From Porphyra umbilicalis (Eukaryota > Rhodophyta > Bangiophyceae > Bangiales > Bangiaceae), in assembly GCA_002049455.2 (NCBI GenBank), contig KV918783.1, positions 186,001 through 250,000 of the forward strand: a DNA stretch of 64,000 bases. Direction: 5' to 3'. Under the pieces are notes generated by a model. The model worked only from the letters and a program-made list of their open reading frames with translations. It ran no database searches and was not told where the DNA came from. Made by a program: the position numbers and the translations under genes. Shown in pieces: positions 1-64,000 of the stretch (within the stretch, counting starts at the first letter, position 1; each line of letters begins with the position of its first letter).

Positions 1-1
1 C

Positions 2-238
2 AACGTCGGCCGCAACAAGTTCTCGTGGGGAGGCGGCACCGTCGACCACAACCCGCACATGCTCATCACGCCGTGGCTGTACAAGGGCCAAGTCGTCGAG
101 TTCCGTATCTCGGGCCGGTCCAACCAAGTCAAGATTGCCTACTTTGGGCTCCACCGCTGCAAGACAACGGGGCGGGGGAGCCCATCGTGTAAAAACTTGA
201 ACAAGATCAAGAGAGCGCCGGTCGCGCGGTGCTGGTGA
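2..238 (+). CDS. C-terminal end of an unrecognised protein (5' end outside window)
   Basis: Open from the first base to a TGA at 236-238, giving about 78 codons. The reading NKFSWGGGTVDHNPHM, then an alternating hydrophobic/polar stretch (LITPWLYKGQVVEFRISG, then NQVKIAYFGLHRC), looks like folded protein rather than repeat translation. The last 25 residues are basic. The other two forward frames read as Arg/Ser/Thr-rich shadow. I do not recognise the family. The run from residue 20 to 55 suggests beta strands. No transposase or polyprotein motif is visible, so this may be the tail of a host gene. Whether the stop is the true end or lies in a retained intron cannot be judged from this fragment. 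Confidence 0.45.
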   Translation, partial: NVGRNKFSWGGGTVDHNPHMLITPWLYKGQVVEFRISGRSNQVKIAYFGLHRCKTTGRGSPSCKNLNKIKRAPVARCW

Positions 239-1533
239 GCGGGGTAGTGCGCCCGGACATACATGTCCCTGCGCGCACAGAGAAAAACAACCTTTTTGTT
301 TTAGCACCTTGTGTTGTCCATGACACCAGCATCAGGCCGCTTTCATGCAGCAGACCAGGAGAGAGACACAAAAGAGCAGTGCAAACGAGCAGAAGATGCA
401 CGACAATCCGACGATGACCAACACGCGCGGATGAATCCCGCGGGTCTCATGCTTTACTCATCCACCATCGCCCTCCCGCCATCATTGGCTACCTGAGTGT
501 GTTGCTGCGAAACGCCTCCGATATTGACCACTCGGTCAAGCGAAGGGCACGCTGTAGAGCGGCCGTTTCCAAACCAAGGCCGTATAGTGGTCGCTCACAG
601 GACAAGACTCACAACTGGTGTCACCAGTAGGGAGGAGCGGTGCCCTACATGCACAAGTGACGCGACCAGCGTGCAAGCGCGTACCGCAGACAAATGCCGA
701 GCCCCACGTTAAGGAGACGAAGCAGAGTTTCTTGCCACACCGTTCCGAACTCGGGAGCTCTGTACGGCCGTATGTCTTTGAGACGCTGCTGTCTTGCCCG
801 CTGCCCGACCTCGCGTCGCCGGTGGCGGGGCGCGACGGCCCCCCCCACAGCACGGCGGCTGCGCCACCCGCGGTGCGCGCCGCCCCCACCCGCGGGCGTG
901 GCGGCGCGGCGCGTGTCACGACGGCCGACGGGCGGGGCGCGCGGCGCCTCGACGGCGGCCGCACGGCGAGCACCCCCGCCGTCAGCGGCGCGTCGTGGCG
1001 CAGCCGTGACGCCCGGCGGCCGACCGCCCGTGCCGGTGGCGCCGGCGAGGCAGGCGTCGGCCGCGACGGGGACGTCAGAGGCGCGCGCGCGCGCGCGTCT
1101 GCCCGCACCGGCCGCGCGCTCGGCGTCGGGCGACAGCGTCTCGGACCGAGTCCCGGCGTCGGCCGCGGCGCCCGCTTGTGGGTAGCCGGGCAGCGCTGCC
1201 GCACGGCGAGCAGTGACGGCGGCCACGCAGGGAGGGGGGGGGGGGGGGTGGCGGCGCTAGAGCCCGCCGCCGCCGCCGCCACAGGCGCCGCCACGGTGGC
1301 AGCCGCCGCCGACGGGGCCGGCGGTGGCGCCCGCGCCGCCGCCGCCGCGGCAGAGACCGTGGCGGGAATGGTAACGACGGGTGGGAGGTTGGCAGCAAGA
1401 TGGTCGCCGGGGAGCGATCGGCGGCCGCTGCCTGCGCGCTAGCGGGGGGGGGGCATAGTTAACCAGGACGGCGGCGGGGGCGGGGACGGGGGGGGGGATG
1501 CACCGACGCGGGCGCTGACACGGTCCGTAGTCT
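239..1533. other. GC-rich stretch without a supportable gene
   Basis: From about 780 to 1500 the sequence is dominated by GCC/GGC triplets, with a G homopolymer near 1230-1248 and others at 1441-1450 and 1488-1497. Overlapping open frames exist on both strands, but all are Ala/Arg/Pro/Gly compositional products without motifs. An additional exon of the adjacent minus-strand UFL1-like gene cannot be excluded, because that gene's C-terminal half is missing. Confidence 0.5.
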
Positions 1534-1539
1534 CAGGGT

Positions 1540-1699
1540 CATTCTACACCAGCCCGAACGCCCCGAACGTCCGAACGCTGAACGGTCATAATGAAATTCC
1601 ATTGGCCAAGCATCCCAGCCGAGGCCACGTCGCCCAATGAGATTTCGATGTAGCCGTTCAGAATTCGAACGTTCGGAGCGTTCGGGCTGGTGTAGAATG
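1540..1699. mobile_element. 160-bp MITE with ~45-bp terminal inverted repeats and a 6-bp target duplication
   Basis: The element begins CATTCTACACCAGCCCGAAC and ends with the reverse complement of that sequence. The arms stay complementary for roughly 45 bp (about 1540-1585 and 1655-1699), with scattered mismatches. CAGGGT flanks it on both sides, at 1534-1539 and 1700-1705. There is no coding capacity. A 6-bp duplication does not match the usual hAT (8 bp), Tc1/mariner (TA) or PIF/Harbinger (3 bp) pattern, so I leave the superfamily open. Confidence 0.75.
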
Positions 1700-2608
1700 C
1701 AGGGTTGCGTTGGTTTGGTGAACCATCAGATGGTTCAATAAGTCGTGAATAATTCAACGTTTGAACCAAACCAAACGTAAACGGACTTATTGAACTGATG
1801 GATCCTGAGTCTCCACCGAATTTGGATTTTCTCGCCGCCGTCACGCGTACACCTCGCACAAGTCCCCCCCCAACGCCCGCGGCGGCACCCCCCCCCCCTC
1901 TGGCAGCTCTGCCAACGCCACATACCCCGCCACCGCGTATGCCGCGGCGGTGGCCGCGACGCGCGCCGCCGTCCACGCGAATGGCACCCACACCCCCCCC
2001 CCCCAAGGCGCCCCTCCCCCCGCTCCGCCGCCGCCGCCGCGGCGGCGGTTACCGTCCGCGGCGGCACACGCACGGCAGCCGCCACCGCGCGCAGACCCGT
2101 CGGTGTGGCAACGCCGCGCAGGGCGCCGCGGGCGGCGGCGGCGTGCCGCCCCGCCCGGGCGCCGCTCGTCAAGACGCCGCCGGCGAGGCGGTAAGTGCCT
2201 CCCGCGCCGCCGAGGCGCCCCCCGCCCGCCGCCAGCGCCACGGTGAGCGCGTCGTCGAGGGCGGCGGCGGGCACATTGGCGGCGGCGGGGAGCGACGCGA
2301 CGGTTGCCTCGCCGTCGGCGGCGCCGTCGACGGCCGTCGCCGCGTCGGCGACCGCGTCGGCCATGGCGGCGGCGGACAACACGTCTCCCCCGCAACCGGG
2401 GAGGCGGGTTCCCCGCGACGCTGCGTGGGCGGCGGGCACCGCTGCCGCAACCGCGCCCGCGTCAACGCCGACGGCCGCCGCGAGGTCCGCCACGCCCGCC
2501 CGGCGGGCGGCAGTGGCCGCCGCCGCCACGGCAGCCGCGACGCCGTCGGGCGTGTGGAGCGCGTCGCGGGCAATGGTGGGCGTTAGCCGGGGGAGGCGCC
2601 CGGTGGTG

Positions 2609-5124
2609 AGGTAGGAATCGGGCATCCTTGTTTTCGCAGAAGATCCGCGAATATGAGCTGCGAAAATCAGCACCGCACCGGGGGGGGGGGGGGGGGGGGG
2701 TGCCTACGGCGCGCTGCGCGCGCCAGATGCAGATCAAGCTCTCGAGAGCTTCGTAGATCGTGTAGTTGCCTTCAGACCATTTTCTTGTCGACCCAATCTA
2801 TCCCATGTCATTAACGACAGCACTCCTATTCCTGTTCCTGCCCCATAATTAAGAATACTCATCCCCCAGCCCAGCAGCCCCGTGCCGCCACCCCCGCTGC
2901 CGCTCGCCGCCCCCACTGCCGACCGCCGCCTCTACCGGCCGCCGCCGCCTCAGCTGCCGCCCGCCTCCCGTGTCGCTAGCGCCCACCCCCCGCTACCGGG
3001 CGCCAACCCCGCCGCTGGCGATCGCTGCTGCGGCCGGCCGCCTCCACCGCTTCTGGCCGCACCCTCTCCGTTTGCTGCACCGCCGCTGCTGGCCGCCGCC
3101 GTCGCCGGCCGCCGCTGCCGCCGCCATCCGCAGCCGCCGGCCGCCGCCGCCGCCGCCGTCCGCAGCCGCCGCTGCTTGTCACTGCCACCGCGGCCGGCAG
3201 CTGCCGCCGCCGCCGGCAGCCGCCGCCACTGCCAGCGACTGCTGCTGCTGCCGACCGCAGCATTCGGCCGTTGTCGCGAACGCCTCTACAAAAACTGTTG
3301 TGGATGGGGTGGGGAGGTGGGGCACTGGGTGTCTCTGAATAATGCGAGCATCCGCAGAGCTGCAGTGCCAGGCATGGTAACGGGGTGGTGAGGACAGACA
3401 AGAAGTTTTTGTTGGGAGTGCAGAAAACATGATGAAGAAATCGTCTGCGAGCTTAGCCAGTAATACCATGGTTCTCAGGGCCCTCAAGAGCCCCGGACAC
3501 ATCTGGGAAAAGGTACAATGTCGATGTGACATCATGTGCCGTATGCACCATCGTTCTCGATTGGTCCACCCATCGTTCCGGATTGGTCCATCAGGGGCCT
3601 CAGATCGGTAGGGGCGAGGGGTGCGCAAGATACACATGCATGAGAACGAGAAACGCGGTTTTTATTCTTGGTCGTTTCTGGGTATATCGACTGCGCTATG
3701 AAGCGTGGTATAGGTGGCTAAGCGCACAAACAACTGCATCATGTTCAATTTTACCTCTCAACATGACAGAAACAAACAACCTATGCCCAACCTTCCCTGG
3801 CCCACGACCTGCTGCCAAGCCTCTGAAGTCAGTCAGTAAAGCCCCCAGATCCATCAGCTAACATGCAAAGCAGAAGAGAAAAGCAACACAGCTAGAAGCC
3901 TGCAATGGCAGGGGGCCGCAGCAAACGGCTGGGGTGGCGGCCGGAAGCGGGAGCGGCAGCCAGTAGTGGCCGGCAGCGGGGTCGATGGCCAGCGACAGGA
4001 GCGGAGGACGGTGGTGGGGACGGTGGCCAGCAGCGGGGGCGGCGACGGGCGGCAGGGGCGGCGGGCAACAGCAGGGGCGGCGGGCGACAGCGGGGGCGAT
4101 GGGCGGCAGCGGGGGCGACGTCCGGCGGCGGTGTCGACGGCCGGCCGTGCGAGCGGCGGGCGGCAGCAGAAGCGGGAGCCGGCAGCGGCGGCAGCGGGGG
4201 CGACGTCCGGCGGCGGTGTCGAGGGCCGGCCGCGCGAGCGGCGGGCGGCAGCAGAAGCGGGAGCCGGCAGCGGCGGCGGCGGCGGGCTGCGTGGGCGACG
4301 GGCGGTAGCAGAAGTGGGAGCCGGCCGCAACGGCGGCAGCGGGCGGTAGGAGGAACGGGCGGCAGTGGGGGCGGCGGGAAGCGGCTGGAGCGGGTGGCCG
4401 GTGGTGGGGGCGGCGGGCGGCAGCCGGGTCGGCGGGCGGCACAGGGGGCGGCAGCGAGCAGCAGGAGCGGCGGAGGGCAGCGGGGGCGGCGGCCAGCAGC
4501 GGGGGCGGCGGCCGGCAGCGGGGGCGGCGGCCAGCAGCGGGGGCAGCGGCCAGCAGCGGGGGCAGCGGCCAGCAGCGGGGGCAGCGGCCAGCAGCGGGGG
4601 CAGCGGCCAGCAGCGGGGGCAGCGGCCAGCAGCGGGGGCAGCGGCCAGCAGCGGGGGCAGCGGTCAGTAGCGGGGGCAGCGGCCAGCAGCGGGGGCAGCG
4701 GCCAGCAGCGGGGGCGACGGAGAGCGGCAGGAGCCGCGGGCGGCGGCGGGGGCGGCGGCCGGCACCAGGGCCCCTAGGGGCGGCGGCGGGCAGCGGGGGT
4801 ACCCCCGCCACCCGGGTGGCGGCACGGGGGCTGCTGGGCTGGGGGAGCATTCTTAATTGAGGGGTAAGAACAGGAGTAGGAGTGCTGCCATTAAAAACAT
4901 GGGATAGAATGGGTCGACAAGAAAATGGTCTGACGGCAACTACACTGACCCGAAGCTCTCGAGAGTGTGGCATGGAGGTCTGGCGCGCGGCGCGCTGGCG
5001 GCAATCGGTTGCGGCCAGGAGGGCTCAATCGCCAGGCCGTATTGCGATCTCATTGGTGGACTCATTTTCGCTGGTCACTTTCGCAGGTCTAGCTGCGAAA
5101 ACACCGGCACCCGTTTCCTTCACG
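2609..5124. mobile_element. 2.5-kb foldback-type TIR element inserted in the UFL1-like gene (MULE-sized 9-bp TSD)
   Basis: CCGGTGGTG occurs directly at both borders, at 2600-2608 and 5125-5133. The ends are inverted: AGGAATCGGGCATCC...TGTTTTCGCAG on the left, and on the opposite strand at the right AGGAAACGGGTGCC...TGTTTTCGCAG. The arms stay complementary for about 280 bp (to roughly 2890 and 4808), through CTCTCGAGAGCTTCG and ACCATTTTCTTGTCGACCCA. They then pass into GC-rich repeats on both sides (GCTGCCGCC-type at 2890-3260, its complement type at 3900-4790). The core at 3290-3870 has no recognisable transposase. A 9-bp duplication is typical of Mutator-like elements. Long arms containing tandem repeats resemble foldback elements. 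It is probably non-autonomous. Confidence 0.75.
4478..4721. repeat. 19-bp GC-rich tandem repeat (about 12 units)
   Basis: The unit GCGGCCAGCAGCGGGGGCA repeats head to tail, nearly perfectly from 4531 to 4718 and with CGG/CAG variants before that. Because 19 is not a multiple of 3, every frame encodes the same 19-residue pattern, which explains the long repetitive open frames on both strands here. It lies in the right arm of the 2.5-kb TIR element. Confidence 0.85.
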
Positions 5125-5239
5125 CCGGTGGTGGTCAGGTGCGCGAGGAGGGACAGGGCGGTCGCTGTGGAGATGCGGGGGCGGTCCCCGGTAGAGGTCG
5201 AGGGGGGGCCAGTGGGACCCGCGCCCGCCTGGGATGAGG

Positions 5240-5292
5240 GGACAGGGGGGGCAGGGGGGGCAGGGGGGGCAGGGGGGGCAGGGGGGGGGGCT
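5240..5292. repeat. G-rich minisatellite (GGGGGGCAG-type, 9-10 bp)
   Basis: Five or so units of G6-7CAG end in a run of ten or more G. On the minus strand it encodes a PPAP-repeat loop near the N-terminus of the UFL1-like product. Four closely spaced G runs make it a candidate G-quadruplex site. Confidence 0.75.
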
Positions 5293-5339
5293 TGAGCAGC
5301 TTCGAGCGCCGCCCGCAGGGCAGCGACCGAGGCGTCCAT

Positions 5340-6056
5340 GCCGGCATCGGGCGGCCACGCGGCACCGCCACGGTGCTTAGAGCGTCTCCACCAATCGTCA
5401 CGGCCGGCAGAATCCCCATCCGTCCCCATCCAAAGCCTATCCCTATCCAAAACTCTGATGGATGGGCGTTATTGACGTCTGTGAGCGCCCCCCGATTCCC
5501 CATCCAAAGAGTTACTGGGATGGGCTTCCTCGACCGAGGCCAGTCAAGAGTCACCACACTTTTGTGCAGCACAGCCGTTTCTTTCCGGCCCTCGTCACGT
5601 CCGAGGAAAAATCACGCCATCTCAATGGGCCAGCATCATTTCTACTCTTGTGGCGGGCCCTTGCGAACTGTAGCCCCCGTACTGCTCCCATCTGGTCCGT
5701 CTGCTCAGCGACGTCCGCGGCACGAGGTCGACCCTTGCTTTCCTGCGATACAACTCCCATATTTCTCAGTACTTGACATTCAAATATTGTAGATTGTGTC
5801 AACCCCGTCGACGTCACGACCAGACCGACGGTCGTTTTGTTCACGCCGACAGACAGCAACAGAAGATGACTTGGCCTGGAAAATTGCAATGAGTCAGTGA
5901 CATCGCGAAACGCCGTGCTTCACGCTGCGCTCCGCTATTCGCCTTGAGAGTGCAAAAAATCCGTCACTTGCACAGTGCGTTGTGAGACTCCGATACTCGC
6001 CCGGCTCCCGCGAGGACGCCCGCTCATGCAACGCGGCCGTGGATTCACAAACGCTG
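5340..6056. other. Intergenic stretch with short dispersed repeats
   Basis: No supportable gene. The block around 5385-5480 contains ATCGTCACGGC, CAGAATCCCCATCC and AACTCTGATGGATGGGC. The first two recur in inverted orientation near 6925-6955 and the last recurs directly near 6826-6842. This suggests remnants of a repeat family whose borders I cannot fix. Confidence 0.4.
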
Positions 6057-6058
6057 TA

Positions 6059-6457
6059 TTGCTGATATCCGAATTTTGTCCTGGGGGACTGAGACAGAGA
6101 CTGACTGTGAATAAGAGCACTCTATTGGTCTAAAACGACAGTAAGAAGGCAACGAAGCCAATAGAAAGCCCGCATTCGGTGCCAGGACCATGCATCCAGC
6201 AGAACTCACTGTTTGTTGCCGCTTGATCCGATTTTCTTGGCACGGAGAAAGCTGCCCACGCGAGATCTTGAGATTTTCTACTGTCTCCTTGCCAGAAGTG
6301 CAGAAAAATGGAGGAGCTGATGTCGATTTCCAGGCTGGATGGGCACATGTAAGCAATCAGGAGCACCAAGTCAGTCCCAGGGGCGCATCTGATTGGTGGA
6401 GAGAGTCGGTCCGCAAGTCACTCTCTGTCCACCAGGACAAAATTCGGGGATCAGCAA
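6059..6457. mobile_element. 399-bp Tc1/mariner-type MITE, copy 1 (TA target duplication)
   Basis: It starts TTGCTGATATCCGAATTTTG and ends with the near-complement CAAAATTCGGGGATCAGCAA. TA flanks both sides (6057-6058, 6458-6459). An apparently same-length copy in inverted orientation lies at 47064-47462, and the interiors are collinear with scattered substitutions. There is no coding capacity. TA duplications indicate mobilisation by a Tc1/mariner-superfamily transposase. Confidence 0.85.
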
Positions 6458-6459
6458 TA

Positions 6460-8660
6460 GCTCTGCTGCCGCCGCGACTTCACCTCGTCGGATTCAGAGT
6501 CAGTGGTGAGGACGGCCGGCTGCAACCGAGGCCCGTGCAATTGACATGCTTTGGAACGGAATACTTATACTTCCTGCAGACCAATTTGATCGGCCCAAAC
6601 TGCTGCGCGGTGTGGCCAAACCACGTGCGACTGGTAGCCAATGACATGGCCTTGTGGTTTCACATCGGGTTTCTGAATACGAAACGGCCGAGCCTGCCGA
6701 GGATCACACGGTGTCTGTCGAGCGGGCCACCTCGACACGAAGGACTCCCGGGAGCAACTGGGGACCACGCCATCGGCTGGAAACGCCCATTCGAAGCCCA
6801 TCCAAAGCCCAGCGGTATCCCATCGAAAACTCTGATGGATGGGCTTAGATGAGCAGGAGAAGCCTATCCGTCAACAACCAAAGAGTGACGAGACAACATC
6901 CAAGGACCATCTAAAACCCGTTTGGATGGGGATTCTGCCAGCCGTGACGATGGCTCCAACCGTCCAAACAGCCAAACGTGGCACCGTTTGGCCGTTTGGA
7001 CGGTTGGAGCACTGGTGGCTGGGATCCGCTCCAAAACTAGGGTGTGAAGGGGCTGTGACGGCCCATAAATAGACCGGTTCACATTTTCGAATCCCTTAAT
7101 TCATCTCGTGGTGGCCTCGCGGGATCGCCCTTCTTTTGGAGCTTGAACGGCAGCGCCACTCCAAACAGGCCTGTTTGGAGACGCCCCGAGTCGTTTGGCC
7201 AACCCCTGGTTCCCTGTTCGGACCACGAAACCCAATAAAAAGCGTAACTCGTGGCTTGCAGACAGTTGCGAGACGATCTGGCAGTCATGGAGATTCTCTG
7301 TAGTGCATCTGTGGGAATACTGGCGTGCCACAAAAGAGGCCCACCGCCAGAGACGTCGAGACGAGCCCAAGTTTGAGACGTGATCTGCTTAGTTTTGGAT
7401 CTGCGTTCGGAGAGCCAGTGACAGCACCACACGTTGTGCACACGTGGCCGTTGGGTTGGACGGTTGGCTCCATTGGTGGAGATGCTCTTACGCAAGGCGC
7501 CCTTCAGTCGGGCCGAGGGTGAGACAGACCAAAATGTGGGGAAGAAAACAACAAAGAGGGCCACTGGTACGTAGTGGAGATGAACGTGGCGGAGAGGAAG
7601 GCAACGGTGCGGGTGGGGATGGGGGCGGACGAAGGTTGGGGAGGGTAGAGTCAAAGAGGGTGCATGCGGCCGCAGCGGCTGCAAAAGCGGCAGCCCGTCT
7701 GGCGCATGAGAAAGCCACCCGGCGTGCACACAGGAGTTCAAGAATCGGATGAGAATATCCGATCCAATCTCTCGGCCTCAAGCTCTGATCGTCTGGCAAC
7801 CGCAATAAAAATATAGAACTTGCAGCACTGTACTTGATTTCATATAGCTGACAAGATCTTGCCCCAGAGCCAACACAAGCTCTGGTGTGAATCTTTGCAC
7901 CCCGGCGCGGGATGACCTGTACCTGTCGAGATCCCACCCTCGCGTCAATCGCTGGCCACTGATTTGGATGGACCAATTGCATTCGAGATTCGGCGTTGTG
8001 CCACGCCGAAACGGAGGGGAGATTGCATATTGCGCCCCGAGTGTGTGGCTGTGTGTGATTGCACTGGCGGGCCGTTACCCGTCGGTGGCTTGTGTGCATC
8101 TGGCACCCCTGAGAGCGGGGGTTGCCTGGGTGGCTTGTTTGGCCGAGTTGGCCCGCGTGCGTGCGCGTGTGCGGGCATATGAGGGCACCCCGCACCGGCT
8201 AGCGGGGGGGTGACTGGCCCGGCAGCCAAGACACCGAGTGCCGCCGCACCCCAAGCAGGGGAGCGTCGGTGGGTCGGTGCACGGGTGGGCAAACACTGCG
8301 TTTTTCGCCCTTTCTCGCCGGTTTTCCCACAATCGCGATTTACGTTGGCGAGCACGACGCGAAGGTCTGGCGCGCGTGCGCGCGTGCACGCGTCGTCGAG
8401 CGGGTTAACGTCGCCCGAGTATACGCCGATGCCGGTGTCGCGCGGTGCGAGTCCACGGAGCGTGTTGAGCGAAGCGTTGCCATCGGTAAGACGGGGTGCT
8501 TGAATACGCTGACGGGTCCGCGCGAGGCCTTGGCCTATCTTTCGCTGTCTGGCGCGCACTCTGACCTTTCCCCCGGACTCTGGAGGTCCTTGTGGCCGTA
8601 CTGGAGGGGCAGTTTCGTCTGCTCCACCCGGGGGGAGGTCTAAACCGTTGAAACCGCAGG
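6460..8660. other. Intergenic region; no supportable gene
   Basis: Open frames here are short and lack motifs. The region holds a 25-bp-arm hairpin at 6953-7010, related fragments (GGACGGTTGG, GGTGGAGATGCTC) near 7460-7490, and GC-rich sequence after 8180. I see no LTR for the retroelement that begins downstream, although its 5' end must lie somewhere here. Confidence 0.45.
6953..7010. repeat. Hairpin: 25-bp inverted repeat
   Basis: GCTCCAACCGTCCAAACAGC... at 6953-6977 is complementary to 6986-7010 with one mismatch in 25 and an 8-nt loop. It is probably the inner end or relic of a small inverted-repeat element. Confidence 0.75.
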
Positions 8661-8880
8661 GGGATTAGGCCTCGGTCTGGTACGTGTGGACTTTCGCTGT
8701 GACGGCCGGTTCGTGGCGTGCCGAGTCGGCGCCGCTTACTCTGTCGATTCTCTTCATCCCGATCAACCTGTTCATCCCGCTGATCCAGTTCATCCCGTCC
8801 AACCTGTCGGTCGTGCCATCGAGTCCGACACACCCTGCAAGATCTTCAAGACCTGCGCGAAGCAACCTGTCGGATGCACG

Positions 8881-10029
8881 ATGGCGCCGCCGCCGAGCAT
8901 TGAGTCGGACCCCATCTTCCTCCACGCCATGGACCAAGACCATCTCACGAAACTGCAATCTGACTTTATCCTGAGCATTCGTGCTGTTGAGGGCGACGAC
9001 GGCGGCGAGCTGCGCGAGGGCGAGGAGCTGCGGAATAAGATCGTCGACATGTACACGCCGTCGATGCTCTTCTGCCCAGAGCTGTTGCGGCACCCGGCGC
9101 TACACCAGTCGTTGTTGACGCTTCTGCTCAAGCGGGAGGTCCGTATGCCAATCGATGCCACCCAACGGAGCGTCATCAATCTTGCGCAGGGGCTGTACGT
9201 CGACTCCGGTGCCACTTCGATTGCCGTACGTTTCGTGCACGACTACGAGCGGTCATTTGCGCTCAGTTATGGGGACGTGCCGGTGCCTACGTCTTCGGGC
9301 AGCGGCGGGCGCAGCCGTGGTCGCGGCCGCTCGCCAAAGCGCTCCGCTCCAGCCTCAGAGGGTGGTAGCCAACACGGCGGCGGTGACACCAACAAGGACG
9401 ATGTACGCGCGAGCCGTGGCCACGACAGTCATGCTGCAGGTGACGGAGGCGCCGGCGAGCACGACTTCGGCATCGCCGCGAACGATGGTGACAGGAACAG
9501 CCATGTGGCGGCCAAGGCAGCGCGCGACGTGTCCGTTCGATTCAAGGACGAACGCGCCAAGTTTGGCGGTACCACAGACCAGTGGTGGCCGGACTTTGTC
9601 TCGACATACAACCTGGTCTGTCGCGACTTCGCGCTCTCCCCCCGATTGAAGCTGCAATTCCTGCACATCCTGCTCACTGGCGCGGCGAAGATGTTCTTGT
9701 TGGACAAGGTTTCGCCTGTCGCCAGCACCTATGAGGACGCAATCGACCATGTGCACCGAGAATACCACCCCGTCGTCCAGCAAGAACAGATTACCAACGA
9801 TCTTGGGAACCTACGGGTGAGCTACCTTGTTGGCAAAGGCATGACCGTGGACTTGGCGCTCGTGGAGGTCTACAAGCGGGTGTTAAGCAGATCCAGGATG
9901 GTCCCAGCCGCGTACCAGGGAGAGGAGCACCCCGTCGCCTTCTTGCGCGGCGCAGTCATCGGGTACACATGGGCCGCGGAGCCTTTGAGCCGCATCGCCA
10001 CTCACAACTTGTCCTTCCAACAGCTTTAA
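8881..10029 (+). CDS. gag: Gag-like protein of element A (truncated by a nonsense codon)
   Basis: An ATG at 8881 opens a 382-codon frame, which is also open upstream to about 8686. The middle is Ser/Arg/Gly-rich and low complexity. The C-terminal third (RFKDERAKFGGTTDQWWPDF, then FALSPRLKLQFLHILL and a helical stretch to HNLSFQQL) has the all-helical look of a retrotransposon capsid. The TAA at 10027-10029 looks secondary, because the same frame continues in coding style (AELSSSLSLSRESANAIARD) to about 10150. A frameshift there leads to the zinc knuckle CFNCDDPKHEIKNC (CX2CX4HX4C) at 10240-10290. This capsid does not resemble the B/C Gag, although the following pol does. Function in particle assembly is inferred from position and the knuckle. 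Confidence 0.55.
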   Translation: MAPPPSIESDPIFLHAMDQDHLTKLQSDFILSIRAVEGDDGGELREGEELRNKIVDMYTPSMLFCPELLRHPALHQSLLTLLLKREVRMPIDATQRSVINLAQGLYVDSGATSIAVRFVHDYERSFALSYGDVPVPTSSGSGGRSRGRGRSPKRSAPASEGGSQHGGGDTNKDDVRASRGHDSHAAGDGGAGEHDFGIAANDGDRNSHVAAKAARDVSVRFKDERAKFGGTTDQWWPDFVSTYNLVCRDFALSPRLKLQFLHILLTGAAKMFLLDKVSPVASTYEDAIDHVHREYHPVVQQEQITNDLGNLRVSYLVGKGMTVDLALVEVYKRVLSRSRMVPAAYQGEEHPVAFLRGAVIGYTWAAEPLSRIATHNLSFQQL

Positions 10030-10154
10030 GCGGAGCTGTCGTCGTCGTTGTCGCTTAGCCGGGAGAGTGCGAATGCCATTGCCCGCGATCGCATTTTATC
10101 TGGGTGCGGGTCGGTGGCTGATGACACGGCGGACATCATGTTTCACGGTACTCG

Positions 10155-11972
10155 ATGCGGAACCATGGCGTAGGTAACCGCGTCGGTTCCATCCGAGGCG
10201 CGACGACGGCGCCGCGCTTTGACCCGTTGACCATCATGGGCTGTTTCAACTGTGATGACCCAAAGCACGAGATCAAAAACTGCCCGAAGCCCAATGGGGA
10301 TGCCCGGCGGAACGCGAAAGCGTACGGTGACAAGATTGTTGCGCCGTCCCTTATGGCACTACGATATCGCGGCCACGCTTGGCCCATGCATGAGTGTGAT
10401 GCGGAGCTGCCGCCCTGTACTGAACACGGGCGCCGGGGTGAACATAGTGCGAGCTAGTGTTCTCCCGGCAAACTGGATGGCTTACGCCGAGAACTTGAAC
10501 ACGCTTCCGCGCATCAGAAATGCAAACAACAATCGTCTCGTGACGAAGTATGCCATACATCTATAAGTAGACACCGGAGGTGTACGTCTTTTTGTTCGAT
10601 TCCTCGTTTCCGACAACTTATCAGTCCAGAGCATCCTTGGTACCGAGTTCATTGAACGAAACATCAAGGCGATCTTGCCGCGTTTGCGAAAGATCGTCAG
10701 GCAGGAACTCGTGCGCTGCACGGAGAAAGTGCCTCGGCCAACGCCAATCTTGACTTGTCTTGATGACTGTGCCTGGGACCGCCATTGGCAAGACAAATCC
10801 GCAAGGGTGCGAGCCTGTAAACAGGTACATGTCAACGGACACCAAGAGGAGTGGATCATGGCCACATGTGACACTTCCGGTATGGTTACTATCACACCGA
10901 ACGCTCGGTTATGCCGACATAAGTCCATGTCGGTCGCCCGCGGCCTTGCCATCGTCAAGCCCGACGAGCTCTTCTTAGTCAGGTTATGTAACTTCGGCAA
11001 AGACCACGTCATTGTTCGAAAGAACTCAACCTTGCGGTTTGCAGAGCCCTACCAAGGGCCGATGTTGTCCGCCGTCCTGGATGACAACAACCCGAAGGAT
11101 GGAACCGATACTTCATCGGACGACGTGAGTCGTGACCCACTCGAGGACCTCGACCTCAGTGAGGCTCCCGAGTATCTGCACAAGCAGATTCGAGATATGC
11201 TCAAGACACATTCGTCTATGTGGGATGGAACCCTTGGCGTTATCCGTGCTACGGAGCACGCCATCGTCACTCCTCCAGACGCTCTGCCCATACGGGCTCA
11301 ACCCTACCGGACCGGGCCGTTCAAACGGCAGATCATCTCTGATCAGATCAACAAAATGTTGAAGCTCAATGTCATTGCCCCTAGCCATAGTGCTTGGGCA
11401 AGCCTCGTGGTAATTGTACCAAAGAAGAACGGCAAAGCCCGATTCTGTGTCGACTATCGTCGGTTAAACAACATCACAAAGAAGGATGCGTATCCCTTGC
11501 CTCGAATGGAGGACTGCCTTGACTCCTTGGGAGATGCCCAGGTGTTCACGTCTCTCGACTGCACCGCGGGGTACTGGCAAGTACCCTTACGCAAAGACGA
11601 CCAATAGAAGACGGCGTTCACAACGCCTTGTGGTTTACACCACTGGTTATCAATGCCTTTCGGCTTGACGAACGCGCCTGCTACCTTTCAGCGCGCGCTG
11701 GATATTATCCTCTCGGGTTTGAAGAGGCAGATATTCCTTGTCTACTTGGACGATGTCATCATCTTCTCTGCGAACGCGGAACAACACGTCAAAGACGTTG
11801 ACACGGGTTTGCACCGTCTCCGCGAAGCCGGGGCTACCCGGAACTTGCAAAAGTGCACATGGTTGTTCGACAAAGTCGAGTACCTCGGACACATTGTCCG
11901 CCCCGGGCAACTGCACGTGCATAACAAGAACGTTGATGCTCTGAAGTACGCCAAGCTCCCAACGACAAAGAC
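10155..11972 (+). pseudogene. pol: Element A pol, 5' half: zinc knuckle, protease, reverse transcriptase
   Basis: The order is nucleocapsid knuckle, aspartic protease, then RT. The protease motif reads NTGA instead of DTGA: the Asp codon is AAC at 10423-10425, which should abolish catalysis. Stops occur after KYAIHL (10564-10566) and after KDDQ (TAG at 11605-11607, where B and C have GAG). RT fingers (PKKNGKARFCVDYRRLNN), SLDCTAGYWQ, MPFGLTNAPATFQ and the catalytic YLDD (about 11743-11755) are readable. The half ends at PTTKT, where the CTAG target site of the inserted transposon falls at 11973-11976. Compared with B and C, the reading is old and non-functional. Confidence 0.8.
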
Positions 11973-11976
11973 CTAG

Positions 11977-14900
11977 TGTCTATTCTACCGGAAAAAAGGA
12001 TCAAATGAGCTGTGAGTGAGGATCAAATGAGCTTCTCCAGAATCGGCGATTTTGGCCCATCTGAGTGGGAAATCGGCCGATGAGACACCTACAAATGCAT
12101 GTTGGTGCTTTTCCCCGCCACCCCGTGAAGCGCAGAGACAATGCCCACGCCCCAAGATGACTATGATGTATTCGGGGAGCGTCGTACGGGAAGACCTGGT
12201 GCAAAAAGCGCCTCCACGGGCTCAGCAGTCTGAGTCAAGCATGTCCCCTCCGACTCTCCCCTCCTCCGTTTCATGCTGACAGGCACTGCCACCATGTCTC
12301 CTGGTACAGGAGCCTCTGAAAAGTGTCCTCATGGGCTCCCCTCCTTGAAAGACCGACACCAGGGCTGTGAAATCACCGTCTCCATGGTATGGCACTCGTC
12401 TCATCGTGTGATGCTTCCTCCCCCGACTCTCTCTTCCTCCAACGCTGTGAACAGTCTGATTTCGCTCTGCAGCGGTGGAAAGCGACTCTGCAGTCTTGTC
12501 AGGTTGCTGCAGAAGAGCCACAGTGACGACAGAGGTGGTGTAGCCTCGCTCAAAGGCTCTCCCAGAGGGACTGGGCGCGGGGAGAAACCTCGCCTTCGCC
12601 CGGAGCGGGCAACCCAGCAATCATCAGACCAAGAGCACAAGCCGTGGCTCCAGAGTCGACAAATTGACTTCGAGAAAAGAATTGTTCCATTTGTGAAAAA
12701 AAGAAGACATGACAACAAGTACAACAACCAAATTAAACTCTACTTACACATCGATTTCATGCACTTCCCGCAGGTGCACATGGAAGCAACCCCGCCCGGT
12801 CTTGGGGCCACAAAAGAACAGGTCCACGCCGGTGCCATCGCGGCAAGATGAGCACACAAGAGTGGTCCGACCGCTCTTGCAGACTCGGCAGTCGCGCTGC
12901 GCACGGTGGTCGCTGTCCCCCTTCCGACGCTTAAGAGTTGGGGTAAGGTGGACACCGACGCCGAAGCACACCACAGGCGCTCCATCGGAGCCAGCCACCG
13001 CGCCAGGCACCCCACGCTGTCGCAGACCAACAGAGTCGTAGGTGTTGTCGATCACCTGCGCTGCAAGGTCCTCGTAAAACTGGTTCTGGGTGAGCGCCGC
13101 CGCCGGACCGCGGGCGCCCGCGTACAACAGCCAGGCGTCCACGACACAAATGCCCAACAGGGAGAGGTTGACGCGCATGGACCAATCATGCGTGACAAGC
13201 TTGTGCTCCAGCCGCAAGTCGTCCTGCCGACAGCGGTTGTGGCGGTCGATTTGGGCGCAGCACTGGTAGTACGTCTCCACCACGAGCGGCTGTGGTACGG
13301 TCAGAACGACGCGCTCAGCGTGGTCGCCCACCTGACGCCACCGCACGCGGTCGCATGGCCTGCCAGGCAGGGTGCACGACGCCGTAGAAATGAAGTACCG
13401 CCGCTCCCGGTCGACCCACAGCACGGCGAGCATGTCCGCCACGCCGTCAGCCGTCTTGTGGGTGTACGAGATGTGTTCCCCCCGCTCCTCCAGCGGTAGC
13501 ACGGAGAGGGTACTCATCGGGTAGCCCCTGGTTGCCGTCTTCACGACCCCAATGAATCGGAGGCCCATGCCGAGCAGCTGCTCCGCCGCCGTGACGCTCG
13601 CGAAGTACGAGTCGGCACAGACCACCCGCTTAGTGCCGGCCCACGGGGCCACCAGCTTCTTCAACACAGTAGTACCATGCGGGAGGTCGTCCTCGTGGCC
13701 CGTCCCGGTGTCTTGGCGGTGCTCGGCGGTCGTCACGACGCTAAGGTTGAGCATAATTCCGCTGCGACCGCATGCAGCGTCTTGTATTTCACACCCGTTC
13801 TCGGGCTTGCGGTCAATTGCAACGTACATTGGAAGACCGCGAAGGATCCAATGACCTCCTTGACCGTACCATTTACACATGGATTCGTCGACGCAAATTA
13901 GGTCACTTGGTGACACGCGGGCTGCCCGGTGGGAGTTTATGGAAGATACAAACTCGTTGATGAGCTGCCACCTACTCCCCTCCGAGTCGTCCGCGTCGCC
14001 CGCCTGCTCGCTGAAGGTCACGGACGACCACAACGCGTCAAACCGGCTACGCGGCATGCCAGTCCGCTCACCGAAGGCGGGTGCCTGCATGTACTTGTTG
14101 CGCGCCTTGGTCGCCCACAGGTCCGCACGCGCGCCAAACTCGTAGCGAGTGGCCAGCAGGGTCACCCCAATGAACTTCAGCACCTCCCCGGCGGTTGTCT
14201 GCTGCATCCCGCGGGTGCGCAGCTTCGCGGAAGTCAACCTGACCATCCGCACGAGCTGGTCCACAGGGAACATCGCCATAAAATAGTCCAAGGGCTTGCG
14301 GGTCCGCCCAGGCCCGAGTGTGTCTCCATCCTCGTAGATGACCTCCCCCCCAGGCGTGCGGACCGACCAGGATTGGCGGGGCACGGGGCCCCCGACCGGT
14401 TCGTTGACCACCCCGGCCTCCCATGTGCGCCCGTGGGCTGTGGCCGTCGCCGGCACCCCCGCCAGAGGCGAGGGAGAGGGCACCCACCCGCTCGCAGGCG
14501 GGGGACTCGTGCCGGGCGTGGCCGCGGGCGGGACAAAGATGGGGGGGTGGGGGGGGGGGGGGGGGGGGGCACGTCTCGCCAGCGGGCTGGGACGCCTGCG
14601 TCACCGGCGACCCCTCCTCTGCGGCTGACACCTCCGGTAGGAGCTCGTGTGTGGGGGCTGGGCCAGCGTACACACTGGCCAACGCCTGCACCTTGTTGTA
14701 CACCTTGCCCCGCCACACGAACTTGACGCGCAGGTCCGTCCGGTTCCGACCCCCCTTGCCCTTTCCGCGCAGCACCTCCTGCACCGTGCCGTTGAGCAGC
14801 CACGTCTTGGCCAGCGCGCCGCGGAAGCGGCTCAGCTCGACGAGGCTTGTCACGTTGACTGCCTTGGTGTGCACCGCCGCGCCGACGACCAGTCGCGGGT

Positions 14901-15700
14901 TGCCGATCTTCCTCTTGTTCTTTGGCACCGAGGGAGGCGGGGGGGGGGGGGGGGGGGTTGGGGAGGGCGGCGGTGGCGGGGGAGGCCGCTGCGGTGGCGG
15001 ATGCAGGGGCGGCGGCGACGGCCGCCACCGGAACGGGGGCAGTGGCAGCAGGGGGAGGTGGGGAAGAAGGGGGGCCGGCGACAGCCTTGGCAGTGGTCTT
15101 GCGCCTCCCCATCGTGCGTGCCGGCCGGGGCGAAGAACAGAACGGGAGGGGGAGGCGGAAAACAGAACAGGAGAGGGAAGCGGTGAACAGAACAAGGGGG
15201 GGGGGGGGGGGGGGGGGGGCAATAGCAGCACGGAGGGCCGCGCGACGAGTGCGCGGCTGAGGATGCAGTGGGTGGGTGACGGCGGGTTGGGAGGAGGGGC
15301 GCCGCGGGGCGTCGCCCCCTCGCGGATATAACACGCTCCGCCCGACCAGCCAGCACCGGGGGGTGGTGCCCACGCGTGCCCGCGTCTTGGGCGGACGAAA
15401 CGGAGCCAGTTTCCCGCGCGCGGGGCGAGGAGGGTAGGAACGGCACGGGCAGAGAATGCTGTTTGGAGGTCCCTGTCAGTGGCGGGAACCGCCCCAGGGC
15501 GCGAAAAAAAAGGCGCCCCAGGGTGACTTCTTCGCTTGGCAGGATGCACCGCGGCTCCCCCAGGGGAAAAGAGACTGCGCTGAGCTCATTTCTGCAATCA
15601 GAATGTACCGCAAACGTCTGGAAGCACTCGAAAACAGACACCCAAAATGAGGATCAAATGAGCGGAAAAGTATCAAATGAGTCCCCCGGTAGAATAGACA
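11977..15700 (-). mobile_element. PiggyBac-like DNA transposon with CTAG target duplication
   Basis: The 3,724-bp insert begins TGTCTATTCTACCGG and ends CCGGTAGAATAGACA, a perfect 15-bp inverted repeat. CTAG lies immediately outside each end (11973-11976 and 15701-15704). Removing the insert and one CTAG rejoins the pol frame of element A (PTTKT to LKSFLGMC), as in B and C, so the borders are exact. Subterminal copies of GATCAAATGAG lie at about 11999 and 12020 on the left, and GATCAAATGAG and TATCAAATGAG near 15653 and 15671 on the right, all in the same orientation. The only recognisable gene is the minus-strand transposase. About 700 bp at the left end is non-coding. Canonical piggyBac uses TTAA; CTAG is also a palindromic tetranucleotide. 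Confidence 0.9.
12744..15112 (-). pseudogene. PiggyBac-like transposase (DDE_Tnp_1_7 type), frame broken at C homopolymers
   Basis: The 579-codon frame at 14483-12744 holds the whole catalytic core: LICVDESMCKWYG (first Asp), VVCADSYFAS (second Asp) and QIDRHNRCRQDD (third Asp). A C-terminal cysteine-rich module follows (CRVC...CSSC...FFCGP...CFHVHLREVH), as in PiggyBac transposases. The N-terminus continues upstream in other frames: GNPRLVVGAAVHTKAVNV to TWLLNGTVQEVLRGKGKGG in one, and MGRRKTTAKAVAG from an ATG at 15112 in another. The switches coincide with long G runs on the plus strand at about 14548-14567 and 14938-14957. They are therefore homopolymer slippage in the genome or in the read, or small introns. 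The intact product would be near 790 residues with a low-complexity Pro/Ala N-terminus. The catalytic core itself has no stop. Confidence 0.85.
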
Positions 15701-15704
15701 CTAG

Positions 15705-17394
15705 CTGAAAAGCTTCTTGGGCATGTGCAACGTCTATCGACGTTTTGTCAAGGACTTTGCCAAACGAGCGAAGCCCCTGAACGCCCTGACTAGGGCCGAG
15801 ATCCTACCGAATCTACCACCGCCGACGGACGTTGCCATCGTCGCCATCAAAGACCTTCGCAACGCACTCTTGTGTTCACCGGTACTTGTCTTTCCAAAGG
15901 CCAACCGGAAGCTCGTCGTCGACGTTGACGCATGTGCCGACCAAGTCGGTTGTACCCTCCTCCAGGAGAAACCGGGCGAACTGCTTCATCCTGTCGGATA
16001 TTGGAGCCGAGGACGCACTGCAGCCACTGCTGCATAAAAAAACTACTCCACCACGGAGCGCGAATACAACGGAGCGCGAATGCGTCGGCGTCGTGTGGGC
16101 TGTCATCAAGTTGAGGCACTTCCTCGACGGGCAACGGTTCCTCATCCGAACAGATCACCAAGCACTTGGCTGGATCTACAGCACGACCGACTCAAGAGGA
16201 CGCTTGATGCGCTGGCGACTTCGCCATTCCGAATACACATTCGATATGGTTTATAAACCAGGTGCATCGCACCACTTGCCCGACTTCCTGTCGCGCACCT
16301 CTACGGTGACGCCGCCAGAAGATATCTATGATGATATACCTTGCCTGGCATTGGCCGAGACGGCCAGCGGCTTGAGGACGGGGAGGTACACGGGTATCGA
16401 CACACCCGAACCGATGGAATTCGACGACGTTGTTGAAGAACAATAAACAGACGACTACTGTGTCGAGATGTCCACTCGCGTGGAATGCGGAACGGCCAAG
16501 GCCTTCGTCCGCAGCGAGCATCACGCTCTGTGTCGCCGGACGCCTCACGGCAACCCATTGGTCAGACCAAAATCACTACGCGAAGGCGTCTTGACGCTCG
16601 AGCACCACGCCACGGTGGCAGCCCATCCTGGTATGAACCGGATGTATTACACCATGCCGAAGGCATATTACTGGCCTTCGATGGTAACGGACATCCATAC
16701 CACCATCACGAAGTGCACAACTTGTGCTCAAGCCTTCCTCGCCTTGCGGCGACACACCACGCCCTTAACGCTGTTCCCGGCTACTGAGCCTCTCACGGAA
16801 CTGTCCGTTGACATCTTTGGGCCCATCCCGGCCTCCAAGAAGGGCAAACGCTTCATCTTGGTTATCACCGACCGCTTCGCCAAGCTCACCAAGTGTGTCG
16901 CCTTACGACGACTTACAGCCATGTCCGTGGCGTCAGCCATCATCGACGCGTGGGTGTCCGCCTACAGGCTACCGGACCTATCGGACCAAGGGCCCCAGTT
17001 CATGTCGAACTTCTTCATCGCTGTGATGAAGATGCTTGGCATTGAAACGGTTCGTACCACGGCGTATCAACCCCAAACCAATGGGCAAGTCGATCGGTAC
17101 AACCGTACTATGGCTACTCAGCTGCGACACTACGTTGCTGATGACCCATCACGATGGGACGAGCTACTCCCGGTTATCACCATGGCATATAATAGCCAAC
17201 CGCTCCGGTCTACGGGTATCGCTCCATTTGAGATCGGTATCCCAAGGCGGATCGCTAACCTCACGGTTCGCAACTTGCCCCCTGGCACTCCGCTGGCCAA
17301 TAAGGGAACGCTCAAGGATGGGTCACCCCTAGCTCGCAAACGCGAGTTCATGGCCTGCCTTCGCAGGCAGATCCCCGTCGTAGTATAAGCCTTG
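15705..17394 (+). pseudogene. pol: Element A pol, 3' half: RNase H and integrase
   Basis: It continues the RT thumb (LKSFLGMCNVYRRFVKDFA), then RNase H (DVDACADQVGCTLLQ, FLIRTDHQALGWI), the integrase HHCC finger (HHATVAAHPGM...CTTCAQ) and the core (SVDIFGPIPASKKGKRF, LSDQGPQFMSNFF). Lesions include a frameshift near 16020-16060, a TAA at 16444-16446 where B has CAA, loss of six bases before the second catalytic Asp, and replacement of the DDE glutamate by Asp (GAT at 17092-17094, in GQVDRYNRT). A TAA ends the frame at 17386-17388. Homology to B and C runs on to GACGCAACAA and stops at the start of element B. Confidence 0.85.
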
Positions 17395-17410
17395 CGTAAG
17401 ACGCAACAAT

Positions 17411-17804
17411 TGTAGCATATCTCTGCTCCCAATTGGCAATTGGCCACGAGTAGCCCCCTTGACTGGCCGAATCCACGGACTTGTGTGACTCGGCTTGTGG
17501 CACGCCCTTTGGGGGGTTACTTCCGCATTGTTTATTTTTTATTTGCTTGTTTGCTTGCCTGTCTTATCTGTCTGCCGGCACTCATTACGATCGCTTGATC
17601 GGATGGTCGATCGACCAGTGCCGTTGTTTGTATTAAACCACCGTGGGTCCGGGGTCGCCGTCGTGGGCACCACCCGGCTCCCCATCGGATTCCCTCCAAC
17701 AAAAGGTCTTCTTCCTCGCCGCGACGGCGATAGAACTCGCTTTATTGCTTGGCTACGGTCGGTCTCAGTACACTGGTAATTGAACTAACGTTATTAATAC
17801 CACA
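17411..17804 (+). repeat. 5' LTR of element B
   Basis: It starts TGTAGCATATCTCTGC and ends TTATTAATACCACA (TG...CA). It matches 26233-26627, 55320-55712 and 63847-64000. AATTGGCAATT near the 5' end is a near-palindrome. The T-rich TTATTTTTTATT tract lies about 110 bp in. Its 3' half is closer to the 5' LTR of C than to its own 3' LTR. Confidence 0.95.
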
Positions 17805-17806
17805 TT

Positions 17807-17824
17807 TGGTGGAGCAGCAGGGGA
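17807..17824 (+). promoter_or_regulatory. Primer-binding site of element B
   Basis: TGGTGGAGCAGCAGGGGA starts two bases after the LTR. TGG is the complement of a tRNA 3' CCA end. A tRNA with acceptor 5' strand GGAGCAG would fit; I cannot name it. The same sequence follows the LTR of element C. Confidence 0.6.
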
Positions 17825-18034
17825 TACCCTCGCCTTCATCGTGCCTCGCGGCACGGTGTCCCCGAGAACTTTCTCGCTGCCTCGTGGCATTGTGACGGTG
17901 TCGATACGGTCGCTTGGCGCGCGGGGCGTAAGCCATCGACTTGAGGGCGTGGTGCCGGGGGCATCACGGTTGAGATCTCCGACGTTGGCGCGCAGGGCGT
18001 AAGCCAAGTCGGAACACTTTGTTCAGGTCCCAGT
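17825..18034 (+). other. Untranslated leader of element B
   Basis: About 210 bp between PBS and gag. It contains two direct copies of a GGCGTAAGCCA-containing unit (near 17925 and 17996) and a CCCGAGAACTTTCTCG hairpin. Packaging or dimerisation function would be inference. Element C has an almost identical leader at 55733-55942. Confidence 0.5.
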
Positions 18035-19681
18035 ATGTCTACTAGTGGTACCGGCGGCACTCGGCGAGCCAGAGACGGCAAGTTGCCATCTGGCTACCGG
18101 CCGCCGGGCGGGGGACAAGGCACTCCTGCCGCCTCCGACGCCCCCACGGACGGTGCTCCAACTCCTCCCATCCCTGCGGATCAAGCCGCCTCTGGGCAGA
18201 TGCAGGTGGTGGAGAGCCTGGAGGCGGCCGTTGAAGCACTTCAGCGACGCCTAACGGCCCAAGAACAGGCTAACGAGTCTCTGGCGCGAGCCAATGACAA
18301 GTTGGTCGACGACGTCGAGGCCCTGCGCAAGGTCGACTCCCATGAGGAGGAACGCCGTGTGGCTAAGTCTCGCCGCCAGTCGGGCGACAAGACCAAGGAC
18401 GTCAAGAAGACGAACAAGGTGATCAAGGACAAGTCCGTCCGCAAGGACGCTCCGGCTAACGCCGCGCTTTCCTCATCTTCCGACGATTCCGCGTCTGGGT
18501 CAAGCCCGACGTCGTCAGACGACGACAACCCCAACGCGACGGACACGTCCTCTTCGGACGATGGCCACGGGCCCCCACACCCGCCGTCGCCCCCAAGTGG
18601 GTCCTCGCCGAGCGAAAGCTCGAGCGAGTCGGACGCGGCCGCGCGCAAGCGCCCCACGCCCCCCACCAAACGGAAGGAGCGACTTGAAAAAGCCGATAGG
18701 ATCAAGGTGATCCGCCCGGCTAATAGCCGCTTCAAGACACTCCTGGACTACAGGACGTACTTCCTGATCCGCCGTCAACTGACGTATACGCCTAAAGAGG
18801 CACGGCGGTCGCACCGTCTCAACAAACGTTTGGACGTAGCGTTCCATGGGCAACAGCCATTCACGGGAGCCCTGCCCTTGGGCATCTTCACGTTCTTGAC
18901 GACCTTTCGCCGCGCGTGCGACGCGGCTGGGCTGACGCACGGTCAAGCCCTTCCGCTTATGGTCTTTCGACTAGCCGGCAACGCCAAGATGGCCTTCTCC
19001 GGCGCGCTTAACAGCACCCTCGGACGTAAGCGTTACGCCATCCGTACCTACGGAGATGCCGTCAACTGGCTTCTTTCGAAGTATGCGACACACGCAACCA
19101 TGGCTAACGCCTATCAAGACATCATTACGATGAAGCAACAAGACAACGAGGCGCCCACGGCCTTTGGTCATCGCGTGGAAACGCAATGCGACCTCCTCAA
19201 CGGTTTGTTCGACATCCAAGACGTTAAGGACGTCTTCATCACTGGTCTTTCGGACCTTGTGCAAGCGCACGTACGGGTACTGAACGACCAGTTCCCCGAC
19301 CGAACCCTGTCCGAGACGGTCGCCACCGCCCAGATGTACTGGGACGGCACCAACAAGTTGCGTTTGCAACTCAAGATTACCCGCCCAACGGCGATCAAAG
19401 TCGCTTACGCAACACAAGACCAGCGGACGACGACGGAACGACCATTCACACCGGTTCGCACCTCGCCGCCCCCTCGGGCCGCCGTCCCCCAAGCCAATCG
19501 GGCTGACATCTGTTACAACTGCAACAAGCCGGGGCACCTCGCCGCACAGTGTGCCGAGCCTTATCGCCCTCGCGAGCGTCGGCAACCGCCTATCGGCGTT
19601 CATGCTCTTGCCGACGGTAACGTCGAGGAAGACGAGGTCGAGCATCCGGCTGACGCCGTGGACGACTCGAAAAACGTCTAG
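18035..19681 (+). CDS. gag: Gag of chromovirus B
   Basis: 548 residues, the structural polyprotein that would form the virus-like particle and package element RNA. Residues about 1-55 are Gly/Pro-rich. About 56-115 form a charged coiled coil (VEALQRRLTAQEQANESLAR onward), followed by a Lys-rich then Ser/Asp-rich linker to about 205. Residues 265-470 are the helical capsid-like region (LTTFRRACDAAGLTHGQALP, GRKRYAIRTYGDAVNWLLSK). The CX2CX4HX4C knuckle uses Cys493, Cys496, His501 and Cys506 (CYNCNKPGHLAAQC). The ATG at 18035 is the first after the leader, and the length equals that of C. Pol begins in the -1 frame at the 3' end, so Gag-Pol fusion by frameshifting is likely. Confidence 0.9.
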   Translation: MSTSGTGGTRRARDGKLPSGYRPPGGGQGTPAASDAPTDGAPTPPIPADQAASGQMQVVESLEAAVEALQRRLTAQEQANESLARANDKLVDDVEALRKVDSHEEERRVAKSRRQSGDKTKDVKKTNKVIKDKSVRKDAPANAALSSSSDDSASGSSPTSSDDDNPNATDTSSSDDGHGPPHPPSPPSGSSPSESSSESDAAARKRPTPPTKRKERLEKADRIKVIRPANSRFKTLLDYRTYFLIRRQLTYTPKEARRSHRLNKRLDVAFHGQQPFTGALPLGIFTFLTTFRRACDAAGLTHGQALPLMVFRLAGNAKMAFSGALNSTLGRKRYAIRTYGDAVNWLLSKYATHATMANAYQDIITMKQQDNEAPTAFGHRVETQCDLLNGLFDIQDVKDVFITGLSDLVQAHVRVLNDQFPDRTLSETVATAQMYWDGTNKLRLQLKITRPTAIKVAYATQDQRTTTERPFTPVRTSPPPRAAVPQANRADICYNCNKPGHLAAQCAEPYRPRERRQPPIGVHALADGNVEEDEVEHPADAVDDSKNV

Positions 19682-19710
19682 GCCGGGTGCCCGACTTGGG
19701 GTTGCCCGGC
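19669..19710 (+). promoter_or_regulatory. Candidate -1 ribosomal frameshift signal, element B
   Basis: GAAAAAC (19669-19675, read G AAA AAC in the gag frame) lies two codons before the gag TAG. After a 6-nt spacer comes GCCGGG (19682-19687), complementary to CCCGGC (19705-19710), making a 6-bp GC stem with a 17-nt loop. Slipping -1 here enters the pol frame exactly. The heptamer departs from the X XXY YYZ rule at its first base. The signal is identical in C. Confidence 0.55.
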
Positions 19711-22700
19711 AGAACGCGAAAGCGTACGGTGACAAGACTCTTACGTCGTGCCCTTCGGCACTATGAGATCGCAGCCACGTTAGGCCCATGCCTGCGCGTA
19801 ATGCGAAGTTGCCGCCCTGTCTTAGACACGGGCGCCGGGGTGAACATAGTGCGAACTAGTGTTGTCCCTTCGAACTGGATGGCTTACGCCGAAGAGTTGA
19901 CTACGCTTCCGCGCATCCGAGATGCAAACAACAATCGTCTTGTGACGAAGTATGCCATACATCTGTATGTAGACACCGGAGGTGTGCGTCTATTTGACCG
20001 ATTCCCCGTTGCCGACAACTTCTCAGTCCCGTGCATTCTTGGCACCGAGTTCATTGAACAAAACATCGAGGGCATTCTGCCGCGCTTGCGCAAGATCGTC
20101 TGGCAAGAGCACGTGCGATGCACGGAAGAGCAACCTCGGCCAACGCCGATCTTAGCTTGTCTTAACGACAGCGCGTGGGACCGCCACTGGCAAGATAAAC
20201 CCGCTCGGGTTCGAGCCTGCAAACAGGTGCGTGTCAACAAACACAAGGAGGGGTGGATCATGGCCACGTGCGACACGCCTGGTATGGTTACCATCACACC
20301 GAACATTCGGTTGTGCAGACACAAGTCCATGGCAGTCGCCCGCGGCATCGCCATCGTCAAACCGGACGAACCGTTCCTGGTCAAGTTATGCAACTTCGGC
20401 AAGGACCAAGTCATTGTTCGCAAGAACTCTACCTTGGGGTTTGCAGAACCCTACCAAGGGCCGATGCTTTCCGCCGTCTTGGATGACAACACCCCAAAGG
20501 GTGGAACCGATAACTCATCGGACGACGCGAGTCGTGACCCACTCGAGGACCTCGACCTCAGTGAGGCACCCGAGTACCTGCACAAGCAGATTCGAGACAT
20601 GCTGAAGACGCATTCGTCTATGTGGGATGGAACCCTTGGCGTCATCCGTGCTACGGAGCACGCCATCGTCACTCCTCCCGACGCTCTGCCCATACGGGCC
20701 CAACCCTACCGGACCGGGCCGTTCAAACGGCAGATCATCGCTGATCAGATCAACAAGATGTTGAAGCTCAACGTCATTGCCCCTAGCCATAGTGCTTGGG
20801 CAAGCCTCGTGGTAATTGTACCAAAGAAGAACGGCAAAGCCCGATTCTGTGTCGACTATCGTCGGTTAAACAACATCACCAAGAAGGATGCTTATCCCTT
20901 GCCTCGGATGGAGGACTGCCTCGACTCCTTGGGAGATGCCCAGGTGTTCACGTCTCTCGACTGCACCGCGGGGTACTGGCAAGTACCCTTACGCAATGAC
21001 GACCAAGAGAAGACGGCGTTCACGACGCACTGTGGTATATACCACTGGTTATCCATGCCGTCCGGCTTGACAAACGCGCCCGCTACCTTCCAGCGCGCAT
21101 TGGATATTATCCTCTCGGGTTTGAAATGGCAGATATGCCTTGTCTACTTAGACGATGTCATCATCTTCTCCGCAAACGCGGAACAACACGTCAAAGACGT
21201 TGACACGGGTTTGCACCGTCTCCGCGAAGCCGGGGTCACCCTCAATTTGGAAAAGTGCACGTGGTTCTCCCATGAGGTCGAGTACCTAGGACACATTGTC
21301 CGCCCCGGGCAACTGCACGTGCGCAACAAGAATGTGGATGCTATGAAGCATGCCAAGTTCCCAACCACAAAGACCCAGCTAAAAAGCTTCTTGGGCATGT
21401 GCAACGTCTATCGACGGTTTGTCAAAGACTTTGCCAAACGAGCAAAGCCCCTGAACGCCCTGACTAGGGCCGAGATGTTACCGGATTTACCACCACCGAC
21501 GGACGTGGCTATCGCCGCCTTCGAGGACCTTCGCAACGCACTGTTGTGCCCACCGGTACTTGCCTTGCCGAAGGCCAATCGGAAACTCGTCGTTGACGTG
21601 GACGCATGCGCCGACCAAGTGGGTTGTACCCTCCTCCAAGAGGAGCCGGGCGAACTGCTTCACCCTGTCGGGTATTGGAGCCGAGGACTCACTGCTGCAG
21701 AGCAAAACTACTCCACCACGGAGCGAGAATATCTCGGCGTTGTGTGGGCTGTCCTCAAGTTGAGGCACTTCCTCGACGGACAACGGTTCCTCATCCGAAC
21801 GGATCACCAAGCACTTAGCTGGATCTACAGCACCACCGACTCAAGCGGACGCTTGATGCGATGGCGACTTCGCCTCTCCGAATACACATTCGATATGGTT
21901 TATAAACCAGGTGCATCGCACCACTTGCCCGACTTCCTATCGCGCGCCTCTACGGTGGCTCCGCCAGAGGATATCCATGATGATATACCTTGTCTGGCAT
22001 TGGCCGAGACGGCCAACGGCTTAAGAACGGGAAGGTACACGGGTACCGACACACCGGAACCGGTGGAGTTCGACGATGTTGTCGAAGCACAACAAACAGA
22101 CGACTTTTGCGTCGAGATGTCCACTCGCGTGGAGCGCGGAACGGCCAAGGCCTTCTTTCGCGATGAGCACCACGCTCTGTACCGCCGTGCGCCATACGGC
22201 AATCAACTGGTTATTCCAAAGTCGCTACGCGAACGCGTGTTGACCCTCGAGCACCACGCAACCGTGGCCGCCCATCCTGGTATGTCCCGGATGTACTACA
22301 CAATGCGTAAGGCATACTACTGGCCTTCAATGGTGACGGATATTCATTCGACCATCACCAAATGCACAACGTGTGCGCAAAACCGCCTCGCCTTGCGGCG
22401 ACACACCACGCCCTTGACCCTGCTCCAGGCTACCGAGCCTCTCACGGAGCTATCCGTTGACATCTTTGGGCCCATCCCGGCCTCCAAGAAGGGCAAACGC
22501 TTCATCTTGGTTATCACCGACCGCTTCGCCAAGCTCACCGAGTGCGTCGCCTTGAGGCGAATCACGGCCATGTCAGTGGCGTCAGCCATCATCGACGCGT
22601 GGGTGTCAGCCTACGGGCCACCGGACCGGATCCTATCGGACCAAGGGCCCCAGTTCATGTCGAACTTCTTCATCGCTGTGATGAAAATGCTTGGCATTGA

Positions 22701-23814
22701 AACGGTTCGCACCACGGCGTATCATCCCCAAACCAATGGGCAAGTTGAACGGTACAACCGGACCATGGCTACGCAGCTGCGACACTACGTCGCCGAAGAC
22801 CCATCACGATGGGATGAGCTACTCCCGGTAATCACCATGGCGTATAATAGCCAACCACATCGGTCGACGGGCATCGCCCCATTTGAGCTTGTTATCCCAA
22901 GGCGGATCCCCAACCTCACGGTTCGCAACTTGCCCCCGGGCACTCCGCTTACCAATAAGGGAACGCTCAAGGATCGGTCACCCCTAGCTCGCAAGCGCGA
23001 GTTCATGGCCCGCCTGCGCAAGCAGATCCCCATCGTGGTCGAGGCCTTGCGTAAGACGCCACAACGTTACAAACGTAACCTTGACCACCGGGTCGCAACC
23101 CGCAATGCGGACGTCAAGATCGGCGACTACGTATACACGACCAACCACGATCGGCAAAACAAGCTGCAAAGCAAAGCCATTGGCCCCTTCGTGGTCGTCG
23201 ACGCGGACGCGGACGCCTCCACGTTTGTCATTGACATTGACGGCGAGGAGAAACGCGTCAGCAGTGACCATGTCACCCCAGCTCCTCGTCCAACGACGAC
23301 GGACAAGGTTCCACACCCCTTGCTAGATGGTCTAGACCAACGCAAGTCAACCCCGGCAACTGCCGATGAGTATGTGATCGACAAACTCCTAGGCTTACGC
23401 CAGACGGGTGACAGCTATAGCGCTAAGGTGCGCTGGTTCGACTACGGGTCGAAAGACGACACCTGGGAACCCCTGGAGAACCTCCCCCGCAACCTGGTGG
23501 TGCGTTTCCTTCGACAGAAGAAGAAGCATGTACCGGGGTACGAGTGGCAAACGCCAACGCGACGAAGTCGCCAACAGGCCGGGCTCACAACCGTGGCCAA
23601 CATCGTCATGGACTCCACGTGGATACCCACTATCCAACATGTCCATGTTACCGGTGACGGAGTTATCCATGCCGACGTCTCGTGGACAGAGTCAAGTACA
23701 GACGTTGCAATTAAGGAAGTAATTCCTGTTGCGTGGCTCAAGTCCACTCTGCCGTCCATGACGCGCAAGTTTGCGCATGATCCCCAACTTGCCTTGCGGC
23801 ATTTCCTCGGCTGA
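19675..23814 (+). CDS. pol: Pol of chromovirus B (C-terminus lost by a 1-nt deletion)
   Basis: Counting from the ATG at 19687: protease DTGA at Asp47; RT with PKKNGKARFCVDYRRLNN near 380, SLDCTAGYWQVPL and YLDD (Tyr487, Asp489, Asp490); RNase H near 636-740 (DVDACAD, TDHQALSW); integrase HHCC finger, then the D,D35E core at Asp925, Asp985 and Glu1021; chromodomain about 1228-1281 (EYVIDKLLGL...VRWFDYGSKDDTWEPLENLP), which in this family steers integration to modified chromatin. Two lesions stand out relative to C: TCC at 21061-21063 turns MPFGL into MPSGL (Phe459Ser), and ATTTCCTCGG at 23801-23810 lacks one base, ending the frame at HFLG and removing about 75 residues. The upstream boundary is set by the inferred frameshift, as there is no good independent start. 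Confidence 0.9.
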   Translation, partial: RLGRVPDLGLPGRTRKRTVTRLLRRALRHYEIAATLGPCLRVMRSCRPVLDTGAGVNIVRTSVVPSNWMAYAEELTTLPRIRDANNNRLVTKYAIHLYVDTGGVRLFDRFPVADNFSVPCILGTEFIEQNIEGILPRLRKIVWQEHVRCTEEQPRPTPILACLNDSAWDRHWQDKPARVRACKQVRVNKHKEGWIMATCDTPGMVTITPNIRLCRHKSMAVARGIAIVKPDEPFLVKLCNFGKDQVIVRKNSTLGFAEPYQGPMLSAVLDDNTPKGGTDNSSDDASRDPLEDLDLSEAPEYLHKQIRDMLKTHSSMWDGTLGVIRATEHAIVTPPDALPIRAQPYRTGPFKRQIIADQINKMLKLNVIAPSHSAWASLVVIVPKKNGKARFCVDYRRLNNITKKDAYPLPRMEDCLDSLGDAQVFTSLDCTAGYWQVPLRNDDQEKTAFTTHCGIYHWLSMPSGLTNAPATFQRALDIILSGLKWQICLVYLDDVIIFSANAEQHVKDVDTGLHRLREAGVTLNLEKCTWFSHEVEYLGHIVRPGQLHVRNKNVDAMKHAKFPTTKTQLKSFLGMCNVYRRFVKDFAKRAKPLNALTRAEMLPDLPPPTDVAIAAFEDLRNALLCPPVLALPKANRKLVVDVDACADQVGCTLLQEEPGELLHPVGYWSRGLTAAEQNYSTTEREYLGVVWAVLKLRHFLDGQRFLIRTDHQALSWIYSTTDSSGRLMRWRLRLSEYTFDMVYKPGASHHLPDFLSRASTVAPPEDIHDDIPCLALAETANGLRTGRYTGTDTPEPVEFDDVVEAQQTDDFCVEMSTRVERGTAKAFFRDEHHALYRRAPYGNQLVIPKSLRERVLTLEHHATVAAHPGMSRMYYTMRKAYYWPSMVTDIHSTITKCTTCAQNRLALRRHTTPLTLLQATEPLTELSVDIFGPIPASKKGKRFILVITDRFAKLTECVALRRITAMSVASAIIDAWVSAYGPPDRILSDQGPQFMSNFFIAVMKMLGIETVRTTAYHPQTNGQVERYNRTMATQLRHYVAEDPSRWDELLPVITMAYNSQPHRSTGIAPFELVIPRRIPNLTVRNLPPGTPLTNKGTLKDRSPLARKREFMARLRKQIPIVVEALRKTPQRYKRNLDHRVATRNADVKIGDYVYTTNHDRQNKLQSKAIGPFVVVDADADASTFVIDIDGEEKRVSSDHVTPAPRPTTTDKVPHPLLDGLDQRKSTPATADEYVIDKLLGLRQTGDSYSAKVRWFDYGSKDDTWEPLENLPRNLVVRFLRQKKKHVPGYEWQTPTRRSRQQAGLTTVANIVMDSTWIPTIQHVHVTGDGVIHADVSWTESSTDVAIKEVIPVAWLKSTLPSMTRKFAHDPQLALRHFLG

Positions 23815-26223
23815 ACCGTGTTTACGGTCCGTACACATATGTGTGGCCGAAGTCCGCGCAGACGACACTGATCGGGAGCAATCCCTCTGTACCAGTGCTC
23901 ACCAACGGGTTTCTGGTACCTCCGGTGCAACACTTGGACTCAGTCCTTCGACGCTTGGTAACAACCACTGAGGAAGCAACCGTGGTAATACCACAATGGA
24001 CCAACACCAGTTGGTACGCTACTGCCATACGTGCATGTTTCGAGTACGAAGTGCTTTTATCAGCAGACTCAAGGGATGCAAATCCCACACAATGGGTCCA
24101 TGCTGGCATGCCACTTCCTTCATCGCTATGATGACTGACAGGAAACTGCGAAGTGATACGCCGAGTGTGCGCGCGAGCGCCGTTGCGGACGCAAATGTCG
24201 TACGGACTCTGGTCAGCAATGTCCGGGATCCCATCGACCACCTCGGTCGGGCCAACGCGCGCGCAGAACGAGCCGCGAGGCTGTGGCGAACATACATCTC
24301 CGGGTCGGTGGACCAAACGACATCGGGTCCGTCACCCGCAACGGCGTGAGCCACGTGCGCCGCGCCGCCGGCCGATGCCGCCCTTGCCTGCGCCGCAAGG
24401 AAAATCGCCCGTGCCGCAAGGCGAATCGCCCGCGTCGCTGGCCGATGCCGCCCTTGCCCGCGCTGCCGGCCCTCGACCCTCGTGCCGCAAGGCAAATCGC
24501 CCGTGCCGCAAGGCGAATCGCCCGCGTCGCTGGCCGATGCCGCCCTTGCCCGCGCTGCCGGCCCTCGACGCTCGTGCCGCAAGGCAAATCGCCCGTGCCG
24601 CAAGGCGAATCGCCCGCGTCGCTGGCCGATGCCGCCCTTGCCTGCGCCGCAAGGCAAATCGCCCGCGTCGCCGGCTGTCGCCACCCTTGCCCGCGCCGCA
24701 AGGCGAATCGCCCGTGCCGCCAGGCAAACCGCCCGCGTCGCTGGCCGATGCCGCCCTTGCCCGCGCTGCCGGCCCTTGACGCTCAGGCCGCCAGGCGAAC
24801 CGCCCGCGTCGCTGGCCGATGCCGCCCTTGCCTGCGCCGCAAGGCAAATCGCCCGCGTCGCCGGCCGTCGCCACCCTTGCCCGCGCCGCAAGGCGAATCG
24901 CCCGTGCCGCCAGGCGAACCGCCCGCGTCGCTGGCCGATGCCGCCCTTGCCCGCGCTGCCGGCCCTCGACGCCCGCGGCGCAAGGCGAATCGCCCGCGTC
25001 GCCGGCCGTTGCCGCCCATTCCCGCGCCGCAAGGCGAACCACCCGCGCCACCGGCTGTTGTCGACCGCGCCGCACGGCAGAAACTACCCGCGCCGCCAGG
25101 CCAACCGCCCGCGCCGCCGGCTGTTTCCGCCCTTGCCCGCGTTGCCGTCCCTCGACGCCCGCGCCGCCAGGCGAACCACACGTGCCGCCGCCACGCTTGG
25201 CCGCCGGGTGCGCCGCCCGCACAGCCGGGCGTGCCACCCTTGCCGCCGCCGCGTATGGCCAACGGGCGCGCCGCCCGCACAGCCGGGCGTGCCACCCTTG
25301 CCGCCGCCGCGCTTGGCCAACGGGCGCGCCGCCCGCACAGCCGGGCGTGCCACCCTTGCCGCCGCCGCGCTTGGCCACCGGGCGCGCCGCCCGCGTTTCC
25401 GACCTTGCCGACCTTGCCGACCTTGCCGTCCTTGCGCCTTGCCGCCCTTGTGCCGTGCCGCCCTTGTGCCTTGCCAATCTTGCCGCCCTTTCCGCCCTTG
25501 CCGCCCTTGCCGCCGTCGCCGCCGGGCTTGCCGCCCTTGCCGCCGTGCGCGCCGCCCCCCCCACCCCGCGCAAACCCACACTCACCGGGCCCACCACCTC
25601 GGGGTGTGCCACCTTGCGGCGGCGCACCCCAACTCAAGCTTTGCCGTTAGGCCTGAACCTGTGCGCGAGCACGATGACACGGGATGGCCCCGTGCCTACA
25701 AACGGAGACCCGCACAAGACACGGTGGTAACCGGCCGCAGGGTACGCACCCCCCCCCCCCCCCCCCCCCCCTCGGCAACAAGCACCCGCGTCCCGGCTTT
25801 CGCCTTCTCGCCGGGGTAGTCAAACCCCGACGAAGCTGGCGCCACACGGCACCGACGATGGTCACCCCAGCACGTGCTGCTCGACGCGCCGCCGCGAACA
25901 TGGGTCTTAACCCTGGCACCCGCGCCCGCCCCCGCACCAACGTACCCACACGCGTGGAACCGCCCGCGCCGGCACGCCTACGCGTAAGCGTCGTGCTGAC
26001 CCGCAGATCAAGCTGCCCGCCACGCACGCACGCGCGTGCGTGATCGGACGGTCGCGGCCGACGCCGGCGAACCGCCACCTCCCCCCAATCGGGACTGAGC
26101 GGCGCGCCCCTTCGCGACTCCTGCCGCCCGGGCAGTTACGCCCGCGCGGGCCCGTAAGAGTCCGCGATTGCCCAATCGGGTTCCACCATTCTCGGATCTC
26201 ACCGGGACGGTTCGAATCTCGCG
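23815..26223 (+). other. 3' region of element B: decayed pol tail, antisense-ORF relic and GC-rich repeats
   Basis: From 23815 to 24131 the sequence still encodes, one base out of frame, the C-terminal extension seen intact in C (NGFLVPP, ATVVIPQWTN). At 24150-24350 the minus strand encodes fragments of an antisense ORF (VGPTEVVDGIPDIADQ, YDICVRNGARAHTRRI) in two frames. Then 24360-25660 is degenerate tandem GC-rich sequence of AAGGCGAATCGCCCGCGTCG type. A C homopolymer lies at 25750-25772. No sense gene is supported beyond 24131. Confidence 0.65.
24360..25660. repeat. GC-rich degenerate tandem repeats in the element B 3' region
   Basis: Repeated modules CGCAAGGC(G/A)AATCGCCCG and GGCCGATGCCGCCCTTGCC recur at variable spacing, about 90 bp near 24476 and 24567. 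GCCGGGCGTGCCACCCTTGC-type units follow at 25200-25390, and CTTGCCG(A/C)C short units at 25400-25550. The same architecture occurs in C (62270-63180) and, more diverged, in D (28900-29300). Long frames on both strands are by-products. Confidence 0.75.
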
Positions 26224-26232
26224 TTGGAGGTA
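26224..26232 (+). promoter_or_regulatory. Putative polypurine tract of element B
   Basis: TTGGAGGTA immediately precedes the 3' LTR, and the same bases precede the 3' LTR of C. It is short for a PPT, so the call rests on position and conservation. Confidence 0.45.
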
Positions 26233-26627
26233 TGTAGCATATCTCTGCTCCCAATTGGCAATTGGCCACGAGTAGCCCCCTTGACTGGCCGAATCCACGG
26301 ACTTGTGTGACTCGGCTTGTGGCACGCCCTTTGGGGGGTTACTTCCGCATTGTTTATTTTTTATTTGCTTGTTTGCTTGCCTGTCCTATCTGTTTGCCGG
26401 CACTCATTACGATCGATTGATCGGATGGTCGATCGACCAGTGCCGTTGTTTGTATCGAACCACCGTGGGTCCGGGGTCGCCGTCGTGGGCACCACCCGGC
26501 TCCCCATCGGATGCCCTTCAACAAAAGGTCTTTCTTCCTCGCCGCGACGGCGATAGAACTCGCTTTATTGCTTGGCTACGGTCGGTCCCAATACACTGGT
26601 AATTGATCCAACATTTTTAATACCACA
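26233..26627 (+). repeat. 3' LTR of element B
   Basis: 395 bp, TGTAGCATATC...TTTAATACCACA. It matches the 5' LTR closely over the first 160 bp, then diverges (CGATTGATC, TATCGAACC, CCCAATACACTGG, GATCCAACATTTTTAATACC). Confidence 0.95.
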
Positions 26628-27749
26628 GAGCTGGCACACTCTCAGAAAGACTCTGGGAAGAGCTCTGCAGGCCATCCTGTCAGTTGATCGTACTTGTCAC
26701 CGCCATCCCTACTGATGCGCCAGCAAGCGCGCCTTCGCCGTCTGTATGAATGCCGCCATCGCAGGCAGGGCAGCGGCAGCGACAGAGGTCGTAACGGCAG
26801 CAGGGCAGACGCCTTCGCACCAGCGGCACGCCCTGGGCACGACGGTGGCTGCTCGCCGCGCGATGCGTGAAGTAGGTGGCTATGTCGGCGACGCCCGTGC
26901 CAGCGGCTGGTGGTGGAGATGTGTGTTTTTCGATCGCGGAGCGAGCTCCACATCGCGGCTACAAGTGACACTATACTTTAGAATTCTCAGGTTTTTTGTG
27001 CAGTGCCGAACGGAGCTAAAGGTATTCAAATGTCGAGGCCTCCAGGGCCGCTTAGTTCAGAAGTAGCCTGTCAATTCATGCGGACTGCCCCTGAAAGAGC
27101 GATTTCGTGCAAGGCTCTCTGTTCTGCTCCAAAGTACCTGACATTCGTCCTTGGATAGATACAAGTGCTTCGCGACAAGGAGAGAAGCATGAAGATCGCA
27201 GGGAGCACCATCAGAAGGAGGTCATCAAAGAGCATAAGACTTTTAATCTCATCTTGCAAACTCGTCTTGACGAGATAAGACTTTTCAAAAAAAGCGCCAC
27301 ACATGCACTTGCTTTTCGGAAGCGCACTCAGACATGACTTTGGCCTGGACGACAAGATCACGTCGTCTGAAATCCGGCTGTTAGGGAAATTCAGAAGTCG
27401 ATTGGGGCGTGCATACGACGGCACGCGTGCACCCCCAGTTAAGGGCGGTCTTCTGGATCGTGAGGCCTGCCAATTGGTCGAGAGCGCCAGAAAAGGGGTA
27501 TTCTTCTATTTCGATGTCGTACAGAGAAGCATGAACGGACACCTTCCAGGCAACAGAAAAAGGGGCCTTCAAGCTCAAAAGATGCGCGTTTTTGTCTCTT
27601 ACATTGTTGTGTGTTTTTCTGTCCTGAAAGCCCATCGTCACACTTTACCTCACGGCCTTGAAGCCAGAACGCCGGGAAGTTTTGGTCTGAAAGGGTGCGC
27701 GTGGTGCCCAAGGCTGGGATCGCTGCTCAGCACCATACATTTGTTACGG
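26628..27749. other. Unclassified 1.1-kb stretch
   Basis: Lower GC than its surroundings. Short open frames exist on both strands (for example 27303-27755 plus, 27071-27424 minus) but show no motif I recognise. AGAGAAGCATGAA occurs twice (27181, 27523). I see no LTR or inverted-repeat borders. Confidence 0.4.
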
Positions 27750-28415
27750 AGTTAGGCACCGTCCGCGGTACTACCCGTACACTATGGAGGATGGGCGACA
27801 TTTCTATTGTAGCCATGAGAGGCACTTGTGCACCTGAGCGTGGAATGCTAATTCGTGTTCTGCGCATGAATATTTCATGCCTTGAAAAATCAAAGTTGTG
27901 TCGCGGTGTCTGTAGCATTCACGCCGCGCCAGCAGAATCGCTATTCCAAAAAGTAAGGATCATGCCATTCCACACATCCTGGCTGTCCGTGAATAACGGG
28001 TTTCTTGTACCCCCGGTCGAGCACTTGGACTCCATCCTTCGATGCCTGGTGAAACTCTCAGCGGAAGCAACCGTAGTCATCCCACAATGGACCAACACCA
28101 GTTGGTTCACTACAGCCATACGCGCATGTTTCGAGTACCAAGTTCTTGTATGAACAGAAGCGAGGGATAAGAATCCCACACAATGGGCCATGCTGGCCTG
28201 CCACTTCCTTTATCGCTATGATGATTAACAGGAAACTGAGAAGTGGAAAACATCATGTCAAACGACCAACACCAACCAGACGACACCGAGAGGTCTGTTG
28301 CCAGAGAGCACCCGAGGAAGACTGCCTTCGTCCAATTGCGCAACAAGCGGCAAATCGAGTCGGCCGCCGCCTCTAAGGTCTCGTTCCCGCGCACGGGGAA
28401 CAGCAGTGTGTTGGT

Positions 28416-28883
28416 TTACACCAAGCGGTGGAACAAGTGCAAATGCACTTGGTAGCGAAAGACTTCGTTGCAAAACCACATGACCTCGTAAACACGGCGC
28501 TGAGGCCCTTGGTTCCCGAAGAACGGGTCTCCGTGGAACTCGGCCACGCGGTCACCAACATGGTTGGCTTTCCCGGGCTCGGTCAACATGTCAACGAAGC
28601 CCGACAGGGCCTCGTACCGCGCGTGAATACGCCGGGTATGCGCGCGAGCGCAGTTGCGGACGCAAGCGTCGTAAAGACGCTGGTCGGCGATGGCCGGAAT
28701 CGCGTCGATCACCTCGACAGGGTCCACGTGCGCGTATTGCGAGCCGCAAGGGTGGAACTGGCGTGACATCTTCAGGTCCGTGGAGCGATCCACTTCGGGT
28801 ACCTCGCCCACAACGGCGTGAGCCACATGCGCCTCGCCGTTCGCGCTGCCGCCGTCCTCCGCCATAGCGGCGGGGTCGACCAT
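28416..28883 (-). CDS. Antisense ORF in the 3' region of element D (unknown function)
   Basis: 155 codons on the strand opposite pol. Readable peptide includes EAHVAHAVVGEVPEVDRS, QYAHVDPVEVIDAIPAIADQ, YDACVRNCARAHTRRIHARY, TEPGKANHVGDRVAEFHGDP and VYEVMWFCNEVFRYQVHLHL. Composition is balanced, unlike the GC-repeat translations nearby. Parts are recoverable in B (near 24150-24320) and C (near 62070-62260), but there the frame is broken and the C-terminal half is deleted. Accessory antisense ORFs 3' of pol are known in some plant Ty3/gypsy elements; whether this one is expressed or captured from the host is unknown. I recognise no domain. It may also be the exon of a host gene acquired in reverse. 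Confidence 0.5.
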   Translation of the reverse strand: MVDPAAMAEDGGSANGEAHVAHAVVGEVPEVDRSTDLKMSRQFHPCGSQYAHVDPVEVIDAIPAIADQRLYDACVRNCARAHTRRIHARYEALSGFVDMLTEPGKANHVGDRVAEFHGDPFFGNQGPQRRVYEVMWFCNEVFRYQVHLHLFHRLV

Positions 28884-29628
28884 GATGGTTGGTACCCAGG
28901 GTGTTCACCCTTGCCGCCGGCCTTGCCGTCCTTGACCTTCGTTGCTGGGCGCGCGCCCCTCGCGTCGCCGGTCTCGCCGCCCTTGCGTTTCGCCGCAGGG
29001 CGTGCCGCCCGCGTTGCCGGCCTTGCCGCCCTTGCGCCTTGCTCCGGGCACACCGCCCTTGCGTCACCGGTTTTGCCACACTTGCACCTTGCAGCCGGTC
29101 GCGCTGCCCTCGTCGCCAGCCTTGCCGCCTTTGCGCCTTGCCGCCGTGGCGCACCGCCGCCGCCGCCTGGCGCGCCGCCCGCGTCGCCAGCCTTGTAGAC
29201 CTTGCGCCTTGCCGCCGTGGCGCGGCGCCGCCGCCGCCGGGCACGTCGCCCCCTGCTGCCTCGCTCCCCCCCCCGTCCCCCCCCCGCACCGCGGCACAAC
29301 CCAACCTTGCGGTTGCCCACCTCGCGGTAGCGCAACCCTACTCAATTAATGCCGTTAGGCCGCAACCTGTGCACAAGCACGATGACACGGGGACGCCCCG
29401 TGTCGTCAACCGCCGTCCACCCGCGCAAGGCGCGGTGTGAACCGGCCGCGGGGTGCAAACCCCTTTCTCGCCCCGGGACCGCGTCACGGCTCTCGCCTTA
29501 TCACTGGTGTAGCAAAAACACCTACGAAGCTGGCGCCACGCGGCGCAGACGACGGTAACCCCAGCACATTCTGCTCGGCACGCTGCCACGAACACGGGTC
29601 TTAACCGCGGCCCCCGCACCCGCACCCG

Positions 29629-29805
29629 TGTACTGAATCACCATGGGCCCGGGGTCGCCGTCGTGGGCACCACCCGGCTCCCCATCGGATGCCCTTCAAC
29701 AAAAGGTCTTTATTCCTCGCCGCGACGGCCATAAAACTCGCTTTATTGCTTGGCTGAGGTCAGTCCCACTACACTGGTAATCGAACCAAAGCTCTTAATA
29801 CCACA
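29629..29805 (+). repeat. 5'-truncated LTR of remnant D
   Basis: It aligns with the last ~175 bp of the B and C LTRs (GGGTCGCCGTCGTGGGCACC, CGCTTTATTGCTTGGCT, TACACTGGTAAT, TTAATACCACA), with more divergence than B versus C. The first ~215 bp of the LTR are absent. Confidence 0.85.
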
Positions 29806-31640
29806 ACGGTCACCACCGCCGCCGCCACCCCCAGTGCAACCGACGCCGCCGCCATCAGCGTTGTTGATGAAAAGGCCGCCCTTTAGGTCGAAGAGGAGGA
29901 GAGTATCTGGGCCGTCGGCAAGGTACTTCACGTCACCAGTAACTGCTTGATGTCGACGGTTCTGCTGCAGCTGGTCTTGACTACCCCCTTGGGGCAGGGC
30001 ACTGAAGCGGGAAGCCAGCTTCAGAAACAGCCGCACAATGTTGTCAAAGGCGGCGTACCACCCAGGTCGGGTGCAAAGGCCGGAGACACCACGCGACGGG
30101 TCCAAGCTGTGGCCCAGCAGCAGCAAATCAGCACTGTAGTAGCGGGTGAAGCGCCATTGCAGCAGCTTGAGGATGGTCATGCAAAGCTAGTTGGTGACTG
30201 CCCTCATGGACGTGTCAGCCGACACGACAAACACAGGTGCCAGCGCTGTTGCCCCGTCTGGACCCAACGTGGCACTGTACACCCTCACTTGAGAGTAGAT
30301 GGCGTGGAGGCGGCGAAAGGCTGCAGCGGCGTCCGCCAGGCTGCTGTCACGGCACTCTACTAAGCCGATCTCCTTCACAATTGGTAGGAGCAGTTGCGTG
30401 ACCACCTCCAATCGGCCCCAGAACGACCGGCTGCGCAACTCATTCACGACAACGGCGCCATTGGTGATGCGCAGCAGGGTTGTGCCGGCGTCGTAGTCAT
30501 TGGCAAACCGCTCCAGGCCTAGCTTGATGTCGGGAAGCCGCTGCGCCTGCACGCAGTGAGAGTACCAGCGTGTCTCTCCCGTATTGATGAAGGTGAGCCG
30601 CTTCTTCATGGTCGCATCCAGAATCTCCAGCAAAAGACCCATGTACTTGGTGGAGCGCTTGAAGAAGGACACGATCAGCGAGCACTTGCTCGTGGTAGCG
30701 CGCAGCGACTCGTGTCCAATGACGCTTCCCGTCAGGAGGTGGAGCTGATGCGCTAAGCACGCTACGAAGATTATAGAACGGTGCAGCAGCGAAATCGCTC
30801 TATTGGCGCCGACATTGGTACTTGCCGAGTAGCTGACCACACCCACCACGGCAGAGGTGGTGTCCGTCGACAGCCCCGCCGACGCCAGCGGCAACGTCCA
30901 GTTACCGGTCTCCACCCCCTTGGCCATCTCAGACTCCAGCTTGTGCTGCACCAGGGTTGCCGACTCGGATACCGTCGTGATGTCTGTAGTCCCGCGGAAG
31001 TTTGCCGCCACGCGTCCGTCTTCTGAGCCGACGTTGCTGCACAGGATGCCCGTGAGCTTGCGGCCTGCCCGGCTGTTCCACCCGTCGATAGAATTGGTGA
31101 TGTAGCAGCCTTTGAGGTAGATGACCTTGGAAGCGGCCACACAGTCCGCCACGAGACGATCCAGCACTGGACCCGAGATAGTTTGTTGTGTGGGCAGTGT
31201 CTTGAGACCAGACACGCTTTTGAGGAGGAAGCACCGCAGCACCGGCGAGTCGATAAAGCTAAAAGCCACAGCAGCGAAGAGTTGCACCCACAGAAGGTCA
31301 GTTTGGAACTCCCTCGTCCTGAAAGGAGAAAAGGGCCGCGGCAGGTGGGCGTCCATGGGCCCCAGGCAGTTGGTATGGCCCCCTCCGCCGCCTTCCGATG
31401 CGTCCCGTGCACGGTGCTTACGGGTCCCCGCGTCGCCTTGCACCGCCTTCACCTTGACCTCCCTGGGGGCTTGCGCACACCTATTGGCGAGATGGGTGAC
31501 CATGGCGTCCAGGCGCCCGTTGATCGGCACCTTGACGCTCTTGGTCTTGCAGAAGATGCAAAATACCTCCGTGGATGTCCTGGTGTAGTCCTTTGACCGA
31601 CGTCGAAGTAGACCCAGAGATGACTAATCTTCTCCCTCTT
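29806..31640 (-). pseudogene. hAT-type transposase with BED zinc finger and DUF659-like core
   Basis: The main frame (31530-30187) encodes TISGPVLDRLVADCVAASKV, GCYITNSIDGWNSRAGRKLT, FVACLAHQLHLL and NTGETRWYSHCVQAQRL, the RNase H-fold pattern of hAT/DUF659 proteins (DGW, CxxH, TRWYS). Just upstream is a BED finger: HLWVYFDV, then in another frame TEVFCIFCKTK and AMVTHLANRC, so there is a frameshift near 31597. Downstream, after an in-frame TAG at 30187-30189, the frame continues with TILKLLQWRFTRYYSADLLL, the expected hAT C-terminal region, and fades into Gly repeats where LTR remnant D begins at 29805. Dead, and truncated at its 3' end. I see no convincing terminal inverted repeats or 8-bp duplication. 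Confidence 0.75.
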
Positions 31641-31788
31641 ATTGGTTTTGGTTTTGGCGTTGGTGGCCGCCTCGCCGGCGGCACTGGCCAAACTTGCCCA
31701 CACGTGTTCAAATATAGGGAGTATTGAGTGTATTACTTGTGTCCTTCTCAGAAATCAGTGTCTTGATAGTCGTCACAGGCGCACAGGT

Positions 31789-32140
31789 TATGGTCATGGC
31801 GCACAGGTTATGGTAATGGCGCACAGGTTATGGTCATGGCGCACATGTTAAGGTTATGGCGCACAGTCTATGGTTATGGTGATGATAGGCTAGTACTATT
31901 ATGGGTTATGGGTTATGGATATGGGTTATGGGTTATGGTTATGGTTATGGGTTCAGGTTATTGTTATGGTTGTGGTTATGGTTATGGTCATAGTTATGGT
32001 TCAGGTTATGGGTTCCTTGGCGCACAGGCTACGGGTTCGAAGTACAGTGTTCTTGTGAGTGTTCTTGTGAGTGGTCTTGTGAGTGTTCTTGTGAGTTTCC
32101 TTGTGAGTGTTCTTGTGCGTGTTCTTGTGTTCTTGTCGTC
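31789..32140. repeat. Three adjoining minisatellites
   Basis: GGCGCACAGGTTATGGTMAT units (20 bp) lie at about 31789-31850. GGTTATG/TTATGG short units lie at about 31895-32020. GTGTTCTTGTGA units (12 bp) lie at about 32048-32140. TTATGG is not a known telomere repeat, and copies are irregular. Confidence 0.85.
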
Positions 32141-32199
32141 ACCTGTTCGAAATACAGGCAGTGTCGAGGCTCAAGTGCTGCAGAAATGACGTGATGAGC

Positions 32200-33318
32200 T
32201 ACAGCAGAGGGTTTCGATTCGCTTCTCCTCGCTTCGCTTCGTTTCTCTCACAGAGAAATACCACCATTTCACGTGGCAGCGGCCCCCACCTCCGGCCCCC
32301 GTCACCACCTCAACGGCCGCGCCGCCGACTTGGCACCGCCACGGGGGCGGCACCGCTAACACGCCGCCGCAATCATGGCGGCGGCACCGCTGACGCACCG
32401 CCGTAATCATGGTGGCCGCGCCGCCAACCCGCCGCATCGCCGACCTGCCGCCGCCACCACGACAGCCGGACTAATGACCCGCCGCACCGCAGAACCGCTG
32501 CATCGTGGAAACGCCACGCCGCAGAACGGACGCACCACCGACGAGCAGTCGCCACCACAGCGGCCGCACCGCCGAAGCGCCACCGCCACGATGGCGGCCG
32601 CACCACCGACTCGCTGTGGCTACCGCGGGGATGGCACCACTGAAACGCCGACGCCACCAGAGCGGTCGCACCACCAACGTGCCGCCGCCAACACGGCGGC
32701 GGCAGCGCCCATTTTCCGCATCGAAACCCGCAGCCGCCAACGTGGCTGCCGCACTGCCGACCCGCCGTACCGCCGACGTGCCGCACCGCCGAATCGCCGC
32801 ACCGCCGACCGGCTGTACCCCCTACAGGAAAACATTCTTGGATATCCAGGAAATCTGGCACAAAATTCTGGGATCCGCAGAAATCCTGGGATCCTGAGGA
32901 CTGCGCCTGGAATCCGGTGGATCGGAGAACGATCATGGAACCGTCTCGAAGACACTTGATTGCTGGGCAGACTCGAGAGAATTGTGGAAGGCTCTGGAAG
33001 CGGCCTCGAACTGCCTTCCACTGCAAGCTCGGCAGCTTTCACTTGGGGGGAGGGACCATCTGCCGCCAGCCTGCACCTGGGGAGCCAGACAGAGCCCATA
33101 AATACGGTGGGATGCGTCGCCATCTTCACCCGACCACAGTGCCAAGTAAGTTTACACCTGCCGCCTGCCGGTTCCGCGCCCCACCTTCCCCCCTAACCCC
33201 CACTGGCGGTTGCATCTACCAGCGCATCCCACCCTGAGTGGGGCATCTCGCCCTGAGCGGAGAAACCCCGTCCCCCCCCACCCCCTCACTTCCCTTCTGC
33301 CCCGTACCACGCGTCCTC
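32200..33318. other. GC-rich repetitive stretch; no supportable gene
   Basis: 32270-32820 is rich in CCGC/GCCGAC-type short repeats. Frames on both strands are compositional. 32821-33318 is ordinary sequence upstream of the Tnp2-like pseudogene and may include its promoter. CTGGGATCC is repeated at 32868-32895. Confidence 0.45.
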
Positions 33319-35958
33319 ATGGATACGGACGATGATGGCATTCTGCAGTGTCCCTGTCCACGCTGTGGGGGGGCGTTTGTTCCACGACGCCTTTGTTTTA
33401 ACAACCGCGCTGCGAACCGAGCGCGCCCGAGAAACCATGGTCCTGGCGCTGGGGCGTCCGGTGCGGCAGACGCAGACGGCTCATCCAGCTCTTAAAGCGA
33501 AGCGCTGCACGAGGAAGACGACGAAGCGGCTGGCTCAAGCGCAAAGAACGATTCGGAATAAGGGTTTATAACTGACGAAAGTAGCCTGGACGGGAAAGGC
33601 GTGCAAGAGGCCATCGCACCAAACTTCCTCGACTTCGGAGGCCCTGGCGTAAGATCCAAGCAATAGAGGAAGTGGCCAAGGTCTTAAACGTGTCCCTATC
33701 CTCCAAAATGGGTCAAACAATGTTGTCAAGGTGTCTGTCCAAGCATTCAAGGGGATTACGAAGGACCTAATGTTTTTCGCGACTCGAACGCATCTAACCA
33801 CGGGAGAGACGGAGGCACTGTTGTGGCAGCGCCGCCGTGAACTCGTCAGCGCTACAACATACAGGCTCGACAAGCTCGTGCGGGACGCAGTGTCAGTCCA
33901 TAAGAAGCGCGTCGACGCATGCAAAGGTGGCTGTGTCGCGTTCACAGGCGAGTACAAGTGGGATAACAAGTGCTGGAAATGCGGCGAGGACCGATACTCA
34001 AGTGCAGGGAAACCAGCGAAGCAGGTGGAATACTTCTCCCTCATCGCGTGGCTGGAGGCCATCCTGGCCGATCCAGTCCTGGGACCAGAAATGGTCGCCA
34101 CGATGAAAGCCGCCCGCCAAGCCGCCGCCAGTAACGACAGAAACCACCCCTACGCTGACTTCTATCACGGAGAAAACTACCGCAAAATTGCGCGCCAACG
34201 GCTGCTTTGCTTCGGTACTAGACTTTGCCATCAGCCCCTTGACGGACGGGTTTGAGGCATGGAGGCAGCAGGGCTTTTGTGCGTGGCCGGTATTGGCTAT
34301 GATCATGAGCCTTGCGCCGGAAAGGCGGACTCATAATGTTTCGCAAATCATTCCGTGCGTCACACAAGAACTGAAGCAGCCAGCAGACCTCGAGTCATTC
34401 CTCCATCCCATCATTGAGGAGCTCGACGAGCTCGCCCATGGCATCCCCGGCGACAAGATCGCTGGCATGGCGGGTGAGCACACTATCAGGGCCTTCTTGA
34501 TGCAGAGTACGGCCGATATGCGAGCGATTGACATCATTAATGCCAAAAGGCATAATGGACGGACACCTGGTCGTGATCGCAATTTTCAACGTGCTCAGTA
34601 TGAGAACAATAAGAACTACTACCCACCACGTCATCCAATTACAGGGAACTCCATTGTTCATTATTGGTGGAAACCAGGCGCGAAGAACTCCGACGGGTTT
34701 GGCAAATGACGTACGGGCTGTGGAGGAGGCAAGAGCAGGACCCATCCTGCGCAGTGTGGTGGACGAGATGGAGAAGGACTGCGGGTTCAAGGGATACTCC
34801 ATTCTGTACTCGCAGAGTCCGACACACAAGCACATGCACCCGCATCTGAAATAACAGAAAAAGCTGGGGTCGAGCATTGCTCCCTACGATGTCATGCACC
34901 TTCTGTTCTGCAACGTGATTCCCTTCATGTGGGACCTCTTCTCGGGCGCATGGAGGGTTCCTGAGGCATCTCAAGATGATTTTGTCATGAGAGCCGCGGC
35001 GTCCGATGCAGCTGGACGAGAGATTCGAGCAGCACGAGTGACGATACTTCGGTTGCAGGTGCGGTCGCTTCGCGACGTCAAAGGACACCACAAGTCATAA
35101 AAGGCATCAGATTGGATGTACTTCATCCTCAGCACAGGTGAGGCGGTCCTCTCTGGCCGCATCCCTGACGTGTACTTTGAAATGTTTATGTCGCGTTGCC
35201 GCGCCTGTCGGCTGCTGATCCGGCGGGGACAACTGAGCCGAGCCGAGCTGATAGTGGCCGACCACCACCGCAAGAAGATTTGTGAGGTGTTCTACCTCAG
35301 AGTCTACGGCAACAGCTTCCATCGTCCTTCTGTGTGCCGATTTGCAATTGCGGCACTCTTGAATATCGTTCCCAACATACGCTCCTGCGGACCTACGTGG
35401 GTTTGGTGGCAGTTTCCGACCGAGCGCTTGATCGGCACACTTCCGGATCTCATCGGCTTACAAAGTGAGCCCCATCCCTCGCTCACCAACGCCATTCACG
35501 CCAAGTACCAAGCTCAGCTCATCATGACTTTAGGTGAGACATTTTGCCCTGACGAATGGGCAGATGCGACGAAAGCGCCTATCAATGGGGAAAACAAGCG
35601 TTGCAAGGGCACGTTTTGTTTTCCTCCCAATACACACGAGCAATTTCACCTTCTTCCACCTCGCGCCGTGCTCTGTGTAATGCTGGATACCGAATTGGAG
35701 CAACTTAAGACGGCGTTGAATTTGGAAGGAGTTTCGAACTTGCCAGGTCAAATTGCGGCGATTGAGTTCTTCCGATTGGAGCTGTCAAATGGTGTTATAG
35801 CCGGCTGGGCCGCCACTGAGACCGCTCGAACGCGGCGCGACAACCTTTTGCAAATCTCTTTAGTTGAGAAGCGCCACACCCGACCAAGTACTAAGGAGGA
35901 GGACCCTGTGACTTTCTACGGCAGAGGTGTGATTAAACTCACTCCTGGGCTCGGGTAA
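33319..35958 (+). pseudogene. CACTA/EnSpm Tnp2-like transposase
   Basis: Collinear blocks in shifting frames. 33319: MDTDDDGILQCPCPRCGGAF, the usual N-terminal CPC-x2-C module. 33731-34255: CWKCGEDRY followed by EYFSLIAWLEAILADPVLG. 34188-34709: PLTDGFEAWRQQGFCAWPVL, SLAPERRTHN, then QPADLESFLHPIIEELDEL, the classic transposase_21 pattern. 34894-35097: DVMHLLFCNVIPFMWDLFSG and LRDVKGHHKS. A TAA at 35098-35100 interrupts what should read KASDW. 35116-35958: the C-terminal region (SFHRPSVCRFAIAALL, GPTWVWWQFPTERLIGTLPD). At least four frame changes plus the nonsense codon mark it as dead, unless some gaps are introns. CACTA-type ends were not found. Confidence 0.75.
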
Positions 35959-36022
35959 AATGATTATAATCAACCCCTTGATTTTAAATCGTATGGGGCG
36001 ATTTTTGTTGATTATAATCATT
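35959..36022. repeat. Hairpin: perfect 16-bp inverted repeat directly after the Tnp2-like stop
   Basis: AATGATTATAATCAAC (35959-35974) is the exact complement of GTTGATTATAATCATT (36007-36022), with a 32-bp loop. It starts at the base after the transposase stop. A further ATAATCATTGG lies just outside. It could be an mRNA-end structure or a tiny inverted-repeat element. Confidence 0.75.
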
Positions 36023-36289
36023 GGCCATGAATATAATCATTGGGCTCCTTCACGATAGAGCAGAAGTGCGCACAAATATGACAGAAGTCCAGACAAGTCA
36101 ACATTAGACGTGATAAGCCAACTTTCTAAACATCCTTTGATAAGCTACAGTCGTTCCAGAACCAACCTAGCACGCAGACGAGATCAATAGAACCACCCAT
36201 ATGTTCCTTGTTTCGCGTAAACGTGGCAGAGAACCAGTGACGTGTCAACGAACTATTCTCAAAGGCGGTTTTCTGCTCAAAGACTTCGG
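36023..36289. other. Short intergenic stretch without features
   Basis: Moderate GC, stop-rich, no repeats recognised. Confidence 0.4.
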
Positions 36290-37910
36290 GTGCTCAGACA
36301 CTCGAGGCAGCACATGACAGCAATGAGCCCTCCATCGCTCTTTCTGGCCCCCCACATCGTGGAGCTGGGCCCATCCGCCAAACTGGCTGGTCTGCCACTG
36401 GCGGGCGTGCCAGGGGTCACACGTCCCGTTTGAGCGTTCAGAGCGCGGAGGCGGGCCCGTCAGCTAATTTAGCTGACGACCCAGTGCGAGGTGGACAGAG
36501 GCCAGAAGATCTCATCTTGCGCGCTACTTTGGAACGATGGCAAGTCCATTGCGAAATCATCGGGAATCGCAGCATATCTTGATCCTGGTCTGATCCCTGA
36601 ACAATGGCCCGACGGTCGAGATCATGGGCCCGTTCTCGGTCGCTCAAAATTTCATTCGGAAACTTGTGACGAGCCGGGCGCATATGTCGACCGGACGACG
36701 GCGTCGCCGATCCGGTCGACGTCGCCACCGCGATCCGTTACGCACCCCCCCCCCCCCGCTCCCCCCCCCCCCCCCGCACAGGCGCCACAGCGATCCGGGT
36801 CCCCCCCCCCCCCCTTCTGCCCCCCCCCCCCTCCACGCCGCAGTCGCTCGGTCCGCAGCCCGCGTCGCTTCCCCGCCCTCGCCCGTTGGTGCCGATCACC
36901 GCTGTGGCTGCCTTGTCGGTGTTCTCTTTTGTCTTTCGTTTGCTGTGTTGTTTTCTGAGGATAAAATGGGCTCGCGTTTTTGTTTGTGGCCTCTCCGCAC
37001 TGGTCCGAGGGCGCATCTCCCTCTCGCTCTCAGCGAGTATGTCATGTGCATTTTGGAACGGCCATGAGGAACGTTTTCGACAAAGATGCGATGCACTTAG
37101 TTGCGAGGACTCCGCCTTGAGTGCCATAGCAAAAGCCCCAAGACGAGGTGGCAAAGAAAGAAAAAACAGCGAAAGTAATTGACGTCTTCAGGCGATAAAG
37201 GAACAGCCACGTGAACCAGCCAGAGGACAAAAATAAACACGCAAAAGAACGAGGACGCCAGACGAGAGCAGCAGCAGCGGTGACAAGAGCATTAAGAATG
37301 GGGGGGCCGCGGCGCCGGCGCCGGCCACGACGGAGGCGGTGGGGGGGGAGGCGCGCTTCGCGATGGCGGCGGTGGGGGGGGGGGTGGGGCAGGGGGGGGG
37401 GGGGGGGGCGCGGATCGCGGTGGCGCCGGTGCGGGGGGGGGGGGGGCGCGGGGGGGGGGGGGGGCGTATCGGATCGCGGTAGCGACGTCGACCGGATCGG
37501 CGACGCCGTCGTCCGGTCGACATATGCGCCCGGCTCGTCACAAGTTTCCGAATGAATTTTTGAGCGACCGAGAACGGGCCCATGATCTCGACCGTCGGGC
37601 CATTGTTCAGGGATCAGACCAGGATCAAGATATGCTGCGATTCCCGATGATTTCGCAATGGACTTGCCATCGTTCCAAAATAGCGCGCAAGATGAGATCT
37701 TCTGGCCTCTGTCCACCTCGCACTGGGTCGTCAGCTAAATCAGCTGACGGGCCCGCCTCCGCGCTCTGAACGCTCAAACGGGACGTGTGACCCCTGGCAC
37801 GCCCGCCAGTGGCAGACCAGCCAGTTTGGCGGATGGGCCCGGCTGCACGATGTGGGGGGCCAGAAAGGGCGATGGAGGGCTCATTGCTGTCATGTGCGGC
37901 CGCGTGTGTC
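36290..37910. mobile_element. Foldback element with ~450-bp inverted arms
   Basis: 36290-36745 is the inverse complement of about 37463-37910, nearly identical over the interval running from GCACATGACAGCAATGAGCC to GTCGACCGGACGACGGCGTC. Each arm holds a small palindrome of GTCAGCTAA/TTAGCTGAC type (near 36450-36480 and 37722-37750). The arms lead into C homopolymers (36747-36830) and G homopolymers (37372-37464) that could also pair. The 37000-37300 core has no recognisable gene. No target duplication was identified, so the outer limits are approximate. The same peptide read from both arms is only a consequence of the inversion. Confidence 0.75.
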
Positions 37911-38310
37911 AGACCAGCCCGCGTCTGACGAGGCCATTCCTGAAAAAGGTGAAGGATTCCGACGGCACCAACCCGCTCAGTCGTGACCTGCCTCCAAGCA
38001 GTTCGGGAGCCGGTGACAAGTGGGGTATCTATTGAAGGGCCCTTTCTCAATAGAGACGCTCTGGCGCTTTCTCATTGGTCCACCAGATCACTGACAAAGT
38101 GGGCAGTGCTTCCTAGACCTTTGCGCCAATGAGGGCGCAGAGCCGTGGGAACTATTGACGCAACAATTTGCCGGCCTGCGCGATAGTGCCCACCACGTGG
38201 GAACGCGGGCGACATTCTGGAGCCATGTTTGCAATGGACCTGCCACGAACGCCGAAGTCGGGCGCGGCGTCGGCTGCCCCAGAAAGTTTGTTTCAGAAAT
38301 GTCAAGCCCC
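37911..38310. other. Short region without recognisable gene
   Basis: Ordinary composition. No motif, repeat or inverted border seen. It may include the 3' flank of the pogo-like pseudogene. Confidence 0.35.
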
Positions 38311-39929
38311 TCACGAGAGGGTCCCCCGGGACCGCTGGGCGACTCCTGGAATCCTGGATTGGTCACGTTTAAGGGAGTTTCGAGAGCGCCTGTCCAAAAT
38401 CGAGAGCGTTGCATCGCAAAAGACGCACATGTGAGATGTCGAGGGCACTATTGATCCCGCCGGAGTGCTAGGTTTATTGTGGAACGACTGCACGAGGGTG
38501 ACTTCGGCAGGGTTGCAGTCTGTGTCCCTGTCGAAAGAAGACAGTGCGACAGGCCCCGCGGCGGCACGTGCACGCGCAGCGCGGCGGCGCAGGCCCTCTG
38601 TGCGTGCCACGACCGCCGCGTTGTAGCGGCGCTGCTCTGCCACCACCTCGTCACGTGCCACTTGGGCTATGGATTCGGCCGCCCAGGTGCTTTTGGACCC
38701 CTGGAAATTGTCCTTGGCTGCTTGTTTCCCGGCTGCGACAGCAACCAGCTCGTCCATGGCCTCGAGCATGGCGTCATTTGTCGACTCTATGGCGCGCCCG
38801 CGCGTCGATATCGACCCAAACGAGATGGCTGGCTCCCGCATATTGTGCTGCGCCTCGGGCCCGAGGCGCAGCGCCAACTGCTTCAGGTCAACCGTCCGCA
38901 CGGCGTTAAGAGCCCCCATGCCCTGCACGAGTCGGTCAACGGTGACAATCGACGGGTTAATCGGCCACGTCCCCGTCTTTTGGAAGCCGTTGATAACGTT
39001 GACGGATGAGAGGCCGGTGAAAGCAGCCCGACGGATGACGCCCACGAGGTGTACTAGGTTAGTCGATGCACCCTCGCCCCCTCATCCAGGTACCCCGCCA
39101 GCGGCTTTGGACTCTTGTACCCGTTGTCTTGCACAATCTCGGCGAAGGGCAACCGGCCACCGCTGCCAGCGACCACCACAAAAAGAGGAAGCCGGGACCC
39201 TTCAGCACACGCGGTGGCCACGAGGCTGGCAGCCTCTGCATCGCTCTGCACGCTGGGGATGACACATTCGGCGTGAGCAGATGGTTCATTGGTGACCACC
39301 GCCGAGCCCGCTGCCTCCATCAGCTTCTCTGCCTTCAGCATGGACTCATCCGTGTTCCATACCTGCGATGCCCGGGTGATGCCAAACTCCCGACACAATA
39401 AACGAAACGCAGAAAAGAACTTGGAAACCGCCTCTGGCGTGGCTGCCTCGGCCCGCGTGCCCTCCAAAGCAGCGGGGCGCACGCAGTGGAGCTGCGGATG
39501 CCTTCCCATAAAAAGATTGAAAAAAGTGCGACCAGGCCAACCTCCGTCCCCAAACATGCGGTCCGCCTCTTCCACTCATCCCACGTCAGCTATATACTAC
39601 CGCAGCAACACCGCAGCGAGGTCACACGTCGATAGGTCCACACCCTTCGTCCACGACACCATGTAGGTGGCAAGAAAGTCCTCCTCCTCGGGGGAGAAAA
39701 ACTTGGGGCGCCCGAGCTTGACGACAGCCCCGCCGTGTCGCACACAGGTACGGACGTTCGACCGAGATACACCAGTGGCAGACATCAGTCTTACCACGCT
39801 ATCGGTACCCAGCTCCTCACTAGTAGCTGACAACTTGTCATGCAACTCAGGGGTGAGTCGAGTACCTCGCTTGCGGCGGCTTGGCGCAGCCTCCGTGGAT
39901 GTCGGTGGGGCCGTATCTGAGGAAGACAT
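38311..39929 (-). pseudogene. pogo/Tigger-like (DDE_1) transposase, internally deleted
   Basis: The N-terminal frame (39929-39597) encodes a helix-turn-helix region, TRLTPELHDKLSATSEELG then GVSRSNVRTCVRHG, followed by GRPKFFSPEEEDFLATYM, as in CENP-B/pogo-type DNA-binding domains. After TAG and TGA codons at 39597-39599 and shortly downstream, the same frame resumes (39575-39054) with GWPGRTFFNLFMGRHPQL, QVWNTDESMLKAEK (first catalytic Asp) and GSRLPLFVVVAGSGGRLP. It stops at 39054. The next frame (39045-38311) begins at FTGLSSVNVINGFQKTGTWP, the segment normally found after the third catalytic acid. The stretch with the second and third acids is therefore missing, and the protein cannot be catalytic. 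The C-terminal tail (RRYNAAVVARTEG to MCVFCDATLS) is coiled and Cys-containing. Confidence 0.7.
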
Positions 39930-42090
39930 CGTTCTTGCAGGCCAAAAAAAAGGGGAAGGGAGGTAACGAGGTGTGCAGCGCTATGCGGGATTAATCGAGT
40001 ACGAGGTATGATGTGTGGGTCGATGGAGAACGTAGGAGGGCAACTTTCGTCGGGAACGGGACGACGAAAGAGCCAACTGTGAAGTCGATCAGGCTTTCTG
40101 GCAACGATCCTTGCGGTAGTCTTTTACTGAAATTTGGTTGACATTTCTGGCGGTGATCAATATTTGACAGAGCACTGCTAGTACATAAAACTCCGGCTAG
40201 TACGCAAGCCCAGCGGTGCGCCGCGAACGCATGCTATACGATTTTCGAATAGAATCGTGCATGACTCTGAGTGGACTGCCATAACAGTTAGTATAGAAGG
40301 CGTTCGCAGGAACCCAGCGGTGCGGGACGCATGCCGGAGGATCCAAGTGCTCAGGTTTAAAATTTCAGTTCGAAATGCTCGCCTCCTTCGGTGGCTTGAC
40401 ACAGCTTTCACACTTCCATCCTGGAAGCCACCACAGAATCTCACGCTGCCGGCCAGAAGCAGCCATGCGTCCGCACGAGCCGCTACCGCTTGCCAGCTCG
40501 ACCACATCCCCCGTGCGCGCAGTCAAGATGGCGGCTACCATGGACACTACTGTGCAGGGAGGGGGGGGGAGGGCGCCGGGCGGGGGTGGGGGGCGGAGCG
40601 CGGAAGGGGGCGGGCGCCAGGGGGGGGGGGGGGGCCGACCCCACCCCCAGTCCAGGCCCCGCCGGGGGGGGGGAGCCGCGCAAGAAGCTGATATTGGGCG
40701 TAGAGGACTTGGGCGACGGCGATGCGGGTGGCGACGTGCGAAAAGCAGTCGGGGCCATCGTCAAAGGGGGGGGGGGGCATGGTGCCCACGCGGGGCTGTC
40801 CGCATCGAAACAGGGGATGGGGAGGTCGCAGTTTGGAGAAAATCGGGAGCGTGGAGTCGGTCGTGGGGGGTGGGGAAGGGGAGGCCACGAAAGTGGGGTT
40901 CGGTCTGCGTGGGACCTTCCTGGAGCCACACAGGGCTGCGTGGTATCACCACGTTGCGTCGAAGAGAAACTTTCACTCTTGAAAGTGTCTGGCCAGGCGC
41001 ACACGACAGGGGGGGTGCTCTTCGTCGTGGCACTCAAAGTACTGCAAGCCTAGATCTCTCGTTGCCCTCATCTGATCGATATTTGCGCTTTCGAAGTGCA
41101 AATGGTCGCAATGGACGGACGCAAAGCACAGTATAGGCCACATTCGATCGCAAATGGCCTGGGAATAGGGAAAGATCTGGCGCATACCTGTTTTTAGGGG
41201 CGGTCCCCACTTTTAGGGAACTACCGCTGCGAACGTGCCCTTCCCCTAAAACTGACGATTTCGATTGATTGCGTCGCAAACTCCGCACCGCTGGGCTTGC
41301 TCTCAGGCTGTGACTTGACGGCGCGTGCACGTGCACGTGATTCGGTTCGAATATGGATGTAAGTCCGTCGCGCACGCGTGATTCGACCACCGCTGTCTTG
41401 ACGAGCCACCAAAACTTTAGTGATTAGATTTCTTGAAACGTGGCTTCTGGAGTGGGCAGATTGCATCTCACAGCGATCGCAAGGAAGTTTCGGAGACAGC
41501 GCACGTGCTACAGCCGTTCTCGTAAAAACCCTCGCACGCCAACTGTTGCACCACTCTTACGAATCGGCCTTCGCGGGGTCGCAGAGGCCGATTTGGGAGA
41601 GTGGTGCAACAGTTGGCGTGCGAGGTTTTTGATAGAACGGCTGTACGTTGCCGCATCCACACAAGCGGGCCCCGCCGATGAGGATCCGCGTCTTTACAGT
41701 CATGTGGCCGCACGACACGATCCGAAGAGTGCTCTCGTCCAATCATGCGTGCCAGATGCAGGGCCGCCCATCAGGCTATTTCCTTTCCGAGCACGTTCAC
41801 GTGCGCAAGATTTGTCCAAAATCTCGCACACGTCAACGTGCTCGGCCCGAACCGTCTTGAATCGGAACGGTGGGCCCGTTTGGGACCGTAAGTCCGTTCG
41901 TGCGCGAGTGACGCGATCACTCTAATACATTCAAAACTGGTCGACTTGATTGGGGCGTGATTGGAACGTCACGTTCCCATTGGCTAGAACGCACTTGTGC
42001 ACGCCCTGCACGCGCCGTCAAGATAGAGCCTCACCTGAGACCCGTTCGCAGTTGCAGACCGTGTGACGGTACACCGACGTAACTTTGATT
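39930..42090. other. Region without genes; G-rich tracts and hairpins
   Basis: 40555-41000 has many G runs (Gly/Pro frames on either strand are compositional). 41230-42060 is moderate GC with GTAAGTCCGT repeats (41362, 41888) and the long hairpin listed separately. Nothing resembling a coding gene is supported. Confidence 0.45.
41509..41644. repeat. Long hairpin: ~62-bp inverted repeat
   Basis: 41509-41571 (TACAGCCGTTCTCGTAAAAA...CACGCCAACTGTTGCACCAC) is complementary to 41584-41644 with few mismatches and a 12-nt loop. No TSD is evident. It could be a small foldback or MITE, or a small-RNA precursor-like structure. Confidence 0.8.
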
Positions 42091-42700
42091 TTATTGGCCG
42101 AGCCCGTCACGCGACGGTATACTGGTACAGACATACGCGGGATCCCCGCGTATTTTTATACCGCGGTATACCGTCTGAGAACGGGGAATTCTACGTCTCG
42201 TGTGTTTACATTTTCTCTCTTGCAAGAACTGTAAAACGAATTGTCGACAATCCGAAAGCTCCTCGCCGGTGTGGCGACACACGACGATGCGAACATGCCT
42301 GAGAAGTCGACCCCGCAGCCCAATGGAAACGCACCGCGCTGCATGGCACTGTTCGCTGCAACCCTTCCCACCCGCCGCCGTTTCAAACTGCACACCGTTC
42401 CTTCCCACCAATCCTCCGTCGGGAACACCCATCGCGGCGCCCGACACTAGCTGACCAAAATTGCGGTAGACACTTGCCGAGTGCACACCGAAGGCAGAGC
42501 ACATGACAACGTAGCCGCCGCCACCCATGTAGCGCAGGGCCAAGGCTGTGCGGACCTCGGCGGAGAGACCGGGGCGAGGTAAGCGAGGACGCAAAATGCG
42601 CACCAAGGCATGAAACGCGCCGTCAGACATGCGCACTGCGCGCTCAAAGTGGGACCGTAACGAGCTCGCACATGGGCAAAAGCAACGCGAGTGGTTGAGT
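42091..42700 (-). pseudogene. PIF/Harbinger-like transposase fragment (N-terminal part)
   Basis: RMSDGAFHALVRILRPRLPR, then LSAEVRTALALRYMGGGGY and CSAFGVHSASVYRNFGQLV, fits the N-terminal helix-turn-helix of PIF/Harbinger DDE_4 transposases. The upstream VAFAHVRARYG in another frame suggests one frameshift near 42650. After about 42430 (GVPDGGLVGRNGVQFET) the reading loses motifs, and no DDE acids are seen. The 5' end is cut close to the border of the 5.6-kb TA-flanked element at 42714. Confidence 0.5.
42113..42175. repeat. Nested palindrome (GACGGTATAC...GTATACCGTC)
   Basis: Outer 10-bp arms (42113-42122, 42166-42175) enclose an inner ATACGCGGG/CCCGCGTAT palindrome at 42133-42153. It could fold as a two-part hairpin. 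Confidence 0.65.
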
Positions 42701-42899
42701 ATTGAGTGGGTGATATTGCTGTTTGCCCAATTTTGGCCAATGCCAAGCGCTACGCAAGCAACAAAGGGACTTTACATTTCAACAATAACTTTTATAATTT
42801 TCGTGTAACTCCGATGACTGCGTCAAATGTTGAGTGTGGACGAATTGCTCTCAAATTTGAGATGGACAGGTCGAAAGCCCCTGGCTGACGGCGTCGGCG

Positions 42900-45800
42900 C
42901 CGTCGTCACCATCCGGGGGCTGTTGGTACGGTCCTCGGCGGGGGGGGGGGGGGGGGTTCGGGCGGCGGCGGCGGCGGGGCGGGTGCTGTAGAAGCTTGCC
43001 CCGCCGCCGCACCCAACGTGCGGCGGCCGCCGCGGCGGTGGCGGCGGCGCAATCGCTGCCGCACTGCCGACGCCGCAGACCAGGTCGGCGACGCGCCGAC
43101 CGTGCGGCGGCGCGGCGGCGGCGGCAAAGCGGAGGCGGGAAGGCGGCGGCGCGGCGGAGCGGGAAGGCTTTTGGTGCGCGGGGGTTGTTGGTGCTTTCGT
43201 CGACGGGGGCGGGGGCGGTTTTTGGGCGGCGGCGGCGGCGGGGTGGGTCCTGAAAAAGCCCGCCCTACCGCCGCACCCACATGCGGCGGCCGCCACCGCC
43301 GCGGCGGCGGCAGAATCGCTGCCGCGCCGCCGCCGCCGCACACCAGGTCGGCGGCGCGGCGGCGGTTCGGCGGCGTGGTGGCGGCGGCGCGGCGGCGGCG
43401 GCAGGGTTTCGGTGGCAAGGTGGCTGCGGCGAGGCGGCGGCGCGGCGGCGCAGCGGGGCCGTTGGTGCGTGCGGGCTGTCGGCACGGTCGTCGCCGGGGG
43501 GGAGGGAGGTTCCGGTTGGCGGCGGTGGCGGAGCGGGTGCTGCAAAAGCCTGCCCCGCCGCCGCGCCTGACGAGCGGCGGCCGCCGCGGCGTTGGCGGCG
43601 GCGCCATCGCTGCGGCGCCGCCGCCGCCGCAGATCAGGTCGGCGGCGCAGCGGCGGTGCGGTGACGCAGCGGAAGCAGCAAGGCGGCGGCGGCAAGGGGG
43701 AGGCGCGGCGGCGCAGGAGTGAATTTGGTGCGTAGGGGCCGTCGATGCGGTCGTCGGCGTGGGAGGGGGGGTTTCCGGGTGTCGGCGGCGGCGGGGTGGG
43801 TACTAAAACAGCCCGCTCCGCCGCCGTACCTGCTTGCGGCGGCCCCGACCGCCACGGCGGCGGCACAATCGTTGCCGCGCCGCCGCCGCCACTTGCCAGG
43901 TCGGCGGCACGGCGGCAGTGCGGCGGCGCGGCGGCGGCAGCAAGATAGCGGCGGCGAGGTGGCGGCGCGGCGGCGAGGGGGTGATTTTGGCGCGTGGGGG
44001 CAATCGATGCGGTCGTCGGCGTGGGGGCGGGGGTTCCGGGCGGCAACGGCGGCGGGGTGGGTGCTGAAAAAGCCCGCCCCGCCGCCGCGCCCGCATGCGG
44101 CGGCCGCCACCGCTGCGGCGGCGGTACGATCGCCGAAGCGCCGCCACCGCCTCACGCCTGGTCGGCGGCGCGGCGGCGGCGCGGCGGCGTGGCGGCGGCG
44201 CGGCGGCGGCGGCAGGGTGGCGGCGGCGAGTCGGCGGTGGCAAAGCGGCGGCAAGGCGGCGCGGGGGGGCCGTTGGTGCGCGGGGGCTGATGGTGTTGTC
44301 GTCGGCGGGGGAGGGGGGAGGTTTGAGCGGCGGCGGCGCCGACACGGGTGCTGAAAAAGCCCGCCCCCCCGCAGCCCTCGAGATGCGTCGGCTGTCGTCT
44401 CGATGGCGGCGGCGCCATCGATGTAACGCCGCCGTCGCCGCATGCCTGGTAGGCAGCGCGGCGGCGGCGAGGAAGCGCGGCGGCGGCGGCAAGGAGGCGG
44501 CAGCGAGGCGGCGGCGCGGCGGCGCGGGGGGGCATTTAGTGTGTAGGGGCTGTCGGTGCGGTCGTCGCCGGGAGGGGGGGGGGTTGCGGGCGACGGCGGC
44601 GGCGGGGTGGATGCTGAAGAAGCCCGCCTCGCCGCCGCACTCGCATGCGGCGGCCGCCGCCACCGCGGCTGTGGCGCGACAATTGCCGCGCCGTCGCCGC
44701 CGCACGCCAGGTCAGCGGCGCGGCAGCGGTGCGGCGGAGCGTCGGCGGCGTCAAAGCCGCGGCAGCAAGGTGGTGGCGCGGCGAAACGGGTGTGAATTTG
44801 GTGCGCGGGGGCTGTCGGTGGGGTCGCCGGCGGGGGGGGGGGGGCTTCGGGTGGTGGCGGCGGTGGGGCAGGTGCCGAAAAAGCCCGCCCCGCCGCCGCA
44901 CACGCATGCGGTGGCCGCCGCCGCTGTGGCGGTGGCACTATCGTCGTGGCGCCGCCACCGCCGATCGCCAGGTCGGTGGCGCGGCGGCGGTGCGGCGGCG
45001 CGGCGGTGGCCGTAAGTCACCAGCGGCCAGGTGGCGGCGCGGCGGCGCGGGGGGACCATTGTTGCGCGGGGACTGTTTGTGCAGATGTCGGCGGGGCGGG
45101 GTGAATTTCGGGTTGCGGCAGCGGCGAAGCGGGTGTTGTAAAAGCCCGCCCGGCCGCCGCACCGGACATGCGGCGGCTTCCACCGCGGCGACGGCCGTGC
45201 GATTGTTGCCGCGCCGTTGCCGCCACATATCAGGTCGGCGGCGCCGCGGCGGTTCGGCGGCGCGGCGGCGGCGGCAAGGCGGCGGCGGCAAGGCGGTTGT
45301 GCGGCCGCGCGGGGGGGCTGTTGGTGCATGAGGGCTGTCGTTGCGGTCGTCGGCGGAGGGCGGGGGGGCTTCGGGGGGCGGCGGCGGTGGGGCAGGTGCC
45401 GAAAAAGCCCGCTCCGACGCCGCACACGCACGCGGCGGCCGCCGCCGCCGCGGCGGCGGCACGATCGTTGCCGCGCCGCCGCCGCCGCACGCCAGGTCGG
45501 CGGTGCAACGGCAGTGCGGCGACGCGGCGGCGGCGGCAAGGCGGCGGCAGCAAAGCGGCCGCACGGCGGCGAGGGGGGGCTGTTGGTGCGCGAGGGCTGT
45601 TGGCGCGGTCGTTCGCTGTGGGGAAGGGGCTTCCGGGCGGCGGCGGCGGCGGGGCGCGTGCTGAAAGATCCCGCCCCGCCGCCAAACCCTACATGAGGCG
45701 GCGACTGCCGCCGCACACGAGGTCGGCGGCGCGGCGGCGCCGCAGCGCCACGGCCGTGGCGGCAAGGTGCTGAACGCAAGGTGGCGGCGAGGCGGCGCTG

Positions 45801-46130
45801 GGGGGCTGTTTGTTCGCGGGGGCTGTTGTTGCGGTCGTCAGCGCGGGGGGGGGGGCTTCCGAGCGGCGGCGGCGGCGCGGCGCGTGCTGAAAAAGCCCGC
45901 CCCGCCGCCGCACCCGCATGCGACGGCCGCCGCCGCTGCGGCAGCGGTGTTATCGTCTCCGCGCCGCCGCCGCCGCGCACCAGGTCGGCGTCGCCGCGGC
46001 GGTGCGGCGGCGCAGCGGCAGCGGCGCAGCGGTCGTGGCAAAGCGGCGGCATGGCCGCGCGGGGGGGCTGTCTTTTCTTGGGGGCCGATGGTGCTGTCGT
46101 CGGCAGGGCGAGGCCGTTGCTGCTCGCGGG
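42900..46130. repeat. Tandem array, ~12 units of ~261 bp, extremely GC-rich
   Basis: The landmark CTGAAAAAGCCCGCCCCGCC and variants recur ending near 43000, 43260, 43550, 43813, 44074, 44361, 44624, 44885, 45146, 45409, 45671 and 45897, with steps mostly 260-263 bp (extremes about 226 and 290). Each unit also carries a GGGGCTGT(T/C)GGTGC landmark and GGCGGCGGC/GCCGCCGCC blocks that can pair with each other. The period is a multiple of 3, so frames stay open across units on both strands. I treat these as satellite by-products rather than genes. Confidence 0.85.
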
Positions 46131-47061
46131 CTGTAGCGGCACTGCCTTCGGCGCCGCCGCCAAGGTTGTTCGGGACGCAGCGGCGCGGTGGTGCGACGGT
46201 TTTTCGAGCATGGTGGGCTATGGTTCTCTTTGTCCCGACGCATGCAAATGAGGACCATCTTTGTTGTGATGACGGGATATAGAGGTTGTTACAACGCACA
46301 ACCATCTCCACGAGGCGCCGACGTGTCTCCAGAGTCTTCATGGAACCACGATCAGGGGCTGAGGTGGATAAAGTTGAGCTGGATATATCCGCACAGTATA
46401 CTCGGATATATCCATATTCATGCCGTAGCTGCGTATTCTTAATGTACTCTGTCCATGCACCGACGATTATAATGTGCCTTAATAATTCTCCGAGGGCGGG
46501 ATATAATGTAATCAGATTGCAGATATTTTGCCTGGAATTATCCGACTCCAGGACTCGGCTGTGCGCTACAACAGCATTTTGGGGCAGCCCTTGCGACGCC
46601 GCAGGCGAACAAGATGCCAATGTTGGCTACCAGCTCGGCGATGATGGCCGGACCTTCGCAACTAAGAGGGAAATGTGTCTGGCACACCCGAGCCGGATGC
46701 CCGGACCACGACGTGAAAATTTTTGGGTATCCGCATCATGATCATATCCTCTTCACGTGAGGAGCAGCCCTGCCCCCCTGCTTCTCGACGCATAAAATCT
46801 GCGCCTCTTTGCTGTCACAGCACCATCCGGGGTCGACCACTTTTGCACCCCGGCGAGCACTCGTCGTGTCTTGGGAACACTGCCCGCAGCACCAGAAATC
46901 TTTCGGTGGCCGATGACGAGATTGTAGCTTTTAGTATGCACGCTGGAATTGTGCAGGTACACCATACAACTCCAGTTTCCCAGGAGATTGAGACCACCTC
47001 AAAACGTACGTTGGCTGGCGCCAGACTTTGTTGGCGGCATCGTCGGACAATCTGTCGCTGG
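46131..47061. other. Non-coding interior of the 5.6-kb TIR element
   Basis: Composition returns to moderate GC with ATATCC-rich stretches (46380-46420). Frames are short and without motifs. Confidence 0.4.
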
Positions 47062-47063
47062 TA

Positions 47064-47462
47064 TTGCTGATCCCCGAATTTTGTCCTGGTGGACAGAGAC
47101 TGACTTACGGACCGACTCTCTCCACCAATCAGATGCGCCCCTGGGACTGACTTGGTGCTCCTGATTGCTTACATGTGCCCATACAGCCTGGAAATCAACA
47201 TCAGCTCCTCTATTTTTCTGCACTTTTGGCAAGGAGACAGTAGAAAATCTCAAGATCTCGCGTGGGCAGCTTTCTCCGTGCCAAGAAAATCGGATCAAGC
47301 GGCAACAAACAGTGAGTTCTGCTGGATGCAAGGTCCTGGTACCGAATGCAGGATTTCTATTGGCTTCGATGCCTTTTTACTGTCGTTTTAAACCAATAGA
47401 GTGCTCTCATTCAGAGTCAGTCTCTGTCTCTGTCCCCCAGGACAAAATTCGGGGATCAGCAA
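47064..47462. mobile_element. 399-bp Tc1/mariner-type MITE, copy 2 (nested, inverted)
   Basis: Ends TTGCTGATCCCCGAATTTTG and its inverse complement, TA on both sides (47062-47063, 47463-47464). It is the reverse complement of 6059-6457 with a modest number of substitutions. It lies inside the 5.6-kb TIR element and so is younger than it. Confidence 0.88.
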
Positions 47463-47464
47463 TA

Positions 47465-48300
47465 CATGCGCCGATCCCTATTTATGCAGAAACGTCCTCG
47501 GAAGGAATATACTCACTCTAGGTACACAGAGTAAAATCAAAATCGGAGCGATAACATATCCGAATATAATGCTGATCCTTACTCCGACCAACGAGGTCAG
47601 ATCCGAATTCAGATACATGACATCATCGAAAACTCATATCTGAGTGCATGTTAGGGCAAGTGGAGTATATTCTGATTCTATAAAATGTGACAGATTCAAA
47701 AGCCCCTGACCACGATGCTGCAGGAGTTGGGCTCAAAAGATGTCGCTGGGTGGATTGGGGGCAGGTATGAAGGGGGCGGTGGTGGGGTAGACGAGAAGTG
47801 GAGGATCATGCAAGGCAGCGTTGGCAAGACGCAGCGGCTAAGCCGTCGACGAGAGCGATCACTTGCAGGACGCCAAGCTTTTCTCCCGCTGTCCCGGACA
47901 TTCAGGCGCCTGCCGTCAGATTCTCTGCACTCCGAGTCGCTTCCAAGCCGCAGGCACTCAATTTGTTGCAACCCAGGCCAGTGCTGGCTCCGTTTGGGTG
48001 CGAGGTCCAAGAAGCTTGCGCATCTCACAGCTGAGCCCGTTCGTGACACCCTCATTGGGAATGACAAGGACCACGTCAAGGATTGCATCCGAGCCAAATG
48101 CGCGCCAAGCAGGACAGCTGTTGTAATGACGTGCCAGCGGCCGCTGGTGCTCATGAAAATATTCTGAAAAATACGGCCGATACTGACTTTGAACCAATCA
48201 GACGAGCCTGATACTGGCTTGCATGAGCATCTTGAACAGATACGCTCATGCAATTTTGAAATGTACAATTGGTTGACACGCCGACGAAGCGCTTGGCATA
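47465..48300. other. Right interior of the 5.6-kb TIR element; no gene assigned
   Basis: A 150-codon plus-strand frame at 47715-48167 and an overlapping 206-codon minus frame at 48316-47696 exist, but neither shows a transposase motif or convincing coding character. Confidence 0.35.
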
Positions 48301-48607
48301 GGCCAAAATTGGGCAAACAGCAATAAAAAGTTACTCAGGCTAGAGTGCACTACCCCCGCCAGCGACGTCACGAAGGCGCCCGCGCGTAGGATGGGAAAAG
48401 GGTCCGTGTCGGCGGTCGCTGTGCGTTGACAAGCTGCATGGCGGTCGGTGGCTCGGAGGATGGTTCGACGGTCGGTCTTGTTCGCGCCTGATGGCGATAG
48501 AAATCCTTCGTCTCTGACGAAAACAATTGTGTACTTGATTTCATGTGCAAGACGGTACGCCAGAGGTCTTTCGCAGATGTATACCGCCGTCACGCCGGTA
48601 CAGTGCG

Positions 48608-48723
48608 TTCTCGTTATAAGAGACAGCTGATTCAGCTAAGTATCAATAAAAGTGGCCCACACGGACTGGAATGAAAGACTCGCGACCCATATTCTCTTAT
48701 ACACGATTCTCTTATAACGAGAA
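48608..48723. mobile_element. Candidate 116-bp MITE with 16-bp inverted repeats
   Basis: TTCTCGTTATAAGAGA at 48608-48623 is the exact complement of TCTCTTATAACGAGAA at 48708-48723. An ATTCTCTTATA motif is duplicated inside the right end. No clear target duplication, so the mobile status is inferred from structure. Confidence 0.5.
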
Positions 48724-49573
48724 AGGCTCCGGCGCTGCGCGCCTCCGACTTCGGCCGCCCGGAGCCTGGCGGCTCTGGGACCTGGCCTTCCGATTGGCTC
48801 ATCGCTATTGATTGAATCGGCCGGGACCAAACTGGCCCAGGCCCCCGATCTTCAAAGGTTTGAATTGAGATGTCTGGGCCTGGACGCAGCAGGCCAACGC
48901 AGCAAGCCGAGCAGCCGTCACTCGTCGTGCGCGTCATACGGCCCATGGCGCTCGACGGTGCTGACTGGCTGCCACGCAGCTCCCCACGTCACCATTCCCT
49001 GAGCATGGACGCCACAGTCGAGCCGTTGAGGCCGCTGGCGCCCTTCACCCAATGCCCTACCCCCACCTCTGTGCATCCCAGTGTTGCCGCTGGAGTTCTT
49101 CCTCGCACTGCTGTGCGCCACGATGCTGTTCCTGCATTGGGTGGCACTGTCGCCGCCGCCGCTGCCGGATGCATCCCCCTACTCTTGTTGATAGTTGCTG
49201 TGACCTCAGACGCGGGAGTGGACACAACGCACCCGCCGCGCCGCCGCCGCCGACCGGCGCCGCGGGGACAGGCGACGGGCGCTGTGCCGCCGCGTGCGTC
49301 GCTGCGGCGGCGGGGGGCGGCGGCGCCGACGCTGTCGCAGCTGGCGGGCGGTGCGGCAGCAGGTGCGGCGGCACGCGGTGGTGAGGGTGGCGGTGGGTTG
49401 GTGGTGGCGGTGTGGACGGCGGTCGGCGGTCGGCTGCGGAGGCTGTTCGAACCTGCCGGCCGGGGGAGGCGGCGCGCACGACGGCGGACGGCCGCGCGCG
49501 GCCGCGCGGCGAGGTGCGGGGGGGGAAGGAGGCGCCGCCACCCAAAAGGGGCACTCGCAATGCCCGACGCGCG
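48724..49573. other. GC-rich region with an uncertain open frame
   Basis: A 235-codon plus-strand frame (48870-49577) has one hydrophobic stretch (GCIPLLLLIVAVTS) but is otherwise Arg/Ala/Gly-biased. It ends at the TAG of the CTAG target site. I do not count it as a gene. Confidence 0.35.
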
Positions 49574-49577
49574 CTAG

Positions 49578-49863
49578 TGTCCATTCTACTGATCCCGAGG
49601 CTCAAACGAGCCTCAGATGAGGCTCAAATGAGGCTCCCTCTCATATGGCCTGGAAACGCGGCCTTTTTGGGGTGTCTGGGGCACCCCCTCCGAGTTTTCA
49701 TCGTACACAGCCGCCGAGTTGGTCCATAGGTAAGTGGGCTGCGCTGAGTCCAGATCTATTCTCAGAAAGAGCAGCCGAGGCCGGAACCTGGTCACAGAGA
49801 GGCATCAAAGATAGGCTCAAACGAGCCTGAGAGGCTCAAATGAGGCGGTCAGTAGAATGGACA
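49578..49863. mobile_element. 286-bp MITE of the PiggyBac-like CTAG family
   Basis: Ends TGTCCATTCTACTGA and TCAGTAGAATGGACA, a perfect 15-bp inverted repeat matching the 11977-15700 element's ends at 12 of 15 positions. CTAG flanks both sides (49574-49577, 49864-49867). Subterminal GCTCAAATGAGG and GCTCAAACGAGCCT units parallel the GATCAAATGAG units of the larger element. No coding capacity. Mobilisation in trans by that element's transposase is inferred from the shared termini and target. Confidence 0.88.
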
Positions 49864-49867
49864 CTAG

Positions 49868-52171
49868 CGCCGGGACCGCTGCCGTCCGTGCGGGTGAGGA
49901 CTCTGGGTGGCGGCGGGGGGGGGGGGTGGGTGAGTGGCCTGCGACTGCCGGCGCGCGGAGGAGAATGGGGTGGCGCCGCCGCCGTGGGTAGGGGGTGCCA
50001 CCGCGGTGCGGGTCGGGTGCCACGGCGGTGTGTATCGAGCGCCACGGCGGGTCGGGGGCGGCCGACCGGCTGTTGACGCGCGGCTGCCGCGCGCGCGCCT
50101 GGGGTGGGGCGACCAGCGCGAACGGGCGGGGGGACGCGCACCAGCGGGCATAGCGGCGTGTACCGGGGAGGGAGGGGAGGGCGCCCACCGGATGCGACGG
50201 CGACGGCGGCGTGCGGCGCGGCGGTGGGAGCGGCAAGACGCCACTGCGTCGGAAAACTGGCGGCGTGGCGCCTGCGACAGCGACCGCGTGCGGCGCACGG
50301 GATGTCAAGGGGGGGGGAACGCCGGCCACCTCCGCTGGCACGCCGCCGCCTGCCCCCAAAACGCACCGTCGGTGGGGGGGGGCGGCGCCGCACGCCGCCG
50401 CCAGTGAGTCGGGCCGCCCCGGCCCCGCCGCAGGTCCCGCGCTCCAGCGCCGCCACGCCACCCGGGCGTGGGGGTCGGTAGTAGGTGGCACAACAACAAG
50501 AATAAAAAAGAGAGGCAGTGTATCGGGGGACGCGGGGGGACGGTGCTGCCGCCGCCGGCGGGAGCCAAGGCCCGCAGGCTGCCGCGTGACGCAAACGGAG
50601 TGCAGGGGGTGGGGGTGCCGACTCGCGAACGCACGCGGTATGAGCGCGGCGGCCCCGCGCCCGTCGTGGCCGAGTCGTGCGCCGTGGTCAGTAGCTGTGG
50701 CGGTGGTGGTAGATGAGGCAGCGGCCCACGCAGCTTGGGCTGCCGCCGCTGCTCATGGAAATGAACCTCCCCGCGCCGGCCGGCCGACGGCGGGGCGGCC
50801 ATTCCTCATGCTCCCCCCCGCATCCCCCGTCATGTCGGTCACTAGCAGCACGAGTGCAGAACTCTTGGTACCAAACACTACATCTCACACGCATGACCCA
50901 TAACCCGCGCAGAGAACAGAAGTAGGAGACGTACTGGTTGAAAGTGGCCTTCCGCCATGGGTGCATCAGGTGTTTGTAGGCCCAAACCAGGCTGCTCCGT
51001 GAGAATCATAGGCGCTCGATGTTTGGCTGCCTCTGATCGAGGCGCCTAGTGTATCGTGCAGTCTCATGAAGAGGCCCTCGTTGTCCGAGGCAGCCCCCGT
51101 AAGGGGAGCCAAGAACATTGTGCAAGACTCAAGCAGGCGCTCGACCCCCTAGCTCCATGTCAACATAAAGGGCAGGGGGTCGTGCTGCCCGTCACGCCCG
51201 GCGCAGCACACGCAGCGCTGCCCTTAGTCGTGGCGCGCGGTACATGGTGCCGCCGAGGATTTCCACGCCGACGGCGCCAATGTTCTTCGTCAGCGCTTGT
51301 CGATAGATCTTCCCCTTCTCCCTCCCTGCTAGTATTCTCCCCGTGTCCTTCGCTGTCCTCTCGGAGGCACTCGACTCCCTCTCCGCGCGTGCGGACATCT
51401 GCGAACGCCCTCCCTGTACCGCCAACCGCCCGTGTGCCTGTGTGTGCCATCATTGGGGGGGCGCGGGCGGTGGCATGATGCCACCGCCCGCGCTCTTGGA
51501 CACATCGCGACCTTCGCGGCGTCCGGACCGCGTCAGCGCGCATCGCCACGCTCTGTGCGCAGCGCTAGCGCCTCGCCGACATCGCGGGGAACCGGTCGCA
51601 CCCGTCCGCTCATGTAATAATGGTCGGTCCCGAACGACCCTTGAGGAGAAATAATGAAGGATCTTCGTTGGTCAGAGCGACATGTGGGGCCGAATTGGTT
51701 CACCGGTGGGGCCCGAGAGACGGGGTGCGAATTCGAAACGCGAGAGTTGCGGATATGTACCGGGGAGCTACATGACTACTGCCCTCTCTTGCCCTCTGGC
51801 CAGACTCCCGCGCCTGACTAACTTGACTAAACATCCGGGAACCTCAGCTTGCCCTCCGCTGCGGGCCCCGAGGGTGCCTCGCTGACACTGCGTTTTTCGC
51901 CGCAGTGCTCGCTGCCAAATTTATATAGAAAGATGGATACGTGCAATTTGGGACATGCGATTGGTTTGATAGCGATGAGAATCGACCAATCAAATTGTGG
52001 CGATCTGCTGTCAGAAACCAAATCAAGTCGATTTCAAGTCCCCGGTCCCCCCGGCGGTCCCCCTACCCCAAATGAGAGTAGGTTATTGCACGCAAATGTG
52101 CCTGGAATTTAGACTATCCTGGCGGTGAAATACCGATCCGCATTGTGGATCCTCCCTCAACCACATGCATA
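49868..52171. other. 2.3-kb region with no supportable gene
   Basis: 49868-50860 is GC-rich with overlapping Ala/Arg/Pro frames on both strands. 50860-52171 is closer to average composition, with short frames only. A perfect palindrome at 51461-51493 is listed separately. None of the frames shows a recognisable motif. Confidence 0.4.
51461..51493. repeat. Perfect palindrome, 16-bp arms, 1-nt centre
   Basis: GCGCGGGCGGTGGCAT at 51461-51476 is exactly complementary to ATGCCACCGCCCGCGC at 51478-51493. Confidence 0.9.
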
Positions 52172-52173
52172 TA

Positions 52174-54757
52174 TTGCTGTCTTCCCAATTTTGGCCGATG
52201 TGGTCCCAGTCAAGACAGGGTCTCGGTCAACTGCCCATTGGTCGAACGACTTTATCCGGCTAAATGGAAGGCTGAGAAACTGTTCCGCACAGTTGACAAG
52301 TTGGTCCCCCAGGGCAGGGACCAGGTAGCGAAGCTTCCACTTTTCGTGAGAACACAGACACATAGTTTTGGAAAAAGCCAGTAGTCACCAGTGCGCATCC
52401 ACCAGTTCTTCACCATCGATCAGATTGACTTGGAGATGGCCTCACAGGACAGATCTCGATGAGCTGAGTCGAACGGTGTGTCCAACTCCAAAATAACGTT
52501 TGCTCAAACAATAAGGATTCTATCCTAAGGCGCCAAATGTGTTTCCCGTCACACGAGCGAGTGCTTCACCCATTCTACAAATATTGTTGGGATGACTGAC
52601 AGAGCAATTAACTTATCATGTGATGCAGTATTCAGCAAAATGGTTGTACATCGGGGGTGCGTCTGTTTTCGATGCTGCCATAGAATTCCGAGCTTCAGCA
52701 CTGTAATGAGGCCTTTCGTTCTGCTCCTTCACTCTTCTGACCACGACGTCGTTGGGTCCCTTTCCTCTTTCCCAGTTGTTGTTGTGTCCCTTTGTCTTCT
52801 CCAGTTAAAGCGTCCCCATTGTCGGTCCCCATTTGGTATCTTCATCTTTGTCGTATTATTGCTATCCTCTAAAAAAAGGCGGTTGCAGAGAGAAGGTAGG
52901 CAGAGCCGACGACACAGCATAGAAATGAAGTAGGATTGGCTGTTCAACAAGCCACGATCGTACTATTGGCTGAGAGTTGCCGCCAGTAAACTTGTAAGCC
53001 AATCAACGTGTATTGCACTGGTCACGCAGATCCATTCCAACCCACAATGAGATTTCCTGAGATTTTTGGGCCGCTTGCTCGGGCCAGGAGAGGGCATGGA
53101 GAGGGTTCTGGTCCAGACCTGTGATTTGTCATGAGATCAACAAATTTCTTCAGATTTCTTGAGATCCTGATGTGCGTTTCCAGCGCGCAGAGCTGCATGA
53201 GGTGACTGTGTAAGGAACTCACATGATTTCTAGCCTTTCCATTGGTCCACGTACGCTGTTGAATGATTGCAACCACTCTGCAACCGCCATTTTTTGGAGG
53301 TCAGCTATATTCTCAGCACAAAGAAATGGTCAGCAAGGCAGACAAGCGCAGCACCCGGCGCGCCGCCACACGCAGGGGGAGGTCGGCAGCAGAGGCGATC
53401 AGATGCCTCAAGAAAAGAAGAACAGAAGAGTAAACAACCCGGCTGTGGCTCGGGGGGGGGACGGGGAGGGACGAGGAACACATTGAAGAAAAAACGTACC
53501 TGAGTGCAGCGCAACGTGCATGGTGTGCGGAGGGGGGGAAGGGGGGGGGGAAAGAAATGGGCGGATGCGGCGCGCGGGGGCAAAGAAAGGGGCGGATGTG
53601 GCGAGCGCGTCCAAGAGAGAGCACGGTGGTGCGGTGGCGACGATGGAGGGGTGCTGTGAAAGGCCCGACGGAGGGGCGAGATGGCGAGACGACGGAAGAG
53701 GGCGGAGACGCGGTGCTGATATGGCCGCAAAGATGCGCGCTGCTGACCATTTCGGGGCTCTTGGGTGGAGTACAGTGGGGGTTCCAGGAAGGCATCTGTA
53801 AACGCTTTTGGAGGAAGCTGTAATCGCTCGCATGTGTAATCCTTCTGGACCAGAGCGATCGTAGGCCATCGAATGCTGAAACGTGGATACGCGTGATTGG
53901 GCGTACATATGGGATCATCCAATCACATGGCCTAGAGGGTGACCATCAAACAGACCAGGGCCATCAATTTCATGCAACGTGACTGCCTGAGCGTTGAGAA
54001 CGCGAATGGATCCCTACTAGAAGCTTCGCTAATGAACAAGAGATGAGTAAACACTCCGGCAGGGGCCGGGGGGGGAACAGGGCAGGACGTGAAACGCATG
54101 GAGGAAAAAAAACGAACGTCAGTACAGCGCGACTTGCATGGCGTGCGGATGGGGGGAGGGAGGGGGGCAAAGAATGGGGCAGATGCGGCGCGCGGGCGCA
54201 AAGAAAGGGGGAGGGGGGGGGGCAAAAAAAGGGGCGGATGTGGAGCGCGGGCCCGAAGAAGGAGCGGATGCGGCGCGCGCGTCGAAGAGAGAGCATGGCG
54301 GTGCGGTGACGACGATGGAGTGGTGGTGTGAAAGGCCCGACGGAGGGGCCAGATGACCAGATGGCGAAACGACGGAAGAGAGCGGACAGGCAGTGCAGGC
54401 GCGCTGCTGACCATTTCTGGGCCTTGGTGTGGAGTGTATACTGTACAGTGGGGGATCCCCGAAGGCATCTGTAAACGCTTTTGGAGGAATCTGTAATCGC
54501 GTGCTTGTGTAATCCATCTGCACCAGAGCGATCGTGAGCCATCGAATGCTGAAACGTGGATATTCTTGATTGGGCGTGCAGATGGGACCATCCAATCAAA
54601 TGGCCTAGAGGGTGACCATCAAATCGACTAGGGCCATCCATTCTATACAACGTGGCTGCCTGAGCTTTGGGAACACGAATGGATCCCTACTGGAAGCTTC
54701 GCTAATGATCACCCCTCTTGACATCGGCAGCATCGGCCAAAATTGGGAAGACAGCAA
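52174..54757. mobile_element. 2.6-kb TIR element with TA target duplication
   Basis: The left end TTGCTGTCTTCCCAATTTTG continues to a perfect 27-bp inverted repeat with 54731-54757. TA flanks both ends (52172-52173, 54758-54759). The first 20 bases match the 5.6-kb element's end at 18 positions. The interior contains a ~650-bp direct duplication (53410-54707) and no recognisable transposase. Confidence 0.8.
53410..54707. repeat. Two tandem direct copies (~650 bp) inside the 2.6-kb TIR element
   Basis: The first copy runs from about 53410 to 54035 and the second from about 54038 to 54707. Shared landmarks in order include AGAGTAAACA/TGAGTAAACA, GAGAGCA(C/T)GG, GGCATCTGTAAACGCTTTTG, ACCAGAGCGATCGT and AATGGATCCCTACT. 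They have diverged by substitutions and indels in the G-rich part. Confidence 0.8.
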
Positions 54758-54759
54758 TA

Positions 54760-55319
54760 TATCGATTCCAGGCACGTGCGTGCAATACCCTGGCCTTCAG
54801 GGCGCTGGCGCGCTCGGCGACGCATCGACACCGTACACGCCGGCCGACTGCATGGCCGCGAGCACACACGGGGACACGTACAGCCACGTTGCCGTGGCGG
54901 GGGGAGCGTGAGGCGAGGAAAGGGGTGCCGCCGCCGCCACCGCAGCGGCGGCGGCCCGCCGGCGTGGCGCAACGCTCACGGGCGGGGCCATCACCCCGCC
55001 GCGCAGCGCACCTGCACGCAGCGGGCGAAGTGGCCAACACGGCGCACCGGCGGGCGGGTGGGATCGACCGCCGCGCGACGGGGCGCCTCTAGCCGCACCG
55101 GTAGATGGCGTCAGCAACCGCCGACGCGCCGCCGCAACAGAAGCTGGCGCGCAGGCACGATCACCCGCGGTTCATCGTGAGCGCTTCGAACCCTGGAAGT
55201 CTCTGCGCGCTGTCGCCGCGCGCAACTCGGGTCGGTGGGGGGGGGGCAGGGGGGCAGGCGCCGTCCGGGCCCAGTGACCCCTGTGGCAGGACAGTCCTTC
55301 TCAGCCACGTAACTCTATT
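54760..55319. other. Short GC-rich spacer before element C
   Basis: No gene supported. The bases before the LTR are AACTCTATT. Confidence 0.4.
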
Positions 55320-55712
55320 TGTAGCATATCTCTGCTACCAATTGGCAATTAGCCACGAGTAGCCCCCTTGACTGGCCGAATCCACGGATGTGTGTGACTC
55401 GGCTTGTGGCACGCCCTTTGGGGGGTTACTTCCGCATTGTTTATTTTTTATTGCTTGTTTGCTTACCTGTCTTATCTGTCTGACGGCACTCATTACGATC
55501 GCTTGATCGGATGGTCGATCGACCAGTGCCGTTGTTTGTATTAAACCACCGTGGGTCCGGGGTCGCCGTCGTGGGCACCACCCGGCTCCCCATCGGATGC
55601 CCTTCAACAAAAGGTCTTCTTCCTCGCCGCGACGGCGATAGAACTCGCTTTATTGCTTGGCTACGGTCGGTCTCAGTACACTGGTAATTGAACTAACGTT
55701 ATTAATACCACA
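55320..55712 (+). repeat. 5' LTR of element C
   Basis: 393 bp, TGTAGCATATC...TTATTAATACCACA, carrying variants shared with its own 3' LTR. Confidence 0.95.
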
Positions 55713-55714
55713 TT

Positions 55715-55732
55715 TGGTGGAGCAGCAGGGGA
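55715..55732 (+). promoter_or_regulatory. Primer-binding site of element C
   Basis: TGGTGGAGCAGCAGGGGA, two bases after the LTR, identical to B over these 18 bases. Confidence 0.6.
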
Positions 55733-55942
55733 AACCCTCGCCTTCATCGTGCCTCGCGGCACGGTGTCCCCGAGAACTTTCTCGCTGCCTCGTGACATTG
55801 TGACGGTGTCGATACGGTCGCTTGGCGCGCGGGGCGTAAGCCATCGACTTGTGGGCGTGGTGCCGGGGGCATCACGGTTGAGATCTCCGACGTTGGCGCG
55901 CAGGGCGTAAGCCAAGTCGGAACACTTTGTTCAGGTCCCAGT

Positions 55943-57589
55943 ATGTCTACTGGTGGTACCGGCGGCACTCGGCGAGCCAGAGACGGCAAGTTGCCATCTG
56001 GCTACCGGCCGCCGGGCGGGGGTCAAGGCACTCCTGCCGCCTCCGACGCCCCCACGGACGGTGCTCCAACTCCTCCCATCCCTGCGGATCAAGCCACCTC
56101 TGGGCAGATGCAGGTGGTGGAGAGCCTGAAGGCGGCCGGTGAAGCACTTCAGCGACGCCTAACGGCCCAAGAACAGACTAACGAGTCTCTGGCGCGAGCC
56201 AATGACAAGTTGGTCGACGACGTCGAGGCCCTGCGCAAGGTCGACTCCCATGAGGAGGAACGCCGTGTGGCTAAGTCTCGCCGCCAGTCGGGCGACAAGA
56301 CCAAGGACGTCAAGAAGACGAACAAGGTGATCAAGGACAAGTCCGTCCGCAAGGACACTCCGGCTAACGCCGCGCTTTCCTCATCTTTCGACGATTCCGC
56401 GTCTGGGTCAAGCCCGACGTCGTCAGACGACGACAACCCCAACGCGACGGACACGTCCTCTTCGGACGATGGCCACGGGCCCCCACACCCGCCGTCGCCC
56501 CCAAGTGGGTCCTCGCCGAGCGAAAGCTCGAGCGAGTCGGACGCGGCCGCGCGCAAGCGCCCCACGCCCCCCACCAAACGGAAGGAGCGACTTGAAAAAG
56601 CCGATAGGATCAAGGTGATCCGCCCGGCTAATAGCCGCTTCAAGACACTCCTGGACTACAGGACGTACTTCCTGATCCGCCGTCAACTGACGTCTACGCC
56701 TAAAGAGGCACAGCGGTCGCACCGTCTCAACAAACGTTTGGACGGAGCGTTCCATGGGCAACAGCCATTCACGGGAGCCCTGCCCTTGGGCATCTTCACG
56801 TTCTTGACGACCTTTCGCCGCGCGTGTGACGCGGCTGGGCTGACTCACGGTCAAGCCCTTCCGCTTATGGTCTTTCGACTAGCCGGCAACGCCAAGATGG
56901 CCTTCTCCGGCGCGCTTAACAGCACCCTCGGACGTAAGCGTTACGCCATCCGTACCTACGGAGATGCCGTCAACTGGCTTCTTTCGAAGTATGCGACACA
57001 CGCAACCATGGCTAACGCCTATCAAGACATCATTACGATGAAGCAACAAGACAACGAGGCGCCCACGGCCTTTGGTCATCGCGTGGAAACGCAATGCGAC
57101 CTCCTGAACGGTTTGTTCGACATCCAAGACGTTAAGGACGTCTTCATCACTGGTCTTTCGGACCTTGTGCAAGCGCACGTCCGGGTACTGAACGACACGT
57201 TCCCCGACCGAACCCTGTCCGAGACGGTCGCCACCGCCCAAATGTACTGGGACGGCACCAACAAGTTGCGTTTGCAACTCAAGATTACCCGCCCAACGGC
57301 GATCAAAGTCGCTCACGCGACACAAGACCAGCGGACGACGACGGAACGACCGTTCACACCGGTTCGCACCCCGCCGCCCCCTCGGGCCGCCGTCCCTCAA
57401 GCCAATCGGGCTGACATCTGTTACAACTGTAACAAGCCGGGGCACTTCTCCGCACAGTGTGCCGAGCCTTATCGCCCTCGCGAGCGTCGGCAACCGCCTA
57501 TCGGCGTTCATGCCCTTGCCGACGGTATCGTCGAGGAAGACGAGGTCGAGCATCCGGCCGACGCCGTGGACGACTCGAAAAACGTCTAG
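55943..57589 (+). CDS. gag: Gag of chromovirus C
   Basis: 548 residues, collinear with Gag of B from the same leader position and differing at only a small number of residues (for example GEALQRRL for VEALQRRL, and SSFDD for SSSDD). It has the same coiled-coil, Ser/Asp linker, capsid-like region and CX2CX4HX4C knuckle (CYNCNKPGHFSAQC near residue 493). The low number of changes and lack of lesions suggest recent common origin and retained function. The TAG at 57587-57589 follows the slippery sequence. Confidence 0.92.
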   Translation: MSTGGTGGTRRARDGKLPSGYRPPGGGQGTPAASDAPTDGAPTPPIPADQATSGQMQVVESLKAAGEALQRRLTAQEQTNESLARANDKLVDDVEALRKVDSHEEERRVAKSRRQSGDKTKDVKKTNKVIKDKSVRKDTPANAALSSSFDDSASGSSPTSSDDDNPNATDTSSSDDGHGPPHPPSPPSGSSPSESSSESDAAARKRPTPPTKRKERLEKADRIKVIRPANSRFKTLLDYRTYFLIRRQLTSTPKEAQRSHRLNKRLDGAFHGQQPFTGALPLGIFTFLTTFRRACDAAGLTHGQALPLMVFRLAGNAKMAFSGALNSTLGRKRYAIRTYGDAVNWLLSKYATHATMANAYQDIITMKQQDNEAPTAFGHRVETQCDLLNGLFDIQDVKDVFITGLSDLVQAHVRVLNDTFPDRTLSETVATAQMYWDGTNKLRLQLKITRPTAIKVAHATQDQRTTTERPFTPVRTPPPPRAAVPQANRADICYNCNKPGHFSAQCAEPYRPRERRQPPIGVHALADGIVEEDEVEHPADAVDDSKNV

Positions 57590-57618
57590 GCCGGGTGCCC
57601 GACTTGGGGTTGCCCGGC
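57577..57618 (+). promoter_or_regulatory. Candidate -1 ribosomal frameshift signal, element C
   Basis: GAAAAAC (57577-57583), 6-nt spacer GTCTAG containing the gag stop, then GCCGGG (57590-57595) complementary to CCCGGC (57613-57618). It is identical in B. A -1 slip reads through as EKRLGRVPDLGLP into protease. The pol frame also stays open upstream, overlapping gag by more than 120 nt. Confidence 0.58.
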
Positions 57619-60600
57619 GGAACGCGAAAGCGTACGGTGACAAGCCTCTTACGTCGTGCCCTTCGGCACTATGAGATCGCAGCCACGTTAGGCCCATGCC
57701 TGCGCGTAATGCGAAGTTGCCGCCCTGTCTTAGACACGGGCGCTGGGGTGAACATAGTGCGAAATAGTGTTCTCCCTTCGAACTGGATGGCTTACGCCGA
57801 AGAGTTGACTACGCTTCCGCGCATCCGAGATGCAAACAACAATCGTCTTGTGACGAAGTATGCCATACATCTGTATGTAGACACCGGAGGTGTGCGTCTA
57901 TTTGACCGATTCCTCGTTGCCGACAACTTGTCAGTCCCGTGCATTCTTGGCACCGAGTTCATTGAACAAAACATCGAGGGCATTCTGCCGCGCTTGCGCA
58001 AGATCGTCTGGCAAGAGCACGTGCGATGCACGGAAGAGCAACCTCGGCCAACGCCGATCTTAGCTTGTCTTAACGACAGCGCGTGGGACCGCCACTGGCA
58101 AGATAAACCCGCTCGGGTTCGAGCCTGCAAACAGGTGCGTGTCAACGGACACAAGGAGGAGTGGATCATGGCCACGTGCGACACGCCTGGTATGGTTACC
58201 ATCACACCGAACATTCGGTTGTGCCGACACAAGTCCATGGCAGTCGCCCGCGGCATCGCCATCGTCAAACCGGACGAACCATTCCTGGTCAAGCTATGCA
58301 ACTTCGGCAAGGACCAAGTCATTGTTCGCAAGAACTCTACCTTGGGGTTTGCAGAACCCTACCAAGGGCCGATGCTTTCCGCCGTCTTGGATGACAACAC
58401 CCCAAAGGGTGGAACCGATAACTCATCGGACGACGCGAGTCGTGACCCACTCGAGGACCTCGACCTCAGTGAGGCACCCGAGTACCTGCACAAGCAGATT
58501 CGAGACATGCTGAAGACGCATTCGTCTATGTGGGATGGAACCCTTGGCGTCATCCGTGCTACGGAGCACGCCATCGTCACTCCTCCCGACGCTCTGCCCA
58601 TACGGGCCCAACCCTTCCGAACCGGGCCGTTCAAACGGCAGATCATCGCTGATCAGATCAACAAGATGTTGAAGCTCAACGTCATTGCCCCTAGCCATAG
58701 TGCTTGGGCAAGCCCCGTGGTAATTGTACCAAAGAAGAACGGCAAAGCCCGGTTCTGTGTCGACTATCGTCGGTTAAACAACATCACCAAGAAGGATGCT
58801 TATCCATTGCCTCGGATGGAGGATTGCCTCGACTCCTTGGGAGATGCCCAGGTGTTCACGTCTCTCGACTGCACCGCGGGGTACTGGCAAGTACCCTTAC
58901 GCAAGGACGACCAAGAGAAGACGGCGTTCACGACGCACTGTGGTATATACCACTGGTTATCCATGCCGTTCGGCTTGACAAACGCGCCCGCTACCTTTCA
59001 GCGCGCGTTGGATATTATCCTCTCGGGTTTGAAGTGGCAGATATGCCTCGTCTACTTAGACGATGTCATCATCTTCTCTGCCAACGCGGAACAACACGTC
59101 AAAGACGTTGACACGGTTCTTCACCGTCTCCGTGAAGCCGGGGTCACCCTCAACTTGGAAAAGTGCACGTGGTTCTCCGATGAGGTCGAGTACCTAGGAC
59201 ACATTGTCCGCCCCGGGCAACTGCACGTGCACAACAAGAACGTGGATGCTCTGAAGCATGCCAAGTTCCCAACCACAAAGACCCAGCTGAAAAGCTTCTT
59301 GGGCATGTGCAACGTCTATCGAAGGTTTGTCAAAGACTTTGCCAAACGGGCAAAGCCCCTGAACGCCCTGACTAGGGCCGAGATCCCACCGGATTTACCA
59401 CCACCGACGGACGTGGCTATCGCCGCCTTCGAGGACCTTCGCAACGCACTGTTGTGCCCACCGGTACTTGCCTTGCCGAAGGCCAATCGGAAACTCGTCG
59501 TTGACGTGGACGCATGCGCCGACCAAGTTGGTTGTACCCTCCTCCAAGAGGAGCCGGGCGAACTGCTTCACCCTGTCGGGTATTGGAGCCGAGGACTCAC
59601 TGCTGCAGAGCAAAACTACTCCACCACGGAGCAAGAATGCCTCGGCGTCGTGTGGGCTGTCCTCAAGTTGAGGCACTTCCTCGACGGACAACGGTTCCTC
59701 ATACGAACGGATCACCAAGCACTTAGCTGGATCTACAGCACGACCGACTCAAGCGGACGCTTGATGCGATGGCGACTTCGCCTCTCCGAATACACATTCG
59801 ATATGGTTTATAAACCAGGTGCATCGCACCACTTGCCCGACTTCCTGTCGCGCGCCTCTACGGTGGCGCCGCCAGAAGATATCCACGATGATATACCTTG
59901 TCTGGCGTTGGCCGAGACGGCCAACGGCTTAAGAACGGGGAGGTACACGGGTACCGACACACCGGAACCGGTGGAGTTCGACGACGTTGTCGAAGCACAA
60001 CAAACAGACGACTTCTGCGTCGAGATGTCCACTCGCGTGGAGCGCGGAACGGCCAAGGCCTTCTTCCGCGATGAGCATCACGCTCTGTACCGCCGTGCGC
60101 CTTTCGGCAATCAACTGGTTATTCCAAAGTCGCTACGCGAACGCGTGTTGACCCTCGAGCACCACGCAACAGTGGCCGCCCATCCTGGTATGAACCGGAT
60201 GTATTACACCATGCGCAAGGCATACTACTGGCCTTCAATGGTGACGGATATTCATTCGACCATCACCAAATGCACAACGTGTGCGCAAAACCGCCTCGCC
60301 TTGCGGCGACACACCACGCCCTTGACCCTGTTCCAGGCTACCGAGCCTCTCACGGAGCTATCCGTTGACATCTTTGGGCCCATCCCGGCCTCCAAGAAGG
60401 GCAACCGCTTCATCTTGGTTATCACCGACCGCTTCGCCAAGCTCACCAAGTGCGTCGCCTTGCGGCGAATCACGGCTATGTCAGTGGCGTCAGCCATCAT
60501 CGACGCGTGGGTGTCAGCCTACGGGCCACCGGACCGGATCCTATCGGACCAAGGGCCCCAGTTCATGTCGAACTTCTTCATCGCTGTGATGAAAATGCTT

Positions 60601-62046
60601 GGCATTGAAACGGTTCGCACCACGGCGTATCATCCCCAAACCAATGGGCAAGTTGAACGGTACAACCGTACCATGGCTACGCAGCTGCGACACTACGTCG
60701 CCGATGACCCATCACGATGGGATGAGCTACTCCCGGTAATCACCATGGCGTATAATAGCCAACCACATCGGTCGACGGGCATCGCCCCATTTGAGCTTGT
60801 TATCCCAAGGCGGATCCCCAACCTCACGGTTCGCAACTTGCCCCCGGGCACTCCGCTTACCAATAAGGGAACGCTCAAGGATGGGTCACCCCTAGCTCGC
60901 AAGCGCGAGTTCATGGCCCGCCTGCGCAAGCAGATCCCCATCGTGGTCGAGGCCTTGCGTAAGACGCAACAACGTTACAAACGTAACTTCGACCATCGGG
61001 TCGCAACCCGCAATGCGCACGTCAAGATCGGCGACTACGTATACACGACCAACCACGATCGGCAAAACAAGCTGCAAAGCAAAGCCATTGGCCCCTTCGT
61101 GGTCGTCGACGCGGACGCGGACGCCTCCACGTTTGTCATTGACATTGACGGCGAGGAGAAACGCGTCAGCAGTGACCATGTCACCCCAGCTCCTCGTCCA
61201 ACGACGACGGACAAGGTTCCACACCCCTTGCTAGATGGTCTAGACCAACGCAAGTCAACCCCGGCAACTGCCGATGAGTATGTGATCGACAAACTCCTAG
61301 GCTTACGCCAGACGGGTGACAGCTCTAGCGCTAAGGTGCGCTGGTTCGACTACGGGTCGAAAGACGACACCTGGGAACTCCTGGAGAACCTCCCCCGCAA
61401 CCTGGTGGTGCGTTTCCTTCGACAGAAGAAGAAGCATGTACCGGGGTACGAGTGGCAAACGCCGACGCGACGAAGTCGCCGACAGGCCGGGCTCACAACC
61501 GTGGCCAACATCGTCATGGACTCCACGTGGATACCCACTATCCAACATGTCCATGTTACCGGTGACGGAGTTATCCATGCCGATGTCTCTTGGACAGAGT
61601 CAAGTACCGACGTTGCAATTGAGGAAGTAATTCCTGTGGCGTGGCTCAAGTCCACTCTGCCGTCCATGACGCGCAACTTTGCGTATGACCCCCAACTTGC
61701 CTTGCGGCATTTCTCTCGGCTGAACCGTGTTTACGGCCCGTACACATATGTGTGGCCGAAATCCGCACAGGCGACACTCATCGGGAGCGATCCCCCCGTA
61801 CCAGTGCTCCCCAACGGGTTTCTCGTACCCCCGGTGCAAAACTTGGACTCAGTCCTTCGACGCTTGGTAACAACCACAGAAGAAGCAACCGTGGTAATAC
61901 CACAATGGACCAACGCCAGTTGGTACGCTACTGCCATACGTGCATGTTTCGAGTACGAAGTGCTTTTATCAGCAGACTCAAGGGATACAAATCCCACAAC
62001 ATGGGCCATGATGGCCTGCCACTCCCTTCATCGCTATGATGACTGA
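57583..62046 (+). CDS. pol: Pol of chromovirus C (intact)
   Basis: About 1,487 residues from the inferred frameshift point. Order: protease DTGA (near 57732); RT with CVDYRRLNN, SLDCTAGYWQ, MPFGLTNAPATFQ and YLDD (near 59053); RNase H (DVDACADQVG near 59503, TDHQALSWI near 59710); integrase HHCC finger (HHATVAAHPGM...CTTCAQ); core acids Asp (60367), Asp (60547) and Glu (60655), with 35 residues between the last two; chromodomain near 61275-61430 (EYVIDKLLGL, VRWFDYGSKDDTWE). A further ~205 residues follow, ending LVPPVQNLDSVLRRL, ATVVIPQWTNASWYATAIRA and HRYDD. I do not recognise this tail; it is conserved in B (out of frame) and D. No lesion is visible, so the protein could support reverse transcription and integration. 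Confidence 0.93.
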   Translation, partial: RLGRVPDLGLPGGTRKRTVTSLLRRALRHYEIAATLGPCLRVMRSCRPVLDTGAGVNIVRNSVLPSNWMAYAEELTTLPRIRDANNNRLVTKYAIHLYVDTGGVRLFDRFLVADNLSVPCILGTEFIEQNIEGILPRLRKIVWQEHVRCTEEQPRPTPILACLNDSAWDRHWQDKPARVRACKQVRVNGHKEEWIMATCDTPGMVTITPNIRLCRHKSMAVARGIAIVKPDEPFLVKLCNFGKDQVIVRKNSTLGFAEPYQGPMLSAVLDDNTPKGGTDNSSDDASRDPLEDLDLSEAPEYLHKQIRDMLKTHSSMWDGTLGVIRATEHAIVTPPDALPIRAQPFRTGPFKRQIIADQINKMLKLNVIAPSHSAWASPVVIVPKKNGKARFCVDYRRLNNITKKDAYPLPRMEDCLDSLGDAQVFTSLDCTAGYWQVPLRKDDQEKTAFTTHCGIYHWLSMPFGLTNAPATFQRALDIILSGLKWQICLVYLDDVIIFSANAEQHVKDVDTVLHRLREAGVTLNLEKCTWFSDEVEYLGHIVRPGQLHVHNKNVDALKHAKFPTTKTQLKSFLGMCNVYRRFVKDFAKRAKPLNALTRAEIPPDLPPPTDVAIAAFEDLRNALLCPPVLALPKANRKLVVDVDACADQVGCTLLQEEPGELLHPVGYWSRGLTAAEQNYSTTEQECLGVVWAVLKLRHFLDGQRFLIRTDHQALSWIYSTTDSSGRLMRWRLRLSEYTFDMVYKPGASHHLPDFLSRASTVAPPEDIHDDIPCLALAETANGLRTGRYTGTDTPEPVEFDDVVEAQQTDDFCVEMSTRVERGTAKAFFRDEHHALYRRAPFGNQLVIPKSLRERVLTLEHHATVAAHPGMNRMYYTMRKAYYWPSMVTDIHSTITKCTTCAQNRLALRRHTTPLTLFQATEPLTELSVDIFGPIPASKKGNRFILVITDRFAKLTKCVALRRITAMSVASAIIDAWVSAYGPPDRILSDQGPQFMSNFFIAVMKMLGIETVRTTAYHPQTNGQVERYNRTMATQLRHYVADDPSRWDELLPVITMAYNSQPHRSTGIAPFELVIPRRIPNLTVRNLPPGTPLTNKGTLKDGSPLARKREFMARLRKQIPIVVEALRKTQQRYKRNFDHRVATRNAHVKIGDYVYTTNHDRQNKLQSKAIGPFVVVDADADASTFVIDIDGEEKRVSSDHVTPAPRPTTTDKVPHPLLDGLDQRKSTPATADEYVIDKLLGLRQTGDSSSAKVRWFDYGSKDDTWELLENLPRNLVVRFLRQKKKHVPGYEWQTPTRRSRRQAGLTTVANIVMDSTWIPTIQHVHVTGDGVIHADVSWTESSTDVAIEEVIPVAWLKSTLPSMTRNFAYDPQLALRHFSRLNRVYGPYTYVWPKSAQATLIGSDPPVPVLPNGFLVPPVQNLDSVLRRLVTTTEEATVVIPQWTNASWYATAIRACFEYEVLLSADSRDTNPTTWAMMACHSLHRYDD

Positions 62047-63837
62047 CAAGAAACTGCGAAGTTGATACGCCGAGTGTGCGCGCGAGCGCGGTTGCGGACG
62101 AAAATGTCGTACGGACTCTGGTCAGTAATGACCGGGATCCCATCGACCACCTCGGTCGGGCCAACGTGCGCGTAGAACGAGCCGTGAGGCTGAGGCGAAC
62201 ATGCATCTCCGGGTCGGTGGACCAAACGACATCGGGTCCGTCACCCGCAACGGCGTGAGCCACGTGCGCCGCGCCGCCGGCAGTTGCCGCCCTTGCCCGC
62301 GTTGCCGGCTCTCGACGCCCGCGCCGCAAGGCGAATCGCCCGCGTCGCCGGCCGTTGCCACCCTCGGCCGCGCCGCAAGGCGAACTGCCTGCGCCACAAG
62401 GCGAATCGCCCGCGCCAACGGCTGTCGTCAACCGCGCCGCCAGGCGAGCCGCCCGCGTCGCAGGCCAAGGCCACCCTTGCCTGCGCCGCAAGGCAAATCG
62501 CCCGCGTCGCCGGCCGTCGCCACCCTTGCCCGCGCCGCAAGGCGAATCGCCCGTGCCGCCAGGCGAACCGCCCGCGTCGCTGGCCGATGCCGCCCTTGCC
62601 CGCGCAGCCGGCCCTCGACGCCCGCGACGCAAGGTGAATCGCCCGCGTCGCCGGCCGTTGCCGCCCTTTCCCGCGCCGCAAGGCGAACCACCCGCGCCAC
62701 CGGCTGTTGTCGACCGCGCCGCAAGGCAGAAATTACCCGCGCCGCCAGGCAAACCGCCCGCGCCGCCGGCCGTTGCCGCCCTTGCCCGCGTTGCCGCCCC
62801 TCGACACCCGCGCCGCCAGGCGAACCACACGTGCCGACGCCGCGCTTGGCCAACGGGCGCGCCGCCCGCACCGCCGGGCGTGCCAGCCTTGCCGCCGCCG
62901 CGCTTGGCCACCGGGCGCGCCGCCCGCGTTTCCGACCTTGTCGACCTTGCCGTCCTTGCGCCTTGCCGCCCTTGCCGACCTTGCCTTCCTTGCGCCTTGC
63001 CGCCCTTGCCGACCTTGCCTTCCTTGCGCCTTGCCGCCCTTGCCGACTTTGCCTTCCTTGCTCCTTGCCGCCCTTGCCGCCCTTGCCGCCGTCGCCGCCG
63101 GGCTTTCCGCCCTTGCCGCCGTCGCCGCCGGGCTTGCCGCGCTTGCCGCCGTGCGCGCCGCCCCCCCCACCCAGCGCAAACCCACACTCACCGGGCCCAC
63201 CACCTCGCGGTGTGCCACCTTGCGGCGGCGCACCCCTACTCAACCTTGCCGTTAGGCCTCAACCTGTGCGCGAGCACGATGACACGGGATGGCCCCGTGC
63301 CGACAACCGCAGACCCGTACAAGACACGGTGGTCACCGGCGGCAGGGTACGTACCCTTCCCCCCCCCCCCCCCCCCCCCTTCCCCTCGGCAACAAGCGCC
63401 CGCGTCCCGGCTTTCGCCTTCTCGCCGGGGTAGTCAAACCCCGACGAAGCTGGCGCCACACGGCACCGACGATGGTCACCCCAGCACGTGCTGCTCGACG
63501 CGCCGCCGCGAACAAGGGTCTTAACCCTGGCACCCGCGCCCGCCTCCGCACCAACGTACCCACACGCGTGGAACCGCCCGCGCCGGCACGCCTACGCGTA
63601 AGCGTCGAGCTGACCCGCAGATCAACCTGCCCGCCACGCACGCACGCGCGTGCGTGATCGGACGGTCGCGGCCGACGCCGGCGAACCGCCACCTCCCCCC
63701 AATCGGGACTGAGCGGCGCGCCCCTTCGCGACTCCCGCCGCCCGGGCAGTTACGCCCGCGCGGGCCCGTAAGAGGCCGCGATCGCCCAATCGGGTTTCAC
63801 CATCCTCGGATCTCACCGGGACGGTTCGAATCTCGCG
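62047..63837 (+). other. 3' region of element C: antisense-ORF relic and GC-rich repeats
   Basis: On the minus strand 62225-62034 encodes YAHVGPTEVVDGIPVITDQ and YDIFVRNRARAHTRRI, homologous to the antisense ORF of D but truncated. Degenerate GC-rich tandem repeats run from about 62270 to 63180, with a C homopolymer at 63358-63381. The tail closely matches that of B. Confidence 0.65.
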
Positions 63838-63846
63838 TTGGAGGTA
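63838..63846 (+). promoter_or_regulatory. Putative polypurine tract of element C
   Basis: TTGGAGGTA just before the 3' LTR, as in B. Confidence 0.45.
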
Positions 63847-64000
63847 TGTAGCATATCTCTGCTACCAATTGGCAATTAGCCACGAGTAGCCCCCTTGACT
63901 GGCCGAATCCACGGATGTGTGTGACTCGGCTTGTGGCACGCCCTTTGGGGGGTTACTTCCGCATTGTTTATTTTTTATTGCTTGTTTGCTTGCCTGTCTT
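63847..64000 (+). repeat. 3' LTR of element C (partial, cut by window end)
   Basis: The first 154 bp of the LTR, sharing the C-specific variants of 55320-55712. Confidence 0.95.

What the first reader, a model, noticed from the sequence alone, without database searches (positions are those of the whole stretch)
11977..15700. PiggyBac-like transposon that duplicates CTAG rather than TTAA
The 15-bp inverted ends are perfect, CTAG flanks both, and the uninterrupted homologous pol in two other copies shows the empty site, so target and borders are unambiguous. The transposase core has the PiggyBac-type acids and a Cys/His C-terminal module. Canonical piggyBac inserts at TTAA; use of another palindromic tetranucleotide would mark a distinct target-specificity group.
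Basis: partly seen in the sequence, partly recalled or inferred. Interest (0 to 1): 0.75.

Follow-up and report, generated by a model that had tools for sequence, protein, structure and literature searches.

The report
PiggyBac-type transposon that targets CTAG
This is a jumping gene related to the widely used piggyBac transposon, but it and its relatives in the same genome sit at the DNA word CTAG instead of piggyBac's TTAA, and the part of the enzyme that should grip the target DNA differs in step.

Summary
The element (11977-15700) has perfect 15-bp inverted ends, CTAG on both sides, and a transposase with the piggyBac domain, catalytic aspartates, predicted fold and Cys-rich tail. Genome-wide, the exact 13-bp end TGTCTATTCTACC occurs 389 times: 310 (80%) follow CTAG, none follows TTAA. 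Around 24 transposase copies examined, 35 of 40 ends found follow CTAG. A 49%-identical relative on a viral-collection contig, grouping with a diatom protein, shows CTAG|TGTCTAT at its one recognisable end.

One correction: the window's two uninterrupted pol copies read CCAG at the site, and 0 of 100 listed genomic copies read CTAG, so the element sits in a variant copy.

The clade lies apart from sampled piggyBac and piggyBat groups (quick tree, support 100). Its omega loop, which holds the target in piggyBac, is 7 residues longer, and six of nine TTAA-contact residues checked differ clearly, while the catalytic triad is kept.

Not proven: whether four or only the inner two bases are duplicated (CTAG is a palindrome). 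Excision was not tested. No CTAG-targeting piggyBac turned up in the open-licence papers searched. New variant of a known kind.

The parts
11973..11976 (.). left copy of the target tetranucleotide CTAG
11977..11991 (+). left terminal inverted repeat TGTCTATTCTACCGG (15 bp)
   Evidence: its 13-bp core occurs 389 times in the genome
11998..12032 (+). two subterminal copies of GGATCAAATGAGC (11998, 12020), candidate transposase-binding motif (role inferred)
12747..14600 (-). transposase open frame, 618 codons without a stop, DDE_Tnp_1_7 at residues 103-490
12765..12905 (-). Cys/His-rich C-terminal part (C571, C574, C583, C586 ...)
13245..13247 (-). codon of third catalytic aspartate D452 (aligned with piggyBac D447)
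13611..13613 (-). codon of second catalytic aspartate D330 (aligned with piggyBac D346)
13794..13889 (-). omega loop from first catalytic aspartate D238 (piggyBac D268) to G269; 32 residues against 25 in the sampled piggyBac and piggyBat rows
14845..14895 (-). landmark of the conserved N-terminal segment (RLVVGAAVHTKAVNVTS), in a different frame from the transposase core; G-runs lie at 14549-14569, 14939-14957 and 15196-15219
   Evidence: similar N-terminus in P0002
15651..15682 (+). subterminal copies near the right end: GGATCAAATGAGC (15651) and GTATCAAATGAGT (15670)
15686..15700 (-). right terminal inverted repeat
15701..15704 (.). right copy of CTAG
10567..17388 (+). host: degenerate Ty3-type retroelement pol interrupted by the element (frames listed at 10567-11607, 15790-16446, 16447-17388); homologous uninterrupted frames at 19654-23814 and 57433-62046
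49574..49867 (.). 286-bp non-autonomous relative in the same window (TGTCCATTCTACTG ends) with CTAG on both sides

Best explanation
The element is a transposase-bearing DNA transposon of the piggyBac superfamily whose lineage inserts at CTAG instead of TTAA. Shown: the ends, the CTAG flanks across the genome, and a piggyBac-type DDD transposase with an altered loop where piggyBac holds its target. Inferred: as in piggyBac, the transposase nicks the transposon 3' ends, forms hairpins over the flanking tetranucleotide, and joins the ends across a melted 4-nt target, so CTAG ends up on both sides and can be restored on excision. CTAG keeps the TA core of TTAA and swaps the outer T/A for C/G, which is again complementary, so the contact between first and last target base that piggyBac relies on could be kept. 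The longer omega loop and its substituted contacts would be what accepts C/G in place of T/A. Numerous short elements with the same ends (about 280-300, 1,045-1,060 and 1,410 bp, pairs inferred from spacing) are presumably moved by the same enzymes.
For: Census of the exact 13-bp end in the whole genome: CTAG 310, first base not C 45, CTAH 5, CTBN 12, CVNN 17; total 389; about 0.4 CTAG expected from its frequency in the DNA held; TTAA before the end: 0 exact. Around 24 transposase copies 40 ends were found (up to 2 mismatches and a subterminal motif required), 35 after CTAG; 16 copies two-ended, 14 of them CTAG/CTAG. Three more PF13843 places lie between listed CTAG ends (C2, C11, C15). A scan for 9 or more bases of inverted end behind 12 palindromic tetranucleotides gave CTAG 15, TTAA 0 (loci over 4 kb of this genome without the window; L001-L008 overlap other loci or the window, so the 15 holds repeats). 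Two insertions into one pol family sit at CTAG where paralogues read CCAG and CGAG. Transposase identity. Omega loop 32 residues in the 42 clade rows that cover it (17 own, 24 homologues, L097), 25 in 40 of 40 reference rows; R275, Y283, K290, V414, L416, N440 replaced; D268, D346, D447 kept; their roles from PMC7351741 (section 12 and passages read). Second lineage: L097 left end CTAG|TGTCTATCC, grouping with Fragilaria crotonensis P0116, support 100.
Against: CTAG is a palindrome, so duplication of the outer C and G is not shown. The only non-palindromic duplications seen, CTGG/CTGG in 2 copies (L076; L089 with L090, paired by their 1.4-kb distance), fit a 4-bp and an inner 2-bp duplication alike. 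79 of 389 ends are not CTAG; first-base changes (45) far exceed last-base changes (13, of which 6 are CACT), which a plain 4-bp duplication with decay does not predict. Of 24 TTAG ends, 19 are explained by a neighbouring TA-inserting family or scar-like sequence under rules I wrote after seeing the data; 5 are not. The omega loop is the low-confidence part of the model (residues 242-270 under pLDDT 50), so the Y283 and K290 equivalences depend on the alignment. Not all contacts changed: Y439 and R376 are mostly kept and R372 is K. Only T. ni piggyBac and piggyBat are known TTAA users among the reference sequences; the habit of the sampled rows was not checked. The L097 evidence is one end only. 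Copies duplicated with their flanks were not removed from the census. The tree is of the quick kind, with warnings on long branches and letter make-up.
Confidence: 0.85

Rival explanations
1. The true duplication is only TA, the element begins with G and ends with C (GTGTC...GACAC), and CTAG is a preferred context around a TA target. The transposase is piggyBac-like but cuts with a different stagger.
For: The base next to the end is G in 376 of 389 ends while the outer base is C in only 344. Of 17 copies with an XTAG-type end and a resolved other end, 14 have CTAG there, 3 something else, and none the complement expected from a 4-bp duplication (counted by eye). A Tc1/mariner-type family in the same genome appears to insert at C-TA-G with TA duplicated.
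Against: 19 of 24 TTAG ends adjoin that other family or scar-like sequence. In piggyBac the position of the active sites mandates a 4-bp offset (PMC7351741, Discussion passage seen). Outer C/G would have to be a strict preference without duplication.
Confidence: 0.15
2. An ordinary TTAA piggyBac whose flanks look like CTAG by chance, decay or wrong border.
For: A published animal survey lists a few non-TTAA types and relates them to mutation (PMC10813416, passages seen).
Against: 310 CTAG against 0 TTAA at the same end in one genome; several transposase lineages agree; borders fixed by uninterrupted paralogues.
Confidence: 0.01
3. The ends belong to another transposon superfamily and the piggyBac-type gene is a passenger.
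For: A second family with a similar GTCTATTC motif (CTA|AAGGTCTATTCC) has a copy with pieces of a Tc1/mariner-type transposase.
Against: 16 of 24 examined transposase copies have ends of this type on both sides, 2.7-4.2 kb apart; the other 8 have one such end, 5 of these after CTAG (the ends were sought within 3.5 kb around the gene, so a gene between ends is partly built in). The distant relative L097 has the same end about 285 bp before its piggyBac-type frame.
Confidence: 0.02

Closest known systems
piggyBac of Trichoplusia ni (PDB 6x67/6x68)
   Different: CTAG instead of TTAA; ends TGTCTATTC rather than the CACTA/CCC-type starts listed for animal families in PMC10813416; omega loop 7 residues longer; several TTAA-contact residues replaced; a conserved N-terminal segment without Pfam match; 16% identity over the fold alignment
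piggyBat of Myotis lucifugus (PDB 9c0f)
   Different: TTAA target (PMC11707139, passages seen); short omega loop (25 residues)
[quoted passage not shown]
   Same: piggyBac-type elements with a flanking tetranucleotide other than TTAA
   Different: a few types that the authors relate to mutation, none CTAG in the passages seen (its supplementary table was not seen); here several lineages share CTAG
PiggyMac of Paramecium (PMC8086355, passages seen)
   Same: domesticated piggyBac relative that cleaves at TA dinucleotides rather than TTAA
   Different: eliminates internal sequences flanked by TA; not a mobile element at CTAG

Membership tests
piggyBac superfamily | DDE_Tnp_1_7 catalytic domain | tested here: met
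   141.6 bits against cut-off 22.4
piggyBac superfamily | three catalytic aspartates in register with D268, D346, D447 | tested here: met
   D238, D330, D452 in the window copy; D in nearly all rows of the alignment, with single exceptions in own and reference rows
piggyBac superfamily | transposase fold | tested here: met
piggyBac superfamily | C-terminal Cys-rich zinc domain | tested here: met
   invariant C571 and C574, nearly invariant C583 and C586 in 25 sequences, aligned with piggyBat's tail; by sequence only, zinc binding not tested
piggyBac, TTAA-specific group | TTAA target and duplication | tested here: not met
   TTAA before the exact end 0, CTAG 310 of 389; so it is filed as a non-TTAA clade of the superfamily, not as canonical piggyBac
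piggyBac, TTAA-specific group | short omega loop with R275/Y283/K290 | tested here: not met
   32 against 25 residues; R275 to Y, Y283 to A or S, K290 mostly to N; alignment-dependent for the last two
piggyBac superfamily | 4-bp target-site duplication | tested here: inconclusive
   palindromic site; CTGG/CTGG in 2 copies fits 4 or 2 bp
piggyBac superfamily | seamless excision through a hairpin intermediate | not testable with these tools
   needs cells or purified protein
Tc1/mariner | Tc1/mariner-type (DDE_3) transposase | tested here: not met
   the element's own transposase matches DDE_Tnp_1_7 and, below cut-off, DDE_Tnp_1; no DDE_3 match at E up to 1
Tc1/mariner | TA duplication | tested here: inconclusive
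   a TA-only duplication inside CTAG is not excluded

The most novel reading that the evidence does not exclude
A large clade of algal piggyBac transposases has switched target from TTAA to CTAG by a coupled change: the outer T/A of the target became C/G, still complementary, and the omega loop that holds the melted target was enlarged and its contacts rebuilt, while hairpin chemistry and seamless 4-nt excision were retained. If so, piggyBac target choice is evolvable and set by a short loop.
Probability: 0.5. Interest if true: 0.85.

Novelty: new variant of a known kind. Interest (0 to 1): 0.72.

Why it matters
TTAA is treated as the hallmark of piggyBac, and the structural work explains it by a required contact between first and last base of the melted target. 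A natural clade with CTAG tests that model directly: it predicts that C/G can replace T/A if the loop changes too. It could also give a second integration specificity for genome engineering, and a test case for how transposons shift target choice. For annotation, such piggyBac families and their short derivatives may be missed by tools that demand TTAA.

Tried and rejected
TTAA-flanked ends in the same genome: none exact, none in the inverted-end scan. That scan also gave GATC 10, TGCA 2, AGCT 1, TCGA 1: the GATC pairs I take for the subterminal motif inside the element, the others for unrelated repeats or the second family; they were not studied one by one.

I first read the excess of first-base changes as a sign that the duplication is only TA. 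The flanks showed that many TTAG ends adjoin a second, TA-inserting family or scar-like sequence, so I dropped that as the main reading but keep it as a rival.

A second PF13843 search at E up to 10 only added weak fragments.

The viral-collection pattern search gave 5 stretches. One is the contig of L097 again; the other four show one match to the CTAG-plus-end pattern and no second end after CTAG and were treated as chance. Their coding content was not examined. The right end of L097 was not found.

Literature: searches with piggyBac and CTAG listed 4, 2 and 8 papers; of these I saw passages of PMC3073922 and PMC6651600, where CTAG is a primer site or part of table sequences; the rest only as listings. 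Searches gave no CTAG target for piggyBac in titles or abstract starts. Subscription papers and Repbase reports were not searched, so absence from print is not shown.

Full report
What is there. The window is part of an unnamed 83.8-Mb genome in 665 contigs; G+C is 0.52-0.78 by 2-kb block. At 11977-15700 lies a 3724-bp element with perfect 15-bp inverted ends TGTCTATTCTACCGG, flanked on both sides by CTAG. It interrupts a degenerate Ty3-type pol. Two uninterrupted pol frames in the window align straight through the site, which fixes the borders. The site there reads CCAG. A degenerate pattern for this pol stretch matches 253 places in the genome (up to 2 mismatches); the 100 listed, all exact matches, include no CTAG. 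So the element sits in a copy that differs at the site. A second transposase copy, L012, sits elsewhere in the same pol family with CTAG on both sides, where the three window paralogues read CGAG. Two insertions into single-base CTAG variants fit a strict preference.

The genome-wide test. PF13843 gives 61 matches at E up to 0.001, some of them pieces of one copy. I fetched 23 further copies and looked for ends around all 24, the window's included, allowing 2 mismatches and asking for a subterminal motif: 40 ends found, 35 preceded by CTAG, the others by GTAG, CTAA, CTCG, CTAC and CACT once each; 16 copies are two-ended, 14 of them CTAG/CTAG. Independently of the transposase, the exact 13-bp end TGTCTATTCTACC was counted by the four bases before it: CTAG 310, first base not C 45, CTAH 5, CTBN 12, CVNN 17, together 389. 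About 0.4 CTAG would be expected from its frequency in the DNA held. TTAA occurs before the end 0 times exactly; all 27 one-mismatch hits read TTAG, CTAA or ATAA before the end. A scan for 9 or more bases of inverted end behind any of 12 palindromic tetranucleotides gave CTAG 15 and TTAA 0 (loci over 4 kb of this genome, without the window; L001-L008 overlap other loci or the window copy, so the 15 holds repeats).

The exceptions. I hold the flanks of 75 of the 79 non-CTAG ends. Variation is lopsided: 45 first-base changes against 13 last-base changes, 6 of the latter CACT. Of 24 TTAG ends, 10 adjoin what looks like an end of another family (one, L036, could be a changed end of this family), 9 a short scar-like C-TA-n-TA-G, and 5 neither (the rules were mine and made after looking). 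That other family (CTA|AAGGTCTATTCCACGC; 72+81 matches with up to 1 mismatch, A-first flanks not counted as exact, control 0+2) has a 4.5-kb copy, L096, with a DDE_3 match at E 2.8e-5, below the curated cut-off; I call it Tc1/mariner-type on that and on recalled motifs. It seems to insert at the TA of CTAG and thereby replaces the outer base seen from our element. Two copies show CTGG on both sides (L076; L089 with L090, paired by distance). Of 17 copies with an XTAG-type end and a resolved other end, 14 have CTAG there and none the complement (counted by eye). Hence the target is CTAG, but a 4-bp duplication is inferred from piggyBac chemistry, not shown.

Relatives and clade. I took 24 of the 120 by hand, and from each of the two reference lists of 120 (piggyBat, piggyBac) the top hit and 19 at random after a length filter. 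In a tree of 82 rows (quick method, SH-aLRT), the 42 clade rows (17 own, 24 homologues, L097) are split from the reference rows with support 100 on a branch of 2.74; the piggyBac and piggyBat groups have 99 and 98. The tool warned of long branches (bat_P0208) and of unlike letter make-up in 39 rows. One own row, L018, was left out as short; six other examined copies were not in the tree. Own copies fall in several lineages. L097, a contig of the viral collection, groups with the Fragilaria protein (100) and has CTAG|TGTCTATCCTCCCG about 285 bp before its listed frame. This is one end of one copy, but it lies across a supported split from the window's lineage.

How it may work. In T. ni piggyBac the target TTAA is held melted by the omega loop; A3 is hydrogen-bonded to T0 and stacked on Y283, and in the hairpin complex N440 contacts a base and V414/L416/Y439 form a pocket for a thymine methyl (PMC7351741, section 12 read in full, other passages by search). 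In this clade the loop from the first aspartate to the conserved G is 32 residues in the 42 rows that cover it, against 25 in 40 of 40 reference rows, with the motif WYGxGGxWxxxGLPxY common to most. R275 is Y, Y283 is A or S, K290 is mostly N, V414 is R in all but one row, L416 mostly F, N440 is Y in all but one row, D450 is N; R372 is K in nearly all; Y439 and mostly R376 are kept. The loop is poorly modelled, so the Y283 and K290 equivalences are only as good as the alignment, and the TTAA habit of most reference rows was not checked. CTAG keeps the TA core and replaces the outer T/A by C/G, which is again complementary. I infer that the same melted-target mechanism is used with a rebuilt loop. 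This is a prediction, not a result.

Novelty. [quoted passage not shown] None of the searches showed a CTAG target for piggyBac in what I saw of them. The library lacks most subscription papers and Repbase, so a report may exist. I rate it a new variant of a known kind.

Noticed in passing
L096 (G000:C4:139750-144400); L047:781-1445; L020:7065-8118: A second family, apparently Tc1/mariner-type, with ends CTA|AAGGTCTATTCCACGC (or AAGTCTATCCC), seems to insert at the TA of CTAG, often beside piggyBac-type ends; scars of the form C-TA-n-TA-G suggest it excises with footprints. Its ends share GTCTATTC with the piggyBac-type ends, unexplained.
   Followed up: partly
genome-wide; examples L029-L095, window 49578-49863: Sets of short non-autonomous elements with the same ends (about 280-300, 1,045-1,060 and 1,410 bp by spacing), and chains of elements sharing single CTAG junctions (L014, L018, L047).
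   Followed up: partly
L038, L041, L065: CTAGTAG before the end in three GTAG cases, possibly imprecise excision scars of this or the other family.
   Followed up: no
L084, L087, L094: Two ends of this type abut with only CT between them (CACT flank), as if two bases of CTAG were lost.
   Followed up: no
window 14549-14569, 14939-14957, 15196-15219: Runs of 21, 19 and 24 G in the transposase region, near a change of frame; pseudogene or assembly length error.
   Followed up: no
P0002 N-terminal part; window 14845-14895(-): A conserved N-terminal segment in the clade that no Pfam model matched in four homologues.
   Followed up: no
window 20542-23811(+): Ty3-type pol with reverse transcriptase, RNase H, integrase and chromodomain matches; 253 places in the genome match one pol stretch of this kind.
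   Followed up: partly
window 30190-31623(-): Frame with a weak DUF659 match (E 0.0011, below cut-off), possibly a hAT-type transposase (that link is recalled).
   Followed up: no
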